Below, in pieces: positions 1 to 64,000 of a DNA stretch of 64,000 bases (position 1 is its first letter; every line of letters starts with the position of its first letter). The notes under the pieces were generated by a model that was not told where the DNA came from, made no database searches, and worked only from the letters and a program-made list of their open reading frames with translations. Position numbers and translations under genes: made by a program. Source of the DNA: Amycolatopsis camponoti (GTDB lineage: Bacteria; Actinomycetota; Actinomycetes; Mycobacteriales; Pseudonocardiaceae); assembly GCF_902497555.1 (NCBI RefSeq), contig NZ_CABVGP010000002.1, forward strand, positions 384,501-448,500, written 5' to 3'.

Positions 1-120
1 TACGCGGTCGGCGGCCGTTCTGCCGGGCCGAAAGCCGCGTACCGCGCCTGGCACGCAGGAAGGCTTGCGCAGCAGGCGGTCCACCACAAAATCGGTTTGG
101 ATCGGACACTCACGGCATGA
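1..120 (+). CDS. C-terminal fragment of an unknown protein (runs off window start)
   Basis: Frame 1 is open from the window edge to a TGA at 118-120 and encodes 39 residues ending in GLDRTLTA. Codon third positions are mostly G or C, as expected for real coding sequence here, whereas the other frames look random. The fragment is too short to assign a family. It converges with the oxidoreductase gene on the other strand. Confidence 0.4.
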   Translation, partial: YAVGGRSAGPKAAYRAWHAGRLAQQAVHHKIGLDRTLTA

Positions 121-150
121 CGATCCGTCCCGGGATCGGTTCGGTGTTGT
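121..150 (+). terminator. Possible weak terminator between convergent genes
   Basis: A 6-bp inverted repeat, CGATCC (121-126) and GGATCG (133-138), separated by 6 bases, lies directly after the stop of the first ORF and is followed by a T-rich stretch. The stem is short, so this is only suggestive. Confidence 0.3.
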
Positions 151-164
151 TCTTGGTTTCCTTG

Positions 165-1271
165 TCAGAGGCCGGGGAGAGACACTCGTCGTCCTTCGGC
201 GGCGGACCGGCCGATCGCGTCCAGGAGCCGGTGCCGTTTGACGGCGTGGGTGAAGTCCGGGGCGGTCGCGGTGCCGTGGGTGAGATCGTCGCGGATCGCC
301 GCGTAGGCGTGCGCCAAGGTGTGCGTCGGTGTTCCGGCCAGCTGAGGGTAGTCGTCGTAGCCGTCGGGCAAGGTCAGCTCCGACAGCCCGGCACGCCCGT
401 GTGAGCCGCGGACCGTGACGGGGCCGAGGTGCGGGTACCCGGTGGCGGCGGTGACCTCGAGGGTTCCCTCGGTGCCGTCGACGAGAAGAGAGAAGCCAGG
501 TCCCGACAGCGTCCCGCCGCGGTGGTGGGCGGAGAGAACGGCTCCGCCCGGCAACGTGCCCGAGACGGCGATCTGGTCCTCGGCCGTCATCGGGACCGTC
601 CGGCCGGTGCCGCTCAACGGGACGAGCGGTCGCCGGACCGCTGTCGAAGCGACCACGTCCTGCAACTCGCCGACGATCATGGACACCAGGTCGATGGCGT
701 GCCCGAAGGCGATGGTGAGCATCGTGGCCCCGAGTGCGCGTTCGAGCGTGTATCGCATGCGCTCGGAGACGGGGGTGCCCCACTCGACCGATGCCGCCAG
801 CACCGTCGCGGACAGGACCTTTCCCACGTATCCGCCGGCGACGAGGTCGGCCAGCCAGCGGGCGGTGGGGGAGGAACGCCCTTGGAGCCCGATGAAGGTA
901 CGCGTCCCGCGGGCGGCTCGGTGCAGTTCTCCGGCCTCGGTCAAATCGACGGCGAGCGGCCACTCGCTGAGCACCGGCACTCCCGCCGCCAGCACGGGCA
1001 AGATCAGCTCGCGATGCCTGGGCACCTGGACCGCGACGACCACCAGGTCGACGTTCTCGTCCTCGGCGAGCTGCTGGACCGACGCGTAGCCGGGCACCCC
1101 GAACGCGGCGCCGGCCGCGACCGCCGAGGCTTCGGAACTCGTCGCCAGAGCGGTCAGTTCCAGGCCGTCGACGGCCGAAAGCGCGGGCAGGTGTGCTCCG
1201 GACGCCCATCCTCCCGACGCGCTCAGGCCCACGATCCCGACCCCGATCGGCCGTTTTCCGGGTTCTGCCAT
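165..1271 (-). CDS. Gfo/Idh/MocA family oxidoreductase
   Basis: The protein has 368 residues. The N-terminus (GVGIVGLSASGGWASG) is a dinucleotide-binding Rossmann start of the Gfo/Idh/MocA family. It is followed by the typical segment in which a strand reaches VVVAVQVPRH and then a conserved LSEWPLA, the position where most family members have EKP; here E is kept but K is replaced by W. The C-terminal half is the alpha/beta substrate-binding domain. Family members oxidise or reduce sugars, inositols or small carbonyls with NAD(P); the substrate cannot be read here. I chose the ATG at 1271 because AAGGAAG lies just upstream; the longer ORF would overlap the regulator gene. It is co-oriented with the TetR gene 22 bp upstream and probably co-transcribed. 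Confidence 0.8.
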   Translation of the reverse strand: MAEPGKRPIGVGIVGLSASGGWASGAHLPALSAVDGLELTALATSSEASAVAAGAAFGVPGYASVQQLAEDENVDLVVVAVQVPRHRELILPVLAAGVPVLSEWPLAVDLTEAGELHRAARGTRTFIGLQGRSSPTARWLADLVAGGYVGKVLSATVLAASVEWGTPVSERMRYTLERALGATMLTIAFGHAIDLVSMIVGELQDVVASTAVRRPLVPLSGTGRTVPMTAEDQIAVSGTLPGGAVLSAHHRGGTLSGPGFSLLVDGTEGTLEVTAATGYPHLGPVTVRGSHGRAGLSELTLPDGYDDYPQLAGTPTHTLAHAYAAIRDDLTHGTATAPDFTHAVKRHRLLDAIGRSAAEGRRVSLPGL

Positions 1272-1293
1272 CGTCTTCCTTTGGCATCGCCGG

Positions 1294-1917
1294 CTACGAC
1301 GTGCGGGGGTGCTGACCCGGCCAGGCGAGCAGCGCGGTGGCGGCGATCTCATCGAGTTCGGCGGTCCCCAGGCCGTTCGCGGCCTGGACCGCGATGCCGA
1401 ACCCCATCGTCATGACGAACCGGGCGAGACGCCTCGGATCGGCGTCCGGCCCGAGGTCGCCCTCGTCGACCGCCCGCCGGAAGCGCTCCTCGAGCCGTAC
1501 GCCCGCATCGTTGCGCCAGTCGACGAGCACATCGTGCGCCGGGCGGCCCTGCTCGCTCAGCGCCAGTGCGCCCTGAACGGACAGGCACCCGGCGGGCGCG
1601 CCGGGCGATGTCGTGGTCCGGACGGCTCCGCGAAGGAACGCCTCGGCCACCCCTCGTGCCGTGGGCTCGTGCAGGGCGCGCGTCGCGTAGGAGGCGGGGC
1701 CCTCGGCGTAGCGCTTCACCGCCTTGCGGAAGAGCTGCTCCTTGTTGCCGAAGGCGGCATACATGCTCGACTTGGTGATCCCCATGGCACCGGTCAGATC
1801 CGTCAGGCTCGTGCCGTCGTAGCCCCGAGCCCAGAACACCTGCATGGCGCACTCCAGCGCCTCGTCGATGTCGAACTCCCGGGGGCGGCCGAACGCTGTG
1901 CTCCCCGAACCACCCAT
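1294..1917 (-). CDS. TetR/AcrR family transcriptional regulator
   Basis: The protein has 207 residues. The N-terminal 60 or so residues form a canonical TetR helix-turn-helix: FDIDEALECAMQVFWARGY, then TSLTDLTGAMGITKSSMYA and FGNKEQLF. The remaining residues form the all-helical ligand-binding and dimerisation domain, including a conserved GCLSVQGAL segment typical of the subgroup annotated as TetR_C_16/YcdC-like. It is transcribed divergently from the aldo/keto reductase at 2053, with two related palindromic sites between them, so it likely represses both directions. The gene lies directly upstream of the Gfo/Idh/MocA gene. The inducer is unknown. Confidence 0.88.
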   Translation of the reverse strand: MGGSGSTAFGRPREFDIDEALECAMQVFWARGYDGTSLTDLTGAMGITKSSMYAAFGNKEQLFRKAVKRYAEGPASYATRALHEPTARGVAEAFLRGAVRTTTSPGAPAGCLSVQGALALSEQGRPAHDVLVDWRNDAGVRLEERFRRAVDEGDLGPDADPRRLARFVMTMGFGIAVQAANGLGTAELDEIAATALLAWPGQHPRTS

Positions 1918-1969
1918 GGCGGCGTCCTCCTCGTTCCAGAGCCACCGGCTCTCGTCACAGCAGACTTTA

Positions 1970-2014
1970 GTACCGAGCGGTCCTGATGTGCTAGCGTTCT
2001 GTACCGATCGGAAC
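1970..2014. promoter_or_regulatory. Two palindromic operator candidates in the TetR / aldo-keto reductase divergent region
   Basis: GTACCGAGCGGTCC (1970-1983) and GTACCGATCGGAAC (2001-2014) share the core GTACCGANCGG. The second is a near-perfect palindrome centred on CCGATCGG. Their starts are 31 bp apart, close to three helical turns. This is the expected layout for autoregulation by the adjacent TetR protein; binding itself is inferred. Confidence 0.5.
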
Positions 2015-2052
2015 TTAAAGCGGTCGACCTCACGTCAGAAAAGGACATCAGG

Positions 2053-3024
<972 letters not shown>

Positions 3025-3051
3025 CCGACGATCACACTTTCAGGGGAACAC

Positions 3052-4074
3052 ATGAGAAAGAAAATGACGGTCCTGACCAGAACAGTCGTCGCCGTCGTCA
3101 CCGCGGCCACCGCCGTCGTGGGGACCGGCCTGGTCTCGGCCGATGCCGCCGTGACCGCAAGACCGGAGTCGGCTGCCGTGCAGAGCACCGCCACCCGGAC
3201 CGGCGAACCGGCCAACCGGCCGCCGACCGGCTACCAGTCGAACTACGCGTGGGTGAACGGTTTCCGGATGCATTACCTCCGTGGAGGCAGCGGCTCACCG
3301 GTCGTTCTCCTGCACGGTTTTCCGCAGACGTCCGCCGAGTGGGAGCCGCAACTTCAGGCCCTCGCCAAGAACCACACGGTGATCGCTGTCGACCTTCGTG
3401 GAACAGGTGACTCCTCGGTTCCGGAGACCGGCTACGACACGACACAGCTGGCTGACGACGTCCACACGCTGCTCGCCCGCCTCAACCTCGACAAGGGCAT
3501 CCAGATCGTGGCCCACGACATCGGCGCGTGGATCGCCTACCCTTACGCCGCGATGTGGCCCACCGAGGTCAGCAGGATGGTGGTGATGGAGGGGCCCATC
3601 CCCGACCGGTCCCTCTACACGTTCCCGGCTTTCTCTCCCGAGGGCGAGCTTTCGACGTGGCACCTGGGATTCTTCCAGAAGGACTTCGCTCAGGATCTGG
3701 TCCGTGGGCACGAGCGCGACCTGGTCAAGGGGTTCATCGAGCAGTACCTGGCCGTGGACAGTGCGTTCGATGACGGCGACTACGAGTTCTACGCCCGATA
3801 CCTCCGCGAGCCCGGCCGGTTCAAGGCGTGGATGGCCATGTACCAAGCGCTGCACACCGACATCGCCCAGAACGAGAAGTTCCGCGGGGCGGGGCTGCTG
3901 AAGATGCCGGTCCTGGCCGTCGGCGGCGAAGAGGCGCTGAGCGGTGCCGTCGGTACACAGTGGAAGGGTTACGCCTCGAACGTCGAGACCCGGGTAATGG
4001 CCGACACCGGCCACTGGCTCACCGAAGAACGACCGCGGGAACTCACCGCGCTGCTGCTGGAGTTTCTGCGCTGA
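3052..4074 (+). CDS. Secreted alpha/beta hydrolase, epoxide hydrolase / haloalkanoate dehalogenase type
   Basis: The protein has 340 residues. Residues 1-32 form a signal peptide: a basic start (MRKKMTVLTR), a hydrophobic run and an SADA-type cleavage region. The mature part has the alpha/beta hydrolase features: an oxyanion motif HGFPQTSAEW around residue 89, an aspartate nucleophile in VAHDIGAW (Asp156), and a catalytic His near 321 in ADTGHWLTEE. An Asp rather than Ser nucleophile points to epoxide hydrolases and fluoroacetate or haloalkane dehalogenases. A helical cap occupies roughly residues 185-265. It would act outside the membrane on small electrophilic compounds; the exact substrate is unknown. 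A strong terminator follows. Confidence 0.85.
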   Translation: MRKKMTVLTRTVVAVVTAATAVVGTGLVSADAAVTARPESAAVQSTATRTGEPANRPPTGYQSNYAWVNGFRMHYLRGGSGSPVVLLHGFPQTSAEWEPQLQALAKNHTVIAVDLRGTGDSSVPETGYDTTQLADDVHTLLARLNLDKGIQIVAHDIGAWIAYPYAAMWPTEVSRMVVMEGPIPDRSLYTFPAFSPEGELSTWHLGFFQKDFAQDLVRGHERDLVKGFIEQYLAVDSAFDDGDYEFYARYLREPGRFKAWMAMYQALHTDIAQNEKFRGAGLLKMPVLAVGGEEALSGAVGTQWKGYASNVETRVMADTGHWLTEERPRELTALLLEFLR

Positions 4075-4103
4075 CGGCTGGAAACGCTGAAGCCAACCGC
4101 TGA

Positions 4104-4147
4104 ACATCAGGGCGTGCACTGTCCGAGGACCGTGCACGCCCTGACGT
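4104..4147 (+). terminator. Rho-independent terminator
   Basis: CAGGGCGTGCAC (4108-4119) pairs perfectly with GTGCACGCCCTG (4132-4143). With one mismatch the stem extends to 16 bp, with a 12-base loop. It lies 30 bp after the hydrolase stop. Confidence 0.75.
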
Positions 4148-4343
4148 TCTCGATGCGGTGGCCGCCGATCCTCGAGGGCCCGTGGCGTCGACTACGGTCA
4201 GGCGCACCCGAGCCTTCGCCACACGGCGGATGGGAACCACACAGTTGCGAGCCAACGGTTGGGCGTGACCGAGTGGGCTCGAGAGCTGGAGCGAGCGGGG
4301 CTCGCCCCGTCGACGGTGAGCTGGAGCACAAGATCACACCGCA

Positions 4344-4427
4344 AGCCGATCACCGAAGATCGAACCCGGAACGCGAAAAACCCCTCCGACCAGCCACAAC
4401 GGCTGAAACGAAGGGGTTCTGCGAGAG
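4344..4427 (-). repeat. tRNA downstream flank with terminator (copy 1)
   Basis: This stretch resembles 9516-9598 over its whole length: both start with GC[C/G]GATCACC[G/C]AAGATCG and end with GGTTCTGCGAGAG. It contains a hairpin with stem AACCCCT (4379-4385) and AGGGGTT (4412-4418). On the minus strand this is followed by a run of T, as expected for the terminator of a minus-strand tRNA gene whose 3' end begins at 4428. Confidence 0.6.
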
Positions 4428-4617
4428 TGGAGCTAAGGGGACTCGAACCCCTGGCCCCTCACTGCCAGTGAGGGCCGATCATGGTCCTGACCTGCGGCGA
4501 TGGAGAATCGCCTAGTGAAATGATGCGCTTCGGTGCCGTTCTTGGCAACTGGGTGTTGTTGAGCGCGATTGCGGCAGGGGGTTTGCCCCAGCTGTGCCCC
4601 GGCGAAATTAGTGAGAG
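4428..4617 (-). repeat. Attachment-site scar: 3' half of tRNA-Ala(GGC) plus 140-bp arm (copy A)
   Basis: On the minus strand the last ~50 bases read as the anticodon arm, variable loop, T-arm and acceptor 3' strand of tRNA-Ala: the anticodon loop is CTGGCAG (anticodon GGC), the T-loop is GGTTCGAGTCC, and the 3' end is TTAGCTCCA. The 5' half of the tRNA is missing, so this is not a functional gene. The next ~140 bases (to GTGAGAG at 4617) match 52141-52283 closely. This is the signature of a tyrosine-integrase element that inserted at a tRNA 3' end. Confidence 0.8.
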
Positions 4618-4972
4618 GAATGGCCGCGCTCGTATCGAACATCCGGTGCAGCTGGCAGGCGGTCCGGGCTTGGATCCACCCGAGGGGAACCAGGTCGGGC
4701 CGTGTCGTGTGCCCTTGCTCTGACCGTTGCCTTGAGTTGTGCCCTTGTCCCGGCTGCTCTTTGGGCTGATCGTGCGGACGACATCCGATCTGGTCGAACA
4801 GCCGTGCGCCGCCTTCTCCGATGTCCTCCCGGCAGTCTGCACCCGAGCCCGACGACCTGCGCATCTCGGCGCGTGCTTGCGTCGCGGCAGCGTGGTGCCG
4901 GCATCGGCGAGTGTTCGCGCTGGTGGCGAAGGAGGGAGCCACGACAGCTCCCATGGCTCCGAAGAGCGCTGT
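4618..4972. other. Non-coding stretch, nothing recognised
   Basis: Open frames here overlap the tRNA scar and have no coding-like codon use. I see no hairpin, repeat or RNA gene that I can name. It separates the attachment scar from the TetR promoter. Confidence 0.5.
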
Positions 4973-5018
4973 TTGACAACGCGTTTTCGACAGCCTACTT
5001 TCGAAAAGACGTTTTCGA
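4973..5018 (+). promoter_or_regulatory. Promoter and TetR-type operator of the 5075 operon
   Basis: A TTGACA hexamer (4973-4978) and a TACTTT hexamer (4996-5001) are separated by exactly 17 bp. Overlapping and following the -10 is a perfect palindrome, TCGAAAA-GACG-TTTTCGA (5001-5018). A further copy of CGTTTTCGA lies at 4982-4990 inside the spacer. This layout would let the TetR protein encoded at 5075 block its own promoter. Confidence 0.65.
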
Positions 5019-5074
5019 TACATGCCCGGCGAATGATCTCCCAGTGATCGACGCCGGGCTCGGAGGGTTCAGCC

Positions 5075-5689
5075 ATGAGCAAGCAGACGCCAACGCCGGC
5101 AGCGAGGTCGGTGCGGCGTAAGCGGCTGACCGCCGAGCGGGAACGCGAGATCCTGGACGCGACGTTCGAGCTGGTCGCCGAGGTCGGCTACGACCACGCC
5201 ACGGTCGACGAGGTCGCACGGCGCACCCGGTCCAGTACCGCCACGCTGTACCGGCAGTGGGACAACAAACCCACCCTGGTGATCACCGCGCTCCGCACGC
5301 GCAAGTACCCGCCGTTGCCCCCGATCGACACCGGTGACCTGCGCGGGGACCTGGTCGCACTGGCCCGGCACATGCCCCCACCGCATCCCGCGGGCGCCCC
5401 GACGCTCGGGATCTGGCAGGCGGTGATGTCCGACCCGGCGCTGGCCAGGGCCCTGCGGGACGTCCTGCTCGCCCCCTATGTCCAGGCGCTGCAAGCGATC
5501 CTGGAACGGCACGTCGAGCGAGGGGCGATCCGGCCGGACAACCCGGCGCTGGAGCATGCCGAGATGTTCCTGCTCGGCAGCTTCTTCATCGAGAAGCTCC
5601 TCAACGGCGAGGAAGCCACCGCGCGGCAGCTGATCGCCGTGATGGACGCCCTGCTGCTCCCTGCTCTCACCGCCGGCACGGCACGTTGA
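5075..5689 (+). CDS. TetR/AcrR family transcriptional regulator
   Basis: The protein has 204 residues. A basic N-terminal tail leads into the TetR DNA-binding domain: EILDATFELVAEVGYDHAT, VDEVARRTRSSTATLYRQW, then DNKPTLV. The C-terminal domain resembles the TetR_C_11-like group (MSDPALARALRDVLLAP). GGAGGG at 5062-5067 precedes the ATG at 5075. It is the first gene of an operon with an SDR and an MDR oxidoreductase and sits behind a self-operator-like palindrome, so it is probably the autorepressor of the three genes. The inducer is unknown, likely a small carbonyl or aromatic compound. Confidence 0.88.
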   Translation: MSKQTPTPAARSVRRKRLTAEREREILDATFELVAEVGYDHATVDEVARRTRSSTATLYRQWDNKPTLVITALRTRKYPPLPPIDTGDLRGDLVALARHMPPPHPAGAPTLGIWQAVMSDPALARALRDVLLAPYVQALQAILERHVERGAIRPDNPALEHAEMFLLGSFFIEKLLNGEEATARQLIAVMDALLLPALTAGTAR

Positions 5690-5700
5690 AAGGCACATCG

Positions 5701-6747
5701 ATGACCAGCAGTTCCAGCGACACCATCCTCGTCACCGGAGGCTCCGGGTTTCTGGGCGGTCGCATCATCGCCCAGGCCCTGGCCGCGGGCTACCGCGTGC
5801 GCACCACAGTGCGCTCCCCAGATCGCGAACCCCGGGTCCGGCAGAACCTCGAGGCCATGGGCGTCTCCGCGGGCGAAGCACTCACCTTCGTCACGGCCGA
5901 CCTCACTGGCGACGCGGGCTGGACCGACGCCGTGGCCGGCTGCCGGTATGTCCTGCACGTCGCCTCTCCGTTCCCCGCCGGGGAGCCCGAGCACGAGGAC
6001 GAGCTGATCGTGCCCGCGCGGGAAGGCACGCTGCGAGTGCTGCGCGCCGCGCGTGACGCCCGGGTGCAGCGGGTGGTCGTCACGTCCTCGTTCGCCGCGA
6101 TCGGCTACGGCCACCCCCAAACGGATCGCGCGTTCACCGAAGAGGACTGGACGGACACGACCGGGCCGATCACCCCGTACATCAAATCCAAGGCCGTGGC
6201 CGAACGCGCGGCGTGGGAGTTCGTCGAGCACGAGGGCAACGGCCTGGAGCTGGCCGTGGTCAACCCGGTCGGCATCTTCGGCCCGGTCGTCGGCGCCGAT
6301 TCCTCCTCTTCGATCGGCATGATCAGCCAGCTGTTCACGGGCGCCACGCCCGGCACGCCTCGCCTGTACTTCGCGGTGGTCGACGTCCGGGACGCCGCCG
6401 ACCTGCACCTGCGCGCGATGACCAGCCCCAAGGCCGCCGGGCAGCGGTTCATCGCCGCGGCGGGCGACGCCGTGTCCCTGCACGAAATCGCCCTGGCCAT
6501 CCGCGACCGGCTCGGCGACGCGGCGAACGCGGTGCCCGCCACCGAACTCCCCGACGACGTGATCCGTGCCGCGGCCGAGAACACCCCCGCGTTGCAGGGC
6601 ATGCTGCCCAACCTCGGCGTGATCCGCCACGTCTCCAACGAGAAGGCCCGCACGCTACTCGGGTGGCGACCGCGCTCCGCCGCGGACACCGTCGTCGCGA
6701 CCGCGGAAAGCCTGCTCGCCCTCGGTCTGCTCCCGACCGGCTCGTAG
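5701..6747 (+). CDS. Extended short-chain dehydrogenase / NAD-dependent epimerase family protein
   Basis: The protein has 348 residues from the ATG at 5701; a TTG at 5686 is possible but overlaps the TetR stop. The N-terminus has the extended-SDR cofactor motif TGGSGFLGG (residues 12-20). The active site is the YxxxK pair in TPYIKSKAVAERAAWEF. It then carries the PVGIFGP segment typical of dihydroflavonol reductase and cinnamoyl-CoA reductase-like enzymes. It probably reduces a ketone or aldehyde with NADPH in the cytosol. It follows the TetR gene by 11 bp and is followed closely by a quinone-oxidoreductase-like gene, suggesting a regulated reduction or detoxification operon. Confidence 0.85.
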   Translation: MTSSSSDTILVTGGSGFLGGRIIAQALAAGYRVRTTVRSPDREPRVRQNLEAMGVSAGEALTFVTADLTGDAGWTDAVAGCRYVLHVASPFPAGEPEHEDELIVPAREGTLRVLRAARDARVQRVVVTSSFAAIGYGHPQTDRAFTEEDWTDTTGPITPYIKSKAVAERAAWEFVEHEGNGLELAVVNPVGIFGPVVGADSSSSIGMISQLFTGATPGTPRLYFAVVDVRDAADLHLRAMTSPKAAGQRFIAAAGDAVSLHEIALAIRDRLGDAANAVPATELPDDVIRAAAENTPALQGMLPNLGVIRHVSNEKARTLLGWRPRSAADTVVATAESLLALGLLPTGS

Positions 6748-6773
6748 CAACATATGTCCTTAGTGGAGGTTCA

Positions 6774-7724
6774 ATGCGCGCGGTGGTGATGTCCGGCTAC
6801 GGCAGGCCGGACGTGCTGAACATGTCCGAGGTCGACCTCCCCGAACCCGGTGATGGCCAGATCCGGCTGGCCGTCCGGCTGGCGGGCGTCGGCCCGACCG
6901 ACCTGGCGATCCGAGGCGGCCACCTGCGGCACGCGTTCCCGATGACCGATCCCGCGATCCTCGGCTTCGAGGCGGCAGGTGTCGTCGACGCGGTCGGCCC
7001 AGGGGTCGACGACGTCGCGCCGGGCGACGAGGTCGCCGCGTCCTTACCCGGCCTGGGCGGTTATGCCGAGTACGTGGTGGCGGACTACTGGGTCCGCAAG
7101 CCCGAGGCGGTCAGCTGGGCGGACGCCGCCGCGGTTCCTGCCTCGGGCGAGGCCGCCGTGCGCGTCCTGCGCCTGCTCGGGGTCACCGCAGGCGAGACGC
7201 TGCTGATCCTCGGCGGAGCAGGCGCGGTCGGGACCATCGCCACACAACTGGCCGTCGCGGCCGGCGTCACCGTGATCTCGGCTGTACGCGAACAGGACTT
7301 CGCCGTGACCGGGCAGTGGGGTGCGACTCCGATCGATTACACCCGGCCGCTCGGCGACAGCGTGACCGCGGTGGACGCCGTGTTCGACGCGGCCGGCCGC
7401 TCCGACCTCGGGACCGCGGTCCACCTGGCAGGTGGCCCGGAACGCGTGATCACACTGTCTGATCCACGCGGACCGCAGATCGGCGTCACCCTCTCCAGCT
7501 CCGTCCCGGGCGGGATCCGACCAGCGTTGAGCGAGGTGATGACCCGGCTCGGCGAGCAGCGCCTGACGCTTCGGCCGCACACGGTCCGGCCGCTGACCGA
7601 GGCCGCCGCCGTGCATGCAGGACTGGAATCCGGTGCCCTGCACACAAAAGTTCTCCTCGCCACGAGCAAGACGGGCCGTACGCCGTTGGAGGCTTTGCGC
7701 TCGACCGACCGCGAAGGGCGTTGA
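6774..7724 (+). CDS. MDR-family NADP-dependent oxidoreductase (quinone oxidoreductase-like)
   Basis: The protein has 316 residues starting at the ATG at 6774, with GTGGAGG immediately upstream; the open frame continues further 5' without a credible start. The N-terminal GroES-like domain starts MRAVVMSGYGRPDVL and contains GFEAAGVVDAVGPGV. The nucleotide-binding domain has LLILGGAGAVGTIATQLA. Zinc-ligand cysteines are absent, which places it with the zinc-free quinone oxidoreductases and enoyl reductases of the MDR superfamily. It is the last gene of the TetR-SDR-MDR operon. The substrate is unknown. Confidence 0.87.
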   Translation: MRAVVMSGYGRPDVLNMSEVDLPEPGDGQIRLAVRLAGVGPTDLAIRGGHLRHAFPMTDPAILGFEAAGVVDAVGPGVDDVAPGDEVAASLPGLGGYAEYVVADYWVRKPEAVSWADAAAVPASGEAAVRVLRLLGVTAGETLLILGGAGAVGTIATQLAVAAGVTVISAVREQDFAVTGQWGATPIDYTRPLGDSVTAVDAVFDAAGRSDLGTAVHLAGGPERVITLSDPRGPQIGVTLSSSVPGGIRPALSEVMTRLGEQRLTLRPHTVRPLTEAAAVHAGLESGALHTKVLLATSKTGRTPLEALRSTDREGR

Positions 7725-8145
7725 CAGCTCCCGACAGAGCAACAGTCCAGGGCTGGCGTACTCGTCGGACGTCAGCCGGTGCGGCCTCAGAACATCGACT
7801 CGCCGCCGTCATCGCGACTTGGACGCGGCCGACATGCCGCCAGATCATGTCGAAGCCCCAACCATGACCATATCCGCCCCTGCGTCGCCTCGGGCCATCC
7901 GCCCATCGGCTACTCAAGACTGGGCGATAAGACCGGGTCCGGCCAGACTCTGGTCCAAGGTGCTCGGTGAGTCGCTCCCACATTGCGGCTGCCGCCGGTG
8001 TCATGGGCGTGGCTCTCTCATGGCATGCGTCTCACCGAGCACCGGGCGAGGAGTGGCTGAAAGGGATTGTTCTGCTCGACGTGCGGTGCCCTCCTTGCTG
8101 ACATCGTCACGTCGAGGGTGATGCTGGGACGGCCTTATCTGGTGT
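7725..8145. other. Intergenic region before the integrase, with one long inverted repeat
   Basis: No convincing full gene is seen. A TTG-started frame from 8067 overlaps the integrase start and encodes a short CxxC...CxC segment (CSTC, then CGC). It could be a tiny zinc-ribbon protein or chance. A 13-bp inverted repeat is listed separately. Confidence 0.4.
7959..8043. repeat. 13-bp perfect inverted repeat with 59-base spacer
   Basis: GGTGCTCGGTGAG (7959-7971) and CTCACCGAGCACC (8031-8043) are exact reverse complements. They lie about 100 bp upstream of the integrase start. They could form a large RNA hairpin or be recombinase arm-type or regulatory sites. Confidence 0.5.
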
Positions 8146-9577
8146 GTGGATGTCGTCATGGCGTGGGTCGAGCAGACGGGTCAGGTTTCGTGGCGGGTCC
8201 GGTACCGCCGCGTGGACGGGACTGTGGGGTCGGTGCCGGGGTTTTGCAGTCGCCGGAGTGCGGAGGCCTACGCCGGTGACGTGAAGTCCGATCAACGGCG
8301 GCAGGTGTGGATCGACCCTGCGGGCGGCCGGCTCACATTGCGATCGTGGGAGCGGTGGTTGCCAATGCAGGATCTGGATCCCCGGACGGTGGACAACTAC
8401 GAGAGCTACCCGCGGTGCCACGTTCTCGTCCGGTTCGGCGCGACGCCGTTGGGGGAGATCACGGCGCTGGATGTGGATGCGTGGGTGAAGGAGTCGCGGG
8501 AGGCCGGCTACGCGACGGCGACGGTGGCGAGTTGGGCGAAGCTGCTGTCGATGATCTTGAGTGATGCGGTGAGGCAGCGGCTGATTTCGGTCAATCCGGT
8601 GTGGCAGCGGCGCCGGCGTGGTCGCCGGTCTTGGGCGATGGTGGCGGAGCGGGTGTGGGCGAGCCCGGGGCAGGTGCTGCGGATCGCGAATCAGGCTGGC
8701 GTGCTCGGGGGACCGGTGGCGCGGTTGCTGGTGATCACTGCGGCGTGGACGGGGTGCCGGTGGGGTGAGCTCGCGGCCCTGCACCGCGACAACCTCTACC
8801 TGGACGCCGGCCGGCTGGTCGTTGACGCCGAGGCCGGGTCCCTGCACGAGTCGCGAGGCCGGCGGTGGCTGGGTCCGCCGAAGACGCCGTCCTCGGCCCG
8901 CACCATCGCGCTGCCGCCGTTCCTGATCGGGCTGTTGCGTCGGCATCTGGAGACGCATCCGTTCGAGTTCGTGTTCACCAACGCGTGCGGCACCTGGTTG
9001 TGGCGCTCGAGCTTCGACCGCCGCGTGTTGCGGCCGGCGATCGACGGTGGTGGCAAGGCGGGGGTGCGGTTGTATGCGGTCCGGCCCGGGTTGACGTTCC
9101 ACGGGTTGCGGCACAGCCACAAGACGTGGCTGATCGCCGGAGGAGCTCCCGAGATCGCCCAGGCCCGCCGCTTGGGTCATCACCTGCCGAACCCGGGTCG
9201 TCGAGGTCTATTCGCACGTGGCGCCGGAGGTGGAGAGGCGGTTGCTGGCTGATCTGCAGCGCCGTTGGCAGAAGGCGACCCGCAGTCCGTATCCGAAAGG
9301 GCCGAAGCCGAAGGTGGCAGCGACAGGCAAGCCGCAGACGGCCCCGTCGGCTAAAGACACCCGATCGGTGCAGGCTGCCCCTATTGCCGCTGGTGGGAGG
9401 GACCACCTCGGCGGCACCGTCCGGGAGCGGCGGCGACGGGGTGCCAGAGGCCCGGCGGGCGGGAGCGTAGTGCTCCAGAAACGCCCCAGCAGTGACACCG
9501 ATGCACCGGTTGAAGCGGATCACCCAAGATCGTTCCGGGATACGAAGAAACCCCTTCGACCTGCCGGAACGGCGTGA
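8146..9577 (+). pseudogene. Tyrosine-type integrase, frameshifted before the catalytic tyrosine
   Basis: Residues 1-345 of the first frame read as a phage/AICE-type integrase. An N-terminal arm-binding region (WRVRYRRVDGTVGS) is followed by the core-binding domain and then the catalytic domain with Arg in TGCRWGE and the HxxR box in HGLRHSH. Just after LGHH the frame goes wrong. Shifting by one base at the CCCGGG run (9192-9197) restores VVEVYSHVAPEVERR, which contains the catalytic tyrosine (codon 9209-9211), and this second frame stays open to 9577. One extra C would explain it. As written the first frame lacks the nucleophile and should be inactive, unless ribosomal frameshifting or a sequencing error is involved. 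It lies next to a tRNA-derived repeat, as expected for an element integrase beside its attachment site. Confidence 0.8.
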
Positions 9578-9618
9578 CCGAAAGGGTTCTGCGAGAGAGT
9601 GGACGTTAGGGGACCTTA
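9516..9618 (-). repeat. Decayed second copy of the tRNA downstream flank / attachment site
   Basis: This segment aligns with 4344-4446. It shares the GATCACC...AAGATCG start, a terminator hairpin (9549-9558 with 9579-9588, one mismatch), GGTTCTGCGAGAG, and then TGGA..TTAGGGGA, a corrupted form of the tRNA acceptor/T-arm sequence. It lies just 3' of the integrase and overlaps the start of the next gene. Confidence 0.5.
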
Positions 9619-10057
9619 CTCGAACATAAAAGGCCAGCTCACGGCCCTGGAAGAGCTCCGTGAGAAGCTTCCCAGCCTCGATACCCCCGAGCCGCCGTCG
9701 ATGAAGCGCGACCGACCCGGCCGGGCCCGGCAACTCCGTGCCGACCAAGTCGAGCAGCTGATCGCCGACTACCAGTCCGGCGCGACGGTGTACGAACTCG
9801 GCGACCGGTTCGGCATCGAACGGCGAACAGTCAGCACCATCCTCCGCCGACACGGTGTGCCGATGCGCCGCCGCGGACTCTCGCCAGACCAGGTCGACGA
9901 CGCGATCCACCTCTACAACCTCGGCTGGTCCCTGGCACGAATCGGCATCCACATGGACGTCGCGGCCGACACCGTACGCAAACACCTCCTCGAACACGGC
10001 GTCGCCATGCGTGACACCCACGGGCGCCCGCGCACCGAAGCAGGCACCCCACGATGA
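9599..10057 (+). CDS. HTH protein of the HTH-DUF2637 cassette (copy 1)
   Basis: The protein has 152 residues from a GTG at 9599; an internal ATG at 9701 (MKRDRPGR) is an alternative start. The body has two helix-turn-helix units: one around [19 protein letters not shown] / [12 protein letters not shown], the other around [19 protein letters not shown] / [11 protein letters not shown]. It ends with RDTHGRPR. This double-HTH layout resembles the C-terminal DNA-binding regions of resolvases, but no catalytic recombinase domain is present. It overlaps the DUF2637 gene by 4 bp. A close paralogue at 25733-26191 has the same partner. It probably regulates the cassette; the role is inferred. Confidence 0.75.
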
Positions 10058-10854
10058 CCCGGCCAGCAACCACACTGCCACCTCGATCAGGTTCGAACAG
10101 CACTACCGTCGTTCAAGCCGTCACCGTGCTCATGGGCATCGTCGTCGGACTCACCTTCCTCTTCGGCTTCGGGAACGTACTTAACCTCGCACTCCGCCTC
10201 GACGTGCCCGCCTGGGTCGCTCCCCTAGTCGCCCCCGCCGTCGACCTCTCGATCCTTGGACTTCTCCTCGGCAGCCGACACCTCGCCCTGGCAGGAGTGA
10301 CGCCGGTACAACTGCGGCCGGCACGCCGGCTGCTGATCTTCGCGAGCGTCGTGACGCTGGCCTTGAACGTGACCGACCCGCTCGTAGCCGGCCAGTACGG
10401 CAAAGCCGCCTTCGACGCCGTCGGCCCGCTGCTGCTGATCGGCTGGGCGGAGGTCGGTCCCGACCTGCTCAGGGCACTGACCACCGCGAATCGGCCAACC
10501 GATGCAGTGCACGACCAGGTGGAAACGGAGCGGACCCCGCACCGCGACGAGTCGACCGCCGTCGTGCAGAGGGCACCCGAAACGTCCGAGGGCGGGGCGA
10601 ATCCCGACGAGACCCCGACAGACGACCAGATCAATTTCCCAACTACCAGGACGGTTGACAATGAGCTGCTTGAGCGAGCAAGGGAGGAAGACACGCGCCA
10701 TTGGAACGTGCATGGCCGGCCGATCAGCGCAGACACGCTCCGGAAGAAGCTCCGCATCGGCGCGGCCCGCGCCAGGCTGCTCGTCGCTGTCGTCCGGGCG
10801 GACTCGCAACGACGACCAGCTCACGACGGTGTGCCTACCCAGGCTGGAGTGTGA
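10054..10854 (+). CDS. DUF2637 (Spd-like) membrane protein with C-terminal HTH (copy 1)
   Basis: The protein has 266 residues. Residues 20-145 hold four hydrophobic segments: [20 protein letters not shown], the [17 protein letters not shown] region, [14 protein letters not shown], and [18 protein letters not shown]. This is the DUF2637 pattern found in actinomycete integrative elements and plasmids, where such proteins are linked to spreading between hyphae. A low-complexity acidic linker follows, then a C-terminal helix-turn-helix-like region ([19 protein letters not shown]). The start overlaps the HTH gene stop (ATGA). A paralogue is at 26188-26985. No transfer ATPase or replication gene is nearby, so here it is an orphan of its usual context. 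Confidence 0.78.
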
Positions 10855-10969
10855 TGACCGATGATCACCGCAGTTCGGGTTCCTTCTTGGGCGTGTCGAC
10901 GACGACCGCTCGAAGGGTAGACAATCGGCCCCCTGCAAGGTCGATATTGAACCGCAGGTTGGGGGTCGT

Positions 10970-11782
10970 ATGCGTTCCATTCCGGAGAAGACCTTGGAGC
11001 ATTGGGCGAGCATCTACCTGTCGAGCCGGTTTCCGAACGGAGCGATGTGGTGGCCCACCTCCGGCGAGGATGTCTTGGCCGCACTACCGCGGCTCGCTGC
11101 GTCCGGGCCGGGAAAGACGTTAGCTCTCGAACTGAAGACAACCGAGGCGACCCGTACCGATCACGCGCTGTGGATCGATACCCGGCAACTGGACCGCTAT
11201 CTCAACCCACCGTCAGGGCCACCCCTTCCTGTCTATTACGTGTTTCCGGTACCGCATTGGACTGGGCCGCTGACGTCCTGGTCGGGCACAGCACCTGCTG
11301 CTCCGGCCACGATGACCGCAGCGCCACCGGAGTGGTGGCGACGGCGGGTGGGATGGCCGTGGTTCGGTGATTGGCTCTACGTGATGTCAGCACAGTCACT
11401 CAGCGAGGCATTGCCGACCACCTGGACGGCCTCGTCGAAGGCGAAAGCGAAACTCTTCACCCTGAACGCATCCCGCGCTGTCGGCATGAAGCCGGACTGG
11501 ACGACTCTGTTCACCCGGACGCCGACCGCGGCACCGATGGACTGGACGTCGTTCTGGAAGGTAGTGACGCGGTGCGGGCCACACGACGGAGTGCGATGGC
11601 GCACCATCGCTGGTGAGGGCGACCAGCCAGACCGCGTGCTGGTCCTCAGTAGCAACGAGGAACGCGAGTGGCAGTTCGACCAACTGCCAGGCCGGTTGCG
11701 GCGGGAACTCGAACCGCTTGCCGCTGACGAGGGCGGAACCGAACGCGTGGTGCTGCACGTCCCTGAATCGGCACTTATTTGA
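10970..11782 (+). CDS. Hypothetical protein with PD-(D/E)XK nuclease-like N-terminus
   Basis: The protein has 270 residues. Near the N-terminus, Glu10 (LEHWASIYL), Asp34 (TSGEDVLAALP) and the pair Glu54/Lys56 (LALELKTTE) follow the E...D...ExK order of PD-(D/E)XK nucleases. The spacing is short but plausible. The C-terminal half has no motif I recognise. It lies 115 bp after HTH-DUF2637 cassette 1 in the same orientation, mirroring the nuclease gene beside cassette 2. A nuclease role is inferred; it could equally be a degraded effector or a DNA-binding protein using the same fold. Confidence 0.55.
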   Translation: MRSIPEKTLEHWASIYLSSRFPNGAMWWPTSGEDVLAALPRLAASGPGKTLALELKTTEATRTDHALWIDTRQLDRYLNPPSGPPLPVYYVFPVPHWTGPLTSWSGTAPAAPATMTAAPPEWWRRRVGWPWFGDWLYVMSAQSLSEALPTTWTASSKAKAKLFTLNASRAVGMKPDWTTLFTRTPTAAPMDWTSFWKVVTRCGPHDGVRWRTIAGEGDQPDRVLVLSSNEEREWQFDQLPGRLRRELEPLAADEGGTERVVLHVPESALI

Positions 11783-12013
11783 CCGGAGCACCGCGCGCCG
11801 ACAGACCGTCCTCGATGCCTGGCGGTGCTGCCCGACCTCGCCCAGGGACCGGCAGGAGCCCCATGATCTACGCCGCCGGCGGCATCGTCCACCTCCGGTG
11901 CGGACCGCCGCTGTCGCCGGATCGTGGTCATTCGCGATCCAGCACCTCGCAGCGCCTGCCGGGCACGGCAGGATGTCCACGGTACGACGCCTTGCCGTCG
12001 TCCATTCCGATGA

Positions 12014-12157
12014 TCACGACCAGTTGCCAACTGCCGCCGCTGCCGGTTCGTCACGCTGACCAGCCACGGGATCCGGCCGCTCACCGACATGATCCGCGAG
12101 AATGGCATTCAACTGGAACCAGTACGGACGACGCTATACGACACCTTCAAGGACTGA
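12014..12157 (+). pseudogene. Remnant of an unidentified coding sequence
   Basis: Frame 2 is open from 12014 to a TGA at 12155-12157. Its end reads like real protein (FVTLTSHGIRPLTDMIRENG, then QLEPVRTTLYDTFKD). Upstream the frame is closed, and neighbouring frames hold further protein-like pieces, suggesting a decayed gene. No family is recognised. The rest of 11783-12218 shows nothing else. Confidence 0.3.
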
Positions 12158-12218
12158 TCACCGAGCACGTACCACAGGTGGGCGGACCGGGCATCCGTCA
12201 GCGGCGACATAGCCTCGA

Positions 12219-15200
12219 TCAAACCCGGAGCGGGTTCAGAGTGTCTTGTCCGTGCAATAGTTCAGCAACGATGATGTGGGCGCCACCAATGACGAGCCAC
12301 GCCGCATCTCTCTGGTGAACTGCCAGCGCGCGGGCATCAACGTTGGTCAGGGAACGGCCGAGCGAAGCGCCAGTGGCCAAGTCATATACACAGACCGTTG
12401 CGTCGTCACCGGTGGTGATCGCGGCGATGCGACCGTTGGACAATACTGCTGTGGCTATAGCAAAGAGTCTTCCGGTATGAGCAGTCCATGGCTGGCAGGG
12501 CTGGGCCCGCGTAGCCAGGTTCCACAGTTGCACTGTCCCGTCCAGTCCGCCAGCGACTACGACGACAGTCCCGTCAGGCAACACCGCAGTCGCCAATGCG
12601 CCGATACCGCCAGCGTGACCCGGCAGCGGATCATAGAGTGGCTTGCCGGCGGCCAGGTCCCATACCCGCACCGTCCCATCCCAGCTGCCGCCGGTGACAG
12701 CGACCACGCGTTGGTCGGGCAGTGCGACAGTCGCAACGGCTGCAACTGGCCCCACATGGCCGGTCAAAGGTTCATAGAGTGTGGCCCTCGTTGCTAGGTC
12801 CCGTACCTGCACCCTACCGTCGCCGCCAGCGGTGACAGCCACAACACGTTTGTCAGCCAGTACCGCGGTGGCCGCGACTGCGCCGCGGCCTACATGGCCG
12901 GACAACGGTGTGCCGACAGGGCCACCAGTGGTCAGGTCCCACATACGCACTGTTCCATCCCAGCCGCTAGCGGTCACGGCAACGACACGGTTGTCGGGCA
13001 GTTGCGCCGTGGCTACTGCGTCCACCCCCGTTTTGTGGCCAGTTAGCGGTGGTCCGAAGGGTTTGCCAGTGGTCAGGTCCCACACACGCACTGTTCCATC
13101 CCAGCCGCTAGCGGTCACGGCAACGACACGGTTGTCGGGCAGTTGCGCCGTGGCAATGGCTTCGATCTTCCCTGCGTGGGTTCCCAAAATTGTCGAGGAT
13201 CGAGCGTACGCAGCGAGGTCCCAAACCCGCGTGGCACCGTCGATACTGGTAGTGATGGCGACGGTGCGGTGGTCGGGTAATCTGGCGGCTGCCAGCGACG
13301 TGACTTGCTTTGTGTGGCCGGTTAGTGGCAGACCGAGTCGAGTTCCCGTGGCAAGATTCCACAATTGTGGCGTGCTACTATAGGCCTTGACTGTGACGAG
13401 GATGGCACGCTCGTCGGGAAGTTTTGTAGTGGCTGAAAAAAATACATTGTTGGCTTTGATTATCCGGGACTTGCGTACATCTTCGGGTAGCTCATCGTTA
13501 TAATCGCTTTCGCTTCCGCGCAGCGGCTCCCTGAGCGGCTTGCCAACAGTCAGATCCCACATCAGCGTCGGCGTCGGGTCGGGCTTTCTGGCGGAGGCGA
13601 TTGCTCGCCCGTCAGGTAATGTCGTGGTAGTCAGACCCCATATTTCACCGACGAACCATGGCTCGTACAGGAGGATTCCCGTGATCAGGTCCCACACGCG
13701 CACCGTCTCGTCTTTGCTACTGGTAACAGCGAGTGCTCGGCGGTCCGGAAGTATTGCGGTTTCGAGTGCCGTGACAAGATTGGTGTGGCCGGTCAACGGC
13801 TCGTATAGTGGGGCGCCGGTTGTAAGATCCCACACCCGTATGGTGTTTTCGAGGCCGCAGGTGACGAGAACAGGGCGTCCGTCGGGCAGTCGGGTCGTTC
13901 TGAGGTGCCAGATACCGCCTTGCGCTCGATGATTGAACGGCTCGTAGAGGAGATCGCCAGCGGCGAGATCCCAAACCAGTATCTTGCCTCCGCTGCTGGC
14001 TATTGCCACTGCGCGCCCATCCGGCAATTCCGCTGTCGCCAAATTTTCGGCATGGGTAAGTTTGGTTCTTATTTCAGAAGCGCTTGTTTGTTGGGATGCC
14101 CAGGCAACTCGCCACGGCCCGCCAATAGGATGATCGGCGAGTTTTTGGTCAAGTGCGGCCTCCAAGCTGAGGGCGACTGCGTTCGCAGAGGGCTGACTCC
14201 AATCCCAAAGGTGGCTAGTCGCGCGAATGGCCGGCAGGAGAGGCAGATGAACTGGGTGTTTCTGGGCTGATGTTGACGCGGCCGCACGGAGGACTACTGG
14301 GTCCAGATAGGGCAGGAAGGCGTTGGGAATTATGTGCTCGTTGAGAATGCCGCCGAAGGCTGCGTGTTCAGCCAGATGTCGGCGAACATAGGTCGGCGGA
14401 GGGCGGTCGCAGTCTGTGGTGGCAGGTACGTCGGCGAGACGGGCGAGCTCACGAGCGATGCGCGCCTCAACGATCGAGGCATCTTTGGACACTGCGTGGC
14501 CATGCTCCTCCGCCGTGATCTGATGCTTGGTACTCGTCGTTGGAGCAGTGAGCAAGTCACGCCAGTGCTCCCGCAGAGTTGTTCGCAACATGTCATGGAA
14601 TAGTCGGTACGTGGTTGTGTCGTCTTCGCGGTCGGCAATGAGGTAAGCTCCGAAGCGAGTGTTGTTTAGAAGCCAGGCTATGTCGCTGTCGCCATAGTAG
14701 CCATCGTTGTCGTCCACAGCGTGGGCAACAAGGGGCCAGATATTGCGCCAGGGCAGGCCATCGCCATAAGCGAATGCGACGGCACGCAGGAGAACGACGG
14801 CACGATGGCGATCATTGGCAACGGGCAAGCTTTGGTGTAGGTCCTGTCGGAATACCCCGACCACGCCTTGCTCCAGAGCGGCTCGCCAGCTCGCGTCGTC
14901 GGCGCCTATGACAGTGTCTTGCGCAGCTAGGGTCGTGGCAGCGAGTCGCGCTATGAGGAAAGACCGGCCCGCGTTGTGTCCGAGTGCTTCCGCGACCTTG
15001 GTAGTCATCTCGGCCTCAACGGCTGAGTAAGGCGATTTGGGCGTGTGGCGGAGAATACTCGCCACATAGTCAGCGAGGTCATGCTGGTGCCACCACGGTG
15101 CCTCGTCGACCGCGATACGCCGTGCGTGCAAGACGCGCTGCATGGCGTCGGCCATCGCGACTGGCTCGGGACGCTGGATGGTCAGCGCCCCTGAAACGTC

Positions 15201-16559
15201 GTCGACTGCGAGGGAGCGAATACCAAGGACCATCCGGATACGCGGCTGAGCTGGGTCGGGTTCAAGCTGGGCGAGAACGTCGTTGACAAGGGTCTGCGGG
15301 TGGGCAGCTTCGTCGACGGCATCTACGACAATTGTCACCTGGCGAGACTGCCCTTTCAGCCAGGTATGCCAGGCATGCAGCCGCTCGCGGACGGTTGGTT
15401 CTGGCTGGATACTGGTGGGAGCCGGGACGTGCAGGGCGGCGCAGATCTGAGCAAGAACTTGCGTGTGCAGTTTGCCCGTGGCGATGACGGCGACATCCAC
15501 AGCACCCAGTGGGGGTCGCAGATCGTCCGGGATGGAGGCGACCTCGTCTGCGTATTGGCCGAGGAACCGCTCATCGCTTAAAGTGACCAGCCGGGCGAGG
15601 GCAGCGGACTTGCCGCTGCCCGCTCCGCCGGCGACCACGGTCGCGCCCGGCGCGCCGGTGGCAGCGTTAATCAGTTCCTGCATTAGCGCGGCGCGGCCGG
15701 TGAACAGCCACCTCTTCTCCTCGTCACTGGCCACGCCGCGGGCGCGTGGGCTCCAATGGGTCGTGAGGTCCTGCCGTGGAAGCGCCAGGTCGTGGCGCGC
15801 TGCGAGAACTTCGACGACCGAGTCGGGGCGGTAGTGTGGGTTGGGTAGGCATAGATGAGGCCGACGTCGTCGGCTGCCGTATATCGGCAGTAGAGACTGC
15901 CCGTCGCCCAGCTTGTCCTGCACTCCCTCAAGGAAGTCATCGACAGTTAGGTAAGGGCTCAACCCGTACTTTTCCCCGCTGTCTGAGCCCAGTTCAGCGA
16001 GGAAGTCCCTGATCGCCCCGGTGAGCGCGCCTGTCACCGCTTCCTGGTCCTTCGTGGCACTAGGCAGTACCAGCCACGTTTCAGGCGGTCTCTTGTCTAG
16101 CCGTATGGTCTCCTTCTCCACTTGGCCGGCGTAGCAGGCGTCGAGTATCAGTAACAGATGCTGGATGCGGGTCTCGGCCAACCATCCGATCAGATCGGCC
16201 GACCGTATTGCGGTTCTGTTCAACTGGGATAAGTTGGTGTTCTTGAGGATCAGGTAATGGGTGTAATTAGCGGCGACGCCATGTCCGGTGATGAACACCA
16301 CCGCGGCGTCGGCGTCGCGCCAGGTCTCCTCCTCTGGAGGACTTTCCAGTCTGTCGCGGATCTGGCCTTTAGTGGGATTGTCAGCCAACTCTGTGTAACA
16401 AGAACGGAATTTGCGGCTGTCGAGAGCGTCACTACACAGCCACTCTCGCACCGCGTCCACCTCTGGTGTGAGCACGAGGTCGGTTACCGCGGGATCGTCG
16501 TATTCGCTAGTCGCAATCGCCACGAAATGTCGGCGCAGGATGCTCTCGTCCGTCGTCAC
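12219..16559 (-). CDS. Caspase-like protease / STAND NTPase / WD40 repeat protein
   Basis: The protein has 1446 residues. Residues 1-235 form a caspase-fold (peptidase C14-like) domain with catalytic His93 (FITGHGVAA) and Cys142 (LILDACYAG). A STAND-type P-loop NTPase follows: Walker A GGAGSGKS (311-318) and Walker B VVDAVDE (411-417). A helical region leads to about 12-13 WD40 blades from roughly residue 840 to the end, each ending in a form of VRVWDLTTG. The architecture is that of bacterial NLR-like conflict proteins in which a sensor (WD40) triggers oligomerisation (STAND) and activates a cell-killing protease. It starts at a GTG at 16559, 2 bp after the stop of the hydrolase gene, so the two are co-transcribed with the hydrolase first. 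The target is unknown; anti-phage defence or self/non-self recognition is the likeliest role. Confidence 0.9.
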   Translation of the reverse strand: MTTDESILRRHFVAIATSEYDDPAVTDLVLTPEVDAVREWLCSDALDSRKFRSCYTELADNPTKGQIRDRLESPPEEETWRDADAAVVFITGHGVAANYTHYLILKNTNLSQLNRTAIRSADLIGWLAETRIQHLLLILDACYAGQVEKETIRLDKRPPETWLVLPSATKDQEAVTGALTGAIRDFLAELGSDSGEKYGLSPYLTVDDFLEGVQDKLGDGQSLLPIYGSRRRRPHLCLPNPHYRPDSVVEVLAARHDLALPRQDLTTHWSPRARGVASDEEKRWLFTGRAALMQELINAATGAPGATVVAGGAGSGKSAALARLVTLSDERFLGQYADEVASIPDDLRPPLGAVDVAVIATGKLHTQVLAQICAALHVPAPTSIQPEPTVRERLHAWHTWLKGQSRQVTIVVDAVDEAAHPQTLVNDVLAQLEPDPAQPRIRMVLGIRSLAVDDVSGALTIQRPEPVAMADAMQRVLHARRIAVDEAPWWHQHDLADYVASILRHTPKSPYSAVEAEMTTKVAEALGHNAGRSFLIARLAATTLAAQDTVIGADDASWRAALEQGVVGVFRQDLHQSLPVANDRHRAVVLLRAVAFAYGDGLPWRNIWPLVAHAVDDNDGYYGDSDIAWLLNNTRFGAYLIADREDDTTTYRLFHDMLRTTLREHWRDLLTAPTTSTKHQITAEEHGHAVSKDASIVEARIARELARLADVPATTDCDRPPPTYVRRHLAEHAAFGGILNEHIIPNAFLPYLDPVVLRAAASTSAQKHPVHLPLLPAIRATSHLWDWSQPSANAVALSLEAALDQKLADHPIGGPWRVAWASQQTSASEIRTKLTHAENLATAELPDGRAVAIASSGGKILVWDLAAGDLLYEPFNHRAQGGIWHLRTTRLPDGRPVLVTCGLENTIRVWDLTTGAPLYEPLTGHTNLVTALETAILPDRRALAVTSSKDETVRVWDLITGILLYEPWFVGEIWGLTTTTLPDGRAIASARKPDPTPTLMWDLTVGKPLREPLRGSESDYNDELPEDVRKSRIIKANNVFFSATTKLPDERAILVTVKAYSSTPQLWNLATGTRLGLPLTGHTKQVTSLAAARLPDHRTVAITTSIDGATRVWDLAAYARSSTILGTHAGKIEAIATAQLPDNRVVAVTASGWDGTVRVWDLTTGKPFGPPLTGHKTGVDAVATAQLPDNRVVAVTASGWDGTVRMWDLTTGGPVGTPLSGHVGRGAVAATAVLADKRVVAVTAGGDGRVQVRDLATRATLYEPLTGHVGPVAAVATVALPDQRVVAVTGGSWDGTVRVWDLAAGKPLYDPLPGHAGGIGALATAVLPDGTVVVVAGGLDGTVQLWNLATRAQPCQPWTAHTGRLFAIATAVLSNGRIAAITTGDDATVCVYDLATGASLGRSLTNVDARALAVHQRDAAWLVIGGAHIIVAELLHGQDTLNPLRV
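12925..13154 (-). repeat. Nearly identical WD40 repeat units inside the caspase-STAND gene
   Basis: An 89-bp segment at 12925-13013 recurs at 13066-13154 with a single difference; the unit offset is 141 bp (47 codons). Each encodes the LPDNRVVAVTASGWDGTVR core of a WD40 blade. Other blades in the gene are much more diverged, so this pair was duplicated or homogenised recently. Confidence 0.85.
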
Positions 16560-16561
16560 GG

Positions 16562-17410
16562 TTACTCCTCAGTGAGGTGAGGCAAGGCCTGCAATAGGAC
16601 TTGTCCAACCGTCCGTTTGCTTAGGTAGCATTCCACCGAGTGGGCGTCGCCGTCGTTGTCGACAATCAACTCATCATCGGCATTGATCTGTGGCCACCAC
16701 TCACACAGAGGGCCTGCGCAGGCTACTGGATCGCGGAGATCCCGCACCGTCACCCAGTTCGGCGTACTCAACGCCACCACTTGTAGTCTGCTGCGGACCA
16801 TTCGTAGCCCAAGCGGCGATCCAACCGAGATGAATAGTTCGACTCCTGACGACGGATGTTGGCGCAGATACTCGTAGGCCACCACCGACCCCAGCGAGTG
16901 ACCTATCAGTACGCGGCCCCTCTCCCCGACACCCTCCTCGACGCGTCGGTCGATACGCGCCTTGACGTCGAGGTCATGCAGGTAGCGATACACTTGCCGC
17001 AGTACGCCCAGATACAACACCCCGGCTGCGGCACCGAATCGCCGATCCACAGCACGTAGCAGCACCTGCACCGGCCGTGGTACCCGCGTATAGCCCATGG
17101 TTACTTGCTGCTCGGCTGCCTCGATGTCGCTGTCCGCCACTGCCTCGGTGAGGACCTGGCTCAGTTCAGCCAACTCCTGGCCAGACATGCCGTCGAGCAC
17201 CGACTCTGCATCGGCGGTCTTCGTAGACGGGCAGTTGCGGTCAGGTAAGAACACGTCGCCGTAAAATGCTAAGTCGAGATCAGGCAACGTGATTTTTTGC
17301 CCTGATGCGCGCTCTAAGCCGTCGCCCAACGCTGGCCGCCAAGCAGCCAGCAGTTGGTGTCGGCCGCGCTGCTGCTGAGCGATGCCGTGCACACCTATAA
17401 CTTCTGCCAT
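16562..17410 (-). CDS. Alpha/beta hydrolase (lipase/esterase-like), partner of the caspase-STAND protein
   Basis: The protein has 282 residues. It begins with a short strand and HG motif (VIGVHGI) and carries a serine-hydrolase nucleophile elbow, GHSLGS, with Ser172, followed by VVAYEYLRQHP. Candidate Asp (VRDLRDPVAC) and His (GDAHSVECYL) residues follow in the expected order. There is no signal peptide. The fold resembles the PGAP1/lipase group seen next to STAND-type conflict genes. Its stop lies 2 bp from the start of the caspase-STAND gene, so stoichiometric expression and a functional link are likely. It could be a second effector acting on lipids, or a substrate activated by the caspase-like protease. 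Confidence 0.78.
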   Translation of the reverse strand: MAEVIGVHGIAQQQRGRHQLLAAWRPALGDGLERASGQKITLPDLDLAFYGDVFLPDRNCPSTKTADAESVLDGMSGQELAELSQVLTEAVADSDIEAAEQQVTMGYTRVPRPVQVLLRAVDRRFGAAAGVLYLGVLRQVYRYLHDLDVKARIDRRVEEGVGERGRVLIGHSLGSVVAYEYLRQHPSSGVELFISVGSPLGLRMVRSRLQVVALSTPNWVTVRDLRDPVACAGPLCEWWPQINADDELIVDNDGDAHSVECYLSKRTVGQVLLQALPHLTEE

Positions 17411-17652
17411 TTCGCTCCCTCAGTCGTCGTAGCAATGATTGCGCTAAATGCGAACCCGTGTCTCACGGCTGGCAGGCCTCTCAGGATTCTACGATCGTCA
17501 AGACAACGGGCGATCCGTCGACCAACCGCGAGCCTCCATGGGAAGTCGCCGGGAAACCTACACGCGTTAGCACTCCCCGTGCGGCTCGTAAAGCCGGCGC
17601 TGCAGGTGGGAGCTCTGCCCGTGGAGCGATCGGTGGTTCGGATACTGCGCGG

Positions 17653-17876
17653 ATGATCATCTCGTTGTTGTACCGAGCCACCCTTGAGTTGCTGTGCGTG
17701 CTGGCGGTAGTGCCGCACCGGGACGCCGCCGAGGACGCCGAGCTGCCGGTGCTGCAGCACCAGAACGCAGTGCTGCGGCAGCTCAGCGGTCCGGTCCGGT
17801 CCGCTACGAGCCCACAGATCGGTTCTGGCTGGCCGTGCTGTCGTCGCTGCTCCGTGACTATCGACATGCTGCTTAA
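17653..17876 (+). pseudogene. Fragment of a rve-type (IS3/IS481-like) transposase, frameshifted
   Basis: Frame 1 from the ATG at 17653 reads MIISLLYRATLELLCVLAVV, then DAAEDAELPVLQHQNAVLR, the conserved N-terminus of a common actinobacterial integrase/transposase. A frame change near 17790 continues as GPVRYEPTDRFWLAVLSSLL in another frame. The catalytic DDE domain is absent. This is a relic only. Confidence 0.6.
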
Positions 17877-17939
17877 CCTGCATGGGCATAGTTTTCGGCA
17901 CGCACACCCACCGACAGGACCTCTGCCGAGCCTGCCGCT

Positions 17940-17959
17940 GGGACCTCTTACGAGGTCCC
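17940..17959 (+). terminator. Hairpin, possible terminator
   Basis: GGGACCTC (17940-17947) and GAGGTCCC (17952-17959) form a perfect 8-bp stem with a 4-base loop, followed within 8 bases by ATTTT. It lies just after the transposase relic. Confidence 0.4.
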
Positions 17960-18774
17960 ATGCGCATTTTCCGGGTGCATGCTGACCTCATGACTCACTC
18001 ACCAAGAGGCGACTGACCTGGTTGTCGTGCTGAGCTGCCAGTCGCGCAGCCTCGGCTGGGCTCGCCGACGGCGCGACGGTCACAACGGGGTCGTCACCTT
18101 GTGAACCCTCCTCCTCAGGCGCGCTCCTGACGACGCTCTCCATCCCGTGGACCCTACGCCGATGTCACCTCTGACCTGGGGAAGTTCGCCGACAGGATGC
18201 CCAAACGGTGTAGCGCGGCTCGGAGAGACTCGCCGACAGAGTGCTGACGTCCGGCTGCGCCTTTGTCTACTCGCGCTTCCGCAGTGTGGAGAACGGAACG
18301 AGTTGGTCGACCGGTCGCAGCTTGTTGCGTCGACCGTCTGCGAACGGAATCTCATAGTGACGAACTCCAAGCCAGTCGCCTTCGACGCTCGGGAAGCGTC
18401 CGTGGAGCCGTCCGTGGGCTCACTCGAAGGATCCTTGCGATGACCGTGCCTGTACTCATCCCGACGCCTTCGCGGACACAGGGTGCTCTGCTGACCGGCG
18501 TTCCTGCAGCTGCAGACCGGTCGGCGGCTTCGTTCATGCGGCTACGCTATCTGAATAGTGCCGCGGTCCACGTGACCACCGGCATTGAGGACAACGGTCA
18601 GTAAGGCTTTCCGCGCAACTTCGTGTGAGTTGGGAGATCAACTTTGTTGATCACGTGGTGCGGCCGGGCCCATGTGAAGTTGATCTGCGAGAGGACTGCT
18701 TCGCAGCAGGACTTCCGCGCTTTCACATGCGCCCTGGCTCAAATCGCACCAAGATCACACAACGGCGCGAATCG
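17960..18774. other. Non-coding stretch, nothing recognised
   Basis: Several open frames exist on both strands, but none shows coherent coding-like composition or a recognisable motif. It lies between the transposase relic and the 3' end of the NB-ARC-TPR gene, and may hold eroded mobile DNA. Confidence 0.45.
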
Positions 18775-21633
18775 TTACCCGAACGGCTCAATATCCGAGG
18801 AGCCGACCGCTGCGGACAGCTTCGCGCGAATGGTCTCCGTCAGCGAGTGCTCCACGCCCAGCAATCGCTCACTGTCGACGAGAGCCTGCTCGTAGAGCGG
18901 GATCGCCTGGTCCAGATCACCCGCCGCCTGGTAAGCGCAGGCCAAGTTGTTCCGTGAATTCGGGCTGTTGGGGTTGTCTGCGCCTAGCGTTCGTTCAATG
19001 TCGGCGAGAGTCTGTTCGAACAGCGGGATCGCTCGTCCCAGATCACCCGCCGCTTGGTAGGCGTACGCCAGGTTGTTTCGCGAATTCAGAGTGTCGGGGT
19101 GGTCGACGCCGAGTACTCGCTCCCGATCGGCGAGAGTGCGTTCGAACAGCGGGATCGCCTGGTCCAGATCACCCGCAGCCTCGTAGGCGCCAGCCAGGTT
19201 GTTCCGCGAATCCAAGGTTGCAGGGTGATCGACGCCGAGTACCCGCTCCCGATCGGCGAGAGTCTGTTGGTAGTGAGAAACCGCCTGGCCCAGATCACCC
19301 GCCGCTTGGTAGGCGTACGCCAGGTTGTTCCTCGTGCTCAGAGTGTCGGGGTGGTCGACGCCGAGTACCCGCTCCCGATCGGCGAGGGTCTGCTGGTGGA
19401 GCGGGATCGCCTGGCTCAGGTCACCCGCCGCCTCGTACGCCGTGGCTAAGTTGTTCCGCGAGTTTAAGGTTTGGGGGTGGTCGGCGCCGAGTACCCGCTC
19501 CTGATCAGCGACAGTTTGTTGGAGGAGCGGGATCGCTTGGCTCAGGTCACCCGCCGCCTCGTAGGTCTTGGCTAGATTTATCCGCGTGCTCTGCGTGTCG
19601 ACGTGGTCGACGCCGAGTGTCCGCTCGCTGTCGGCGAGAGCCTGTTGATAGAGAGAGATCGCTTGATCCAGATCACCCGCCGCTCGGTAGGCGCCGGCCA
19701 GGTAGTCCCGCGAGGAGATCGTGTCGGGAGCTAGAGCACCCAGCATCTCCTCATTGTCTGCGAGGGTCTGTTGATAGAGCGGGATCGCCCGACCTAGATC
19801 ACCTGCCACACCGTAGGCGTTCGCCAGGCGATCTCGCGAGCGTTGGGTGTGCGGGTGCTTGGCACCAAGCACCCGCTCCCTATCGGCGAGGATCTGCCGG
19901 TGCAGCGATATCGCACGACCTAGATCACCCGCAGCAACATAGGCGGTAGCCAGGTTGCTGCGCGCGGCGAGGGTGTCGGGATGGTCGGAGCCGAGGATAC
20001 GTTCACGGCTGGTGTAGGCGCGGTGAAAGTATGCCCGCGCCTGGATCAAGTTTCCTTGATCCGCCAGGAAGGTCGCTGCCTCGTTGAGGAGATCGGCGGT
20101 GGTGATGGTGTCGAGGGTGGCGTGGCGGGTGAGGGCATCGATGTGTGGGAGCAGGCGCCGCCACTGCGGCCAGGTACGCGGGTCCTCATGGTCGGGGAGG
20201 GCGTCATTGAGGAAGGTGGCGGCGTGGTCGCGGGCCTGCGTGATGTGGTCTGTCCTGCGGTGTGGGTCGGGAGAGTCGGTGGGGTCGGGGGTGCGTGCGA
20301 GGGTTTGCACAAGCCTGTGCACGCTGATGGCGTGCTCGTCCAGGGTGATCATCGAATAGGTGGCGAGGAGCCCGACCGCATGGAGCAACTTGGGTGGGTC
20401 GGCGAGCTCATCGAGGAGAGTGCGGGGAATGTCGGTGGGTGCCCACCAGGCCAGGATCCGCAGTATTTGCCCGGTGAGCGGATCGAGGTGGACGAGATGG
20501 TCGAGGGTGATCCGCCAAACCTGCGCCACGCTGCGCTCCGATGCTCCCACACTTGACGGAGACTGAGTGGTGGCGGCGAGCATGCTAGCCGGGTACTGGG
20601 CCAGCAGGTCGAGGTAGGCGGTGGGGGTGATGGCGGTCTCGGCGCAATAGGCGCCGATTTGCTCGATCGCCAGCGGCAGATACCCCACCACCGCACACAC
20701 CTGCTCCGCACCTACATGGTTGATCGCGCGGGCGGGATCGTGGGTCAGGATCGACACCAACAACTGCTTTGCCTCGGCGGGATCGAGCACACCCAGGGTG
20801 ATCGGGGTGGCGATACCGTGCCACCCGGTGCCCCTCCGCGAGGTGATCAGGAAGCGGCCGGTCCGGACCTGCCCGACCAGGCCGGCGATGTGGGTGGGGT
20901 CGGTGACGTTGTCCAACACCACCAACCACCCGCTGTGGGAGCCCAACCACTGCACTGCCCGCTGCTGCAACGCCTCGGCTGGCAACAGCGTCGCCAGCCC
21001 CGGCTGTAACGCGGCCGCCAACTCAGCCAAGCCCGTGTCGACACCAGCCGGAGTGTCCGCAGTGATCCACCACACCAACGTGAATGGTGGCCGCCGGGTA
21101 GCAGCCCAGTGCGCAGCCAGCGTGGACTTCCCGATCCCACCCAACCCCTGCACCACCACACAAGCAGTGGTGGTGGGGTCGAGGTGCTGCAGAACCTCGC
21201 TGCGGCCAACGAACAGGTCCGGGCGGGGCGGCAGGTTCGTCAACCCCCGCGGCACCGACACCACCTCCATCGGCGCATAAGCCTGCGCTGGCAACACGTG
21301 CTCTGCGGTCACATTTACCGCGAACGAATTGTCGCCGGTCGCAGCCGCACCGACGTCCCCTGCAGCCGCCACAGACCGCTCCCCCGCACGGACCGACATC
21401 CCGGTAGCCGCCGGGTCGGTGAGCTGACGCCGCTGGCCAGTTTGGTGCGCGCGCACCGCCAACACCACCGACACCACCGTCAGGACCACCACTGCGGCCC
21501 AAACCACCACCGACCAACCCGACGGCAAGACCACCGTGTTGGTCGCGATGTTGCCAACTAATGCAGCCAGCACCGCGACCAACACGGTGGACACCGCTAG
21601 CCACACCCCACCGCGCACCTCAACGCCTCCCAT
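18775..21633 (-). CDS. Membrane-anchored NB-ARC / TPR (NLR-like) protein
   Basis: The protein has 952 residues. Two transmembrane segments lie at about 11-31 and 42-60. A glycine-rich segment with GDNSFAVNV (100-108) precedes the typical linker VPRGLTNLPPRPDLFVGR. The NB-ARC ATPase has a P-loop at 163-171 (GLGGIGKST), a Walker B region LVVLDNVTD and RFLITSRR. From about residue 500, about ten TPR units of 42 residues follow, with the consensus AYxAAGDLxQAIPLxxQTLA, DRERVLG, DHPDTL. This is the STAND architecture of bacterial NLR-like immune receptors. The 126-bp DNA repeats are strongly conserved. No separate effector domain is present, so the transmembrane helices or an amyloid-like partner may be the output. 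The start is an ATG at 21633. The IS256 insertion lies about 200 bp upstream and may affect its promoter. Confidence 0.88.
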   Translation of the reverse strand: MGGVEVRGGVWLAVSTVLVAVLAALVGNIATNTVVLPSGWSVVVWAAVVVLTVVSVVLAVRAHQTGQRRQLTDPAATGMSVRAGERSVAAAGDVGAAATGDNSFAVNVTAEHVLPAQAYAPMEVVSVPRGLTNLPPRPDLFVGRSEVLQHLDPTTTACVVVQGLGGIGKSTLAAHWAATRRPPFTLVWWITADTPAGVDTGLAELAAALQPGLATLLPAEALQQRAVQWLGSHSGWLVVLDNVTDPTHIAGLVGQVRTGRFLITSRRGTGWHGIATPITLGVLDPAEAKQLLVSILTHDPARAINHVGAEQVCAVVGYLPLAIEQIGAYCAETAITPTAYLDLLAQYPASMLAATTQSPSSVGASERSVAQVWRITLDHLVHLDPLTGQILRILAWWAPTDIPRTLLDELADPPKLLHAVGLLATYSMITLDEHAISVHRLVQTLARTPDPTDSPDPHRRTDHITQARDHAATFLNDALPDHEDPRTWPQWRRLLPHIDALTRHATLDTITTADLLNEAATFLADQGNLIQARAYFHRAYTSRERILGSDHPDTLAARSNLATAYVAAGDLGRAISLHRQILADRERVLGAKHPHTQRSRDRLANAYGVAGDLGRAIPLYQQTLADNEEMLGALAPDTISSRDYLAGAYRAAGDLDQAISLYQQALADSERTLGVDHVDTQSTRINLAKTYEAAGDLSQAIPLLQQTVADQERVLGADHPQTLNSRNNLATAYEAAGDLSQAIPLHQQTLADRERVLGVDHPDTLSTRNNLAYAYQAAGDLGQAVSHYQQTLADRERVLGVDHPATLDSRNNLAGAYEAAGDLDQAIPLFERTLADRERVLGVDHPDTLNSRNNLAYAYQAAGDLGRAIPLFEQTLADIERTLGADNPNSPNSRNNLACAYQAAGDLDQAIPLYEQALVDSERLLGVEHSLTETIRAKLSAAVGSSDIEPFG

Positions 21634-21831
21634 TGTCGCCCTCTATATCGTGGCGCTGGCCGAGACAATTACTGTCGGCTCGGCCCTAACGGTGTCCGGC
21701 GTCGATCGCCGAAGCGACGGCTGCCACTACGTCACCACGACTGTGGCTGCCCCTAGAGCCTCGGAACGTCGTGGCTGGCAGCCGCTCTGGTCCTTCTACA
21801 TCACGAGCACGGCAGCACCACGTGATCAACA

Positions 21832-23218
21832 GGGACTGTAAAACGAGCGGTGTAACTCCCGATCATGGAAGTGCACCTGATGACCGACATGATGTCCGGC
21901 GTGGAGAACACTGAGGACTCGAAGCCCAAGTCCGAGACCGGGCTGGGCGGCCTGGACGAGCAGCTCGTCGCGCAGCTGGAGAGCCGCGCGAAGGCCGGCG
22001 GGCTGGCGCTGACCGGCGAAGGCGGGGTGCTGGCGCAGCTGACCAAACGGCTGCTGGAGTCCGCGCTCGAGGGCGAGATCACCGATCACCTGGGCTATGA
22101 CAAGCACGACCCGGCCGGCCGCGGGACCGGCAACTCACGCAACGGCACCCGCTCCAAGACCGTGCTCACCGACGTAGGCCCGGTCGAGATCGACGTGCCG
22201 CGGGACCGGGATGCCAGCTTCGAGCCGAAGATCGTGGCCAAGCGGCAGAAACGCCTGGGCGGCGTGGACGAGATGGTGATCTCCCTGGCCGCGAAAGGTC
22301 TCACGACCGGGGAGATCTCCGCGCACCTGGCCGAGGTCTATGGCGCCGAGGTGTCCCGCCAGAGCATCTCCACGATCACCGACAAGGTGGTGGAGGGCAT
22401 GGTCGAGTGGCAGAACCGGCCGCTTGACCCGGTGTATCCGGTGATCTTCATCGACGCCATCCACGTCAAGATCCGCGACGGGAAGGTCGCCAACCGGCCG
22501 ATCTACGTCGCCTTGGCGGTCACGTGCGAGGGCCGACGCGACATCCTCGGCTTGTGGGCCGGCGACGGCGGCGAAGGCGCCAAGTACTGGCTGCACGTGC
22601 TCACCGAGCTGAAGAACCGCGGCGTGGCCGACGTGCTCATGGTCGTCTGCGACGGGCTGACCGGTCTAGCGGACGCGATCACCGCGGTCTGGTCGCAGGC
22701 GATCACCCAGACTTGCATCGTGCACTTGCTGCGCAACAGCTTCCGCTATGCCGGCCGCCAGCACTGGGACGCGATCGCCAAGGCCCTCAAGCCGGTCTAT
22801 ACCGCAGCCACGGAGGCCGCCGCGCGGGAGCGGTTCGCCGAGTTCGTGCAGGAGTGGGGTGCGCGGTATCCGGCGATCGTGCGGTTGTGGGAGAACGCTT
22901 GGGCGGAGTTTGTGCCGTTCCTGGCGTTCGATCCGGAGATCCGGCGGGTGATCTGCTCGACCAACGCGATCGAGAGCGTCAACGCCCGCATCCGCCGCGC
23001 GGTGAAGACCCGCGGTCACTTCCCGAACGAGCAGGCTGCGCTCAAGTGTGTCTACATGGCGATCATGAGCCTGGACCCGACCGGCGCCGGTCGCAAACGC
23101 TGGACGATGCGGTGGAAGCCCGCGCTGAACGCGTTCGAGATAGCCTTCGACGGCCGCCTGGCCGCTGGCCGCAAGTAGTTCCTTTCAACCCGAGTTACAC
23201 CGCTCGTTTGACAGACCC
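21832..23218 (+). mobile_element. IS256-family insertion sequence with intact ends and 8-bp target duplication
   Basis: The terminal inverted repeats are about 28-30 bp. The left end begins GGGACTGTAAAACGAGCGG and the right end, read inward, GGGTCTGTCAAACGAGCGG, both continuing TGTAACTC. The element is 1387 bp and is flanked by a perfect direct repeat GATCAACA (21824-21831 and 23219-23226), as expected for the 8-9 bp duplications of this family. Intact ends, an intact transposase and an undecayed target duplication indicate a recent insertion. Confidence 0.93.
21865..23178 (+). CDS. IS256-family (mutator-type) transposase
   Basis: The protein has 437 residues; an ATG 15 bp further in is an alternative start. 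The mutator-type features are all visible: the N-terminal LLESALEGEITDHLGYDKHD with R.GNSRNG, the first catalytic Asp in VIFIDAIHVKIRDG, the second Asp in VVCDGLTGLADAI followed by QTCIVHLLRNS (the conserved C/H pair), and the catalytic Glu in CSTNAIESVNARIR. No frame disruption is seen, so it should be active. Confidence 0.95.
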   Translation: MEVHLMTDMMSGVENTEDSKPKSETGLGGLDEQLVAQLESRAKAGGLALTGEGGVLAQLTKRLLESALEGEITDHLGYDKHDPAGRGTGNSRNGTRSKTVLTDVGPVEIDVPRDRDASFEPKIVAKRQKRLGGVDEMVISLAAKGLTTGEISAHLAEVYGAEVSRQSISTITDKVVEGMVEWQNRPLDPVYPVIFIDAIHVKIRDGKVANRPIYVALAVTCEGRRDILGLWAGDGGEGAKYWLHVLTELKNRGVADVLMVVCDGLTGLADAITAVWSQAITQTCIVHLLRNSFRYAGRQHWDAIAKALKPVYTAATEAAARERFAEFVQEWGARYPAIVRLWENAWAEFVPFLAFDPEIRRVICSTNAIESVNARIRRAVKTRGHFPNEQAALKCVYMAIMSLDPTGAGRKRWTMRWKPALNAFEIAFDGRLAAGRK

Positions 23219-23267
23219 GATCAACAAGGTCGCTCTCCCAGCGTCACAAGAAGTTACGCGGAAAACC

Positions 23268-24557
23268 TCAGTCTCCTCGGGCGACCGAAACCGACAGAGG
23301 TTCTTCTGCGGTCGGTTCGCTTCGCCACTGGACGTCGATGCGGCTTTGGCCGGCGAGGAACAGGTCGGCCGTGGCGAGAGTCGAAATCTTGATGCTGGTG
23401 CCGTGGATTTCGATGTCCTCGGGCCTGACTTGCAAGACTACTTCCCCGTTCTTGGAAGTGTAGTCAACGTCCCACCCTGGTGAGCCCTGGTCGTAGTCGG
23501 CTTTGTAGGCCATCCCTGGGGTGTACTGGGGCTTTCCGTTGCGGCCCGAGACGGTGATGCCCAAGACCGTCGAACCAGGAAGCGGAGGCCGTCGAAGTTC
23601 AAGGTCGATCGTTAGACGGTCGTTAGCGAAGACGCCGCACAGCTTTCTGATTTCGCCAGTGGTGCGTTCGGTGCACGCCGACTGTGCCGGTCTTCCGGTT
23701 GCACTCGCCATCGAGTTGTAACGGCGGCCGAGTTCCGAAAGCTCGTCCGCTCGGGCATCCGCCTGCAGAGAAAGAGCTTTCGCGACCGTTTCACCATTCT
23801 TGCGTATGCAATCTCGGTTCCAGAGCGGAGCCACCGTCAGGTTTTCAAGCCCTTCACCAGGGAAGGTGACCAGTGCGGCTGTCCCTGCCCGCGTGGTCTT
23901 ACCGTCGTCGCCGCGGAGGCCGACGTCGGCGACGATCACCCATGGTGTGGTCGATGACCTGGTCTGCTCCTCGGGGCCGATCGAGAGAGTAAAACGGTCA
24001 GTGGTACCGCCCCTGACCTCGAAGCGGATATCGCGAGGGATCGTGAATGGCCGTTCGGGCATCTTGCTTGGAAGCTTGACCGCGTAGTCTGCAGCTACAG
24101 TGACCTCACCACCGCGCTCGTTGCAGTCATCGAGTGTCTCTGCGTAGATGACCTTCACGTCGGCGCCGAGCAGCACAGCCGGAGCGGTTCCGTCGTTCTT
24201 CAGTGTGACATCGATTGCCGTAGCATCGACGGGATCGTGTCCGAGCACCTCTTCTTGGGTCTTGTTGTTCATCTCGTACACCGAATGCTGCTTGGCGTCG
24301 ACCTTCGACGGCTCTTGAACCGAGAAGGCGGAGACCTCCAACTCTGCGTGAGGGACGGTTCGGTAGAGCAACACGAAGACGCCGGTAAGGGTGAGCGTGA
24401 CCACGACCGAGATGCCTATCAGCCACCTGCGCTTGCGCGGGTCCGTGAATATCTGAAGCAGGTTATTGGAGCCGATCTGCACCCCGACAGAATGACTGAC
24501 GTCCACGCCTGGCGCATCACGCCCATGATCTTCTGTCGGCCATCCCTTGTCTGTCAC
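23268..24557 (-). CDS. Single-pass membrane protein with N-terminal amyloid-signalling-like motif
   Basis: The protein has 429 residues. The N-terminal cytosolic tail contains GVQIGSNNLLQIF (25-37), close to the bacterial amyloid signalling pattern VQIGDNN.Q. One transmembrane segment lies at about 45-65 (WLIGISVVVTLTLTGVFVLL). The ~365-residue remainder, predicted outside the membrane, is rich in beta strands and resembles no domain I know; it contains several cysteines (DDCNERG, NRDCIRKN, QSACTER, KLCGVF). It is divergent from a 116-residue protein with a matching motif, across a perfect palindrome, and neighbours the NB-ARC-TPR gene. It may be an effector or sensor recruited by amyloid templating; this is inference. 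Confidence 0.6.
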   Translation of the reverse strand: MTDKGWPTEDHGRDAPGVDVSHSVGVQIGSNNLLQIFTDPRKRRWLIGISVVVTLTLTGVFVLLYRTVPHAELEVSAFSVQEPSKVDAKQHSVYEMNNKTQEEVLGHDPVDATAIDVTLKNDGTAPAVLLGADVKVIYAETLDDCNERGGEVTVAADYAVKLPSKMPERPFTIPRDIRFEVRGGTTDRFTLSIGPEEQTRSSTTPWVIVADVGLRGDDGKTTRAGTAALVTFPGEGLENLTVAPLWNRDCIRKNGETVAKALSLQADARADELSELGRRYNSMASATGRPAQSACTERTTGEIRKLCGVFANDRLTIDLELRRPPLPGSTVLGITVSGRNGKPQYTPGMAYKADYDQGSPGWDVDYTSKNGEVVLQVRPEDIEIHGTSIKISTLATADLFLAGQSRIDVQWRSEPTAEEPLSVSVARGD

Positions 24558-24607
24558 CTCCTACTAGTCGGCGGAGGGGCGAGATCTGCTACACCGGTCG
24601 TTCCGAC

Positions 24608-24635
24608 TTTCGCTACACGATCACTTGTAGCGAAA
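24608..24635. promoter_or_regulatory. Perfect 10-bp palindrome in a divergent promoter region
   Basis: TTTCGCTACA (24608-24617) and TGTAGCGAAA (24626-24635) are exact reverse complements separated by 8 bases. They lie between the divergent starts at 24557 and 24701. This looks like a dimeric-repressor operator controlling both amyloid-motif genes. Confidence 0.6.
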
Positions 24636-24700
24636 CGGCTGCATCTCGCGACTGAGTCGGTGGCGGTGAACCCGTTGCCGCACGTTGTCAGGGAGTTCAG

Positions 24701-25051
24701 GTGAGTACTCGCGCGCGTCGAGTGTGGTGGTTTGCCAGCGGGGCAATCGGGAGCGGCGTCGCGGTGTGGGCGGCGTTGCGATTCGGCGTACTGGCGTGGC
24801 TGGGTGACGAAAACCACCCGGTACGCCCGGTGGTGGAAGCGTTGAGCTGGGTCGCGGGCGTAGCCGGATTTGCCGTCGCCTTGGTCGCTCTTGTAGCCGC
24901 ACGGCGCCAGGCAAGAGACACGGCCGATGTTGGCGGTGCGCAGGGCGGGAGCCCGACCGGCACAACTGCGAAGTACCAGGTCGACGTGCGTGACAGCCGG
25001 GGCGTTCAGATCGGCGACAACAACACGCAGAAGAACAACTTAAAAGGATGA
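24701..25051 (+). CDS. Small two-helix membrane protein with C-terminal amyloid-signalling-like motif
   Basis: The protein has 116 residues from a GTG at 24701, with GGGAG about 7 bp upstream. Two hydrophobic segments lie at about 10-33 and 46-66 (AGVAGFAVALVALVAA). The tail ends with RGVQIGDNNTQKNNLKG, which matches the VQIGDNN.Q type of bacterial amyloid signalling motif known to link NLR-like receptors to membrane-toxic effectors. It is divergent from the 429-residue protein carrying a related motif. A membrane-perforating cell-death effector is plausible by analogy with HET-S-like and Bell-domain proteins, but unproven. Confidence 0.65.
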   Translation: MSTRARRVWWFASGAIGSGVAVWAALRFGVLAWLGDENHPVRPVVEALSWVAGVAGFAVALVALVAARRQARDTADVGGAQGGSPTGTTAKYQVDVRDSRGVQIGDNNTQKNNLKG

Positions 25052-25145
25052 TCAATCCGATACTGAGAACGATGCGACTGATGGCGGCGGCACCCGAATT
25101 CAGTAGCTTTTGAGCGATGCTCAGCTGCGGGAACCTGGAGGAACG

Positions 25146-25535
25146 TCACGTACAACCGGGCGCCCAGCACCGGGTTGAGGGCGTGCTCCAGACCCGTTCG
25201 ACACCCCACACCTTCAGCAGGTCACCGATGAGGTCGTTGAACAGTTGACCGCGGCGCTGGGGCGTCAGGCCGTCCAGCCGGCGCATCCGGCCGTACTCGG
25301 CGATCAACTCCCCGGGCCGCAGCGTTGTCGGCAGATCGAAGTCGTCTTGGTGCACCTTCCTGCCCTGCTGCCCCGACGTTGGCGCAAGGATAGCCGCGTC
25401 GGACGTGAACGGACGGCACACATCGGCGGTAAACAGCCGCGTTCTGTTCGACGACCGAGATACTCTCAACGCCGTGTACACGAGCAGGTCACAGTGGGCG
25501 TTGGATGGCTGCGCCTCGATCAGTACTGTTCGCAT
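25146..25535 (-). pseudogene. Truncated N-terminal piece of a restriction-endonuclease-like gene
   Basis: The ORF has 129 residues. The segment LDGLTPQRRGQLFNDLIGDL and then LKVWGVE is the lead-in helix of many PD-(D/E)XK (Mrr-like) nucleases, just before their catalytic strands. The ORF ends soon after in a low-quality tail, and the catalytic core is missing. Probably a broken defence gene. The flanks 25052-25145 and 25536-25732 show nothing recognisable. Confidence 0.4.
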
Positions 25536-25732
25536 CCGCGTCGGTTCTCGTCAATCACCGACACGAGTGCGCTGCTGACGGTAGCTGCCCATGGCTTCCG
25601 ATGGGCCGGTTGGCAGGTCGGACGACTTATTGCCTGGCAAGCCTGTGCGGCAAGGTCCCTGATCGGGCACCGATCGAGCCAGCCCAATAACGAAACCGAC
25701 TCAATTCGGCATCGCGTGTCCAAAATACGTCG

Positions 25733-26191
25733 GTGGAGGTTAGGGGACCTTACTCGAACACAAAAGACCAGGTCAGAGTCCTGGAAGAGCTCCGCGAGAA
25801 GCTCCCCAGCCTCGATACACCCGAGCCACCGTCGATCAAGCGCGACCGCCCGCGCCGCGCCCGACAACTCGACGCCGCTCAAGTCGAGCAGCTGATCGCC
25901 GACTACCAGTCCGGTGCGACGGTGTACGAGCTCGGCGACCGGTTCGGCATCGAGCGGCGAACGGTCAGCAGCATCCTCCACCGGCACGGCGTGCCGATGC
26001 GCCGCCGCGGCCTCTCGCCAGATCAGGTCGACGACGCCATCCACCTCTACAACCTCGGCTGGTCCCTCGCACGAGTCGGCGACCACCTCGGCGTCAACCA
26101 CACCACCGTGCTCACCAAACTGCGCGAACGCGGCATCCCCACCCGAGACACCCACGGGCGCCCACGAGTCGAAGCAGGTGATGCGCGATGA
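25733..26191 (+). CDS. HTH protein of the HTH-DUF2637 cassette (copy 2)
   Basis: The protein has 152 residues and is a close paralogue of the one at 9599. Both start from GTG with the same VRGPYSN beginning and share [17 protein letters not shown] and both helix-turn-helix units ([33 protein letters not shown]). The largest divergence is in the second recognition helix ([16 protein letters not shown] here, [15 protein letters not shown] there), so the two copies may bind different DNA. It overlaps the following DUF2637 gene by 4 bp. Many synonymous differences between the copies show the protein, not just the DNA, has been maintained. Confidence 0.75.
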
Positions 26192-26985
26192 CACCGCGCG
26201 CAGCTATGTCGACTCGATCAGCTTCGGACGGGGCCTCCGTCGTTCAGGCCGTCACCGTGATCATGGGCGTCGTCGTCGGCCTCACCTTTCTCTTCGGCTT
26301 CGGCAACGTCCTCAACCTCGCACTGCGGCTCGGCGTGCCCGTCTGGGTCGCTCCGCTCGTCGCGCCTGCTGTCGACCTCTCGATCCTCGGGCTCCTCCTC
26401 GGCAGTCGGCAGTTGGCCCTGGCAGGCGTGACGCCAGCGCAACTGCGGCCAGCCCGGCGACTGCTGATCTTCGCCAGCGTGGTGACCCTGGCACTGAACG
26501 TAGCCGAACCGGTCATCGCCGGTCAGTACGGCAAGGCTGCGTTCGACGCCGTGGGCCCGCTGCTGCTGATCGGGTGGGCCGAGGTCGGCCCGGATCTGCT
26601 AGGGGAACTGGCTGCCGCAAGTCGGCCGGCTGAAGCAACGTTCGACGACGCGAGGCCGGTGCGGGCACCGTTCGCCGTCGAACCAACTAACGTCGGACTG
26701 ACGCCGCCGGAACTGTCCGTGGAGGATCCGAAGCCAGTTAGCGTGTCGGCAGACGAGCAAAGCACTCATCCAGCTTCCAGGATGGTTGATGACAACCTGC
26801 TTGAGCTGGCAAGGGAGGCGGACGCGCGCCATTGGGATGCACATCGCCGACCGATCTCCGCGGACACCCTTCGAAGGAAGCTCCACATTGGAGCAGCCCG
26901 CTCCAGGCTGCTTGTCAAGATCATTCGAGACGACTCGCAAGGACGATCGCTCCAAGACGAACCAACGGCCCAGGTAGGAGTGTGA
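26188..26985 (+). CDS. DUF2637 (Spd-like) membrane protein with C-terminal HTH (copy 2)
   Basis: The protein has 265 residues. The four-helix membrane part is nearly identical to copy 1 at 10054, while the linker (about 150-205) is unrelated in sequence. The C-terminal helix-turn-helix-like end ([19 protein letters not shown]) is again conserved. The start overlaps the HTH gene. The stop lies 8 bp from the convergent stop of the 688-residue nuclease gene, so there is no room for a separate terminator. Its role in DNA transfer is known only by family association; the repeated link with defence genes is the notable point. Confidence 0.78.
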
Positions 26986-26993
26986 TGTCGGGG

Positions 26994-29060
26994 CTACGAG
27001 GAAAGATCGCTGGGTGTGAGGCGGTTGCCGGCCACCACACCGACCACGACCATGCGATCTTTCGTTGCTCCGGGAGGACGATGCCGGGCAAGCCATACCG
27101 ACTCGTCGAGCCTCGGCGCGCCGTCGGGGTGCGGCGTCAAGTCGAGTACGAGAAGTTGGCCGAACGGCACGTTTGTATTGCTGTATTCGGCAGCTTGGTG
27201 GAGGTATTTATCCTCAAGGCTTTCCGGCGTGGAGTCGGTGAATTCCCGTTTGATCTCGATGAGATAGCGGATAGTTCCGAACGTCACGATAACGTCCGCG
27301 CGGCCCAGGGCGATGTCGATGCGTTCTACAGCGACCAATCCACTCAGCGGACCGGTCTGAAGCCATTGATGGAAGTCCTGTTGTAGGTCAGCCTCCAGGG
27401 GGCGGGTGTCACCGCCTTTGAGCACTCGACGATAGTCGTTGTCCTTCTTGTGCATACCCCATGTCTTGGTCGTGAGGTCGGCTCGGCTAAGAAGAAACAG
27501 CAGGGTCTGTTCCAACAGCAGGCCAAAGGTGTCTCGTACGTCGCCGACGAAGTCGGGAGACTGGGCCAGTTGCTGGAGCAGAGCTTCCAGAAGACGGTCG
27601 AGTATCGGGTGCGCGGTTCGTGACCGCGCGAGTTCGGTGCTATGCACGATCCCTTCCAGCACCTGGAGCTTGTCATCCGCGATGTCGTTGGCCACGTCTG
27701 CTGCCTGGCGCTCGCCGAGGATGTGGACCAGGGAAGGGGCAAGGCGATACAGCCGAGCCGTATCGACCGGGTGAGGCTCCTCGTCGTCGTCCCCATCAGA
27801 CGCCGGCCGGGGTGAGCGGGTATGGCTTGCGCGCGATCCGGTCGCCGCGGTCTCGATCCTGGTAAGGAGCAGCTCGGCCGTGGTCGCGTCAAGCGGTGGA
27901 GTGTCGAGCTTAGACAGTTCGCTCACGGAGCGCCGTAGTGCGGCAAGCAGGCTCTGCTGGCGCATTATCGCGTTCTCGATGGCCGGTTCGACAACGGCGG
28001 TCAGTCCGGGTACCGCATCCAAGCCCGGTAGCGGACGGGCCGTTCGTGCTTGAGCATAGGCATCGACAACCGTCGCGAGCGCGTCCCAGACGTCCATCCA
28101 CACGGTTTCGGCCAGCCGATCGGCAGCCGCGCCCAGAACGAGTGCGAGTCGCCGCCACGCAAGTTCCGCGGCACGCCGAGGTTGCAGCCACGTCGGCGCG
28201 TTCATGCCGCTCAGCCACGCGACGCGCTGGTCCAGCGCGGTGGTGAGCCGTCCGTTTGCGTCGACCAGCCGGGCGTGATCCTGTGCAGCGAAAGCGAGCA
28301 AGGCGTCGCATGCGGCGGCATACGCTTGCGCGTCGTGGCGGCCCTCCTCTGCGGCGTCGACAGTGGCGAAGTCGGAGCGCGCGGCAGTGAGCGCGTCCAT
28401 TGCTGCGGACAGCGTTTCCGCGGTGAGCGCGGACCGCAGGCGCCAGCACGCGATCTCGAACGCCGCGTCGACGCCTGCAGCCGCGTCGTGACGCAGTTGG
28501 TCCAGGGCAGCGCGCAACGCGGCGGCAATCGTCTCCTCGTTCGCCCAGCGGTCGATGGCGGCGCCGAGCAAGCGTGGGAGGCGTTCAGTGAACTCCTCCG
28601 GTGCGCTGGGCGGGGACGCCGTGAGGTGGCCGAGTACTCCGAAAGGTGGCGTGGCCCCGGCGACAGCCAGGCGTACCGCACCTTCCAGCCGGCCAGCTGC
28701 CAGCAAGGGGTTGGCATGGATCAGCGGGGTGAGGTCACGCAAGAGCGCGTTTGACAGTTGCGTTCCTTGAACTCTGACCGTGCTCGGGCTGGAGAGGAGT
28801 TCATCCAGGCTGCTCGCCAAAGCAAGCAGGCTTTCTTGGCCGGACATGCCTTCGATGAAGCTGGCCGTCGCCGCGTGCCATTCGTCAGGTGCGGTGTCCA
28901 CTACCGCGGCGAGGGCGCGGGCCAACATTGGGGCCAGCGGGCCCGCGGCAATGTCGCCGGCCTCGTCGGCGACTGCCTCCGCTCCGAGTTGAGTGAGCGC
29001 AGGTACCGCTCCTTCGGTCGCGGGGTCAGCAAGGTGTTCGGCCAGAGGGGTCACGACCAC
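26994..29060 (-). CDS. Large helical protein with C-terminal PD-(D/E)XK nuclease domain (effector of a three-gene module)
   Basis: The protein has 688 residues. Residues 1-500 are alanine- and leucine-rich helices with no named domain. The C-terminal ~140 residues carry a clear PD-(D/E)XK core: a conserved Glu near 561 (LEADLQQDFHQWL), Asp589 (ALGRADVIVTF), Glu602/Lys604 (YLIEIKRE) and a Gln in YLHQAAEYS. This suggests a DNA or RNA nuclease. It is the last gene of a minus-strand operon (wHTH, Rad50-like ATPase, nuclease), starting 40 bp after the ATPase stop. Gene content resembles Lamassu and ABC-three-component defence modules, where the ATPase senses DNA and licenses the nuclease. The N-terminal part may be the docking platform. 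Confidence 0.68.
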   Translation of the reverse strand: MVVTPLAEHLADPATEGAVPALTQLGAEAVADEAGDIAAGPLAPMLARALAAVVDTAPDEWHAATASFIEGMSGQESLLALASSLDELLSSPSTVRVQGTQLSNALLRDLTPLIHANPLLAAGRLEGAVRLAVAGATPPFGVLGHLTASPPSAPEEFTERLPRLLGAAIDRWANEETIAAALRAALDQLRHDAAAGVDAAFEIACWRLRSALTAETLSAAMDALTAARSDFATVDAAEEGRHDAQAYAAACDALLAFAAQDHARLVDANGRLTTALDQRVAWLSGMNAPTWLQPRRAAELAWRRLALVLGAAADRLAETVWMDVWDALATVVDAYAQARTARPLPGLDAVPGLTAVVEPAIENAIMRQQSLLAALRRSVSELSKLDTPPLDATTAELLLTRIETAATGSRASHTRSPRPASDGDDDEEPHPVDTARLYRLAPSLVHILGERQAADVANDIADDKLQVLEGIVHSTELARSRTAHPILDRLLEALLQQLAQSPDFVGDVRDTFGLLLEQTLLFLLSRADLTTKTWGMHKKDNDYRRVLKGGDTRPLEADLQQDFHQWLQTGPLSGLVAVERIDIALGRADVIVTFGTIRYLIEIKREFTDSTPESLEDKYLHQAAEYSNTNVPFGQLLVLDLTPHPDGAPRLDESVWLARHRPPGATKDRMVVVGVVAGNRLTPSDLSS

Positions 29061-29100
29061 GACCGCCCGACGACCGAACGTAGATCCCCAGGACGTGGTA

Positions 29101-31101
29101 TCACCACAGCGGCGCGCCTTCCTCGGCCATCACCAGGCAACCTTCAGGCAGCGCAGACTGGCTAACGTCGAAGTCCGCTGTTGTGATCAACACCTGGACG
29201 TGGTCGCCCGCAGCCAACTCGGCCAGTTCGGTGAACAGAGCTGCTGCGTCGAGGTCCTGGACCTCCTCCGCCTTCGGGCTGTCGAGCAGGATCAAGCTCG
29301 GATGGGTCGAGATCCCGCGACGCGCACCGATGCGCAGCAACGCGATCACAACAGCGATCCGTAGGCGTACCTGCTCACCAGGACTCTGCTTGCCGAAGAA
29401 CGACTGTGCGCCACCGCCCTTGATCACTTTCAAGCGGGCAGCACGGTCGATCTCTACTCTTTCCAGAGCGGCCATGCCGAATCGATGACTCAGGTCGGCG
29501 ATCTCGGTGTTCAGCTCGGCGAGCAGGTCGGCTGCTGCGGATTTGCTGTCCTGATCGAGCACCTTGTCCGCGGCGGCCAACACCGCCAGGACGGTGTTCT
29601 CCTGCCCACCGTCCGCAGAATCGTCCTGCGGCAGCATCTCCAGGGCACCTTTCCACCGGGCGACCTCAAGCTCGGCGCTCATGCGCTCGCGCACCGTATC
29701 GGCGGTGCTGTCGGTCCGCAGCCGCTCCTGTGCCGTATCCAGTTGAGCGGTAAGGCGTGACAGGGCCGACTCGGCCGCTTCAAGCTCTTCGCGTGCCTTG
29801 CTTTCGGCGGCGCGGCTAGCATCCAGCCGCGCTTGTGCCTCCGACACCACCTCCTCATCGTTTCCCGACTCGCCCACCACTTCGGCCGTGCACACGGCAC
29901 AGCGGTGGACGTTGAGCTCCTCCTGGCGGCGTTGCGTGGTGATCGGCGTCTCGCACCGCGGGCACGCACTCGGGTCCAGGCCGTGGAACAGCAGCCGCGC
30001 GATCTCGCTCTCTTTGACGTTGTTCAGGGCCTTTTCGTCCGCCTGCCTTTGCCGTCGGACTTCCCGGTAGACGCGGTTGAGCTCGTCCCACTCGTCCTGA
30101 GCATCGGCGACCTCGTGAGCACGCCGGTTCGCAGCGTCGGCAAGGTCAGTCAAGGAGGGCCCAGGGGCCTGCTGCTGGAGTCGAGCGAGCTCGCCTTCCG
30201 CCGCGGTCAGTGCTTCCTGCACCCGTGTCCGATCTGTGGCGCGCTGTTCGGCAGCCTGTCGAACTCGCTCTCGCTCCTCGGTGACCTCGGCCTGCAAGAC
30301 ATCACGAGCAGCCTTCACCCGCGTGAGAACTGCCGCGGCCGGCAGATCGAGGAACACCTGCAGCAACCGTCCGGCCAGGCCGCCCATGGACTGCTCGCCG
30401 ACCAACGGCTTGTCGGGGCCGGCTGGCAGGTTGATCGCGGAGAAGTAGGCCGGCCACCCATGCGTCTGTGTGCCGACCTGCGCGCCCCTGGTAACAGCGT
30501 TGACGACGGGCTGCAAATCGAGGCGGTCGAGCATCAGCGTCGCAACTTGAGCGGCGAAGTCGTCGGTGTCCCCGGTGTCGATCAGCGTTGAGACTCCGTC
30601 ACGGCTGGCGGCAACGTCGCTGTCGGCGAGTATGCCCAGGTCGGTCGCCGCGAGCACGATCCCTCGGGTCAGCTCGCCCGCATCGAGCGAAAGCCGGAAC
30701 CCGAGAGCCTGTCCGGCCACAGTGGCATCGAGTTCGACGCCCGCGAGCCAGCGGCGAACATCGGCCTGCAACCGATCACGAGGTGACCCCCGCAGGCACC
30801 ACGTGATGATCTCCAGCACACTGGTCTTGCCGCGCAGGTTCGAAGCGACCAAGGCCGTGAAGTCGTTATCGAAGGTGAACGAGCGATCGAACGGCCCGTC
30901 ATGACCAGTTCCCGCGCGCACCCCGTGGACACGCAGACGGTGAACGCGCACGTGACGTGGCCGTGCCGGCGGGTAGGCCAACGGGATGCCGTAGGTCGCG
31001 AACACCTCGACAACGTCATCTTCCGCCGTGTGCGCTGCCGAAGCGATCCGAGCTACGACTGAGCCAGCATGCCCTGCGCTCGACGGTTCCGCCGCGGTCA
31101 T
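29101..31101 (-). CDS. Rad50/SMC-like coiled-coil ATPase with zinc-ribbon hook
   Basis: The protein has 666 residues. The N-terminal ABC half has an unusual P-loop, NLRGKTS (88-94), in place of GxNGxGKS/T. A coiled coil (about 280-540) is interrupted by two CxxC pairs, CPRCETPI and CAVC, that can form a zinc hook or ribbon. The C-terminal half has the ABC signature QSPGEQVRLRIA and Walker B LILLDSPKAEE. It overlaps the wHTH gene start-stop (ATGA) and precedes the nuclease gene. It is shorter than housekeeping SMC or RecN proteins and matches the size of LmuB/ABC-3C-type sensors. It likely clamps DNA ends or foreign DNA. The degenerate Walker A leaves ATP hydrolysis uncertain. Confidence 0.78.
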   Translation of the reverse strand: MTAAEPSSAGHAGSVVARIASAAHTAEDDVVEVFATYGIPLAYPPARPRHVRVHRLRVHGVRAGTGHDGPFDRSFTFDNDFTALVASNLRGKTSVLEIITWCLRGSPRDRLQADVRRWLAGVELDATVAGQALGFRLSLDAGELTRGIVLAATDLGILADSDVAASRDGVSTLIDTGDTDDFAAQVATLMLDRLDLQPVVNAVTRGAQVGTQTHGWPAYFSAINLPAGPDKPLVGEQSMGGLAGRLLQVFLDLPAAAVLTRVKAARDVLQAEVTEERERVRQAAEQRATDRTRVQEALTAAEGELARLQQQAPGPSLTDLADAANRRAHEVADAQDEWDELNRVYREVRRQRQADEKALNNVKESEIARLLFHGLDPSACPRCETPITTQRRQEELNVHRCAVCTAEVVGESGNDEEVVSEAQARLDASRAAESKAREELEAAESALSRLTAQLDTAQERLRTDSTADTVRERMSAELEVARWKGALEMLPQDDSADGGQENTVLAVLAAADKVLDQDSKSAAADLLAELNTEIADLSHRFGMAALERVEIDRAARLKVIKGGGAQSFFGKQSPGEQVRLRIAVVIALLRIGARRGISTHPSLILLDSPKAEEVQDLDAAALFTELAELAAGDHVQVLITTADFDVSQSALPEGCLVMAEEGAPLW

Positions 31102-31796
31102 GCGCCGACCCCATCTGCTGCCGGTGTCGTAGCCCGGAGTTGGGCAAGTCGGGCACGGGCACGGGCACTGATACTGCCGATCCGTGCGCCGCGCTCGGTG
31201 GTCGCGTACTCGTCCTGGAGGTACTGGCGGGTCTTCAACTCGTTCCCTCCTCGTCCGTCGGCCAGATCCAGCACCAACTGCACTCGTTCCACGTAGTAGC
31301 GGAACGGGGGTGCGTCGGCGACGACCGTCTGGGCGACTTCCCTGCCCCGGTTGAGCAGGTAATAGTCGTGACGCGAGGTGCGGCCGACCTGACCTCGGCG
31401 CCGTCGTACGACCAGTCCGGCGCTGCGCAGGACAGCAAGGGCGTCATCTAGCGGCTCGTAGGCGCCGAAGTGGTGACGAAGCATCGGATACCGGCGGACT
31501 TCAGGCTCTTCGGAGTCCAAGATCTGGGTGGCCAAGTCGAGCAGCCGGGCTTCGCCGCTTCGTTCGTAGTCGTTGAGCAGTTCGTCAGCGAGGTAGTCGG
31601 GGCTGCGGAGCCAGAAGTCCAGCTTTTGCAGCCGGGTCTGTCCCTCGACCACTCCTACGGCATCCGTCAGGGCCTGGTCGTCGGCTATCGGACCAGGCAA
31701 CGGCTCGGCGGCGCCATCGATCAGCAGCAGGATCCTGACCGCGTCCTGCTCGCGGCTCGTTACGGCTTCGCCGTTGCCCTCGCCCTCGCCATCCAC
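31098..31796 (-). CDS. Small winged-helix-like accessory protein of the ATPase-nuclease module
   Basis: The protein has 232 residues from a GTG at 31796. The first 25 residues are an acidic low-complexity start, followed by helical segments with LQKLDFWLRSPDYLADELL. A winged-helix-like stretch, LDDALAVLRSAGLVVRRRR then TSRHDYYLLNRGREVA, lies around 125-165. It overlaps the ATPase gene by 4 bp and fits the middle component of three-component ABC defence systems. In the parallel repeat copy, its GTG lies 6 bp after the imuA' stop (33901), showing that the module was once directly downstream of imuA' and probably translated by coupling; no good ribosome-binding site of its own is visible. Confidence 0.62.
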   Translation of the reverse strand: MDGEGEGNGEAVTSREQDAVRILLLIDGAAEPLPGPIADDQALTDAVGVVEGQTRLQKLDFWLRSPDYLADELLNDYERSGEARLLDLATQILDSEEPEVRRYPMLRHHFGAYEPLDDALAVLRSAGLVVRRRRGQVGRTSRHDYYLLNRGREVAQTVVADAPPFRYYVERVQLVLDLADGRGGNELKTRQYLQDEYATTERGARIGSISARARARLAQLRATTPAADGVGA

Positions 31797-31965
31797 GAAC
31801 AGCTACCCTAGGCCACCCTGAGTGACATCTGAAGATCCAAATGCCCGGTTGCGGACTTCGTTATCCAGGTGAGAGAAGGTTCCGCCAGCAAGTGGGGCTT
31901 CCTCTTGAAGGATCAGCCGGGCCCGGTTCGGCCGGGCTGCGGACCCGCGGCCACGCACTGTGACC
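31604..31965. repeat. 362-bp perfect direct repeat, copy 1
   Basis: This segment is identical to 33702-34063. It contains the 5' end of the wHTH gene and the 3' end of an imuA' gene. In this copy the wHTH gene is whole and the imuA' part is a fragment. The two copies flank a foreign 1.74-kb segment. Confidence 0.95.
31803..31965 (-). pseudogene. Orphan 3' end of imuA' left in repeat copy 1
   Basis: It encodes the same last 54 residues as the intact gene at 33901-34668 (PNRARLILQEEAPLAGG and onwards), then the homology stops at 31965 where foreign DNA begins. No start is available. Confidence 0.8.
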
Positions 31966-32194
31966 TGACTTGGGCCACGATCTCGGTCTGGGGAGCAGCC
32001 CGCTTCGCTGACCTGCGGGTTCGCTGTGGAGGTGCGCGAAATCTGTGCACTAATCCCTACGGGTGGCCTGTGTCCGGACCGTGAAGACCGATGTCAGCTC
32101 AAGTTGCTTCAGACCGTGGCCCGTCAGCGGCTTACGGCCGGGCAGGGCCAATTGGACCTCGGGCTGGACCCGACGCCGGAGGCGGTGCTTTGGC
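31966..32194. other. Left part of the inserted segment, no gene recognised
   Basis: A plus-strand frame ends in QRLTAGQGQLDLGLDPTPEA and stops at 32230. It looks protein-like but matches no family I know and lacks a clear start. It may be another gene fragment brought in with the insert. Confidence 0.35.
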
Positions 32195-33256
32195 TTACCG
32201 GGCAGCAGGGCCCAACGATGGACGCAATCTAGTACCTGCGAATTCTATCTCACCAAGATCATGAGCCATAATGGCAGATAACCAGCCTTCGGGCTGGTGG
32301 CGGAACTTCTTCACTTGCCCGTCAGACGTAATAGTCGCCTCGTTGTACGCGGCTGAGAAGATCCTGCTCAGCCATGCCACCTGAGCAAAACCGCGATCGC
32401 AGACCTGCGACTCCAGCGGAGTTTGGACTAGTCGAGCCTCACGTATACGCCCCATTGTGTCGTTTTCAACCTTGCAGTCCGTTGTCCAGCCCGGCTTATG
32501 CAAGCTGTAGAATTTCCACAAGATGGTACGCTCTAGCTCATTTCGAATCACCTGATCGCCGCTTGACATCCACCAATCGGTTAGTGTTGCCTGCGCAATT
32601 CCATTTAGAAATTGACCGCCGTCGACGACGAAAGTTGCAGTAATCGGCGGTCTCAGACTTATCAGGAGGTCACCGAGTATGAACAGTTCGTTTGCCTTCA
32701 TAGCGGTTGGAAAATCGAGAGCGTAGTCGCGGCCTTCCCGCTGCAGTACAGCGGGGTCGATCAGGGTCCATATATTGATGTGCGACCAATAGTGTGCATA
32801 GAGTAGTCTACTGCTGGTCAAGTCGGCATAGCGTTTCTCCTGGTCAAGGTCGGAAGCCCTAATTTTCTGACTCTTCTCCTTGTATTTCGGGGCCACGTTC
32901 TTGACCTCAACCAACAGTTGCTCACGTTTGTCCGTAACAATACGAAAATCTGGAGGCTTCACCGAGCCATTAATGTCGTCAAAGTGATAGCTTCCGACGT
33001 CTTCCTGCTTCACAATGCTGACATGCCGCAAGTGTGTTGCCATCGCCTCGAACAATGCCTGGACGCGCCATCCATGCAACCGAGCTTCTTGAGCAAGGGA
33101 TTCGTCCATGCCCGCACTAAGTCTGTTGAGGACCGATTCGCGTCGAATAGGATCTGTTATCAGCCCGACCGCTTGATCATTGGTAGAATCAAATTGTTCG
33201 AACACGCTGAGGGACTCTATCCCAATAGACATCTTCCGGCTCTTGCGTGTTGACAC
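32195..33256 (-). CDS. PD-(D/E)XK nuclease-like protein, recently acquired
   Basis: The protein has 353 residues from a GTG at 33256 with GAGAGGA 6 bp upstream. The N-terminal part carries a PD-(D/E)XK core: Glu70 (ALFEAMATHL), Asp103 (VKPPDFRIV) and Glu117/Lys119 (LLVEVKNVAP). Later segments (KANELFILGDLLISLRPP) match nothing I know. Base composition is visibly lower in GC than its neighbours, with many A/T third positions, indicating transfer from a different background. It is the only intact gene in the 1.74-kb insert between the 362-bp repeats. It is likely a standalone restriction or defence nuclease. Confidence 0.6.
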   Translation of the reverse strand: MSTRKSRKMSIGIESLSVFEQFDSTNDQAVGLITDPIRRESVLNRLSAGMDESLAQEARLHGWRVQALFEAMATHLRHVSIVKQEDVGSYHFDDINGSVKPPDFRIVTDKREQLLVEVKNVAPKYKEKSQKIRASDLDQEKRYADLTSSRLLYAHYWSHINIWTLIDPAVLQREGRDYALDFPTAMKANELFILGDLLISLRPPITATFVVDGGQFLNGIAQATLTDWWMSSGDQVIRNELERTILWKFYSLHKPGWTTDCKVENDTMGRIREARLVQTPLESQVCDRGFAQVAWLSRIFSAAYNEATITSDGQVKKFRHQPEGWLSAIMAHDLGEIEFAGTRLRPSLGPAAR

Positions 33257-33334
33257 GTGATCCTCTCTTCAACGTACCGCCGGGGTCACTCAACATGCTA
33301 TCGCGGTAGTCCATAGAAATATCTGGGAGTCATG

Positions 33335-33660
33335 GTCGTAAGCGACGCGCGTACCCCTGATCCTCGCGGTTGTCCTGCTGCTGGCCACCATCCGTCGCGG
33401 ATGTGTCGCCCGGTGTTCGGTGACGGGTGCAGGTCCCGGTTGGCTGGAGTGTGGGACGGGCGCACCCCGGCTTCTTCGATGCCGATCGGAGCCAGCCGGT
33501 TTACCCAGGTCAGGACATGGTGTATGAAAAAGCATTGACACCGCCGGTGAATACGAGCACGTCCAGACCCGAGAGCGCCGCAGCCAACGTCGCGATCTCC
33601 CGGCGCAGCCCGTGGAGGTAGACCCTCGAACGCCAGCTCCGCATTCCTCGCCACCGCCCA
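33335..33660 (-). pseudogene. Decayed acetate kinase (ackA) C-terminal fragment
   Basis: On the minus strand, pieces in different frames read NAELAFE, then VYLHGLRREIATLAAALSGL, DVLVFTGGVN, and further on DTSATDG and NREDQGYARRL. The middle matches the acetate/propionate kinase region that ends in the conserved VFTGGIG segment; the last pieces match the family's C-terminus. Several indels break it. The rest of the enzyme is absent. Confidence 0.6.
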
Positions 33661-33701
33661 ACTCGCCCGAGTTGCTACGCACCAATTTGGCCCAACTCGG
33701 G

Positions 33702-33894
33702 TGCGGAGCCAGAAGTCCAGCTTTTGCAGCCGGGTCTGTCCCTCGACCACTCCTACGGCATCCGTCAGGGCCTGGTCGTCGGCTATCGGACCAGGCAACG
33801 GCTCGGCGGCGCCATCGATCAGCAGCAGGATCCTGACCGCGTCCTGCTCGCGGCTCGTTACGGCTTCGCCGTTGCCCTCGCCCTCGCCATCCAC
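33702..33894 (-). pseudogene. Orphan 5' end of the wHTH gene left in repeat copy 2
   Basis: It encodes the same first 64 residues as the intact gene at 31098-31796 (to LQKLDFWLR). The frame then continues into unrelated inserted DNA as a meaningless 134-residue tail. It would be translated if imuA' is expressed, since its GTG lies 6 bp after the imuA' stop. Confidence 0.8.
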
Positions 33895-34063
33895 GAACAG
33901 CTACCCTAGGCCACCCTGAGTGACATCTGAAGATCCAAATGCCCGGTTGCGGACTTCGTTATCCAGGTGAGAGAAGGTTCCGCCAGCAAGTGGGGCTTCC
34001 TCTTGAAGGATCAGCCGGGCCCGGTTCGGCCGGGCTGCGGACCCGCGGCCACGCACTGTGACC
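33702..34063. repeat. 362-bp perfect direct repeat, copy 2
   Basis: This is identical to 31604-31965. Here the imuA' 3' end is part of the intact gene, and the first 64 codons of the wHTH gene are an orphan 5' fragment (33702-33894) that runs into foreign sequence. Confidence 0.95.
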
Positions 34064-34668
34064 ACCGTTTCGTGGACGGTGAGGTAACCGTGGCCATCGT
34101 CGAACCCGCTCCAGCGACGATCGGTCGCGGACAACCTCAACTCCGCCGCAGGCCACAACCCACCGGCGCCGAACGGGACCAAGACGCCGCCCCGGCTGCG
34201 CGCCCGCGCAGTCAGTCGCCGGGCCATCGCCTGCCCCTTCATGCCGTCTCGAACAAGGTCGGCAGCGGCGATTACGACCAGGTCAGCGCCGTCGAGCAGA
34301 GCCGCGACGACGGACGCGAGTGCGTTTCCAGGGTCAGGAACGAGGACGAGCCGGTGCAGCGCCACGCCGATCTCGCTGGCGGCGAGCAGGCCGATATCTG
34401 GCATCCCAACCACCGCGGCCCAACAACCTTCGGACGTGGCTGTCGCCAGCAGAGTTAGCAGTAGTGCGGTCGACCCATCCACGGCGACGGTGGTGCCCCT
34501 CCGCAGCCCACCTGCCGGAAGCAGAGTGGCGAGGTCCCCGCGCACCCTCAGCACTGGCCCGGCTGCGCGGTTCTCCGTCGCGGCGGCTACAGCGCTAGCT
34601 GTGCTGACCGTGCCGGGGAGCTGACCTTCGATCAGTGACGTTAACGATGCGGTCGCCGCGGCGGACAC
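33901..34668 (-). CDS. imuA': ImuA'-like SOS mutasome accessory protein
   Basis: The protein has 255 residues. It resembles actinobacterial ImuA': a RecA-like fold beginning LRVRGDLATLLPAGGLRRGT, then VAVDGSTALLLTLLA in place of a clear Walker A, the strand WAAVVGMPDIGLLAASEIGV, and a C-terminal strand-rich part. In mycobacteria ImuA' works with ImuB and DnaE2 in mutagenic repair and is LexA-controlled. No imuB or dnaE2 gene is in this window; instead a defence module originally followed directly. A LexA-box-like palindrome lies upstream of the preceding 95-residue gene, so SOS control is likely. The start is a GTG at 34668. Confidence 0.68.
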   Translation of the reverse strand: MSAAATASLTSLIEGQLPGTVSTASAVAAATENRAAGPVLRVRGDLATLLPAGGLRRGTTVAVDGSTALLLTLLATATSEGCWAAVVGMPDIGLLAASEIGVALHRLVLVPDPGNALASVVAALLDGADLVVIAAADLVRDGMKGQAMARRLTARARSRGGVLVPFGAGGLWPAAELRLSATDRRWSGFDDGHGYLTVHETVVTVRGRGSAARPNRARLILQEEAPLAGGTFSHLDNEVRNRAFGSSDVTQGGLG

Positions 34669-34746
34669 GGTTTACCCCCTGGTGCGTCGTGCGCGAGGTG
34701 CGCGCACCGCCGGGGAAGTCAGCGGCTTGCGGACGTGGTGCTCTTG

Positions 34747-35034
34747 TTAGCGCCTGGTCTCGCTGTAGGCGGTTTCGTCCAGTTCGGCGCGGTTGGCCAG
34801 CGGTCCTGAACTGCGGAAGATCCAACTATGGTCGACGTCGCCGGTCGTCGCGCAGCGGTCGCATCGAACACGAAGTACGCCGTTACCTTCGGTAACCCGG
34901 TAGCCAGCTACCGCAAGTCGATGAAGGCCCCGGCGACAGGTTGCCGGCAGCACGACAGCACGGGTGCCGGCGCCGTCGACCCGATACCGGGCGTCGCCGT
35001 GACATCGGGGAAGTTCAGGGCCGCGCAGTGCCAT
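34747..35034 (-). CDS. Small cysteine-containing protein in the SOS operon
   Basis: The protein has 95 residues from the ATG at 35034, with AAGG 8 bp upstream; a GTG at 35043 would add three residues. It contains CHGDARYRVDG, a lone Cys in LPATCRRGLH, and VRCDRCATTGD, so a zinc site is plausible. Its start lies about 22 bp from a LexA-box-like palindrome, and it is 78 bp upstream of imuA'. The function is unknown; gene order suggests co-induction with imuA' after DNA damage. Confidence 0.6.
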   Translation of the reverse strand: MALRGPELPRCHGDARYRVDGAGTRAVVLPATCRRGLHRLAVAGYRVTEGNGVLRVRCDRCATTGDVDHSWIFRSSGPLANRAELDETAYSETRR

Positions 35035-35055
35035 GACCAGCACCTTACCATGAAT

Positions 35056-35071
35056 GCGAACACGTGTTCGA
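35056..35071 (-). promoter_or_regulatory. LexA (SOS) box candidate
   Basis: GCGAACACGTGTTCGA contains the perfect 14-bp palindrome CGAACACGTGTTCG (35057-35070). It fits the actinobacterial SOS consensus TCGAAC-N4-GTTCGA with one outer mismatch. It sits just upstream of the minus-strand small-protein/imuA' genes. Confidence 0.75.
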
Positions 35072-35253
35072 TCGAGTCTGGCGGCGCGGAAGACGAGGTG
35101 CGGCGACGACGTGATCCGTCGCTCTCGGCAAGCTCGGCGCTGTCAGGATCGGGCCCGAACCTGTGCCGCTCACGTCGAGCCGTCTACATCGTGCCACCGG
35201 TCTCTGTCGGCAACACGCGTCTCGCGCAGCCGTTACGCGCCATCCTGCATTTC

Positions 35254-37854
35254 TTACCTCGGCCATTCCCGCAGAAGTGTTTCGCCGTCGGCAAATATGG
35301 CCGTGGCGTCAAGGGCGCGAATGAGCCAGCCTGTGGCTGGAAGATATGCCGACACGCTCTCAGCTGCCGCGAGCCGTGCTTCGGGGACTTCCGCGGACCA
35401 TGTACTTGCGTATACCCCAAGTAGTTCGTTGACGCGAGTCCACAGTGCTGTGACGGCATCCTGACGGACTACTTTGATGACGCCAATGCTGGCGGCTCCT
35501 GCGGGATCAAGTTGTTCGAGGTGTGTGACAATGACGCCTCGAATCGCATAGCCTTGACTGTTGAGTTCTGTCCATGCGCGTGATGCCTGATTGTGCGCTT
35601 GACCTACAGCATGTGCGTCGACAGCACTGCTGTCCTGATGCTCGATCTTTGCTTCCCAGGTCACCACTTCACGGTGGTTGCCGAATACCCCACGCCACCG
35701 ACAATCCGTGGCGGCCCCATAGCTGGGTCGCGTTGCGCTGAATCCGAGCAGGGTTCCAAGGATTTGAAGCGCCTCGGCGTATTGATCGTGGCTTCTGGAG
35801 GTCAATCCGGCAGTAAGACGCGCTCGCCACTTTTCGAACCGAGGGCCTATGCCGAGCTGTTCCAGACGGTCATCGAAACTCTGCACCACAACAACCCGGA
35901 AATCATCCGGATTGACGGGCCGAGCGGCGGGTGCCTGTTGCTGGTGACGGAGAAGGGATGAGCGCAGACGGTTGAACCACGACGATACTCCGCCGCGTGC
36001 GATGGCATGCTGGAGTATGTCGAGAGAGCGGACGGCGGCGGACGTGTCCCCGCGGCGGCCTTCAAGAAAGGCGGCCTTCGCTTCACACCACTGTGCGAAT
36101 GCGCCGAGCTCGCGCATCCCTAAGGTGCTGCATGCTTCTTGTCGCTGGCGAAAGGATTCCTCTGCGGAACGGTAGTCTTGTCGTGAATGCAGCTCCAACC
36201 ATCCGGTTACCTCGGCGATGGAGTCATCGCGCCCGACATCGTTCACGACCTGCGGCAATGCCGCTGCAGCCTGAGTCAAGTCGCGGTCGAAGTCCTGGAA
36301 GTCGCGATTGAGGAACGCGGTGACCCGCGCCACAAGAGCGTTGTCGTCAAGCAGGGTGTCGTTCTCCGCGAGGTCGATCTCGGCCTGCACGTTCGCGGGC
36401 AAGCCTCGTCGACGTGACTCCTGACCGAAGTGGGCACCAAAGCGACGATCCGCGAGGATGTAGACGCCGAAGTCGTCCGCTGCCCGATTGCACCGTCCCA
36501 GCGCCTGCACGATGCGTTGATTCAAGCGCTGCATCATGAACCCGGCATCGCGGAGGTAGTCAGCGGCGAATTCCTCTTGCGGATTGATGGCTCGCGGCTG
36601 GGTTGCGAGGACCACTAGACGACATTGATCGGCCGAGAAGTCCATTCCGTCAAAGCGGCCACCCACAAACAGGTGTCCAGCCGGCGCCGCTTTGAACTGC
36701 TCAATCTCGTCCCCAAGACTCGACAGTAGCCATGCGGGTCCCGCGGGCAAGTTCATAGTTCCCAGCCATGGGACGATGGTATTGCGGTATCCCTCGGCGT
36801 CCTGCTTAGACGCACACAGCCACACGCTCTTGGGCTGGATCCGCAACGCCGCGGCGATGACGTTCGCGAGTCGCACCGGTACGTCGGCAGCGTCGTCCGG
36901 ATTAAGTACGAGGAGCCGACGACCGTAGGTCTCCGCCGCCTGGCCAGCATCAATCGGCAATGTCACGATTGGCTTCGTACCTAGCCGGCGTGCAAGATCG
37001 GACGGGTCACCAATGGTTGCGGAGAGGTAGAGTCGCTGCTCAGGATCGGCGTATCGGGGATTATCTTGCAGTGGGTAGATGTAGGGTCGCAGCCAGAGGG
37101 ACCGTGTGGAGCAATAGATATTCACCTCGTGGAGACGTTCACGCACACGGCCCCATCGGTAGCGCAAGTCAATATCTGTCTGCAACTCGGCGGCAGAATC
37201 GACGATCGCGCGGAATCTGTCGACGAACGCGCTTTGGTCGAGAAATGACAGCAATTCGGTGCCCGTGCGCGATGAGGTATCCGTCAACGCATCCTGAAAA
37301 GTCGCGTAGTCAGGGAAGGCTTGGGCAAGGTCACGCACGAGCGCTTGGAATAACGCCGGCTGGGCGTGGCGATCGATCTCGACGGAGTAAAGGGAGTCTA
37401 GTGCCCCCTCGGCCAGATGCGCGTCATCGACAACCAGCAGATCCGCGCTGTCGACCACTGGGTTTTGATTGAACATCACCCAGTAGTTCATGACTGCGAT
37501 CGCCTGTGCTCGTCGATACAGTCGTCGATCCGGCAGAGGGATCGTGTCCCCTGCGCCCTCAAAGCGCACGACCGGCACGCCGAGCTGCTGCCCCTCATGC
37601 TCCATCTGGCGGGCCAGTGTCTTGTTCCCGGTGAGCACGGCGACTGTCTTGCCCTCACGTCGCCATGCCTCGCAGATCAGCAGGGCGATCAGGCTCTTGC
37701 CGGCACCGGTGGGTAGCTCAATGGCCAGATCAGGCTTCGCACTGTGATCAGCAGCGTAGCGCTCCAGGGCTGCACGCTGCGCAGGGCGTAGGACGTTGAA
37801 GGTGGCTGAGCTCAGCTCTCTGAGCAATCGGACATAGTCGATGTCGCCAGGCAC
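35254..37854 (-). CDS. Superfamily 2 helicase fused to a C-terminal nuclease-like domain
   Basis: The protein has 866 residues. Helicase motifs are visible: motif I ELPTGAGKS (46-54), motif II VDDAH (142-146, a DEAH variant), motif III YLSATIGDP, and motif VI VQALGRCNR, as in DinG/XPD-type or DEAD enzymes. The accessory middle part is helical. In the last ~170 residues, Asp in ATDCRWRGVFG and the pair Glu734/Lys736 in VVTWEAKIEHQ form a PD-(D/E)XK-like signature, making a helicase-nuclease fusion. It starts from a GTG at 37854. It stands alone on the minus strand, within the island, divergent from the Mrr-like gene. Probably a DNA-degrading defence protein; the specific system is not recognised. 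Confidence 0.7.
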   Translation of the reverse strand: MPGDIDYVRLLRELSSATFNVLRPAQRAALERYAADHSAKPDLAIELPTGAGKSLIALLICEAWRREGKTVAVLTGNKTLARQMEHEGQQLGVPVVRFEGAGDTIPLPDRRLYRRAQAIAVMNYWVMFNQNPVVDSADLLVVDDAHLAEGALDSLYSVEIDRHAQPALFQALVRDLAQAFPDYATFQDALTDTSSRTGTELLSFLDQSAFVDRFRAIVDSAAELQTDIDLRYRWGRVRERLHEVNIYCSTRSLWLRPYIYPLQDNPRYADPEQRLYLSATIGDPSDLARRLGTKPIVTLPIDAGQAAETYGRRLLVLNPDDAADVPVRLANVIAAALRIQPKSVWLCASKQDAEGYRNTIVPWLGTMNLPAGPAWLLSSLGDEIEQFKAAPAGHLFVGGRFDGMDFSADQCRLVVLATQPRAINPQEEFAADYLRDAGFMMQRLNQRIVQALGRCNRAADDFGVYILADRRFGAHFGQESRRRGLPANVQAEIDLAENDTLLDDNALVARVTAFLNRDFQDFDRDLTQAAAALPQVVNDVGRDDSIAEVTGWLELHSRQDYRSAEESFRQRQEACSTLGMRELGAFAQWCEAKAAFLEGRRGDTSAAVRSLDILQHAIARGGVSSWFNRLRSSLLRHQQQAPAARPVNPDDFRVVVVQSFDDRLEQLGIGPRFEKWRARLTAGLTSRSHDQYAEALQILGTLLGFSATRPSYGAATDCRWRGVFGNHREVVTWEAKIEHQDSSAVDAHAVGQAHNQASRAWTELNSQGYAIRGVIVTHLEQLDPAGAASIGVIKVVRQDAVTALWTRVNELLGVYASTWSAEVPEARLAAAESVSAYLPATGWLIRALDATAIFADGETLLREWPR

Positions 37855-38463
37855 CTAGGTCGTTGTACACGACCAGCAGTACCAGCGACAGCCGACGAGC
37901 CGTGAACGCGGTCAGATCCAGTGTCGCCCTGCCTGAGCTGGTGGTCGAGCTCGAAGCTGAGGCATCGGTCGCACCTCATTGGCGGTCCGATCGCACACCA
38001 TCTGCCAGGCACGCCGCGCCCGGCGCCTCAGCAACCACCGGGCCCGCGCTCCTGGTCGGCACACGCGCGGGAACCACCATCACGCCTCTGCCCCGTCCCT
38101 ACCTGCGGGTTGTCATGTACAACCTTCCGCGTCCTGATGGCTTCCCTCCCATTTGACCGGCCGCTCGCGGCACCATCCACCGCACGCCGCCAATGCCACC
38201 CGACCGAGGACTCACGCCGCCATCGGCGTGACCCCACACGCGATTGTGGGACGGGCGGCCCTGCGGTACTGGGTCGCGAGCAACGCCGACGGCCTGGGCG
38301 TCGATGAGGAGCAGCCCGCCCGCGGCGGGCGCTCTAAACGTGACCATGCGTGTCGACACAACGACCCGATCGCAGCCCGTGAGAAGCTTATTCGCTGAGG
38401 GCGCAGGGTAGAGCCTGCTCTTGGGAGAGCGGCGATGCCCGCCGAGGCAAGAAATGAGATGCG
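37855..38463. other. 609-bp divergent intergenic region, nothing recognised
   Basis: It separates the divergent helicase-nuclease and Mrr-like genes and must hold both promoters. A GC-rich inverted stretch, GCCCGCCCGCGGCGGGC, occurs near 38320. Open frames here have no coherent coding pattern. Confidence 0.4.
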
Positions 38464-41400
38464 GTGGCTACTCCGGTCGAGACAGCGCAGATAGTCAGGA
38501 TCGCGTTCGGCCTGCTGTCAGGGGAGAACGGGCATCACTCCTTCGAGGACCTGTGTCGCCAGGTGGCCAAGAGGCGGATCGCCAGCAACGTTCTGCCGGC
38601 CACCGGCCCCGTTTCCGCTGGCGGCGACCAGGGCAGGGACTTCGAGACCTTCCGAACCTACTTGGCCGAGGAGTTGCCCTTCGCCCTCGGGTTCTTGGCC
38701 TTGGCATCTCAGGATGTCGTTATCTTCGCCTGCACTATCCAACGGGACAAGCTCAAGGCGAAGTTCGAGGGCGACATCAAGGCCATCTGCACGCAGGGGA
38801 CCCGTGTCGACCGGATCTATATCTTCGCCGCCGCGGAAGTTCCGGTCCGGCTGCGGCACGACCTGGAAGTCTGGGCTCAAGACCAGTACGAGGTCGGTCT
38901 GGAAATCATCGACGGGTTAGCGTTGGCGGAATTCCTTGCCGAGCCCGACCTGTACTGGGTCGCCCAGCAGTATCTTCGCTTGCCGGCCGAACTGGCACCA
39001 GATCGAGTCAACCAGCCTGATGAGGCGGGCCTTCCCGCTTGGTACGTCGAGCTCCGGGAGTACTGGCAGGACCCTGTTCGTGCACCATCCAACCTCGGCG
39101 ACATGTTCGACCTACGTCACGGACTCAGGCATGCGATACCGCCGGGGCCAGCGCGAGGCGACCTCGACGGGTGGTTGACCCTCATGACCCGGCTGGCGGA
39201 GCAGAGCCCGGATGTGGAGGTGCGGCTGCACGCCGTCTACGAGATCACGGCCGCGCGCATCCGAGGGAAGGCTGATCTTCGGCCCGCGGAGCCGCTGATC
39301 CGCCGGTTCATGTCCGAGATCGAGCTGAGCGACGACCCGAGCATCCTGTTCGACGGGAGTGTGCTGGTCCAGTTCTGTACGACGGCGGCCGTGCTCAACC
39401 GCACCGACATATCGCTGTCTGAGGTCATTGCGTGGATCCCACACGTGCGGCGCCACGTCGATGAGATCCTTGAAGAGGATCTTGGGGCGAACGCCCGAGC
39501 GGGCCTGCTCCAGGTCTCTGCGCACCTTGCGCTGCACGTCGACTATTCGGATGCGGAGGTTCGGGGCAGCGTTACGCTCGCCGAGATCGATCAGCAGTAC
39601 GACGCGCTGATGGACGCGATCGCCCAAGGAGGGCTCCAGCAGCACCTGAATGCGGCGCCGCTTGTGGACCTAGACGGCGGCATGCGGCGACTGCTCGAAC
39701 TCAGCGAGCTGCTGCCCGACGCGCCTGCCTACCCGATCGATACCTTTAGCACCGTCGTTGATCTTCTAGCGCCGAGCCTGCGTGACCATCCTCTGTACCG
39801 GCAGGTGTGCGATGGGTTGGACGATGCCGTCAAGCGGCAGGAGGGTGACGCTGCGGTTGGTGACAAGTGCCGACAACGAGCTACCGCTCTGAAGAAGGCC
39901 GGACGCCTGCTCGATGCCTTGCGCGAGTTTCACCAAGCCAAAGTCAATTGGTTCCACGGTGATACGCTCTACGGCGCGCTGAGGGCGATGGCCAACATCG
40001 TGGACATCTACTGCGCGCTGGGCATGTACCTTGCCGCCAAGAAGTACGCACTTGCCATGGCCGTTTTCGCGCGCGGCAGCCAGGATCCGTCCGATCGCGA
40101 GTTCGTTCCGATGGCGCTATTCGCTGCGGCCAACCAGGACCACTTGGCCGGCGCGTGGATTGCCTCCGCAGACCTAGCGTCGATCGCAAGCCTTGCCCAT
40201 GCCGCCTACGCGCCTGACGCAGCGAACCTCGATCGCCACGCCTACGTGTCCGAGGCAGCGGCGTACCAGGTGAACACGGCGCTGGCGGCACGTCAGGTCC
40301 GCCCGGACTTCGAGCCCGCCCTGTGGGAGATCCTCGATCAAGGGCACCTGGGTGCCTTGGTACGGCGCGGGGTCGAAGAGTTCGCCGCGAGGGTGTCGAG
40401 GACCGAGCAAGAGTGGCTGGACTGGCTGTCCGACAAGGCTGGCGCACCGTTCAGCGATGTCGGCCCGGAGCGCACTATTGCGTTCCGGGCCCTGGGCGTG
40501 CTGTGGACCATCCACGGCCGCAACGAGCAGGACACCGTGCTCGCCATGGAAGACTTTGCTTCGACGCTACAGATCTTGCTGGTGGAGTTCGCCTCCCTCG
40601 ACCCCGTGATCATTCCCCAGGATGTCGACATCGAGATCCGTGCTTATCCGACCGACCGGCAACCCGCCGACACATACTTGACCCGCGTCGACGGCGATCG
40701 GCGCTTGTGGCTGCTGTTCCTGCCTGCTGAGCCGCAAGATGACGTTGACAACGAGGCGCACATGCGCCAGGACGTCGTCCATCTGGCGTTCCAGGTCCTG
40801 CTCGGCAACTCCCTTCTTGGCCAAGAATCATTCAGCCGACTCATGGACCGAGCCACGCGAAATGGTCTATTTCACAACCTCGAAATCGGCCGTCCCTACC
40901 GGGAACTCGCTCGGTTCCGGACACGGCCCATCCCGCCTCTTGCCGAATCCCGAAACATTCCTCTTGCGGATCGCGATCGCCGAAATCCCCGAGCCGGTTC
41001 AGCGCAACTCGATGCGCGCTCCGGTCCTGGACCTGGCTACAACGTTGAGAAGGCGCAATCGATCTTGGCTGAGCGCTACGATTTGCTACCTGTTCCCATC
41101 CGCCTGACCTTGCCAGAACTGCTGCAAGACGAGCGGGTGCGGACGCTCTTCCAGGACCTGCGAGAGGAAGGCTGGAAGGACTGGCATCTACTCACCGTCG
41201 TGATGAATCTGACCGTCAACCTTCAGGTCGAAGCCCGCCACGAGGCGATAACCGCAGAAAGCGTAGGACGATTGGCGGACGCTGTCTTCGACGAGTCGAA
41301 ACGAGAAGAACGGCCAGACGATCCACGGATCTCAACCTCGGAGGTCACGCGCGAAGTCATGCTGAACAGAATTCGAATGGTCGCGATGAGCAGCCTGCGC

Positions 41401-41538
41401 CGCTGGGACCTGACCCTCCATCATGGAGACACCTACGCCGACCCGGTGATGAAAGTACTCGAACACCGATACGGATTCTGGGCTGACGACATCCCTCACT
41501 CCGATCCCTTCCACGGGCTACTGACCACAGCGGCTTGA
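38464..41538 (+). CDS. Large protein with Mrr-like nuclease N-terminus and helical repeat body
   Basis: The protein has 1024 residues from a GTG at 38464. The N-terminal ~150 residues look like a PD-(D/E)XK fold of the Mrr type: FEDLCRQVAKRRIAS, then GGDQGRDFETF (Asp55 or Asp59), then VIFACTIQRDKLKAKF, where an E-x-K is replaced by a T-x-Q...K version seen in some Mrr relatives. The rest is a helical, TPR-like array (for example CRQRATALKKAGRLLDALRE and YCALGMYLAAKKYALAMAVF). A nuclease guided by a large sensor body is plausible. It stands 150 bp upstream of the next gene and may share a transcript with it. Catalysis with the variant motif is uncertain. Confidence 0.62.
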   Translation: MATPVETAQIVRIAFGLLSGENGHHSFEDLCRQVAKRRIASNVLPATGPVSAGGDQGRDFETFRTYLAEELPFALGFLALASQDVVIFACTIQRDKLKAKFEGDIKAICTQGTRVDRIYIFAAAEVPVRLRHDLEVWAQDQYEVGLEIIDGLALAEFLAEPDLYWVAQQYLRLPAELAPDRVNQPDEAGLPAWYVELREYWQDPVRAPSNLGDMFDLRHGLRHAIPPGPARGDLDGWLTLMTRLAEQSPDVEVRLHAVYEITAARIRGKADLRPAEPLIRRFMSEIELSDDPSILFDGSVLVQFCTTAAVLNRTDISLSEVIAWIPHVRRHVDEILEEDLGANARAGLLQVSAHLALHVDYSDAEVRGSVTLAEIDQQYDALMDAIAQGGLQQHLNAAPLVDLDGGMRRLLELSELLPDAPAYPIDTFSTVVDLLAPSLRDHPLYRQVCDGLDDAVKRQEGDAAVGDKCRQRATALKKAGRLLDALREFHQAKVNWFHGDTLYGALRAMANIVDIYCALGMYLAAKKYALAMAVFARGSQDPSDREFVPMALFAAANQDHLAGAWIASADLASIASLAHAAYAPDAANLDRHAYVSEAAAYQVNTALAARQVRPDFEPALWEILDQGHLGALVRRGVEEFAARVSRTEQEWLDWLSDKAGAPFSDVGPERTIAFRALGVLWTIHGRNEQDTVLAMEDFASTLQILLVEFASLDPVIIPQDVDIEIRAYPTDRQPADTYLTRVDGDRRLWLLFLPAEPQDDVDNEAHMRQDVVHLAFQVLLGNSLLGQESFSRLMDRATRNGLFHNLEIGRPYRELARFRTRPIPPLAESRNIPLADRDRRNPRAGSAQLDARSGPGPGYNVEKAQSILAERYDLLPVPIRLTLPELLQDERVRTLFQDLREEGWKDWHLLTVVMNLTVNLQVEARHEAITAESVGRLADAVFDESKREERPDDPRISTSEVTREVMLNRIRMVAMSSLRRWDLTLHHGDTYADPVMKVLEHRYGFWADDIPHSDPFHGLLTTAA

Positions 41539-41688
41539 CCGTTGCCCTAACGATCTAATTTCAGAGCCAACGCGGGTACTTTGAAGGAACGGAAAGAGGT
41601 GACGTCCGTCAACTCCCTCGCAGACTTAAGGATACGTGACCTGCAGGAAGCCATAAACACCCCTGCCTGAGACCCCTCCGAGAGGCCC

Positions 41689-42447
41689 GTGGTTTACCTC
41701 GACTGCCATAGCGTGGACGCCGCGCTGGCGTCCTTCGCAGCTGCTTGCCAGCGACCGGTCGCCGCTGTCGCGGAGGCGGTCCTGTCCTACCGAACTGAAT
41801 GGACCGAGTACGAGCCGCACCTCGTTGCCGCCGGACCGCGCGAGGTTTTCCGCCTCTTGGACGTGGCCGAGACTGATGCCACATTCGAAGGCGTCTATTA
41901 CTTCCACGGTACGCGGATCTTCGACACGACAACATTCCGCAAGGAAGGCATTTTGCCGCTCGGCCAGATGATCGACCGGCTCTGGGCTTCCCTGTACACC
42001 CTTGTAGCCGACATAGTCACCGACACGGAGTGGCGCCGCCTCCGTGCTGACATCGAAGCTGGAGCAGGAGCTGGTGGATATCAGTACTGCCTCAAAACAC
42101 CGAGTCCGAACCTGCATGGACCGTACGCTCATTTGGCTCGCGAGCACCACCTCCCGCGAGATGGGCACCACAACTATTTGACGATTCCCGAGATCGTGGA
42201 GGATATTGCACGAAGCTGCGGGCTTGACCTCGCACAACGGTTTCAGGACACGACTACGCCTTGTGTCGTCAAGTTTCGTACGACCGGCGTGGACACCGAA
42301 ACTCTGCACGCTGGCTTCTGGTACATCCATGGCATGTTGCACAACGGGACCCCGGGCTGGTTTTCCCAGTCTGACTACGACGGCAGAGGGAACGCGGTGC
42401 CGCCCGAGGATGTCGTCAGCGTCGAGTTGATCGACGCAACCCGATAG
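41689..42447 (+). CDS. Unknown protein with possible ADP-ribosyltransferase-like motif
   Basis: The protein has 252 residues from a GTG at 41689, with GAGAGG just upstream. Around residues 68-85 it has YYFHGTRIFDTTTFRKEGIL, which recalls the HGT/HGS strand and following region of PARP-like and Tpt1-like ADP-ribosyl transferases. No second family motif (YxxS, catalytic Glu) can be placed with confidence. Two HisAspGly-type stretches (LPRDGHHNYLTIPEIVE) follow. It lies behind the Mrr-like gene in the same direction, so it may be its partner. Function otherwise unknown. Confidence 0.5.
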   Translation: MVYLDCHSVDAALASFAAACQRPVAAVAEAVLSYRTEWTEYEPHLVAAGPREVFRLLDVAETDATFEGVYYFHGTRIFDTTTFRKEGILPLGQMIDRLWASLYTLVADIVTDTEWRRLRADIEAGAGAGGYQYCLKTPSPNLHGPYAHLAREHHLPRDGHHNYLTIPEIVEDIARSCGLDLAQRFQDTTTPCVVKFRTTGVDTETLHAGFWYIHGMLHNGTPGWFSQSDYDGRGNAVPPEDVVSVELIDATR

Positions 42448-43123
42448 CCACGTACTCTGCAGGTACGGGACGCGGGGGAACGTCCTGGGGATAGCTGTTC
42501 GCGAGTCGACGACACCCGACCAGCTGGGATACTCCGGTTACGGGGCGTACACAACGAACCCAGGGGTGGGTCCGTTCAACGGCCATAGCGACGCCGTGTG
42601 CCACAACCGTCCACGGAAGTGTCGCAGTTACACTGTGTGCCTCCGGGCCGTCTGCCCCGGATGCGGGTACTTGTCCGCTGAGCTGCGGCATTGGCTGTTC
42701 GTCACGCGCGGTGACTCGGAGCCGCTGCTGGACGCGGTGACCGGCCGCTACAGCAAGACGATTCAAGGAGCTGGCCTGCCCAGCGCCGGATTCTGGACGC
42801 GGCGTCACGGTCAAGCTGCGGGTGATCAAGCGTCGGCGCGGGACTTTGGAGCGACACCGTCGCCTGGAGAGGCAGTCGCCTACGTCGATCGACCACACCA
42901 CCTATCGGAGGTTCACGCCGATGGTGTCCGCGGCGAGAGTCAACCGTGCCGCGGATCAGGCTAGAAGTGACACAGAAGCCGCGTGAAATGCGACTGCTGT
43001 CTTGTGACCGCAACCCGCAGCACCTCCAGTAGACCGCGCCGCCACCTACCTACGTCGCCAGCCTTGGGGCGATCGTCGCGGGTTCGCCTGCGTCGACCAG
43101 CCCCGCTGCGCAGCAAGCACCGA
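42448..43123. other. Region with protein-like fragments but no intact gene
   Basis: A plus-strand frame ends with VKLRVIKRRRGTLERHRRL and continues to TEAA, stopping at 42988-42990. It looks like the end of a real protein, but its upstream part is broken. A second frame has CPGCG. I read this as decayed coding DNA ahead of the pentapeptide gene. Confidence 0.35.
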
Positions 43124-44008
43124 ATGACTGTTAACTGGGCTGCCATTAGCTCGCTCATCACGGGACTTGCGGCGTTGGGTGCTTTGATATTCACCGGACA
43201 GGCCGTAACTGCCTCGCAAGAACAAGTAGCCATCGCGCAGGCTCAAAACCAGCTTGCCGAACAAGGCCAGATTACCGACCGGTACGGCAAGGCTGTCGAG
43301 CAAATCGGCCAGGAGGGTCCGGAACATCTTCAGCTCCGACTGGGTGGCATCTACTCGTTGGAACGAATCGCCCACGACTCGCCCCGCGACCAGCCGACTA
43401 TCCTCGAAGTCCTTCTGGCATTCATCCGAACGAACACGCATGCCAATTTTGTTGCGCCGGCAGGTAGTCCGATCCGAGCCAACAACACCTGCTCAACCCT
43501 GCCGACTACCGGTCCGGACATTCAGGCCGCCCTTGCCGTCATTGGCCGCCGCGACGTCAAGCATGACGATTATTCCCGAATTAATCTCAGTAAGGCTTGC
43601 CTTCGTGGCGCTAGGATTAGCGGTCGATTTGACAACGCTTCGCTCGACTATGCTGATCTAAGTGGTGCAAATCTTAGCGGCGCCGACTTTAATCATTCAA
43701 CTTTTCTTTATACCATTTTTAATGGTGGTTTTCTCTTGGATGCCAACTTCGATCACGCGCAATTTCCGAGCGCCTCCTTCTTGGGTACATATCTTTACAG
43801 GTCCAATCTTAAGGATGCGCGCCTCAATGGCGCGAATCTCACTAACGGCCTGCTCAACGACGCGCGCCTCAACGGTGCGGACCTCACTGCTGCAAACTTC
43901 ACCAACTCCATTCTTCGCGGTGTGGACCTCACTGGCGTACGCCACGACGCCACCACCTCCATGGGTGGTGCACAAACGGACGGTGCGACACGGGGTATGT
44001 GGTGGTGA
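43124..44008 (+). CDS. Membrane-anchored pentapeptide-repeat protein
   Basis: The protein has 294 residues from the ATG at 43124; a longer frame to 42983 exists but its N-terminus does not look coding. An N-terminal hydrophobic segment (AAISSLITGLAALGALIFTG) is followed by a helical stalk (AQAQNQLAEQGQITDRYGKA) and the conserved RLGGIYSLERIA found in membrane pentapeptide proteins. From about residue 150 to 280, runs of A(D/N)LxG repeats (LDYADLSGANLSGADFNHS) form a right-handed quadrilateral beta helix. Part of the repeat region is AT-richer than the surroundings. Such proteins occur with NLR-like conflict systems; the function is unknown. Confidence 0.8.
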   Translation: MTVNWAAISSLITGLAALGALIFTGQAVTASQEQVAIAQAQNQLAEQGQITDRYGKAVEQIGQEGPEHLQLRLGGIYSLERIAHDSPRDQPTILEVLLAFIRTNTHANFVAPAGSPIRANNTCSTLPTTGPDIQAALAVIGRRDVKHDDYSRINLSKACLRGARISGRFDNASLDYADLSGANLSGADFNHSTFLYTIFNGGFLLDANFDHAQFPSASFLGTYLYRSNLKDARLNGANLTNGLLNDARLNGADLTAANFTNSILRGVDLTGVRHDATTSMGGAQTDGATRGMWW

Positions 44009-44228
44009 CGTCGGGTCGCTCGCACTATGAGAGGCGCTAGCGAAGGCACTGGCAACTTTGTGACAACTAGCACTTTGGTGGCAAATTTGCACATCCGCCG
44101 GCGTCGAACCGCCAGGTGGCATCCCCCGCGTGGTAACAGATGTCGTCACCGATCACACCTGACACCTCGCACGCCACGCCTGCCCCGTTACCCGTGCGGC
44201 GGCCGGCGAACTGTGCGCGGCAGGCGGG

Positions 44229-44414
44229 CTACTGCGCAGAGTCCGTCACGGGCGTCGAGATGTTCTCCGGCACGAAGGCCCAGCCGAGCACCGGCCGGTA
44301 GACCTCCGTCTGGACCGCGTAGATGACCTCGGGGTCGTCCTGGGTCGGCTCGGAGCAGCTGCCAGCAGCGGCGGTGACGGTCGCGACGTCGTGCCACTTG
44401 ACGTTAAGGTGCGG
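44229..44414 (-). pseudogene. C-terminal fragment of an unidentified protein
   Basis: A minus-strand frame between a TGA at 44415-44417 and a TAG at 44229-44231 reads NVKWHDVATVTAAAGSCSEP and ends PENISTPVTDSAQ. Codon use is coding-like, but there is no start. The remaining part of 44009-44549 shows nothing else. Confidence 0.3.
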
Positions 44415-44549
44415 TCAACCTGAGACCTGCCTCGCTACCCGATCGTTGCCCGAAATCGGATCAGTGCCGGTCAGTGAACAACTCACGACGCGCGAGTATC
44501 TCCTGGTCGCGCAATCTGGCCGTGCGGTCGGGCCTGGCAAACTCATGGA

Positions 44550-45083
44550 GTGATCAAGCACCTCACATCGAGCGTGTTCATCTTCGGGCTGGTCGGTGAA
44601 GTGTGGAGTCTGGGGCTGATCGAGCATCCTCGCCTGCGGCGTTGGATGATCCCCGGTGGTCATGTCGAACTGGGCGAGTCGCAGGTTGATTCCGCACTTC
44701 GCGAGGTCGAAGAGGAAACTGGCCGACGGGTTCGATTGGTGCGGCCCCCTGGTCCAGCAGTCCCGCCCGCCTTTCCGCGCACCGTGCTGACGATGCCGTG
44801 GTGGATCACCGAGCAGCCGGTGCCGCCGGATGCGCACTGCGGGGATCGTCACGTGCATGTCGATCACCAGTACGTCGCCCTCGTCACCGACCCTGACGAG
44901 ATGATCCGGGAGCCGGAGCACCCGTTCCGCTGGGTTCGGCCGGACGAACTCGACGGCCTCGCGATGTTCGCCGACACGCGGCTGCTCGCCACTGGCTTGT
45001 TCGCGGTCGTGCCGATGCTCGGCGCCGGCGACGTCGACGCGGTGACCGTGATGAGGTCGCTGGCGGGTGATCGGCAGTCGTGA
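44550..45083 (+). CDS. Nudix hydrolase
   Basis: The protein has 177 residues from a GTG at 44550. The Nudix box is complete: IPGGHVELGE followed by SALREVEEETG, supplying the metal-binding REVEEE residues. It hydrolyses a nucleoside-diphosphate-linked compound in the cytosol; the compound is not predictable. It converges on the phosphotransfer operon at 45130, with a small hairpin between them. Given that operon's kinases, phosphatases and nucleotidyltransferase, it could be a related activity, but it is transcribed separately. Confidence 0.85.
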   Translation: MIKHLTSSVFIFGLVGEVWSLGLIEHPRLRRWMIPGGHVELGESQVDSALREVEEETGRRVRLVRPPGPAVPPAFPRTVLTMPWWITEQPVPPDAHCGDRHVHVDHQYVALVTDPDEMIREPEHPFRWVRPDELDGLAMFADTRLLATGLFAVVPMLGAGDVDAVTVMRSLAGDRQS

Positions 45084-45105
45084 TTCAGTCCTGGAGGGCA
45101 CGGAC

Positions 45106-45122
45106 CCGCTCGTGTAGAGCGG
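45106..45122. terminator. Small hairpin between convergent genes
   Basis: CCGCTC (45106-45111) and GAGCGG (45117-45122) form a 6-bp stem with a 5-base loop in the 46-bp gap between convergent stops. A bidirectional terminator is plausible. Confidence 0.4.
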
Positions 45123-45129
45123 TGAACTC

Positions 45130-46785
45130 TTAGACCCGCTTGGTGCGCTGCTTCCACAACACGGCGAGCCACCGCAGGGCGATGGTGCGCCGCGCGGCGT
45201 CGAATCGGGCGCGGTTGCCCGGCGTAATGCCGAGTTCGGCTTCGGCGCTGGTCCAGACGTCGTCGGGAATGACGCGGGCGCTGATGTGCTCGATGTGGTC
45301 GGCGGCGTCGACGGCGATGTCGGAGAAGCCGCTGAACTCGAAGTCCGCGACGTAGGTGGTCTCGCCGTCGTGGAGCCAGTTGAGCAGGTTCGCGTCGCCG
45401 CGGGAGTAGACGGGGGTGGCGGGCTGTGCGAGCAGTTCGGGGTCGCCGCTGTTCTCCCAGCGGTGCAGGAGAGCGAGCATGTCCGGGGTCTGGGGGTCGT
45501 CGGCGGCGTCGGCGAGCTGGCCGGGCCAGACATCGGTGAGCCGGGCGATGTAGTGGCCGATGGAGTCGACGCGTTCCAGGCTGGCTAGCGGTTCTTTCAG
45601 CGGAATGCTCTGCAGGACGCGGGTGGTGTTGGCCAGCGACTTGATGGCCGACGCCGGGTCGAGAACGTCGAGGATTGGGGAGCCGGGCAGCAGTGTCATG
45701 CCGAGTGCTGGCTGTTCGGGGTGCTCGTCGAGCCACAGCGGTTCCGGTGCGCTGCCCAGGCCGGCGGCGTGGGTGAGGCCGTGCCACTCGCGCTCGACGC
45801 GCTGCCGGTCCGTCTTCTTGTAGAGCTTGATGCAGATCGGCGTGGGGGCCGTGGTCCAGGCGAAGACGTCGTTGTTGCGACCACCGTCGAGTGCGTGCAA
45901 CCCGTGTTCGTCGAGTGTGGCGGCCAGTGCGTCGGCTCCGGCTGCACGCGCGGTGCGCAGGGCGCTGAGCAGGTCGATGGGAGCGGTGTTCTCGCGGTGG
46001 CTGGCCAACGTGGTCATCGTCTCGGACTCTCGGTTTCGGCTCGGCGCGGATGGGCGGGATTCAGCGTAGGAGACAGGCTCGGCGGTTTCGTGGTGCCCCG
46101 CACACGGGCTCAGGTCGATGTCGCCCGTCTGGCTGATCTGACGCAGAGTGGCGTGAATAGCTTGGTGGGTGTCGACCGGGTCGAGATCGGTGACATCGAG
46201 GACGGTTAGCTGGGGGTCTCGTGCGGCAAGCAGTGCGTAGCCGTGGTCGACCCAGGTGAGGTGGGCGCGTTGTTCGCCGGTGAATGCGTGGCGGCGGTCT
46301 CCTCCGCGTTGGTCGGCGCGACGAGCGGCGACCTCTGGGGGTACTCGCAGCCACAGTGCTCGGGTGGGGCGTGGCCCGGCCAGCGCTGTGAGGGCGTTCA
46401 GCCAGTCGAGCGCGACGTCGGCGGGTGCGCGGTGCTGGCGGAGTAGGGCGGCGATCGCGTAGGAGGCCATCGTGTGTATGCCGCGGTCTTCGATCACGAC
46501 GGTGGCAGGGTCCTCGGCCAGCGCTGGATCGAGGACGGTGGCGACGAGGTCAGCCCGGATGGCAGCAGTGATCATGGTGTCGGTGATGGCGTCGCCGCTG
46601 CGCAGGAAGGGGTCACCGCTGGTGCGCAGCAGTTCGACGAGGCTGGCCGCCACGGGATCGGTGTCCAGGGTGGCCAGGTCGGACAGAACAGTGACGGGCT
46701 GACCGCTGGCTTTCAGACACCTCGCGAGCATCCGGCTCTGGGTGCTCTTGCCCGCGCCGGGCAGCCCCTCGAACGTGATCAGCAC
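45130..46785 (-). CDS. Thymidylate-kinase-like / aminoglycoside-phosphotransferase-like fusion kinase
   Basis: The protein has 551 residues. Residues 1-225 resemble a dTMP kinase: P-loop EGLPGAGKST (6-15), VIEDRGIHTMASY where dTMP kinases have DRY/DRF, and a lid-like RRADQRGGDRRHAFTGEQ. After a linker (about 230-255), the C-terminal half is an APH-type small-molecule kinase: GGRNNDVFAW nucleotide loop, lysine in ICIKLYKK, catalytic SRGDANLLNWL and metal-binding VADFEFSGFSD. Two kinases in one chain suggest sequential phosphorylations or a regulated phosphotransfer. It is the last gene of the operon, its start overlapping the preceding stop by 7 bp. Substrates are unknown; neither thymidine nor aminoglycosides need be involved. 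Confidence 0.75.
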   Translation of the reverse strand: MLITFEGLPGAGKSTQSRMLARCLKASGQPVTVLSDLATLDTDPVAASLVELLRTSGDPFLRSGDAITDTMITAAIRADLVATVLDPALAEDPATVVIEDRGIHTMASYAIAALLRQHRAPADVALDWLNALTALAGPRPTRALWLRVPPEVAARRADQRGGDRRHAFTGEQRAHLTWVDHGYALLAARDPQLTVLDVTDLDPVDTHQAIHATLRQISQTGDIDLSPCAGHHETAEPVSYAESRPSAPSRNRESETMTTLASHRENTAPIDLLSALRTARAAGADALAATLDEHGLHALDGGRNNDVFAWTTAPTPICIKLYKKTDRQRVEREWHGLTHAAGLGSAPEPLWLDEHPEQPALGMTLLPGSPILDVLDPASAIKSLANTTRVLQSIPLKEPLASLERVDSIGHYIARLTDVWPGQLADAADDPQTPDMLALLHRWENSGDPELLAQPATPVYSRGDANLLNWLHDGETTYVADFEFSGFSDIAVDAADHIEHISARVIPDDVWTSAEAELGITPGNRARFDAARRTIALRWLAVLWKQRTKRV

Positions 46786-47603
46786 GCCACGACCTCCTCG
46801 CCGGTGAAACCGTTGATCGCGCTCGCACGCTGGACGATGCCGAGGATGTCCTCGATCAGGGTGGGTGCGGCGGCGATGGTGCAGCGGGAGGCAGTGGTGT
46901 GGTCAGTGCCGTCGAGATCGGTCACGTTGGCGCCGGCTTCGCGGGCGATGACGGCTCCGGCGGCCATGTCCCAGGTGCGGTTGCCGAGGGTGATCGACGC
47001 GCCCAGGGCGGAGTCGGCCAGCAGCGCGAGGTCGGCCGCGGCGGTTCCGAGCATCCGGATGCGTTGCGCTCGGGGCGCGAGGTCGGCGTGGATCGCCAGC
47101 ATCGCCGCGTTGCGGGCGGCGGCGTCGGGTCCGGTGCCGTAGTCGCCGACCGCGACGATCGCCTCATCCAGGCGGGCCGGGCCGGCGATGCGGATCGGGT
47201 GGCCGTCCCGGCAGGCGCCGAGACCGTCCGCCGCACAGTACGTGCGGCCGAGCTGGGGCAGGGCGATGACCCCGAGCGGGGGGTCCTCGTCGACGACCAG
47301 GGCAAGGGAGATGCCGGTCAGCGGGATGTCGTGGGTGAGGTTGGCGGTGCCGTCGACCGGGTCGATGACCCAGCGGGTGCCGCTGGTCGGGCCGCCTTCT
47401 TCTTCGCCTTGGACACCGATTCCTGGAGTGGCGCGGGTCAGCTCGTCGCGCACGATCCGTTCGATGGCGAGGTCGACGTCGGTGGCCATATCCCGGTCAC
47501 CTTTGCCAGTGCAGGTGCGGGGACGGTGGGTGCGCAAGAACGCCGCGCCGTGCTCGACGGTCGCCTGCGCGATCAGCAGCAATCCTGGCAGTTCGGTGCT
47601 CAC
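46779..47603 (-). CDS. Inositol-monophosphatase-family phosphatase
   Basis: The protein has 274 residues from a GTG at 47603 that overlaps the preceding stop (GTGA). Family motifs are clear: WVIDPVDGTANLTHDIP (metal-binding DPxDGT) and the C-terminal WDMAAGAVIAREAGA. The upstream Glu ligand is probably in QGEEEGG. It hydrolyses a phosphomonoester such as an inositol, sugar or nucleotide 3'-phosphate (CysQ/SuhB-type superfamily). Within this operon it may remove a phosphate placed by one of the kinases. Confidence 0.85.
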   Translation of the reverse strand: MSTELPGLLLIAQATVEHGAAFLRTHRPRTCTGKGDRDMATDVDLAIERIVRDELTRATPGIGVQGEEEGGPTSGTRWVIDPVDGTANLTHDIPLTGISLALVVDEDPPLGVIALPQLGRTYCAADGLGACRDGHPIRIAGPARLDEAIVAVGDYGTGPDAAARNAAMLAIHADLAPRAQRIRMLGTAAADLALLADSALGASITLGNRTWDMAAGAVIAREAGANVTDLDGTDHTTASRCTIAAAPTLIEDILGIVQRASAINGFTGEEVVAC

Positions 47604-48178
47604 GAGGTCTCCACGGTGGTCGGGGCCGGCGGATGAATCACGGCTTCGGACGGAGCGAGGGTGTCCAGGTGGCGCAGGACGATGTCGACGTTGGTCGCGA
47701 CGGGCTTTCTGGTGTCCAGCAGCAGTTTCGGGCCGGTGATCGGCACAGCGGTGGCGGCGAGTTTCTGGTGTAGCTGCGGGGTGCGGTTGGCCGCTGGGTG
47801 AAGGCCATGCTGGTGATCGGCGGTCAGCCGGGCGTGAGCGACGTCCACTGGGCAGACGCATTCGAGCAGCAGCAGGGGTTGCCGGTGCGCCCCGGCGAAG
47901 GACCGCAGGTCCTCGACCTGGCCGGGAGCCAGCCAGGTCCGCCCGTCGAGCACGACGCTCGTGGCGGGAGCACGCAGCCACTGCCAGACCGCGGTCGCGA
48001 ACAGGACCTGGACGCAGTGGTCGTCCTGGTCGCGGGTGTAGGTGGTGTGCTCGGTGCCGAACAGCGCGTGCCGGACGGCGTCTTTGCGCAGCAGCAGCGC
48101 GCCGGGAATGTGGCTGGTGAGGTGCTCTGCCAGCGTGGTCTTGCCGACGCCGGGCAGCCCGGCCAAGGCGATGATCAT
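47600..48178 (-). CDS. Small P-loop kinase (AAA_33 / zeta-like)
   Basis: The protein has 192 residues from the ATG at 48178, overlapping the nucleotidyltransferase stop by 4 bp. It starts MIIALAGLPGVGKTTLAEHL, a standard Walker A, then RKDAVRHALFG (the RxDxxR-type substrate loop of gluconate/zeta-toxin-like kinases), and later DGRTWLAPGQVEDL. It probably phosphorylates a small molecule or nucleotide sugar. It belongs to the coupled operon of phosphate-transfer enzymes. Antibiotic kinase or zeta-toxin-like activity are alternatives. Confidence 0.72.
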   Translation of the reverse strand: MIIALAGLPGVGKTTLAEHLTSHIPGALLLRKDAVRHALFGTEHTTYTRDQDDHCVQVLFATAVWQWLRAPATSVVLDGRTWLAPGQVEDLRSFAGAHRQPLLLLECVCPVDVAHARLTADHQHGLHPAANRTPQLHQKLAATAVPITGPKLLLDTRKPVATNVDIVLRHLDTLAPSEAVIHPPAPTTVETS

Positions 48179-49017
48179 CGGTGCGGCTCCTCGTCGACTG
48201 GGAAGCGGGCCGGGTCGGCGGGCAGCAGAGGCCAATGGGAGCGCAGCACCGACCAGCCGGCGAGGACGTCGGCGTGATGCGGTGCGGGCGGCGCGGTCGC
48301 ACGGACTTGGCGGATCGCGTCGGCGGCGAGCGGCCAGCGCGGTCGTGCCGCGAGCCGGGCCAGTGTGTGGTTGACCGCGTCGGACGGCGCGAGAATGGGC
48401 AGCGGATGGTCGTGCGGGGGCACGTTGATCCCGGTGCGGCGGGCCAGCAGGCCGGGGACGTCGTCGGTGCAGCCGCGCGGCAGGGTCGTGGCCAGGTCGA
48501 CGACTATGAGCGGGACGATCGGGTCGCCGGTCTGCCGCGTCCAGGTCCGGTTGTCCCGGCTGGGCTCGTAGCCCTGGGCGCGGAGGACGACCTGCGCGCG
48601 GTCGGCGTCGCCGGGCGCGATGAGCAGGTCGATGTCGCTGAACTGGCGAGCGCCGGTGCTGGCGTAGAGGGCGTGTTCCACGCTGAGCCCCCCGAGTACG
48701 ACAGCGGATACTCCAGCGGTGCCCAACGCCGCCGTGTCGGCGAGCGCGGCCACGCGACAGGCGTAGGTCTTGTACCGGTTGGCGCGCAACGTGCTGTCGA
48801 GGAACCGCGTCACCGCGCGATCCAGCTCGGGGACGGAGTGGTCGTGTAGGTACGCGGCCAGCAGGCAGAGCGTCTTCGACCGTACCGACTGCTCCAGTAC
48901 CGCGCCCAGCTCGGTGAGCACGGCATGAGCGATCATCTCGTGACTGTCGGCACCGGTGCCCCAGCACAAGGCCCGCACGGCGTCCTCGGCGAGGCGGCCT
49001 GCCCGTCGGTCGGTCAT
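48175..49017 (-). CDS. Nucleotidyltransferase family protein (NTP_transf_5-like)
   Basis: The protein has 280 residues from the ATG at 49017, overlapping the HPr-kinase-like gene stop by 4 bp; the open frame extends further 5', but that part is not coding-like. The family core is GGLSVEHALYAS then GARQFSDIDLLI, the D-x-D metal site of the pol-beta-type nucleotidyltransferases often found in RiPP clusters next to HPr-kinase-like genes. It would transfer a nucleotide or nucleotide-phosphate group to a peptide or small molecule. The pairing with the kinase is preserved here, but no peptide maturation enzymes are present. Confidence 0.78.
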   Translation of the reverse strand: MTDRRAGRLAEDAVRALCWGTGADSHEMIAHAVLTELGAVLEQSVRSKTLCLLAAYLHDHSVPELDRAVTRFLDSTLRANRYKTYACRVAALADTAALGTAGVSAVVLGGLSVEHALYASTGARQFSDIDLLIAPGDADRAQVVLRAQGYEPSRDNRTWTRQTGDPIVPLIVVDLATTLPRGCTDDVPGLLARRTGINVPPHDHPLPILAPSDAVNHTLARLAARPRWPLAADAIRQVRATAPPAPHHADVLAGWSVLRSHWPLLPADPARFPVDEEPHR

Positions 49018-50201
49018 CCCCGACCACCCGGCCCGGCCGCCTGGGTTGCTGCGTGGTCGAGCAGGGCAGCCACGCGGGCTGCCAACGTGTTGGGCGAGTC
49101 GGTGACCGGGATCCGAACACACGGCACGGTCCGGGCGAGCTGGTCCGCGACGGCGGTGAGCGCGAGCGCGGTCCGATCTTGGTCGGGCGGCAGCAGCCAG
49201 TGGTTGCGGTGCGAGGTGACGCGGGTGACCGGATCATGCATGAAGAACTGCGTGCGTACCAGGACGTCGCGTACCTCGGCCGCAGGCACTGGCTCGGGCG
49301 GGAGGTCGCTGGCGCTGCGGTAGGGCCAGAGCATCAGCGTGGGCCGGACCTCGCCGAGGATCTGCGCGGCGGGCAGCGCGGCCCGCAGCTCGCCCGGCTC
49401 GATTGCGATCTTGCCGCTGGGCGCGGACTGGCCGGCAGGGCTGTTCTGCTGCTGTTCGGCGGGCAGGAACCTGTTCATCCCCGGTACGGCGCGCAGCGTG
49501 CTGGCGGTGGCCCGCAGGTGCATCGGCCAGGCGTAGCCGACCGTGCCGCCGTCGGGGTCACGGCGGAGCAGAAGCCGGTCGTTGGTGACGAAGTCCCCGC
49601 CCACCAGCCGCAGGGCGCTCAGCAGGGTGGTGGTCTTGCCTGCGCCCTTCGGCCCGGCGATCAGCAGGCCGTGATCGGCGCGCACGAGCGCGGCGGCGTG
49701 CGCGTAGACCGCGTCGTGCTCCAGAAGCTGGGCGGTCATGGCCTGCCGCACGAGTCGGGCGGCGAAGAACCTCGCGGCGTCCAGGCCGCCGGCGTGCACG
49801 GTGATTGTGCCGAGCAGTTCGTCGAGGTGCACGAGGGTGGCGTGGTCGCGGATCCAGAACGCCCGGCCGCCGGGCACCCCGATCGACTGGGCCTGGAGGT
49901 TCGGCCCGATGTCGTGGTCATCGGCGTCGGCGAACCGGGCGTTCACTCCTGCTTGGTCGACGCGCACGCCGGTGTGCAGGGTGATGGTCCACCGGCTGGC
50001 CGCGGTCCGAGTGCGTGCGTAGGAGTAGAGCGTGGTCTCCGCGCCCCTGATCAACTCGCCGCGGTCGGCGCGCAGGGTGACGCTGGCCGTGCCCTGGACG
50101 AAGCGGCGCGTCGCGCCGGCAGGCGCGCCGTAGCCGATCAGCGGCCGGATCGGACAGGAGGCGTCGGTGGGCGCGGGTTGATGCTTGCGCGAGCTCGTCA
50201 T
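49014..50201 (-). CDS. HPr kinase/phosphorylase-like protein
   Basis: The protein has 395 residues from the ATG at 50201, overlapping the cupin gene stop by 4 bp. The N-terminal ~165 residues are unlike HprK; the C-terminal part has the HprK-type P-loop GLLIAGPKGAGKTTTL and the following LVGGDFVTNDRLLL, as in serine kinases from lasso-peptide and related clusters that phosphorylate a peptide or metabolite hydroxyl. A Phe/His-rich end (RNHWLLPPDQDR) follows. It is directly followed by a nucleotidyltransferase gene, a pairing known from RiPP phosphorylation. The substrate here is unknown. Confidence 0.75.
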   Translation of the reverse strand: MTSSRKHQPAPTDASCPIRPLIGYGAPAGATRRFVQGTASVTLRADRGELIRGAETTLYSYARTRTAASRWTITLHTGVRVDQAGVNARFADADDHDIGPNLQAQSIGVPGGRAFWIRDHATLVHLDELLGTITVHAGGLDAARFFAARLVRQAMTAQLLEHDAVYAHAAALVRADHGLLIAGPKGAGKTTTLLSALRLVGGDFVTNDRLLLRRDPDGGTVGYAWPMHLRATASTLRAVPGMNRFLPAEQQQNSPAGQSAPSGKIAIEPGELRAALPAAQILGEVRPTLMLWPYRSASDLPPEPVPAAEVRDVLVRTQFFMHDPVTRVTSHRNHWLLPPDQDRTALALTAVADQLARTVPCVRIPVTDSPNTLAARVAALLDHAATQAAGPGGRG

Positions 50202-51073
50202 GACGCCGCGGCGGGGATAGGGCGGCGGCCGAAATGTGCGGCGTGCTCCTGCAACCGGGCCAGTTCGGCGGCCGGGGCATGGCGGTAGAGCGCCGCCAGC
50301 CCGGAGGGCATCAGCAGGGGCTCGGCCCAGCTCGGGGACTCACCGCGCCGCAAAGGTCGCTCGGTGAGCTCGCGGCAGGAGCCGATCACGGCGATCTTCG
50401 AGTCCGTGCGTGCGATGGTCAGCTCAGGCGCGGGCGCCACTCGGTACTTCAGGTCACTGTCGACCGCCTCCCGACTGGTGTGTCCGGTCAGCAGGTCAGC
50501 GACGTCGGTATAGACGTTGAACACCGCCGCTGGGGCGTCGAGCACGACGGTCAGGTGCCAGGCACCGAACGGGATGACGACGTGATCACCAGCCCGGCAC
50601 ACGTGATAGTCCATTGTGGAGTTGCCGTCGCGGTCGATGTTGGTGTGCAACATGAGAACCCGCCCGGAGAGACACTGGAAGATTTCGACCTGTGCCGGGG
50701 TGTTCCAGTGGCCGAGCGACCGGCCGAGTTCCGGGCTGCCACCGAGATTTGCCGCGGTGTAGACGACGAGGTCAGCGAACCAGGTGTGCGTGCCTTCCGC
50801 GCCGTCGATCGGCTGGCCGGTCTTGGGCCGGGGCGCGGCGATGTCGCGGTAAGCGAGGTAGAGCTGCGGATCGATGCCGCGATTGAGCATTGCGCGCACC
50901 TCGTCCGAGTGGGCCAGGTAGACCGATCCGTCGGCGTCGGCTCCCGTCAGCAGATCGCGGAGATGCCGAGCACGGCCTTCGCGCGCTGATGCCGCGACGA
51001 GCAGATCCAGGCCGCCCGGCGGCAGCGGGCATGGAGAGACACGGGCCGTGGGGATGTCCAGCGGCGTGATCAT
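50198..51073 (-). CDS. Cupin-domain protein (phosphoglucose-isomerase-like cupin)
   Basis: The protein has 291 residues; I prefer the ATG at 51073, preceded by GAGGAA, over the TTG one codon earlier. The central cupin has LGHWNTPAQVEIFQCLSG (metal-binding HxN...E) and RAGDHVVIPFGAWHLTVV (second-motif His), the two-motif pattern of cupin-type sugar-phosphate isomerases and epimerases. Upstream and downstream extensions are unassigned. It may isomerise or bind a phosphorylated sugar that the operon's kinases make. It is 26 bp after the HAD gene and overlaps the HPr-kinase-like gene. Confidence 0.68.
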   Translation of the reverse strand: MITPLDIPTARVSPCPLPPGGLDLLVAASAREGRARHLRDLLTGADADGSVYLAHSDEVRAMLNRGIDPQLYLAYRDIAAPRPKTGQPIDGAEGTHTWFADLVVYTAANLGGSPELGRSLGHWNTPAQVEIFQCLSGRVLMLHTNIDRDGNSTMDYHVCRAGDHVVIPFGAWHLTVVLDAPAAVFNVYTDVADLLTGHTSREAVDSDLKYRVAPAPELTIARTDSKIAVIGSCRELTERPLRRGESPSWAEPLLMPSGLAALYRHAPAAELARLQEHAAHFGRRPIPAAAS

Positions 51074-51099
51074 CAAACGGGTTCCTCGGATCGGTGGGT

Positions 51100-51846
51100 T
51101 CAGGAGCAGGTGGCCAGGACGGCGTCGGGCATCTGGTCGAGGCTGGTGATGGCCCGCACGCCGGCCGGGCAGGGTTTGCCACGCGGGTTAAACAGCACCG
51201 CGCGGCATCCGGCGTTCAGCGCGCCGTGGATGTCGGTGGTCAGGCTGTTCCCGACGTGCACGACCCGGTCCAGGTCCGCACCTGCGGCGGCGGCGACCGC
51301 CACGAACATCTCCCGGCGAGGCTTCGCCAGCCCGACGTCGGAGGAGAAGACGGTCTCGTCGAAAACCGCGGCCAGGTCGTGATCGTCGAGGATGAGCCGG
51401 GACACAGACGCCGGGGTGGCGAGTGTGTTCGAGGTCAGCACGAGCCGGGCTCCGGCCTGCCTCAACGCCCAGAGCGCGCTGTGCGCGCCGGGGATGAGGT
51501 CGGGGCAGGCTCGCAGGACCGCGTGGGTGTGCGGCACGAGCAGGGTGTCGACCAGCCGCTTGTCCAGGGGCAGATCCATGACGGTGAGCATCTGCTCGAC
51601 TTGGCCGCGCACTGGAGGTTGTTCGCCAGTCGCGCGTTGGCGTTGCTGGGTTTCCGCCCGCACGGTGAGGATCGCCTCGCGGACCTGGCCGTCGGGTAGG
51701 TCGTGGCCGAACGCGGTGAGCACGGTCGCGAACTCGCGGATCCGCCAGGCGGCTTCGGCGTCACGGTCGCCGTAGGTGATCAACGTTCCCCACAGGTCGA
51801 CGCTGACCACCCAGCTCTCCAGCGGGCCTGCCGCGGCCGGTGTCAC
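51100..51846 (-). CDS. HAD-superfamily hydrolase
   Basis: The protein has 248 residues from a GTG at 51846 with GAGGAG upstream. HAD motifs: VSVDLWGTLITYGD (nucleophile Asp17; the usual acid at +2 is replaced by Trp), LVLTSNT (motif II), GLAKPRREMF (Lys of motif III) and VHVGNSLTTD (motif IV). The missing +2 Asp is seen in haloacid-dehalogenase-type members and may alter the reaction from simple phosphatase activity. It is the first complete gene of the seven-gene operon; a truncated ORF overlaps its start by 4 bp. Confidence 0.82.
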   Translation of the reverse strand: MTPAAAGPLESWVVSVDLWGTLITYGDRDAEAAWRIREFATVLTAFGHDLPDGQVREAILTVRAETQQRQRATGEQPPVRGQVEQMLTVMDLPLDKRLVDTLLVPHTHAVLRACPDLIPGAHSALWALRQAGARLVLTSNTLATPASVSRLILDDHDLAAVFDETVFSSDVGLAKPRREMFVAVAAAAGADLDRVVHVGNSLTTDIHGALNAGCRAVLFNPRGKPCPAGVRAITSLDQMPDAVLATCS

Positions 51847-51983
51847 GTTCGCTCCTCGACGCGTTTTCCGTCGAACGCCACGTCGCCCCGCTGGTTGTGC
51901 AACCAGATGGTGGTGGCGGCGAGATCGTCGCTGCCCAGCAGCAGCGATCCGGCGACCAGGCCACAGCGACCAGCCTGCTGCCC
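51843..51983 (-). pseudogene. 5'-truncated ORF overlapping the HAD gene start
   Basis: A minus-strand frame ends GDVAFDGKRVEERT with its TGA overlapping the HAD GTG (GTGA), the same coupling used throughout the operon. The upstream part (LVAGSLLLGSDDLAATTIWL) reads like real protein, but no ATG, GTG or TTG gives a start except a TTG 22 codons from the end. The frame runs back into the terminator hairpin next to the tRNA scar. It looks like the 3' remnant of the operon's original first gene. Confidence 0.45.
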
Positions 51984-52019
51984 ACAAACAAGAAGGCCAC
52001 CCGCAATGCGGGTGGCCCC
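51984..52019 (-). terminator. Rho-independent terminator (minus strand)
   Basis: GGCCACCCGC (51995-52004) and GCGGGTGGCC (52008-52017) form a perfect 10-bp stem with a 3-base loop. On the minus strand a T-rich tail, TTCTTGTTTGT, follows. It lies downstream of the tRNA-Ala 3' scar and probably once terminated that tRNA. Confidence 0.8.
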
Positions 52020-52092
52020 TGCTCGCCTTCAGGCGTCGCGGTCCTACTTCGTGGCCTTCAGCCAGGCACTTGTTCTAGTAAGACCTCTAAGG

Positions 52093-52283
52093 TGGAGCTA
52101 AGGGGACTCGAACCCCTGACCCCCTCACTGCCAGTGAGGGTCGATCATGGTCCTGACCTGCGGCGATAGAGAATCGCCTAGTGAAATGATGCGCTTGGGC
52201 GCCGTTGTTTGCAACTGTGTGTTGTTGAGTGCAGTTGTGACAGGGGGTTTGCCCCAGCTGTGCCCCAGTGAAATTAGTGAGAG
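52093..52283 (-). repeat. Attachment-site scar: 3' half of tRNA-Ala(GGC) plus arm (copy B)
   Basis: The tRNA half matches copy A at 4428 almost exactly (one extra base and one substitution), including the GGC anticodon loop, T-arm and TTAGCTCCA end. The next ~140 bp also match with scattered substitutions. The 5' half of the tRNA is absent. Together with copy A it brackets 47.7 kb. The 94 bp before the next gene show nothing recognisable. Confidence 0.8.
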
Positions 52284-52377
52284 AACTGGGCATGTAGGCC
52301 TCGGACATCCGGCGCACCCCTGGACCGTGGCAACGCCGTGCCCGGCGAACGGGGTTCTCAGGCCGGTTGCAAACAGA

Positions 52378-54273
52378 TCAGAGGTCGTCGGCTTCCTGGT
52401 CGTCCGGTTCGGGTTCGAACTCTTCGGGGCGCTCGTCGTCGCCGTACTGTGCGACAGCCTGGTCGCTGAGGTCCAGCACGACCGGTTTGCCCATCGCCTC
52501 GGATGCCACTTTGACCAAGGCCGCGGTGCGGGCTTCGAAGAACTTGTCGAAGTCGGCGGCGCGGAGGGTCGCGGGATCGATGTGGTGAGTGGCCACGATC
52601 GTGTCCAGGGCCTCCGCCGTTAGACCGGTGTCCTTCTCGAGCTTGGCGAGGTAGTCGCGAGGAGATCGTCCGCCGATCGAGCGGTTGGTCTCGTAGGAGA
52701 TGGGTGTCTTGTTGACGATACTTTCGCGACGCGCATCGTCGACGTCGTTCTTCGCGCACCAGGCTTTCGGGAAGATGTGGTGTACGTCGATCTTGAGCGG
52801 CACAAAGGTGGCGTGTCCGATGATCTTCCGGTACTTCCAGTCGGTCGCGCCTCCGCGCATCATCAGCGCGTAGAGACCCTTATAGGCAGAACTGTTCCTG
52901 GTCTTCAGCGACAGTAGCCGACTTTCGCGGAAGCCGGCGCGAGCTACCGTCTCCGGCACGGCGGCAGATTCGCCGAGGGCCCAGGCCGGCACCTGTTCGA
53001 CGTCGCGGGTGAAGCGTGTCTCGACGGCGCCGCCGTACAACTCGCCCAACACTCCGCACCAGTACCACCGGCGGACGCGCCGGCTCGTCGTGTGGACATC
53101 GATCCGGTCGCCCAGCAAGACCCGCAGTACAGCCAGCGGGACCAGCTGCGTCCGGTACGACAGGTCGGCGTCGGTGAACACGTTCTCCTGGGCGAGGAAG
53201 CCCGCTGCCCACTCCAGTCCATCGGCGACCTGCGGTGCCCACTTGAGGTAGTCCTGCAGCGACAGTTTCAGAATGTCGGCTCGGCGTGCGCTGGTCGCCG
53301 GTAGGTCTCCGGTGTTCGTGGCGGCCTCGGTGCGCTTTCGGCGTCCGTGGGTGGCCAGCAGAGTGACCGCTTGCAGCAGGTCGCTGCTCTGCAGCCCTCT
53401 GAGCACCAGGTGATGGTCGAGCCGTTCCTTGAGCTGTCGCCAGTTGTCGTTGAGCCGGAAGTCGGTGCCGTGTTCGGCGAAGTAGGCCGCGTCACCGGCG
53501 AACATGGCCGTCAGGAGTTCGAAGACGTCGAGGGCGAGGCCGCCGGTGTTAACTTTCTCGAAGACGGTGCAGACGGCTTCCTTCGTGGTGTCCTTGCCGA
53601 GCATGATTGCGGGGATGCGGTAGCCGATCATCGGCGTCAGGATCTCCGCCTGGAAGCGTTGTACAGTGGCAATCCGCGCGTTATCGGCCAGTCCGCCGGG
53701 GGCTGCGTACTCCATCAACCACTTCATCGCCGCGGCTTGGTCGAAGGCCAGTGACATCGGGAACATGCCGGCGGCCTGCTCCGAGGGGGAGGTGAACAGA
53801 TCGAGATCGACGGCACGGCCGAAGTCCGACCGCACCTTGCGATCCGCGGGCACGGACACGATGGCCTCGTCGCGATCGACCGGATCGCCCAGGGCGTTGC
53901 CGATGTCCAGGTAATACCATCGCTGGAGCTTCTTCTTGCGGGCATCGGTGGTCTCGACGGGTCGTCCTCCGGTGAGCGCTTGGAACAGCGACGTCATGCG
54001 CTGCTGGCCGTCGAGGAGAAGATGGCTCGGGTGGACGTCGTTCTTCAAGGACACGCCTGCCAGTGTCTTGGGCTTGAACCTGGTGTGCGTGCTGCCCGTT
54101 TCCAGCATCATGAGCACCCCCATCGGATGCCCCAACGTGAGGGTGGCGAGCAACGAGCGGATGCGGTCATCGTCCCACTTGTACTCCCGCTGGAAATCCG
54201 GGAGCTGCAGCTTGCCGCTGCGGACCTGCTGCAGTAGGTCCGTCAAGGGCAACTGCGGGCTCTGAAAACTCAT
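52378..54273 (-). CDS. DUF262 / HNH-type protein (GmrSD-like)
   Basis: The protein has 631 residues from the ATG at 54273; the longer frame overlaps the methyltransferase gene. The N-terminal DUF262 (ParB/GmrS-type NTPase-like) motifs are LPDFQREYKW (24-33) and HLLLDGQQRMTSLFQ. Near the C-terminus, DVHHIFPKAWC (HHIFPKAW at 498-505) with a following Asn in SIVNKTPIS forms an HNH-type nuclease (DUF1524-like). Such proteins cut modified or foreign DNA. It is the last gene of a minus-strand operon, 7 bp after the N6-methyltransferase. It is an addition to the DISARM-like set and may be its nuclease or an allied type IV restriction enzyme. Confidence 0.82.
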   Translation of the reverse strand: MSFQSPQLPLTDLLQQVRSGKLQLPDFQREYKWDDDRIRSLLATLTLGHPMGVLMMLETGSTHTRFKPKTLAGVSLKNDVHPSHLLLDGQQRMTSLFQALTGGRPVETTDARKKKLQRWYYLDIGNALGDPVDRDEAIVSVPADRKVRSDFGRAVDLDLFTSPSEQAAGMFPMSLAFDQAAAMKWLMEYAAPGGLADNARIATVQRFQAEILTPMIGYRIPAIMLGKDTTKEAVCTVFEKVNTGGLALDVFELLTAMFAGDAAYFAEHGTDFRLNDNWRQLKERLDHHLVLRGLQSSDLLQAVTLLATHGRRKRTEAATNTGDLPATSARRADILKLSLQDYLKWAPQVADGLEWAAGFLAQENVFTDADLSYRTQLVPLAVLRVLLGDRIDVHTTSRRVRRWYWCGVLGELYGGAVETRFTRDVEQVPAWALGESAAVPETVARAGFRESRLLSLKTRNSSAYKGLYALMMRGGATDWKYRKIIGHATFVPLKIDVHHIFPKAWCAKNDVDDARRESIVNKTPISYETNRSIGGRSPRDYLAKLEKDTGLTAEALDTIVATHHIDPATLRAADFDKFFEARTAALVKVASEAMGKPVVLDLSDQAVAQYGDDERPEEFEPEPDDQEADDL

Positions 54274-54280
54274 GCTCTTC

Positions 54281-57200
54281 CTACCTCGTTTCTTCGGGTG
54301 CAGGGTGACGTTTGGCCGCGCGCACGGTGGGTGTGGCGCTGCTTCTGGGTTGCGGCACCGTTGGATGCGGAGTCGCAGGATGTCTGGGGCCTTCACCGGC
54401 TGGTGGCGTCGCGAGCGGGATCCAGCCGTGCCCGCCGCGTGCGGTCGCGTCGGTCATCCGGTCGAAAGCCTCGAGGACGAGACGGCGCGTGCGGTACTCG
54501 CTGAAATCGCGCTGCTCGTATTTGCGTACGACGGGGAACGAGTCCAGGATGTGCTCAGACTCGGCGCGGGTCAGGCCGTAGACGTGGAGCATGGCGGCGT
54601 CAAGGTCGGCGCGCAGCAGTGCCCGACGGTCGGGGTCCCAGTGGAACGGTGGGCTGTCGTCGTCAATTTCGTTGGCGTACGGCTGAAGTCGCCATGAGGT
54701 GTAGGACAGCTCCAGAACGTACGGGGTGACCCACTCGGCAAGAGTGCGTTCGGCTTGCCAGGAGGTCGGTTGGGCAAAGACAGTGGGGGTAGGGCAGGCA
54801 AGCTGTTTGACTACTGAGTAGATCATGTGCGTACCACTGATCTTTTGCCTGACGATATAATCGACGGCTATCGACGACCAGATCGCATGCAGGAGCATCC
54901 CGTGTTTGGGGTCTTTGGGGAAGGCGAGTGGAAACACGTGGGCGACAGCGCTGCTAGGCAGCACGGATGGTACGAACGTGCGCATGTCGCTGGCGCGGGC
55001 AATGTCGCGCCAGCCCAGTAGCCACTTTCGATCCCATTTGGCGTCCAGGGCTGCTGCGACCTTCGGCTGGGCAACCCAGTATCGGGCTAAGGCTTCTGTC
55101 TGTGGGTCGTCATGTTGCTCCGCAGTCAGCCTCGGGAGGGAGCCGACGTTCAGCTGAGCCTGGGTCGCATCGCGGTATGTGGAGAAGCGGTGGTCGAAGT
55201 GGCCGAGCATCTTCGCCTCGTACAGTGGCAGATACTCGTACTCTTGTCTCTCATACGACCAGCCGTTGAATGTTGCCGCAGTCAGGTCCGTGGGTTGGTG
55301 GAACAGCCCTGAATCGTTTGCCATATCGAACAAGCGGCAGAACGACAAGCCCCATGGGTTTCCATCGGCATTGCCGTCTCGGATGAGCACTGGGTGGCGG
55401 CGGTAGATGCCTAGGGTGATGTCGGCGTCGGTGCGCGTCCGGAACATGGGGAGCGTTCCGGTGTTGGGGTTCAGCGCCAGAACCTCGTCCGGGGCGAGTT
55501 CAAAACGTCTGTCCGGTACATCGGCCAGGTGACGGGTGAGGAAAGCGAAGCGGGTTTGCGCCACGGCCCTGTTTATCCCGGAGATTGCTGTGATCGCGAA
55601 CCGCATCCGGTGATCGGTTCCGGAGAAGACTCTGTCTTCGTTTTCGAAGTCGTAGAACGTAAGAAGACGCTTCTCGTCGAGTGTGTCCGCGAAGAACGGC
55701 GCAGTGGTTTTGTCTGTGGCGAGACCAGTGGGGGTGAGCATGCCGGCGATTCCGGTCGGTGCGGTTATGGTGCGCATGGTTTCTGCGAAGACGCTGTAAC
55801 TATTGACATCTCCTTGGCCAGTGAGGGGATAGCGGCCGCTGTGAAGAAGGAGGTGGCTGACGCCGTCCGACATGCGAAGTGCTGACAGATAGGCGTCGTA
55901 CAGGGGCGGATCTTGGATGGCCAGGACCTTGATCATGCTGGTGCGGATGGCGGCGGTTTTGGCGTCGGCGATGTCCTTGCGCCCGATCGCGGAGAAGAAC
56001 TCTTTGTCTTGGATCTTCACTCGGTCCCAGGTCGGGTTGCCGATGACGCACGAGAAGCCGCCCTGCCAACCGGTTACGGGTTCTACGCTCTTGGAACCAG
56101 TTTCGGGGGCGGTGAAGATGCCGGGGAACTCGAGATGCCAGTGGAAGACGCGGTACTGCCGAGCGAGGTCGCCAACAGTCTTGCGAAGGGATGCGGGAAC
56201 ACTGGTGGGGTCCTCGATGATCTGGCGAACGGTGTCGTGGGTGATGCTTTGGCCGGTTGAACGTGATTTGAGCTGGAGGAACGCGGTGCACCAGGCGTCT
56301 GCGGCGAACTTCTTGGTAGCGAGGTCAGGATCGTCTTCCAGACGACGCCAGCTGTCAGCTCGGGCACGAATCGTCGCGAGGGTTGTGGCTGGCATCTCCT
56401 CAAGTTGGCGTGCCTGCTTGGTCAGCGCGGCAGTCTCGACGTCGAACGCCGTCACTTGGCCGGATTCGCGGGCCCGTTCGGCCTTGTTGCGGGCCTTGAG
56501 CTTGGCAGTCCAGGCGGGGTCGTCGCCGGTGAGGACAGCGAACGCAGCGTCGGGGACGCCCTTGCGGATCAGCGCGGGAGTGGTCCCGAGTAAGGAGTTG
56601 CCGACCTTGAAGTGGGCGTCGAGGAAGGGAAATGGCCGGGAGCCGTCGAAGGCTTCCAGCCAGAGTGCGACCTTGGTGATCTCGATGGCCAGGTCGTTGA
56701 GGTCGACCCCGTAGAGGCACCGTTCGATGACGTCTGCGGTGGCAGCACGGAGTACGCGAGGGCTGGGTTCGGTGTCGCCGGTGCGAACAGTGGCCAGGGC
56801 GGTGGCGATGCGTCGGGCTGCAGCGACGACGAAGTGTCCGCTGCCCACGGCGGGGTCGACGACGGTGATGGCCAGCAACGCGGCTTCGGGGTCGGCAGTG
56901 TCGAGGGCTTCGGTGATGAGCGGGTCCAGGGCCTCGTCGAGGACGAGCGCGATGAGGCCGGATGGCGTGTAGTAGGAGCCAGATTTCTTGCGGTCGTTGC
57001 CGGCGGCGATTTCCAGGCTGAAGGTTCGGGCGGCTGCGTCGTAGCGCGGGGTGTAGGCGAGGAGTCCTTCGTAGATACCGCCGAGTTCTTCGCTGTCGAG
57101 GTTGCGGTAGTCGACTGGGCGAGCGGCGCCCGTTTTGATGTCGGTGATCTCGGCGAGGGCGCGGATGGCGGCCAGCAGGTCGCGGTTGGGAAGGACGGCG

Positions 57201-58327
57201 TTGGCGAGGATGCCGAGGTTTTCCCTGGTGAAGAGGGTGGCGCCGAGTCCGGGGAGGGCGAGTTCGTCGAGGCCGTCGCCGGCGAGGGCGTCGGTGACGA
57301 TCTGGTGGGCGGCCCACAGGTCGGTGTGCCGGGTTCCGGTGCGGGTGGTCGCCAGGTGGCGTAGGCGAGTGGTGGAGAAGTACTCGTTGTAGAGGTTCTG
57401 GGCGTCGGTGTCGGTGCTGGCGTTGTGCAGCAGGTCTCGGTCTTCGGCGACGAAGAGCACGATGAACCGGTAGGCGATGCGCAATAGCGCGCGGTGCAGA
57501 TCCTTGGCCGCGTCGGGTGATGTGGCGAGCATGGACCGTAGGTGGCTGTTCCACGGGTGGGCGACGAATCCGGTTCCCAGGTGGGTCAGTGCGGTGGCGA
57601 CGCCTTCGCGCAGTTTGGTCAGGGCGCGGGTGCCGTCGGCGATGGCCGCTGTGCGCCATTGCTCCAGCCAGCAGCTCTCCGGGGCGAGTGTGGGTGAGTC
57701 CGATTCCTTGTCGTCTGCGATGGGTGCGACGCGGCTGGCGTGGACGGTGAGGAGGAAGAGCCGGAAGTCGGCGTAGCGTTGGTTGTCGAAGATGTCGTCG
57801 AGGTCGAACTCCACATAGGACTGTTTGGTCAGGGTGGAGGCGTCCCGGAGCAGCCGGAGGGTGTGGCCGTTCGAGACGATTCCCCAGAGATTGCTGCGGC
57901 TGCGGTTGAGGTAGTCCTGCACCATCGATTGGGGTGCGCGGGCGGTGACGCCGGGGGTGCTGTTGTCGATGCTGATGCCGCCGCCCACCAGATGCAAGGG
58001 CACGACAGTGGTGGGCTCGCCGGCTCCAGCGGACCAGGTGATGCGATGGGAGAGGGGGAAGTGCGTCGGTTGGGTTTCGCCGAGGCCCGGGGGCAGGTCG
58101 ATCCCGCCGGTGAGCGTTTCGGGGCGGCCGTAGCCGAGTTCGTAGAGCAGCGGCAGGAGCCACCGGTCCCGGGTCAACGCGGTGGCCGCGTCCCCGGCCG
58201 GCCGCCGCGCTAGGGCGGCTTTCCAGGCGTGGTGGGCGCCCAGCGCGGCGTCCCAGGCTCGGGCGACCGCGGCGCTGACGGTCATGCCTGGGGTGAGCTG
58301 GTAGTCCTCTGCGGTTTGGCCTGGCAT
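54281..58327 (-). CDS. N6-adenine DNA methyltransferase, Eco57I/DrmMI-like
   Basis: The protein has 1348 residues from the ATG at 58327. Methyltransferase motifs: YYTPSGLIALVLDEALDPL, motif I VVDPAVGSGHFVVAA (AdoMet binding), and motif IV VIGNPTWDRVK, an NPPW variant with Thr in place of the second Pro. Large N- and C-terminal regions of the kind seen in DrmMI and type IIG enzymes surround the core. It would mark self DNA at adenine for the DISARM-like operon. The 28 codons upstream of the ATG are in frame and look coding (SVATVGTVLPSEALTHAVDL), up to the TAG of the SNF2 gene, so the true start may be upstream at a non-standard codon. Confidence 0.82.
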   Translation of the reverse strand: MPGQTAEDYQLTPGMTVSAAVARAWDAALGAHHAWKAALARRPAGDAATALTRDRWLLPLLYELGYGRPETLTGGIDLPPGLGETQPTHFPLSHRITWSAGAGEPTTVVPLHLVGGGISIDNSTPGVTARAPQSMVQDYLNRSRSNLWGIVSNGHTLRLLRDASTLTKQSYVEFDLDDIFDNQRYADFRLFLLTVHASRVAPIADDKESDSPTLAPESCWLEQWRTAAIADGTRALTKLREGVATALTHLGTGFVAHPWNSHLRSMLATSPDAAKDLHRALLRIAYRFIVLFVAEDRDLLHNASTDTDAQNLYNEYFSTTRLRHLATTRTGTRHTDLWAAHQIVTDALAGDGLDELALPGLGATLFTRENLGILANAVLPNRDLLAAIRALAEITDIKTGAARPVDYRNLDSEELGGIYEGLLAYTPRYDAAARTFSLEIAAGNDRKKSGSYYTPSGLIALVLDEALDPLITEALDTADPEAALLAITVVDPAVGSGHFVVAAARRIATALATVRTGDTEPSPRVLRAATADVIERCLYGVDLNDLAIEITKVALWLEAFDGSRPFPFLDAHFKVGNSLLGTTPALIRKGVPDAAFAVLTGDDPAWTAKLKARNKAERARESGQVTAFDVETAALTKQARQLEEMPATTLATIRARADSWRRLEDDPDLATKKFAADAWCTAFLQLKSRSTGQSITHDTVRQIIEDPTSVPASLRKTVGDLARQYRVFHWHLEFPGIFTAPETGSKSVEPVTGWQGGFSCVIGNPTWDRVKIQDKEFFSAIGRKDIADAKTAAIRTSMIKVLAIQDPPLYDAYLSALRMSDGVSHLLLHSGRYPLTGQGDVNSYSVFAETMRTITAPTGIAGMLTPTGLATDKTTAPFFADTLDEKRLLTFYDFENEDRVFSGTDHRMRFAITAISGINRAVAQTRFAFLTRHLADVPDRRFELAPDEVLALNPNTGTLPMFRTRTDADITLGIYRRHPVLIRDGNADGNPWGLSFCRLFDMANDSGLFHQPTDLTAATFNGWSYERQEYEYLPLYEAKMLGHFDHRFSTYRDATQAQLNVGSLPRLTAEQHDDPQTEALARYWVAQPKVAAALDAKWDRKWLLGWRDIARASDMRTFVPSVLPSSAVAHVFPLAFPKDPKHGMLLHAIWSSIAVDYIVRQKISGTHMIYSVVKQLACPTPTVFAQPTSWQAERTLAEWVTPYVLELSYTSWRLQPYANEIDDDSPPFHWDPDRRALLRADLDAAMLHVYGLTRAESEHILDSFPVVRKYEQRDFSEYRTRRLVLEAFDRMTDATARGGHGWIPLATPPAGEGPRHPATPHPTVPQPRSSATPTVRAAKRHPAPEETR

Positions 58328-58411
58328 CCGCAGGTCGACGGCGTGGGTGAGGGCCTCGCTGGGCAGTACCGTGCCGACCGTGGCGACGGAGCGGAATGCC
58401 GTGAGAGTGGT

Positions 58412-61276
58412 CTACGTGGTCCGATCTGGCAGGTAGAGGTAGACGCCGAGGACGTCGGGCGGGGGCAGGAGCCGGGCCTGGAGCCCGCGCAGTGCGACGT
58501 GACTGCTGCGGCGCACCGCGCGGTGCGCCTTCACCGCCTCGGTGGCGATCGACTTGCCGCGGACGCCCAGGTGCGCTTGGAGTTCGGGCAGGCGATCCAG
58601 AGCGTGCTGGAGCTGGCCCCGGGCGAGGTCGTCGCGGACGTTGGCGGTCGGTCGGGCCAGGAGCAGCGTGTCGGTCGTGGCCGGGTCGAGCCAGCGGACC
58701 AGCCCGTTGTGCACGGTGAAACCGAGGAACTGGGCGTCTTCGGCTACTTGGGTGATGGTGCGGCGTGAGCCGGGGATGACGAGTTCGACGCGGAACCGGA
58801 CGACCAGCAGGGTCGTGACGGTGTCGACGGCGGTGGTCCGGATGACGGCGGCCCGGCGTGCAGGACGCGCGACGTCCGGGAGCAGGGGGTCCAGCGCCGC
58901 GTCCAGGACGTAGCGGGCGAGCGCCTCAACGGTGGGATCGGTACGGGCGAGCAACGGCTCGCCTGGCGGGACGGGCAGGGATCGGTGGAATCGCAGTGCC
59001 GATGCCTTGGTGGCCGGAAGCTGGTCGACCAGGGCGTGGGGGAGGGTGTCGATGCGCACGATGAACCCGTCGTCGGTGTCGGTGAGCTGACCGGAGAGCA
59101 GAGCCAAGGCGTCCCGCGTGAACCGTTCGGCGTCGGCGGGCCCGCCGAGGGACCGGCGGACGTCGGCGAGGGTGGCTTCCACCTCGTCGGGGTGCAGAGC
59201 GGCTTGGCGGAACCGGGATCGGGACGCTTTTTCCCGTTCCGCGGCGTCGATCCACCGGGTGAGGACGGCGTCGGCGGTCTCGCTGTCGGTGGCCGCGCCG
59301 AGGTCGAGGGAGAGTTGCTGGGGGTCGGTGCCGCGTAGCAGCAGGGACTCCCAGATCGCGTTCATCACGGTGGTGGAGTCGACCGGGACTGGGACTGAGA
59401 CGCCGGTGGTGCGGCGGATGCTTTCGTGGCGGCGGAGGAGGACGTCCAGGACGACGCCGTCGATCTTGTTGTCGGCGCCGTAGTAGGTGACCGCGCGGAC
59501 CGTCTTCGCGGTCTGACCGAATCGGTCGATGCGGCCTTCGCGTTGTTCGTGGCGCGTCGGGTTCCAGGCCAGGTCGTAGTGGACGACCGCGGTGAAGCCC
59601 TCCTGGAGGTTGACGCCTTCGGAAAGGCAGTCCGTTGAGACGAGGACCCGCGGTCCGGGGTGGGCGGTGAGGTCTTGGACGCGCGACTCGCGCTCTTCGG
59701 GGGGCAGGGTGCCGCTGACGGCTTCGACGCGTATGCCGGGCAGCTTGCGTAGGGCTGTCGCGAGGTGTTCGGCGACGTACTCCGTCGTCGGGATGTAGCG
59801 GCAGAAGACGATCGGGTGGTAGCCGTCGGCCACCAGCGCGCTGACGATGGCGACGACGCGCTTGAGCTTCGCGTCGAACTTGACTCCCCGCAGCGCCGCG
59901 GCTTCGGCGGCGAAACCGCGTAGGCGCCGGCGGGCCGAGGCTTGCGGGCCGTCGCTGGTGGAGATGGCGGCGCCCAAGGCGGTGTCGTCCCCGTCGACGG
60001 TGTCGTCGAGGTCGACGTCGAACACGCGAGGTCCGGCGACCGAGTCGGCGTCTTCCACACTCTGGGCGTCGTCGAGTTGCGAGCGGTTGAGGAGCGTTTG
60101 CTCCGCGGCGGCCGGGCTGGACGCGATGGAGCGCAGCAGCGCGATCGCGGACCACCAGCGCACTCGTCGCCGGACGTGACCGATCGACGGGTCAGCTACC
60201 TGTTCGTGGGCGTAGGAGAGCACGCGGTCGAACAGCTTCCGATATGCCGGGGTCAGCTTGTAGCTCTCCTCTGCGCGTTCGCGGGTGGGGAAGGGTGTCT
60301 CCTCGGACAGGTAGTCGCGGATGTCGGCGCGCTGACGCTGGATGAGGAACTTCGCGAGCAGCTTGCGGTCGTCGTCGCGGTCCGGTCCGGAGAGGTCGAC
60401 GGGCAGTTCGGCGAAGCGGTCGTCCAGCAGGCCGACGAGGCGTTGCCAGGCGCCGTCGTCGCCGTTGTGCGGGGTGGCGGTGAGCAGCAGCAGGTGCCGG
60501 GACTGATCGTCGGCGAGTTTGCGCAGCAGGATGTAGCGCTGGTGCGCATGGGAAGAACCGACTGTTGACGTGGGGGCGATGCACGTGTGCGCTTCGTCGA
60601 CGATCACCAGTTCGGGACAGAGCAGGGCGAACTCGTCGCGACGACTGTGCTGCTTGATGTAGTCGGTGGAGATGATCAGGTACGGGTAGTGCTCGTAGAC
60701 GGTCGATCCGAACGGCACCGAACGCGCGAGCCGGTTCGCCGTCGAGGGCAGCAGCAGCTCGGCGTTGATCCCGAACTTGGTACGCAGCTCCGACTGCCAC
60801 TGCGGCGCGAGCTGGGGCGAGCAGAGCACCGCCAGCCGCTGGGCGTCGCCGCTGGCGATGAGCTCGGCGGCGATCAGGCCCGCTTCGATGGTTTTTCCCA
60901 CACCGACTCCGTCGGCAATAAGCAGGCGGACGGTGTCCTGCGCGGCGGCCATCATCAGCGGGACGAGCTGGTAGTTGCGTGGGGTGACCGCCAGTTGGGC
61001 GAAGGATCGGAACGGCCCGGCCGTGGCGCGGAACGACAGGCGTAGCGCGTCGCGCAGGAGGCGGGCGCGGGCGGCGTCTCCGCGGTCGTCGACGCTCGGG
61101 ACGTCGAAGGTCGCGGCTGTGGGGCTGTCCTGGTCCGGGAGCAGCACGGTGGTCTCGTCGTCGCGGCCGCCCAGCGGGCGAGCGAGGAGCATCCCGGCGG
61201 GGGAGCCGGGCAGGACCAGCCATTCGCGGCCGCGCGCGGCGACGAGGGTGCCGGGACGGAACTCAGTCATGGTCAT
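58412..61276 (-). CDS. SNF2-family helicase, DrmD-like
   Basis: The protein has 954 residues from the ATG at 61276, overlapping the upstream gene stop (ATGA). SF2/SNF2 motifs: I ADGVGVGKTIEAGLI (121-135), II VIVDEAHTC (DEAH at 227-230), III LLLTATPHNGDD, and V/VI STDCLSEGVNLQ and QREGRIDRFGQ. The long C-terminal helical part is typical of the SNF2 helicase of class 1 DISARM. It probably translocates on or remodels invading DNA together with the helicase/DUF1998 protein. It is in frame with the downstream methyltransferase, separated by one TAG. Confidence 0.82.
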   Translation of the reverse strand: MTMTEFRPGTLVAARGREWLVLPGSPAGMLLARPLGGRDDETTVLLPDQDSPTAATFDVPSVDDRGDAARARLLRDALRLSFRATAGPFRSFAQLAVTPRNYQLVPLMMAAAQDTVRLLIADGVGVGKTIEAGLIAAELIASGDAQRLAVLCSPQLAPQWQSELRTKFGINAELLLPSTANRLARSVPFGSTVYEHYPYLIISTDYIKQHSRRDEFALLCPELVIVDEAHTCIAPTSTVGSSHAHQRYILLRKLADDQSRHLLLLTATPHNGDDGAWQRLVGLLDDRFAELPVDLSGPDRDDDRKLLAKFLIQRQRADIRDYLSEETPFPTRERAEESYKLTPAYRKLFDRVLSYAHEQVADPSIGHVRRRVRWWSAIALLRSIASSPAAAEQTLLNRSQLDDAQSVEDADSVAGPRVFDVDLDDTVDGDDTALGAAISTSDGPQASARRRLRGFAAEAAALRGVKFDAKLKRVVAIVSALVADGYHPIVFCRYIPTTEYVAEHLATALRKLPGIRVEAVSGTLPPEERESRVQDLTAHPGPRVLVSTDCLSEGVNLQEGFTAVVHYDLAWNPTRHEQREGRIDRFGQTAKTVRAVTYYGADNKIDGVVLDVLLRRHESIRRTTGVSVPVPVDSTTVMNAIWESLLLRGTDPQQLSLDLGAATDSETADAVLTRWIDAAEREKASRSRFRQAALHPDEVEATLADVRRSLGGPADAERFTRDALALLSGQLTDTDDGFIVRIDTLPHALVDQLPATKASALRFHRSLPVPPGEPLLARTDPTVEALARYVLDAALDPLLPDVARPARRAAVIRTTAVDTVTTLLVVRFRVELVIPGSRRTITQVAEDAQFLGFTVHNGLVRWLDPATTDTLLLARPTANVRDDLARGQLQHALDRLPELQAHLGVRGKSIATEAVKAHRAVRRSSHVALRGLQARLLPPPDVLGVYLYLPDRTT

Positions 61277-64000
61277 GACGTGTCCTTGCCAGTGCCGAAG
61301 ACGGTCGGATTGCTCGTCGTCACCTGTTGCCAGCTCGGCGGGTTCCCGCAGGCGCTGGTGCGTTCGTCCTCGTGGTGGAACCGCAGAACCAGCCAGCCGG
61401 CTTCGTCTTCGAGCTTGGCCCGGGCAGCTTCGTCCTTGATCGCCTGGTGCGCGCTGTCATGGATCGGGCCGTCGACGAAGATGGCGACGTTTCCGTCGGG
61501 GCTGAGGAAGGTGAAATCGGGGCGGACGTAGTAGTCCTCGACGATCTGCTGGGCCTCGTCGGGCAAGCGGTAGCCGCCCTCGGCGAGGAAGTGCAGGAAC
61601 TGCTTTTCCAGCCCGTTGCTGTGCTCTTCCAAACGAGCCAGTTTTTCCCTGCTGTCCGGCTCGGCGCTGTCCTCAACAGTGAGAGTGGCCGTGGTGAGCT
61701 GACTGAGCAGATCGATCACGACGTGGCGATCGAGCGTCTGGTGATCAAGCTGGTTGCTGTAGGACAACAAGCAGTCGTAGCAAGCCTGGGCGCACGGCTC
61801 GGTAGCGTGGTCGGCCTTCCCGAGATCTGCGCCGGTATCGGGGTCGTAATGCATGAGCTCGATGGCTCGGCGCGCCACCCGGCGGATCTGATCCGGTTCG
61901 GTGGCAAGTCTGCGGAGTACTCCCGCGCCCCCTTCCGCCGCTTCGAACATCAGCAACACCGACCAGGCGTGGTCACTGGTCCGGTCGGGCATCGGCTCAG
62001 CCGCGAGCTCGCTGCTTTCCAGCTGGAACTTGGCTTCCACCGCGCGCTTGAGTGCGTACATCGCGGCGATGCGCTGTTCCCTGGCAATGTGCGGGGCAAG
62101 CTTGAACAACAGGGCGTTGCGGTGGTCCTCGACGTAGGGCACCACGCGCTGGATACGGCCATCGGGTCCTTGGGGGAGGGCTGAGCCGTCTGCCGCGCTG
62201 ACGTCCGCGGTGCGGGCCCACTTGCCGTCGAGAGTGTCGAGCAGGTAGCCCTGGTCGGTCTTGTTCTTGCGGCGGCGCAGCCCGACGTTCATCCGGCGGA
62301 TCAGTGCGGTGTCGCCGTAGCTCAGGTTCGCGAGGAGACCACCGTTGCGATCGGTGAGCGTGCCCTTCAGCTCGCTCGTGCGTTCGCCGTAGGGCTCAAA
62401 TCGGATGGCGGTGGTGATCTCGTGTCCAGCGCGTTGACGTTCCTCCTCGTCGGCGCTGATGCGATCACGACGCCGGGTCTTCACCGCGAGCAGCTTCATC
62501 ATCCGGCTCATGGTGAGCAGCTCGCCCGAGCCACAGTACTGGCACGTCTCATGGGCGGTCGGGCCGTTGCTGTCGTGCAGGTAGCCGCAGGCCTGGCAGC
62601 GTTTGATCTCGGTGACGTTGATGCCCGAGCCGTCATCGCGGGTCGGGAGGCTGACCCGGTTGACCTCATAACGAGCGCCTTCGTGATAGACGAACGCCCC
62701 CGGGCCGAACTCGCTGATCGCCAGGAATCTAGGCCTCTGGACATAGTCTCCCTGTCCATGGCGGGTCTTGCGCTCGGCCGGGATAAACGCCGCCAGCGGC
62801 AGCCGGGGGAACGAGTAGCCAGGCAGGAAGCCTTCAGAGGCGAAGTAGCGGTAAGGGTAGAAGTCGCCTTGATTGACGTCGTCGGTCTCGCCCTTGAGGA
62901 GGTCCAACGCGGCACGGGCTTCCGATATCTGTCCGCGGGCGCGTCTCTTCGACGGTTCAGAAGCGCCGATGTTTTTCAGGATTTCGTTGGCGGAGTCGAG
63001 CTCGGCGCGGGCTTCGCGATAGAGGCCGCGCCAGCGTTCCAGCGCCTGCTGGAACCGCTGGGGCGCTTCCGCGACGGCGGCATTGATCCAGTCGTCACGC
63101 CACCATGGAGCACTCGTTACCTCGCGGGTTGCGGACAGGACGGTGCTGATGGCGATGGTCGCTTTCGCCGCCGATCCGGAGATCTTCGAAACGATGTCCT
63201 CGCGCAGCGGCTGCTTGGGCAGGTCGACGTCGAGCAGGTCGGTCATGCTCGCCTTGAGGTCGAGATCGATGACGACCAGCCAGATGGCGTGGGCGTGGGC
63301 GCGCACGAGGTCCTGATTGCTCAATTCCAGCCGTGGCGGTGCGACCGCGCCGGCGACCATGTCCTGGCTGTGCCCGAAGTAGTAGTTGTCGTGGGCGTTT
63401 CCGGTAGCGCAGTACGTCAACACGACGGCCGGTTGCCCGGAGCGTCCCGCGCGGCCGGAGCGCTGGGCGTAGTTGGCCGGGGTAGGCGGCACGTTGCGCA
63501 TCCCGACGACGTTGAGGCTCTTGATGTCCACGCCCAGCTCCATCGTCGGGGAGCAGTACAGCACGGGCAGTTCAGCGTCACTGAAGCGTCGTTCTCGGTC
63601 CTGCCGGTTCTCGGGGCTCACTTGAGCGGTGTGCTCGCGCGCTTCGAGCCCAGCCAGCCCGGTCGCTGTCTCCGCGTAGAAACGTCGGAAGTAGGGGTTG
63701 ACTCTGCCTGCGAGAGTGTTGGTGCGGAGTGGGTCGGGCGCGCGATGTGTGCCGTCGCCGGCCCGCCACTCGATGATGCCGGCTTGGACGCGGTACCCGG
63801 TGCGCCTGGTGCGCTCCTCGACTTTGGCGAGCATGCCGACGGTGGCCAGCACACCCAACAGTGTGGTGATGAGCTTGTCTGCGTCTTTCACCGTCAATCG
63901 GGACGTGAGGTGCGGGAATCGGTCCGGGCGGCGGAGCCAACGTCCGAACTGGCCCAAGCCGGAGAGGTACAGGTCACGGCCGATCCCGGCGGGTGCACGA
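61273..64000 (-). CDS. Helicase C-terminal / DUF1998 protein with C-terminal nuclease-like domain (5' end beyond window)
   Basis: The frame is open to the window edge, so at least 909 residues are present and the N-terminal helicase half lies outside. Visible: the helicase C domain with LYCSPTMELGVDIKSLNVVG and ANYAQRSGRAGRSGQ (motifs V and VI), zinc-binding pairs CQACGYLH and CQYCGSG, then the DUF1998 region with EGGAGVLRRL and CAQACYDCLLSY. The last ~100 residues (VRPDFTFLSPDGNVAIFVDG, then PIHD and LRFHHED) resemble a Vsr/DUF559-like nuclease fold. In DISARM the helicase and DUF1998 parts are DrmA and DrmB. It is the most upstream operon gene seen here. Confidence 0.78.
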   Translation of the reverse strand, partial: RAPAGIGRDLYLSGLGQFGRWLRRPDRFPHLTSRLTVKDADKLITTLLGVLATVGMLAKVEERTRRTGYRVQAGIIEWRAGDGTHRAPDPLRTNTLAGRVNPYFRRFYAETATGLAGLEAREHTAQVSPENRQDRERRFSDAELPVLYCSPTMELGVDIKSLNVVGMRNVPPTPANYAQRSGRAGRSGQPAVVLTYCATGNAHDNYYFGHSQDMVAGAVAPPRLELSNQDLVRAHAHAIWLVVIDLDLKASMTDLLDVDLPKQPLREDIVSKISGSAAKATIAISTVLSATREVTSAPWWRDDWINAAVAEAPQRFQQALERWRGLYREARAELDSANEILKNIGASEPSKRRARGQISEARAALDLLKGETDDVNQGDFYPYRYFASEGFLPGYSFPRLPLAAFIPAERKTRHGQGDYVQRPRFLAISEFGPGAFVYHEGARYEVNRVSLPTRDDGSGINVTEIKRCQACGYLHDSNGPTAHETCQYCGSGELLTMSRMMKLLAVKTRRRDRISADEEERQRAGHEITTAIRFEPYGERTSELKGTLTDRNGGLLANLSYGDTALIRRMNVGLRRRKNKTDQGYLLDTLDGKWARTADVSAADGSALPQGPDGRIQRVVPYVEDHRNALLFKLAPHIAREQRIAAMYALKRAVEAKFQLESSELAAEPMPDRTSDHAWSVLLMFEAAEGGAGVLRRLATEPDQIRRVARRAIELMHYDPDTGADLGKADHATEPCAQACYDCLLSYSNQLDHQTLDRHVVIDLLSQLTTATLTVEDSAEPDSREKLARLEEHSNGLEKQFLHFLAEGGYRLPDEAQQIVEDYYVRPDFTFLSPDGNVAIFVDGPIHDSAHQAIKDEAARAKLEDEAGWLVLRFHHEDERTSACGNPPSWQQVTTSNPTVFGTGKDTS

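Follow-up and report, generated by a model that had tools for sequence, protein, structure and literature searches.

A seven-gene phosphotransfer operon in Amycolatopsis camponoti is probably the severed tail of a mobile 7-deazaguanine nucleoside cluster

Introduction

The initial annotation of a 64-kb stretch of the Amycolatopsis camponoti genome (hereafter the window) singled out an operon of seven phosphotransfer genes as matching no known system, which raises the question of whether these genes stand on their own and what they might make. Comparison with related loci points elsewhere: with a probability that we put at roughly 0.8, these genes form the distal half of a mobile 7-deazaguanine nucleoside/nucleotide cluster of 15–17 genes in actinomycetes, beheaded in this genome by loss of its 7-deazaguanine half.

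Seven phosphotransfer genes in one operon

The operon runs from 51846 to 45130 on the minus strand, where we verified seven open reading frames with their order and overlaps, and it is met by a convergent NUDIX gene.

51100..51846, minus strand: HAD-family phosphatase, 248 aa, GTG start (PF00702, 59.8 bits; motif VDLWGTL)
50198..51073, minus strand: cupin with a predicted phosphoglucose-isomerase-type fold, 291 aa (conserved GHxN...Q.E and H173)
49014..50201, minus strand: kinase with a predicted HPr-kinase/PEPCK fold, 395 aa (Walker A GPKGAGKT)
48175..49017, minus strand: nucleotidyltransferase of the NTP_transf_5 family, 280 aa (PF14907, 62.8 bits against a cut-off of 31.2; motif ending in FSDID)
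47600..48178, minus strand: P-loop kinase of AAA_33 type, 192 aa (PF13671, 53.7 bits; Walker A)
46779..47603, minus strand: inositol-monophosphatase-like phosphatase (IMPase), 274 aa (PF00459, 151.9 bits; motif DPVDGT)
45130..46785, minus strand: fusion of a thymidylate-kinase-like and an APH-like phosphotransferase, 551 aa (PF02223, 35.2 bits; RGDANLLN motif)
44550..45083, plus strand: NUDIX hydrolase, convergent with the operon (PF00293, 41.4 bits)

Five of the six junctions overlap, by 4, 4, 4, 4 and 7 bp, and the sole exception is a 26-bp gap between the HAD and cupin genes, which bears out the nearly continuous coupling first described. The enzyme families named at that stage also hold: PF00702, PF14907, PF13671, PF00459 and PF02223 all exceed their Pfam cut-offs, the cupin and the HPr-kinase-like protein are assigned by predicted fold, and the APH half is assigned through its orthologues. 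Catalytic motifs are kept in all seven proteins. The PDB relatives of the IMPase are mostly IMPases, with a histidinol-phosphatase once among them. The APH half of the fusion has no Pfam match at E 0.1 and a sub-cut-off NCBIfam APH match (20.6 bits of 205); PF01636 is present in the Amycolatopsis sp. AA4 orthologue of the fusion and in Streptomyces marks a separate gene, and the thymidylate-kinase-like and APH-like parts are likewise encoded separately in loci L002–L004. The NUDIX gene accompanies the operon in eight of the nine close Pseudonocardiaceae loci mapped, the window counted; it is partial in the A. magusensis locus (L046) and missing from AA4.

Pfam assigns the cupin to no family and gives no match above cut-off for the HPr-kinase-like protein; PDB sequence searches with the two gave nothing useful. 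The HPr-kinase-like protein scores 18.3 and 39.5 bits against NCBIfam HprK_rel_A and HprK_rel_B, each below the cut-off of 200, and TIGR04352 and TIGR04355 score far under theirs. Its predicted fold is nonetheless HPr-kinase/PEPCK-like with a Walker A lysine, and K189 is invariant among 41 sequences. The fold predicted for the cupin is that of the phosphoglucose-isomerase type, whose metal-ligand set consists of three histidines and one glutamate. Residues H122, N124, E130 and H173 are invariant in a sequence alignment, and N124 presumably sits where the second metal-binding histidine of the known enzymes stands. Compared with the archaeal cupin-type phosphoglucose isomerase, the window cupin is about 16–17% identical and has extra N- and C-terminal parts.

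Relatives place the operon behind deazaguanine genes

We mapped 25 loci, the window among them. An HprK survey had returned 25 matches, 14 of them weak, and neighbors were mapped without those 14 and without L014–L016; of seven plasmid records with an HprK match, four were examined for annotated neighbors. The genome surveys scored few candidates per genome (4–5 in those shown), making their counts lower bounds, and the set includes near-copies (L005, L043 and L045, with identical HprK). Hosts are Pseudonocardiaceae, Micromonosporaceae, Streptomyces and Streptosporangium, on plasmids as well as chromosomes; in viral_contigs, 55 stretches matched a pattern and none encoded a relative.

Sought in other genomes, the seven-gene set does recur, with its order unbroken in 20 of the 25 mapped loci, usually behind deazaguanine genes and not alone. 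QueC falls within the stretch read in 17 of these 20, and the three whole tails without it are the window, Pseudonocardia dioxanivorans and L012, whose contig ends immediately upstream of the epimerase gene. The genes that precede the tail in relatives encode QueD, QueE, QueC, a thymidylate-kinase-like protein, a base-attachment enzyme that is either a nucleoside deoxyribosyltransferase (NDT) or a phosphoribosyltransferase (PRT), a TIM-barrel isomerase and a ribulose-phosphate epimerase. Once truncated and upstream-cut loci are set aside, 21 are left, L072 included; QueC is found in 19 of these (missing from L050 and L072), and QueD and QueE in 18 (missing from L002, L003 and L072); neither QueD nor QueE was seen in the stretches read of two Streptomyces plasmids. 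Tested on the AA4 cluster, PF01242, Radical_SAM and PF06508 were all found, as models for QueD, QueE and QueC. The cluster QueC is divergent (45 bits), with the motif SAGLDS in place of what we take to be the usual SGGxDS, and the exact base is therefore unsure.

The base-attachment enzyme in these 21 loci is NDT in 11, PRT in nine, neither in one (L072) and both in none, calls that PF05014 and PF00156 matches back. A radical-SAM/DegT-type aminotransferase pair occurs in all nine PRT loci and in none of the 11 NDT loci. The NDT/PRT split partly mirrors the relatedness of the loci. Further neighbors are radical SAM, aminotransferase and NRPS genes in L002 and L003, and ABC transporters in L002 and L004.

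Two divergent loci, L050 and L072, are exceptions to the pairing of tail and QueC, and their genomes gave no QueC match at E 1e-10. L050 has HprK, QueD, QueE, PRT, the thymidylate-kinase-like gene, radical SAM and aminotransferase, and lacks QueC and most tail genes in the 20 kb read. In L072 only a fragmented cupin and an HprK-like stretch are present, with unrelated genes on either side; judging from these sequences the locus looks decayed rather than like a working module, and it has no bearing on the truncation in the window.

Homology of the window copy ends within the epimerase gene

Directly upstream of the HAD gene lies the end of one of the missing front genes, followed by the edge of the island.

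51847..51958, minus strand: remnant of a ribulose-phosphate 3-epimerase gene, its last 112 bp, with the break at 51958/51959
51985..52091, minus strand: 107 bp that we read as a mobile-element end, 90.7% identical to L078
52091..52118, minus strand: 3′ fragment of tRNA-Ala(GGC), an att-like repeat with a copy at 4426–4453
4426..4453, minus strand: second tRNA-Ala 3′ fragment, the att-like copy on the opposite side of the bracketed island

The stop codon of the epimerase remnant overlaps the HAD start. This remnant, overlooked in the initial annotation, is 98.2% identical to the A. magusensis locus and 79–91% identical to four other loci. In alignments with seven close loci (six intact and one cut further upstream), homology ends every time at 51958, within the epimerase gene. 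When the relatives' front genes were searched by tblastn against the 64-kb window, the sole match was the 43-residue epimerase remnant, and QueD, QueE and QueC were absent. This comparison covered the window, so the front half could lie in another part of the genome; the junction itself could be an assembly join.

The 107-bp stretch, which begins 26 bases past the break, resembles the DNA directly after an intact tRNA-Ala(GGC) in P. dioxanivorans; nothing comparable turned up in the 14 further att-like loci that we aligned with it. It contains a terminator-like hairpin (52019–51993); one terminator-like site against 0.5 (sd 0.8) in shuffled sequences is no excess, and a promoter scan upstream of the operon found none, with none expected by chance. 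The two 28-bp att-like copies differ by one mismatch, where chance would produce no such pair, and their flanks are 87% alike over 196 bp. The island bracket is thus real, and the operon lies inside it, as first proposed.

P. dioxanivorans carries another beheaded copy, with a different break point: its TIM-barrel gene is cut at about codon 94, and its genome gave no QueC match at E 1e-10. The tail is complete in both beheaded copies, and each also keeps the NUDIX gene. A literature search on tRNA-Ala islands and P. dioxanivorans found nothing naming that species. The HprK proteins of both copies group within those of intact NDT-type loci (97/92 with 10 rows, 100/100 with nine, a grouping that does not settle the window's position among the nine), and the truncation thus looks derived. 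Both truncations also look recent from sequence identity, since P. dioxanivorans is 99.8% identical to A. rubida over 9908 bp and the window remnant is nearly as close to A. magusensis. For the seven window genes, dN/dS against seven or eight loci is 0.15–0.40, like the 0.17–0.54 of a single control pair (L046 against L008, same genes), and these values therefore cannot show whether the tail is still used.

A proposed pathway and its rivals

Judged from its gene families, the most likely product of the full cluster is a phosphorylated nucleoside that carries 7-deazaguanine on an isomerized sugar. QueD, QueE and QueC would supply preQ0 or its amide, and the epimerase, together with the TIM-barrel protein and the phosphoglucose-isomerase-type cupin, would yield an isomerized ketose or aldose phosphate. 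The HAD, IMPase, HprK-like, AAA_33, thymidylate-kinase-like and APH proteins may install and remove phosphates and activate C1. Base and sugar would be joined by NDT or PRT, and the nucleotidyltransferase might transfer a nucleotidyl or glycosyl-phosphate group, a role that its lasso-peptide counterpart may also have. Substrates in this scheme are assigned by family resemblance. With neither a base nor a base-attachment enzyme, the window tail is most likely either a recent relic or functional only with the front half in trans. Every tail reading frame is intact, unlike in an old relic, which counts against the relic reading.

That the seven genes are instead a minimal module without the deazaguanine half, for example one that phosphorylates, nucleotidylates or inactivates a nucleoside or sugar imported from neighbors for salvage or self-resistance, is unlikely. 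Their intact frames and catalytic motifs and their low dN/dS against relatives would suit it, as would the existence of two beheaded copies with distinct break points, each with a whole tail and NUDIX gene. Both truncations look recent, however, even if the remnant is more distant from four of the loci, and the L072 pieces look decayed; we rejected a stand-alone operon because the only whole tails without QueC among the mapped loci are those of the window, P. dioxanivorans and the contig-cut locus.

A defence or signalling nucleotide system, which the initial annotation had set beside a small-molecule pathway, would fit a window rich in defence-like genes (Lamassu LmuA/LmuB at 26994–31101, DISARM/DpdE-like genes at 54281–63957), yet we regard it as very improbable. 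The seven proteins have no convincing PADLOC match, only weak P-loop ones (best E 4e-4, to an AAA ATPase model), and the neighbors of several intact relatives are biosynthetic or transport genes. The island does not include the DISARM/DpdE-like genes, which are on the far side of the att-like copy; among the fetched loci searched by tblastn, 54281–58327 and 58412–61276 match only L090 (35–38% over 154–219 residues), which is near a tRNA-Ala of A. magusensis and not at a cluster locus. A phosphorylated sugar or nucleoside pathway stands as the best reading, and the defence or signalling one is unsupported. Less probable still is a degraded tailoring cassette for a lasso peptide or other RiPP, even though, in the available text of PMC9266682, the comparable pair PsmK and PsmN phosphorylates and glycosylates pseudomycoidin, a resemblance pointed out at the start. 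No lasso cyclase or leader peptidase was matched by Pfam in the window proteins scanned or named in the four annotated plasmid loci, in line with the missing cyclase first noted, and 19 of the 21 loci that show neither truncation nor an upstream cut have deazaguanine and sugar-phosphate enzymes as partners.

Under the preferred reading of a beheaded deazaguanine cluster, the operon is indeed the tail of a biosynthetic cluster, as the initial annotation had allowed, but of one apparently undescribed: no description of the full cluster was found in the open-access literature covered by one library. We tentatively suggest that the intact 15–17-gene family comprises undescribed mobile clusters for a 7-deazaguanine nucleotide with a rare isomerized, perhaps ketose, sugar that is phosphorylated and nucleotidyltransferase-capped, with NDT and PRT interchangeable at the attachment step. 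If true, beheaded tails on islands would be cheaters or self-protection modules. The family couples deazaguanine synthesis to unusual sugar isomerases, kinases and a nucleotidyltransferase, which could make new nucleoside chemistry tractable, and it offers a test of the roles of the kinase and NTP_transf_5 pair outside peptides, while the window is a clear example of a biosynthetic cluster cut up by mobile elements.

Comparison with known systems

The dpd DNA-modification islands also use preQ0 genes, according to the available text of PMC11888242. We rejected a queuosine/archaeosine or dpd use of preQ0 on finding PF01702 (TGT) in all 14 controls but in none of 10 genomes with the cluster (nine with an intact copy and one with a beheaded copy), with a model that may miss remote DpdA. 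The lasso-peptide tailoring kinases PsmK and PadeK are, we assume, HPr-kinase-like. As in the tail, the kinase in these clusters adjoins a nucleotidyltransferase-family gene, as far as the available part of PMC9266682 describes them, whereas peptide machinery is not named at the tail loci.

Toyocamycin-type clusters share with the PRT-type relatives a phosphoribosyltransferase, which we take to belong to toyocamycin synthesis; NDT-type relatives use NDT in its place. Unlike those clusters, the ten AA4 genes scanned include no FolE, the relatives add sugar enzymes of isomerase/epimerase type along with a nucleotidyltransferase and five or six kinases, and the window copy lacks any deazaguanine gene. 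QueD, QueE and QueC are common to the intact relatives and the toyocamycin, tubercidin and huimycin clusters (for huimycin, in the available text of PMC7439116).

The angustmycin cluster is built on adenine, unlike the deazaguanine cluster. To our knowledge it contains no Que genes, HprK-like kinase or NTP_transf_5 protein. Within AgmA–F, AgmD is the presumed 3-epimerase, AgmC a pyrophosphokinase and AgmE a phosphoallulosyltransferase, in the part of PMC12648386 available, and these three provide a working analogy for how a ketose nucleoside might be assembled.

Gene content and order of the intact cluster

The seven genes, which we refer to as the tail, are preceded by a longer block of genes in Amycolatopsis sp. 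AA4 and Streptosporangium. Its order is QueD, QueE, one more gene, QueC, a nucleoside 2-deoxyribosyltransferase (NDT), then a TIM-barrel isomerase and lastly a ribulose-phosphate 3-epimerase. Pfam marks the gene after QueE as thymidylate-kinase-like in AA4, and in Streptosporangium it is taken as such from its position; S. liliifuscus also has a thymidylate-kinase-like gene (Pfam), but elsewhere in the gene row than AA4. TMPK and APH are unfused at the loci of Streptomyces and Streptosporangium, where each has its own gene. A tblastn search against plasmids matched the HprK-like protein in seven records and the cupin in eight, and gene order was read on four of the matching records. Two Streptomyces plasmids carry a phosphoribosyltransferase (PRT) in place of NDT; further genes there encode radical SAM, methyltransferase and NRPS proteins and an aminotransferase that Pfam places in DegT. 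Searches of one open-access library turned up no paper whose title and opening abstract lines describe this cluster, and we call it "undescribed" within that scope.

A scan of genome contigs yielded 12 loci, 9 of them of the cluster type. Matches occurred in at least 25 of 390 genomes of the family of Amycolatopsis sp. GM8 (E ≤ 1e-20; 11 strong), in at least 8 of 354 genomes of the family of Micromonospora rubida (E ≤ 1e-35), and in at least 2 of 394 genomes of a class-wide sample, one being GM8 itself. The remaining fourteen of the 25 GM8-family matches are weaker HprK-like ones (L028-L041, about E 1e-20 to 1e-29).

We mapped 25 loci, including the window, with one common reference set, and the HAD-cupin-HprK-NT-AAA-IMP-TMPK-APH order was intact in 20 of them.

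Loci in which the tail order is not intact
L048: contig end inside HprK; QueC on another contig of its genome
L010 and L071: gene order rearranged
L050: divergent, lacks most of the tail
L072, 12236-14906: fragmented cupin plus an HprK-like stretch of the cluster family, among unrelated neighbours

The neighbours in L072 are a regulator, a class-III aminotransferase and an aldehyde dehydrogenase. QueC lies within the stretch read for 17 of the 20 whole tails, the only ones without it being the window, P. dioxanivorans and L012, whose contig stops just upstream of the epimerase. In the 21 loci left after setting aside these three and L048, where absence means absence from the stretch read, QueC was present in 19, QueD and QueE in 18, NDT in 11, PRT in 9, and NDT and PRT together in none. 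The radical-SAM/aminotransferase pair was present at 9/9 PRT loci vs 0/11 NDT loci, and, according to the HprK tree, common descent accounts for part of the NDT/PRT split. Among 11 genomes searched, eight had a QueC match at E 1e-10, and none was found in those of L050, L072 and P. dioxanivorans.

Truncation of the cluster in the window and in P. dioxanivorans

Seven close loci were aligned to the window: six of them are intact and the seventh, P. dioxanivorans, is cut further upstream. Homology begins at about 44.5 kb, near the start of a convergent NUDIX gene (44916 against A. magusensis, 45084 against AA4), and ends at exactly 51958 in all seven alignments. Upstream of the tail the window keeps the 3′-terminal 112 bp of the epimerase gene, whose stop codon overlaps the HAD start codon. 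Identity of this piece is 98.2% with A. magusensis and 79-91% with four others compared. Beyond the break at 51958 lie 26 bases, then 107 bp, then the tRNA-Ala 3′ fragment, which recurs at 4426-4453. The 107-bp piece shares 90.7% identity with P. dioxanivorans DNA lying right behind the intact tRNA-Ala(GGC) of that genome, and had no match at 14 other att-like loci compared. No front genes were found elsewhere in the 64-kb window, whose copy of the cluster is, as judged from these alignments, beheaded.

None of the seven tail reading frames is broken, and dN/dS values for them against relatives resemble those of the single control pair; the truncation may be too recent for decay to be visible. 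The DNA separating the operon from the att-like site holds a terminator-like hairpin, no more than chance would give, and no sigma-70-like promoter was found for the operon, a result likewise no different from chance. Our reading is that the operon is a recent relic, provided that the front half does not sit elsewhere in the genome.

The P. dioxanivorans copy is cut at about codon 94 of the TIM gene. Its block of 9908 bp is 99.8% identical to A. rubida, which points to very recent transfer between genera. The block sits some 41 kb downstream of this genome's intact tRNA-Ala(GGC) and has the same orientation; a large reading frame adjoining that tRNA-Ala may encode a serine recombinase-like protein. 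Both truncated HprK proteins nest within intact NDT-type loci (10 rows, 97/92; 9 rows, 100/100, the level to which the tree places the window), and the truncation therefore looks derived. The differing break points suggest two events. Separately, 469 bp of the window (17950-18417) are 85.5% identical to a P. dioxanivorans sequence some 5 kb beyond its cluster tail; this may be a further mobile piece that the two share.

Other features of the window and related sequences

A tyrosine integrase (PF00589; 8146-9252) is encoded towards the 4426-4453 copy of the att-like repeat. Its relatives adjoin tRNA-Ala-type sites in other genomes (L073, L082, L083, L085, L086 and L093), so that tRNA-Ala looks like a shared integration hot spot. 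Inside the island, two genes at 26994-31101 match Lamassu models (LmuA, E 3e-188; LmuB, E 1e-194) and are a predicted defence system. Outside the att-like repeat, 52378-63957 encodes GmrSD-like, DrmMI/type IIG methyltransferase-like, DpdE/DrmD-like helicase (DpdE model, E 2e-250) and DruE-like helicase (with MZB domain) proteins, a putative DISARM-like set. The DpdE label near a deazaguanine remnant looks coincidental, since the sole match to this gene among the loci compared is a weak one, in L090.

An HTH protein and a second protein form a gene pair duplicated at 9599-10854 and 25733-26985 (84-89% identity over the 300-nt stretches compared). An NB-ARC/TPR protein (18775-21633), in which a repeat spaced at 126 bp occurs eight times, is followed by a Mutator-family transposase (21865-23178; inverted repeats 21832-21858 and 23192-23218), and identical 300-bp direct repeats spaced 2.1 kb occupy 31601-31900 and 33699-33998. 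A 744-bp public contig encodes a protein (P0104) with about 107 N-terminal residues identical to the window cupin followed by ABC-permease-like sequence; the contig is either chimeric or another broken copy.

Proposed product and comparison with known systems

Both ribulose-phosphate epimerases and cupin PGIs have sugar phosphates as substrates. The cluster epimerase is nearer to ribulose-phosphate than to allulose-6-phosphate epimerases. In the PDB, the TIM protein has two relatives, one a putative xylose isomerase, the other bearing the name of an erythrulose-4-phosphate enzyme. Nine of ten matches of the NDT protein are named nucleoside 2-deoxyribosyltransferase, the best match having no molecule name. 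From the gene content, which is observed directly, we infer a pathway in which a sugar phosphate would be isomerised by cluster enzymes, activated by the cluster kinases and joined to the deazaguanine, leaving a phosphorylated product that the nucleotidyltransferase may then decorate. The route from a GTP-derived pterin to preQ0 runs through QueD, QueE and QueC (PMC11888242). PF01702 was absent from all ten genomes checked, which argues against use of the deazaguanine base in tRNA or dpd-type DNA modification.

In lasso peptides, PsmN, encoded beside the kinase PsmK, adds hexose to phosphoserine, working either as a glycosyltransferase or by a route in which nucleotidylation comes first (PMC9266682). 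As a working analogy for the cluster's sugar chemistry we use angustmycin, in which AgmD is a presumed 3-epimerase, AgmC a pyrophosphokinase and AgmE a phosphoallulosyltransferase (PMC12648386).
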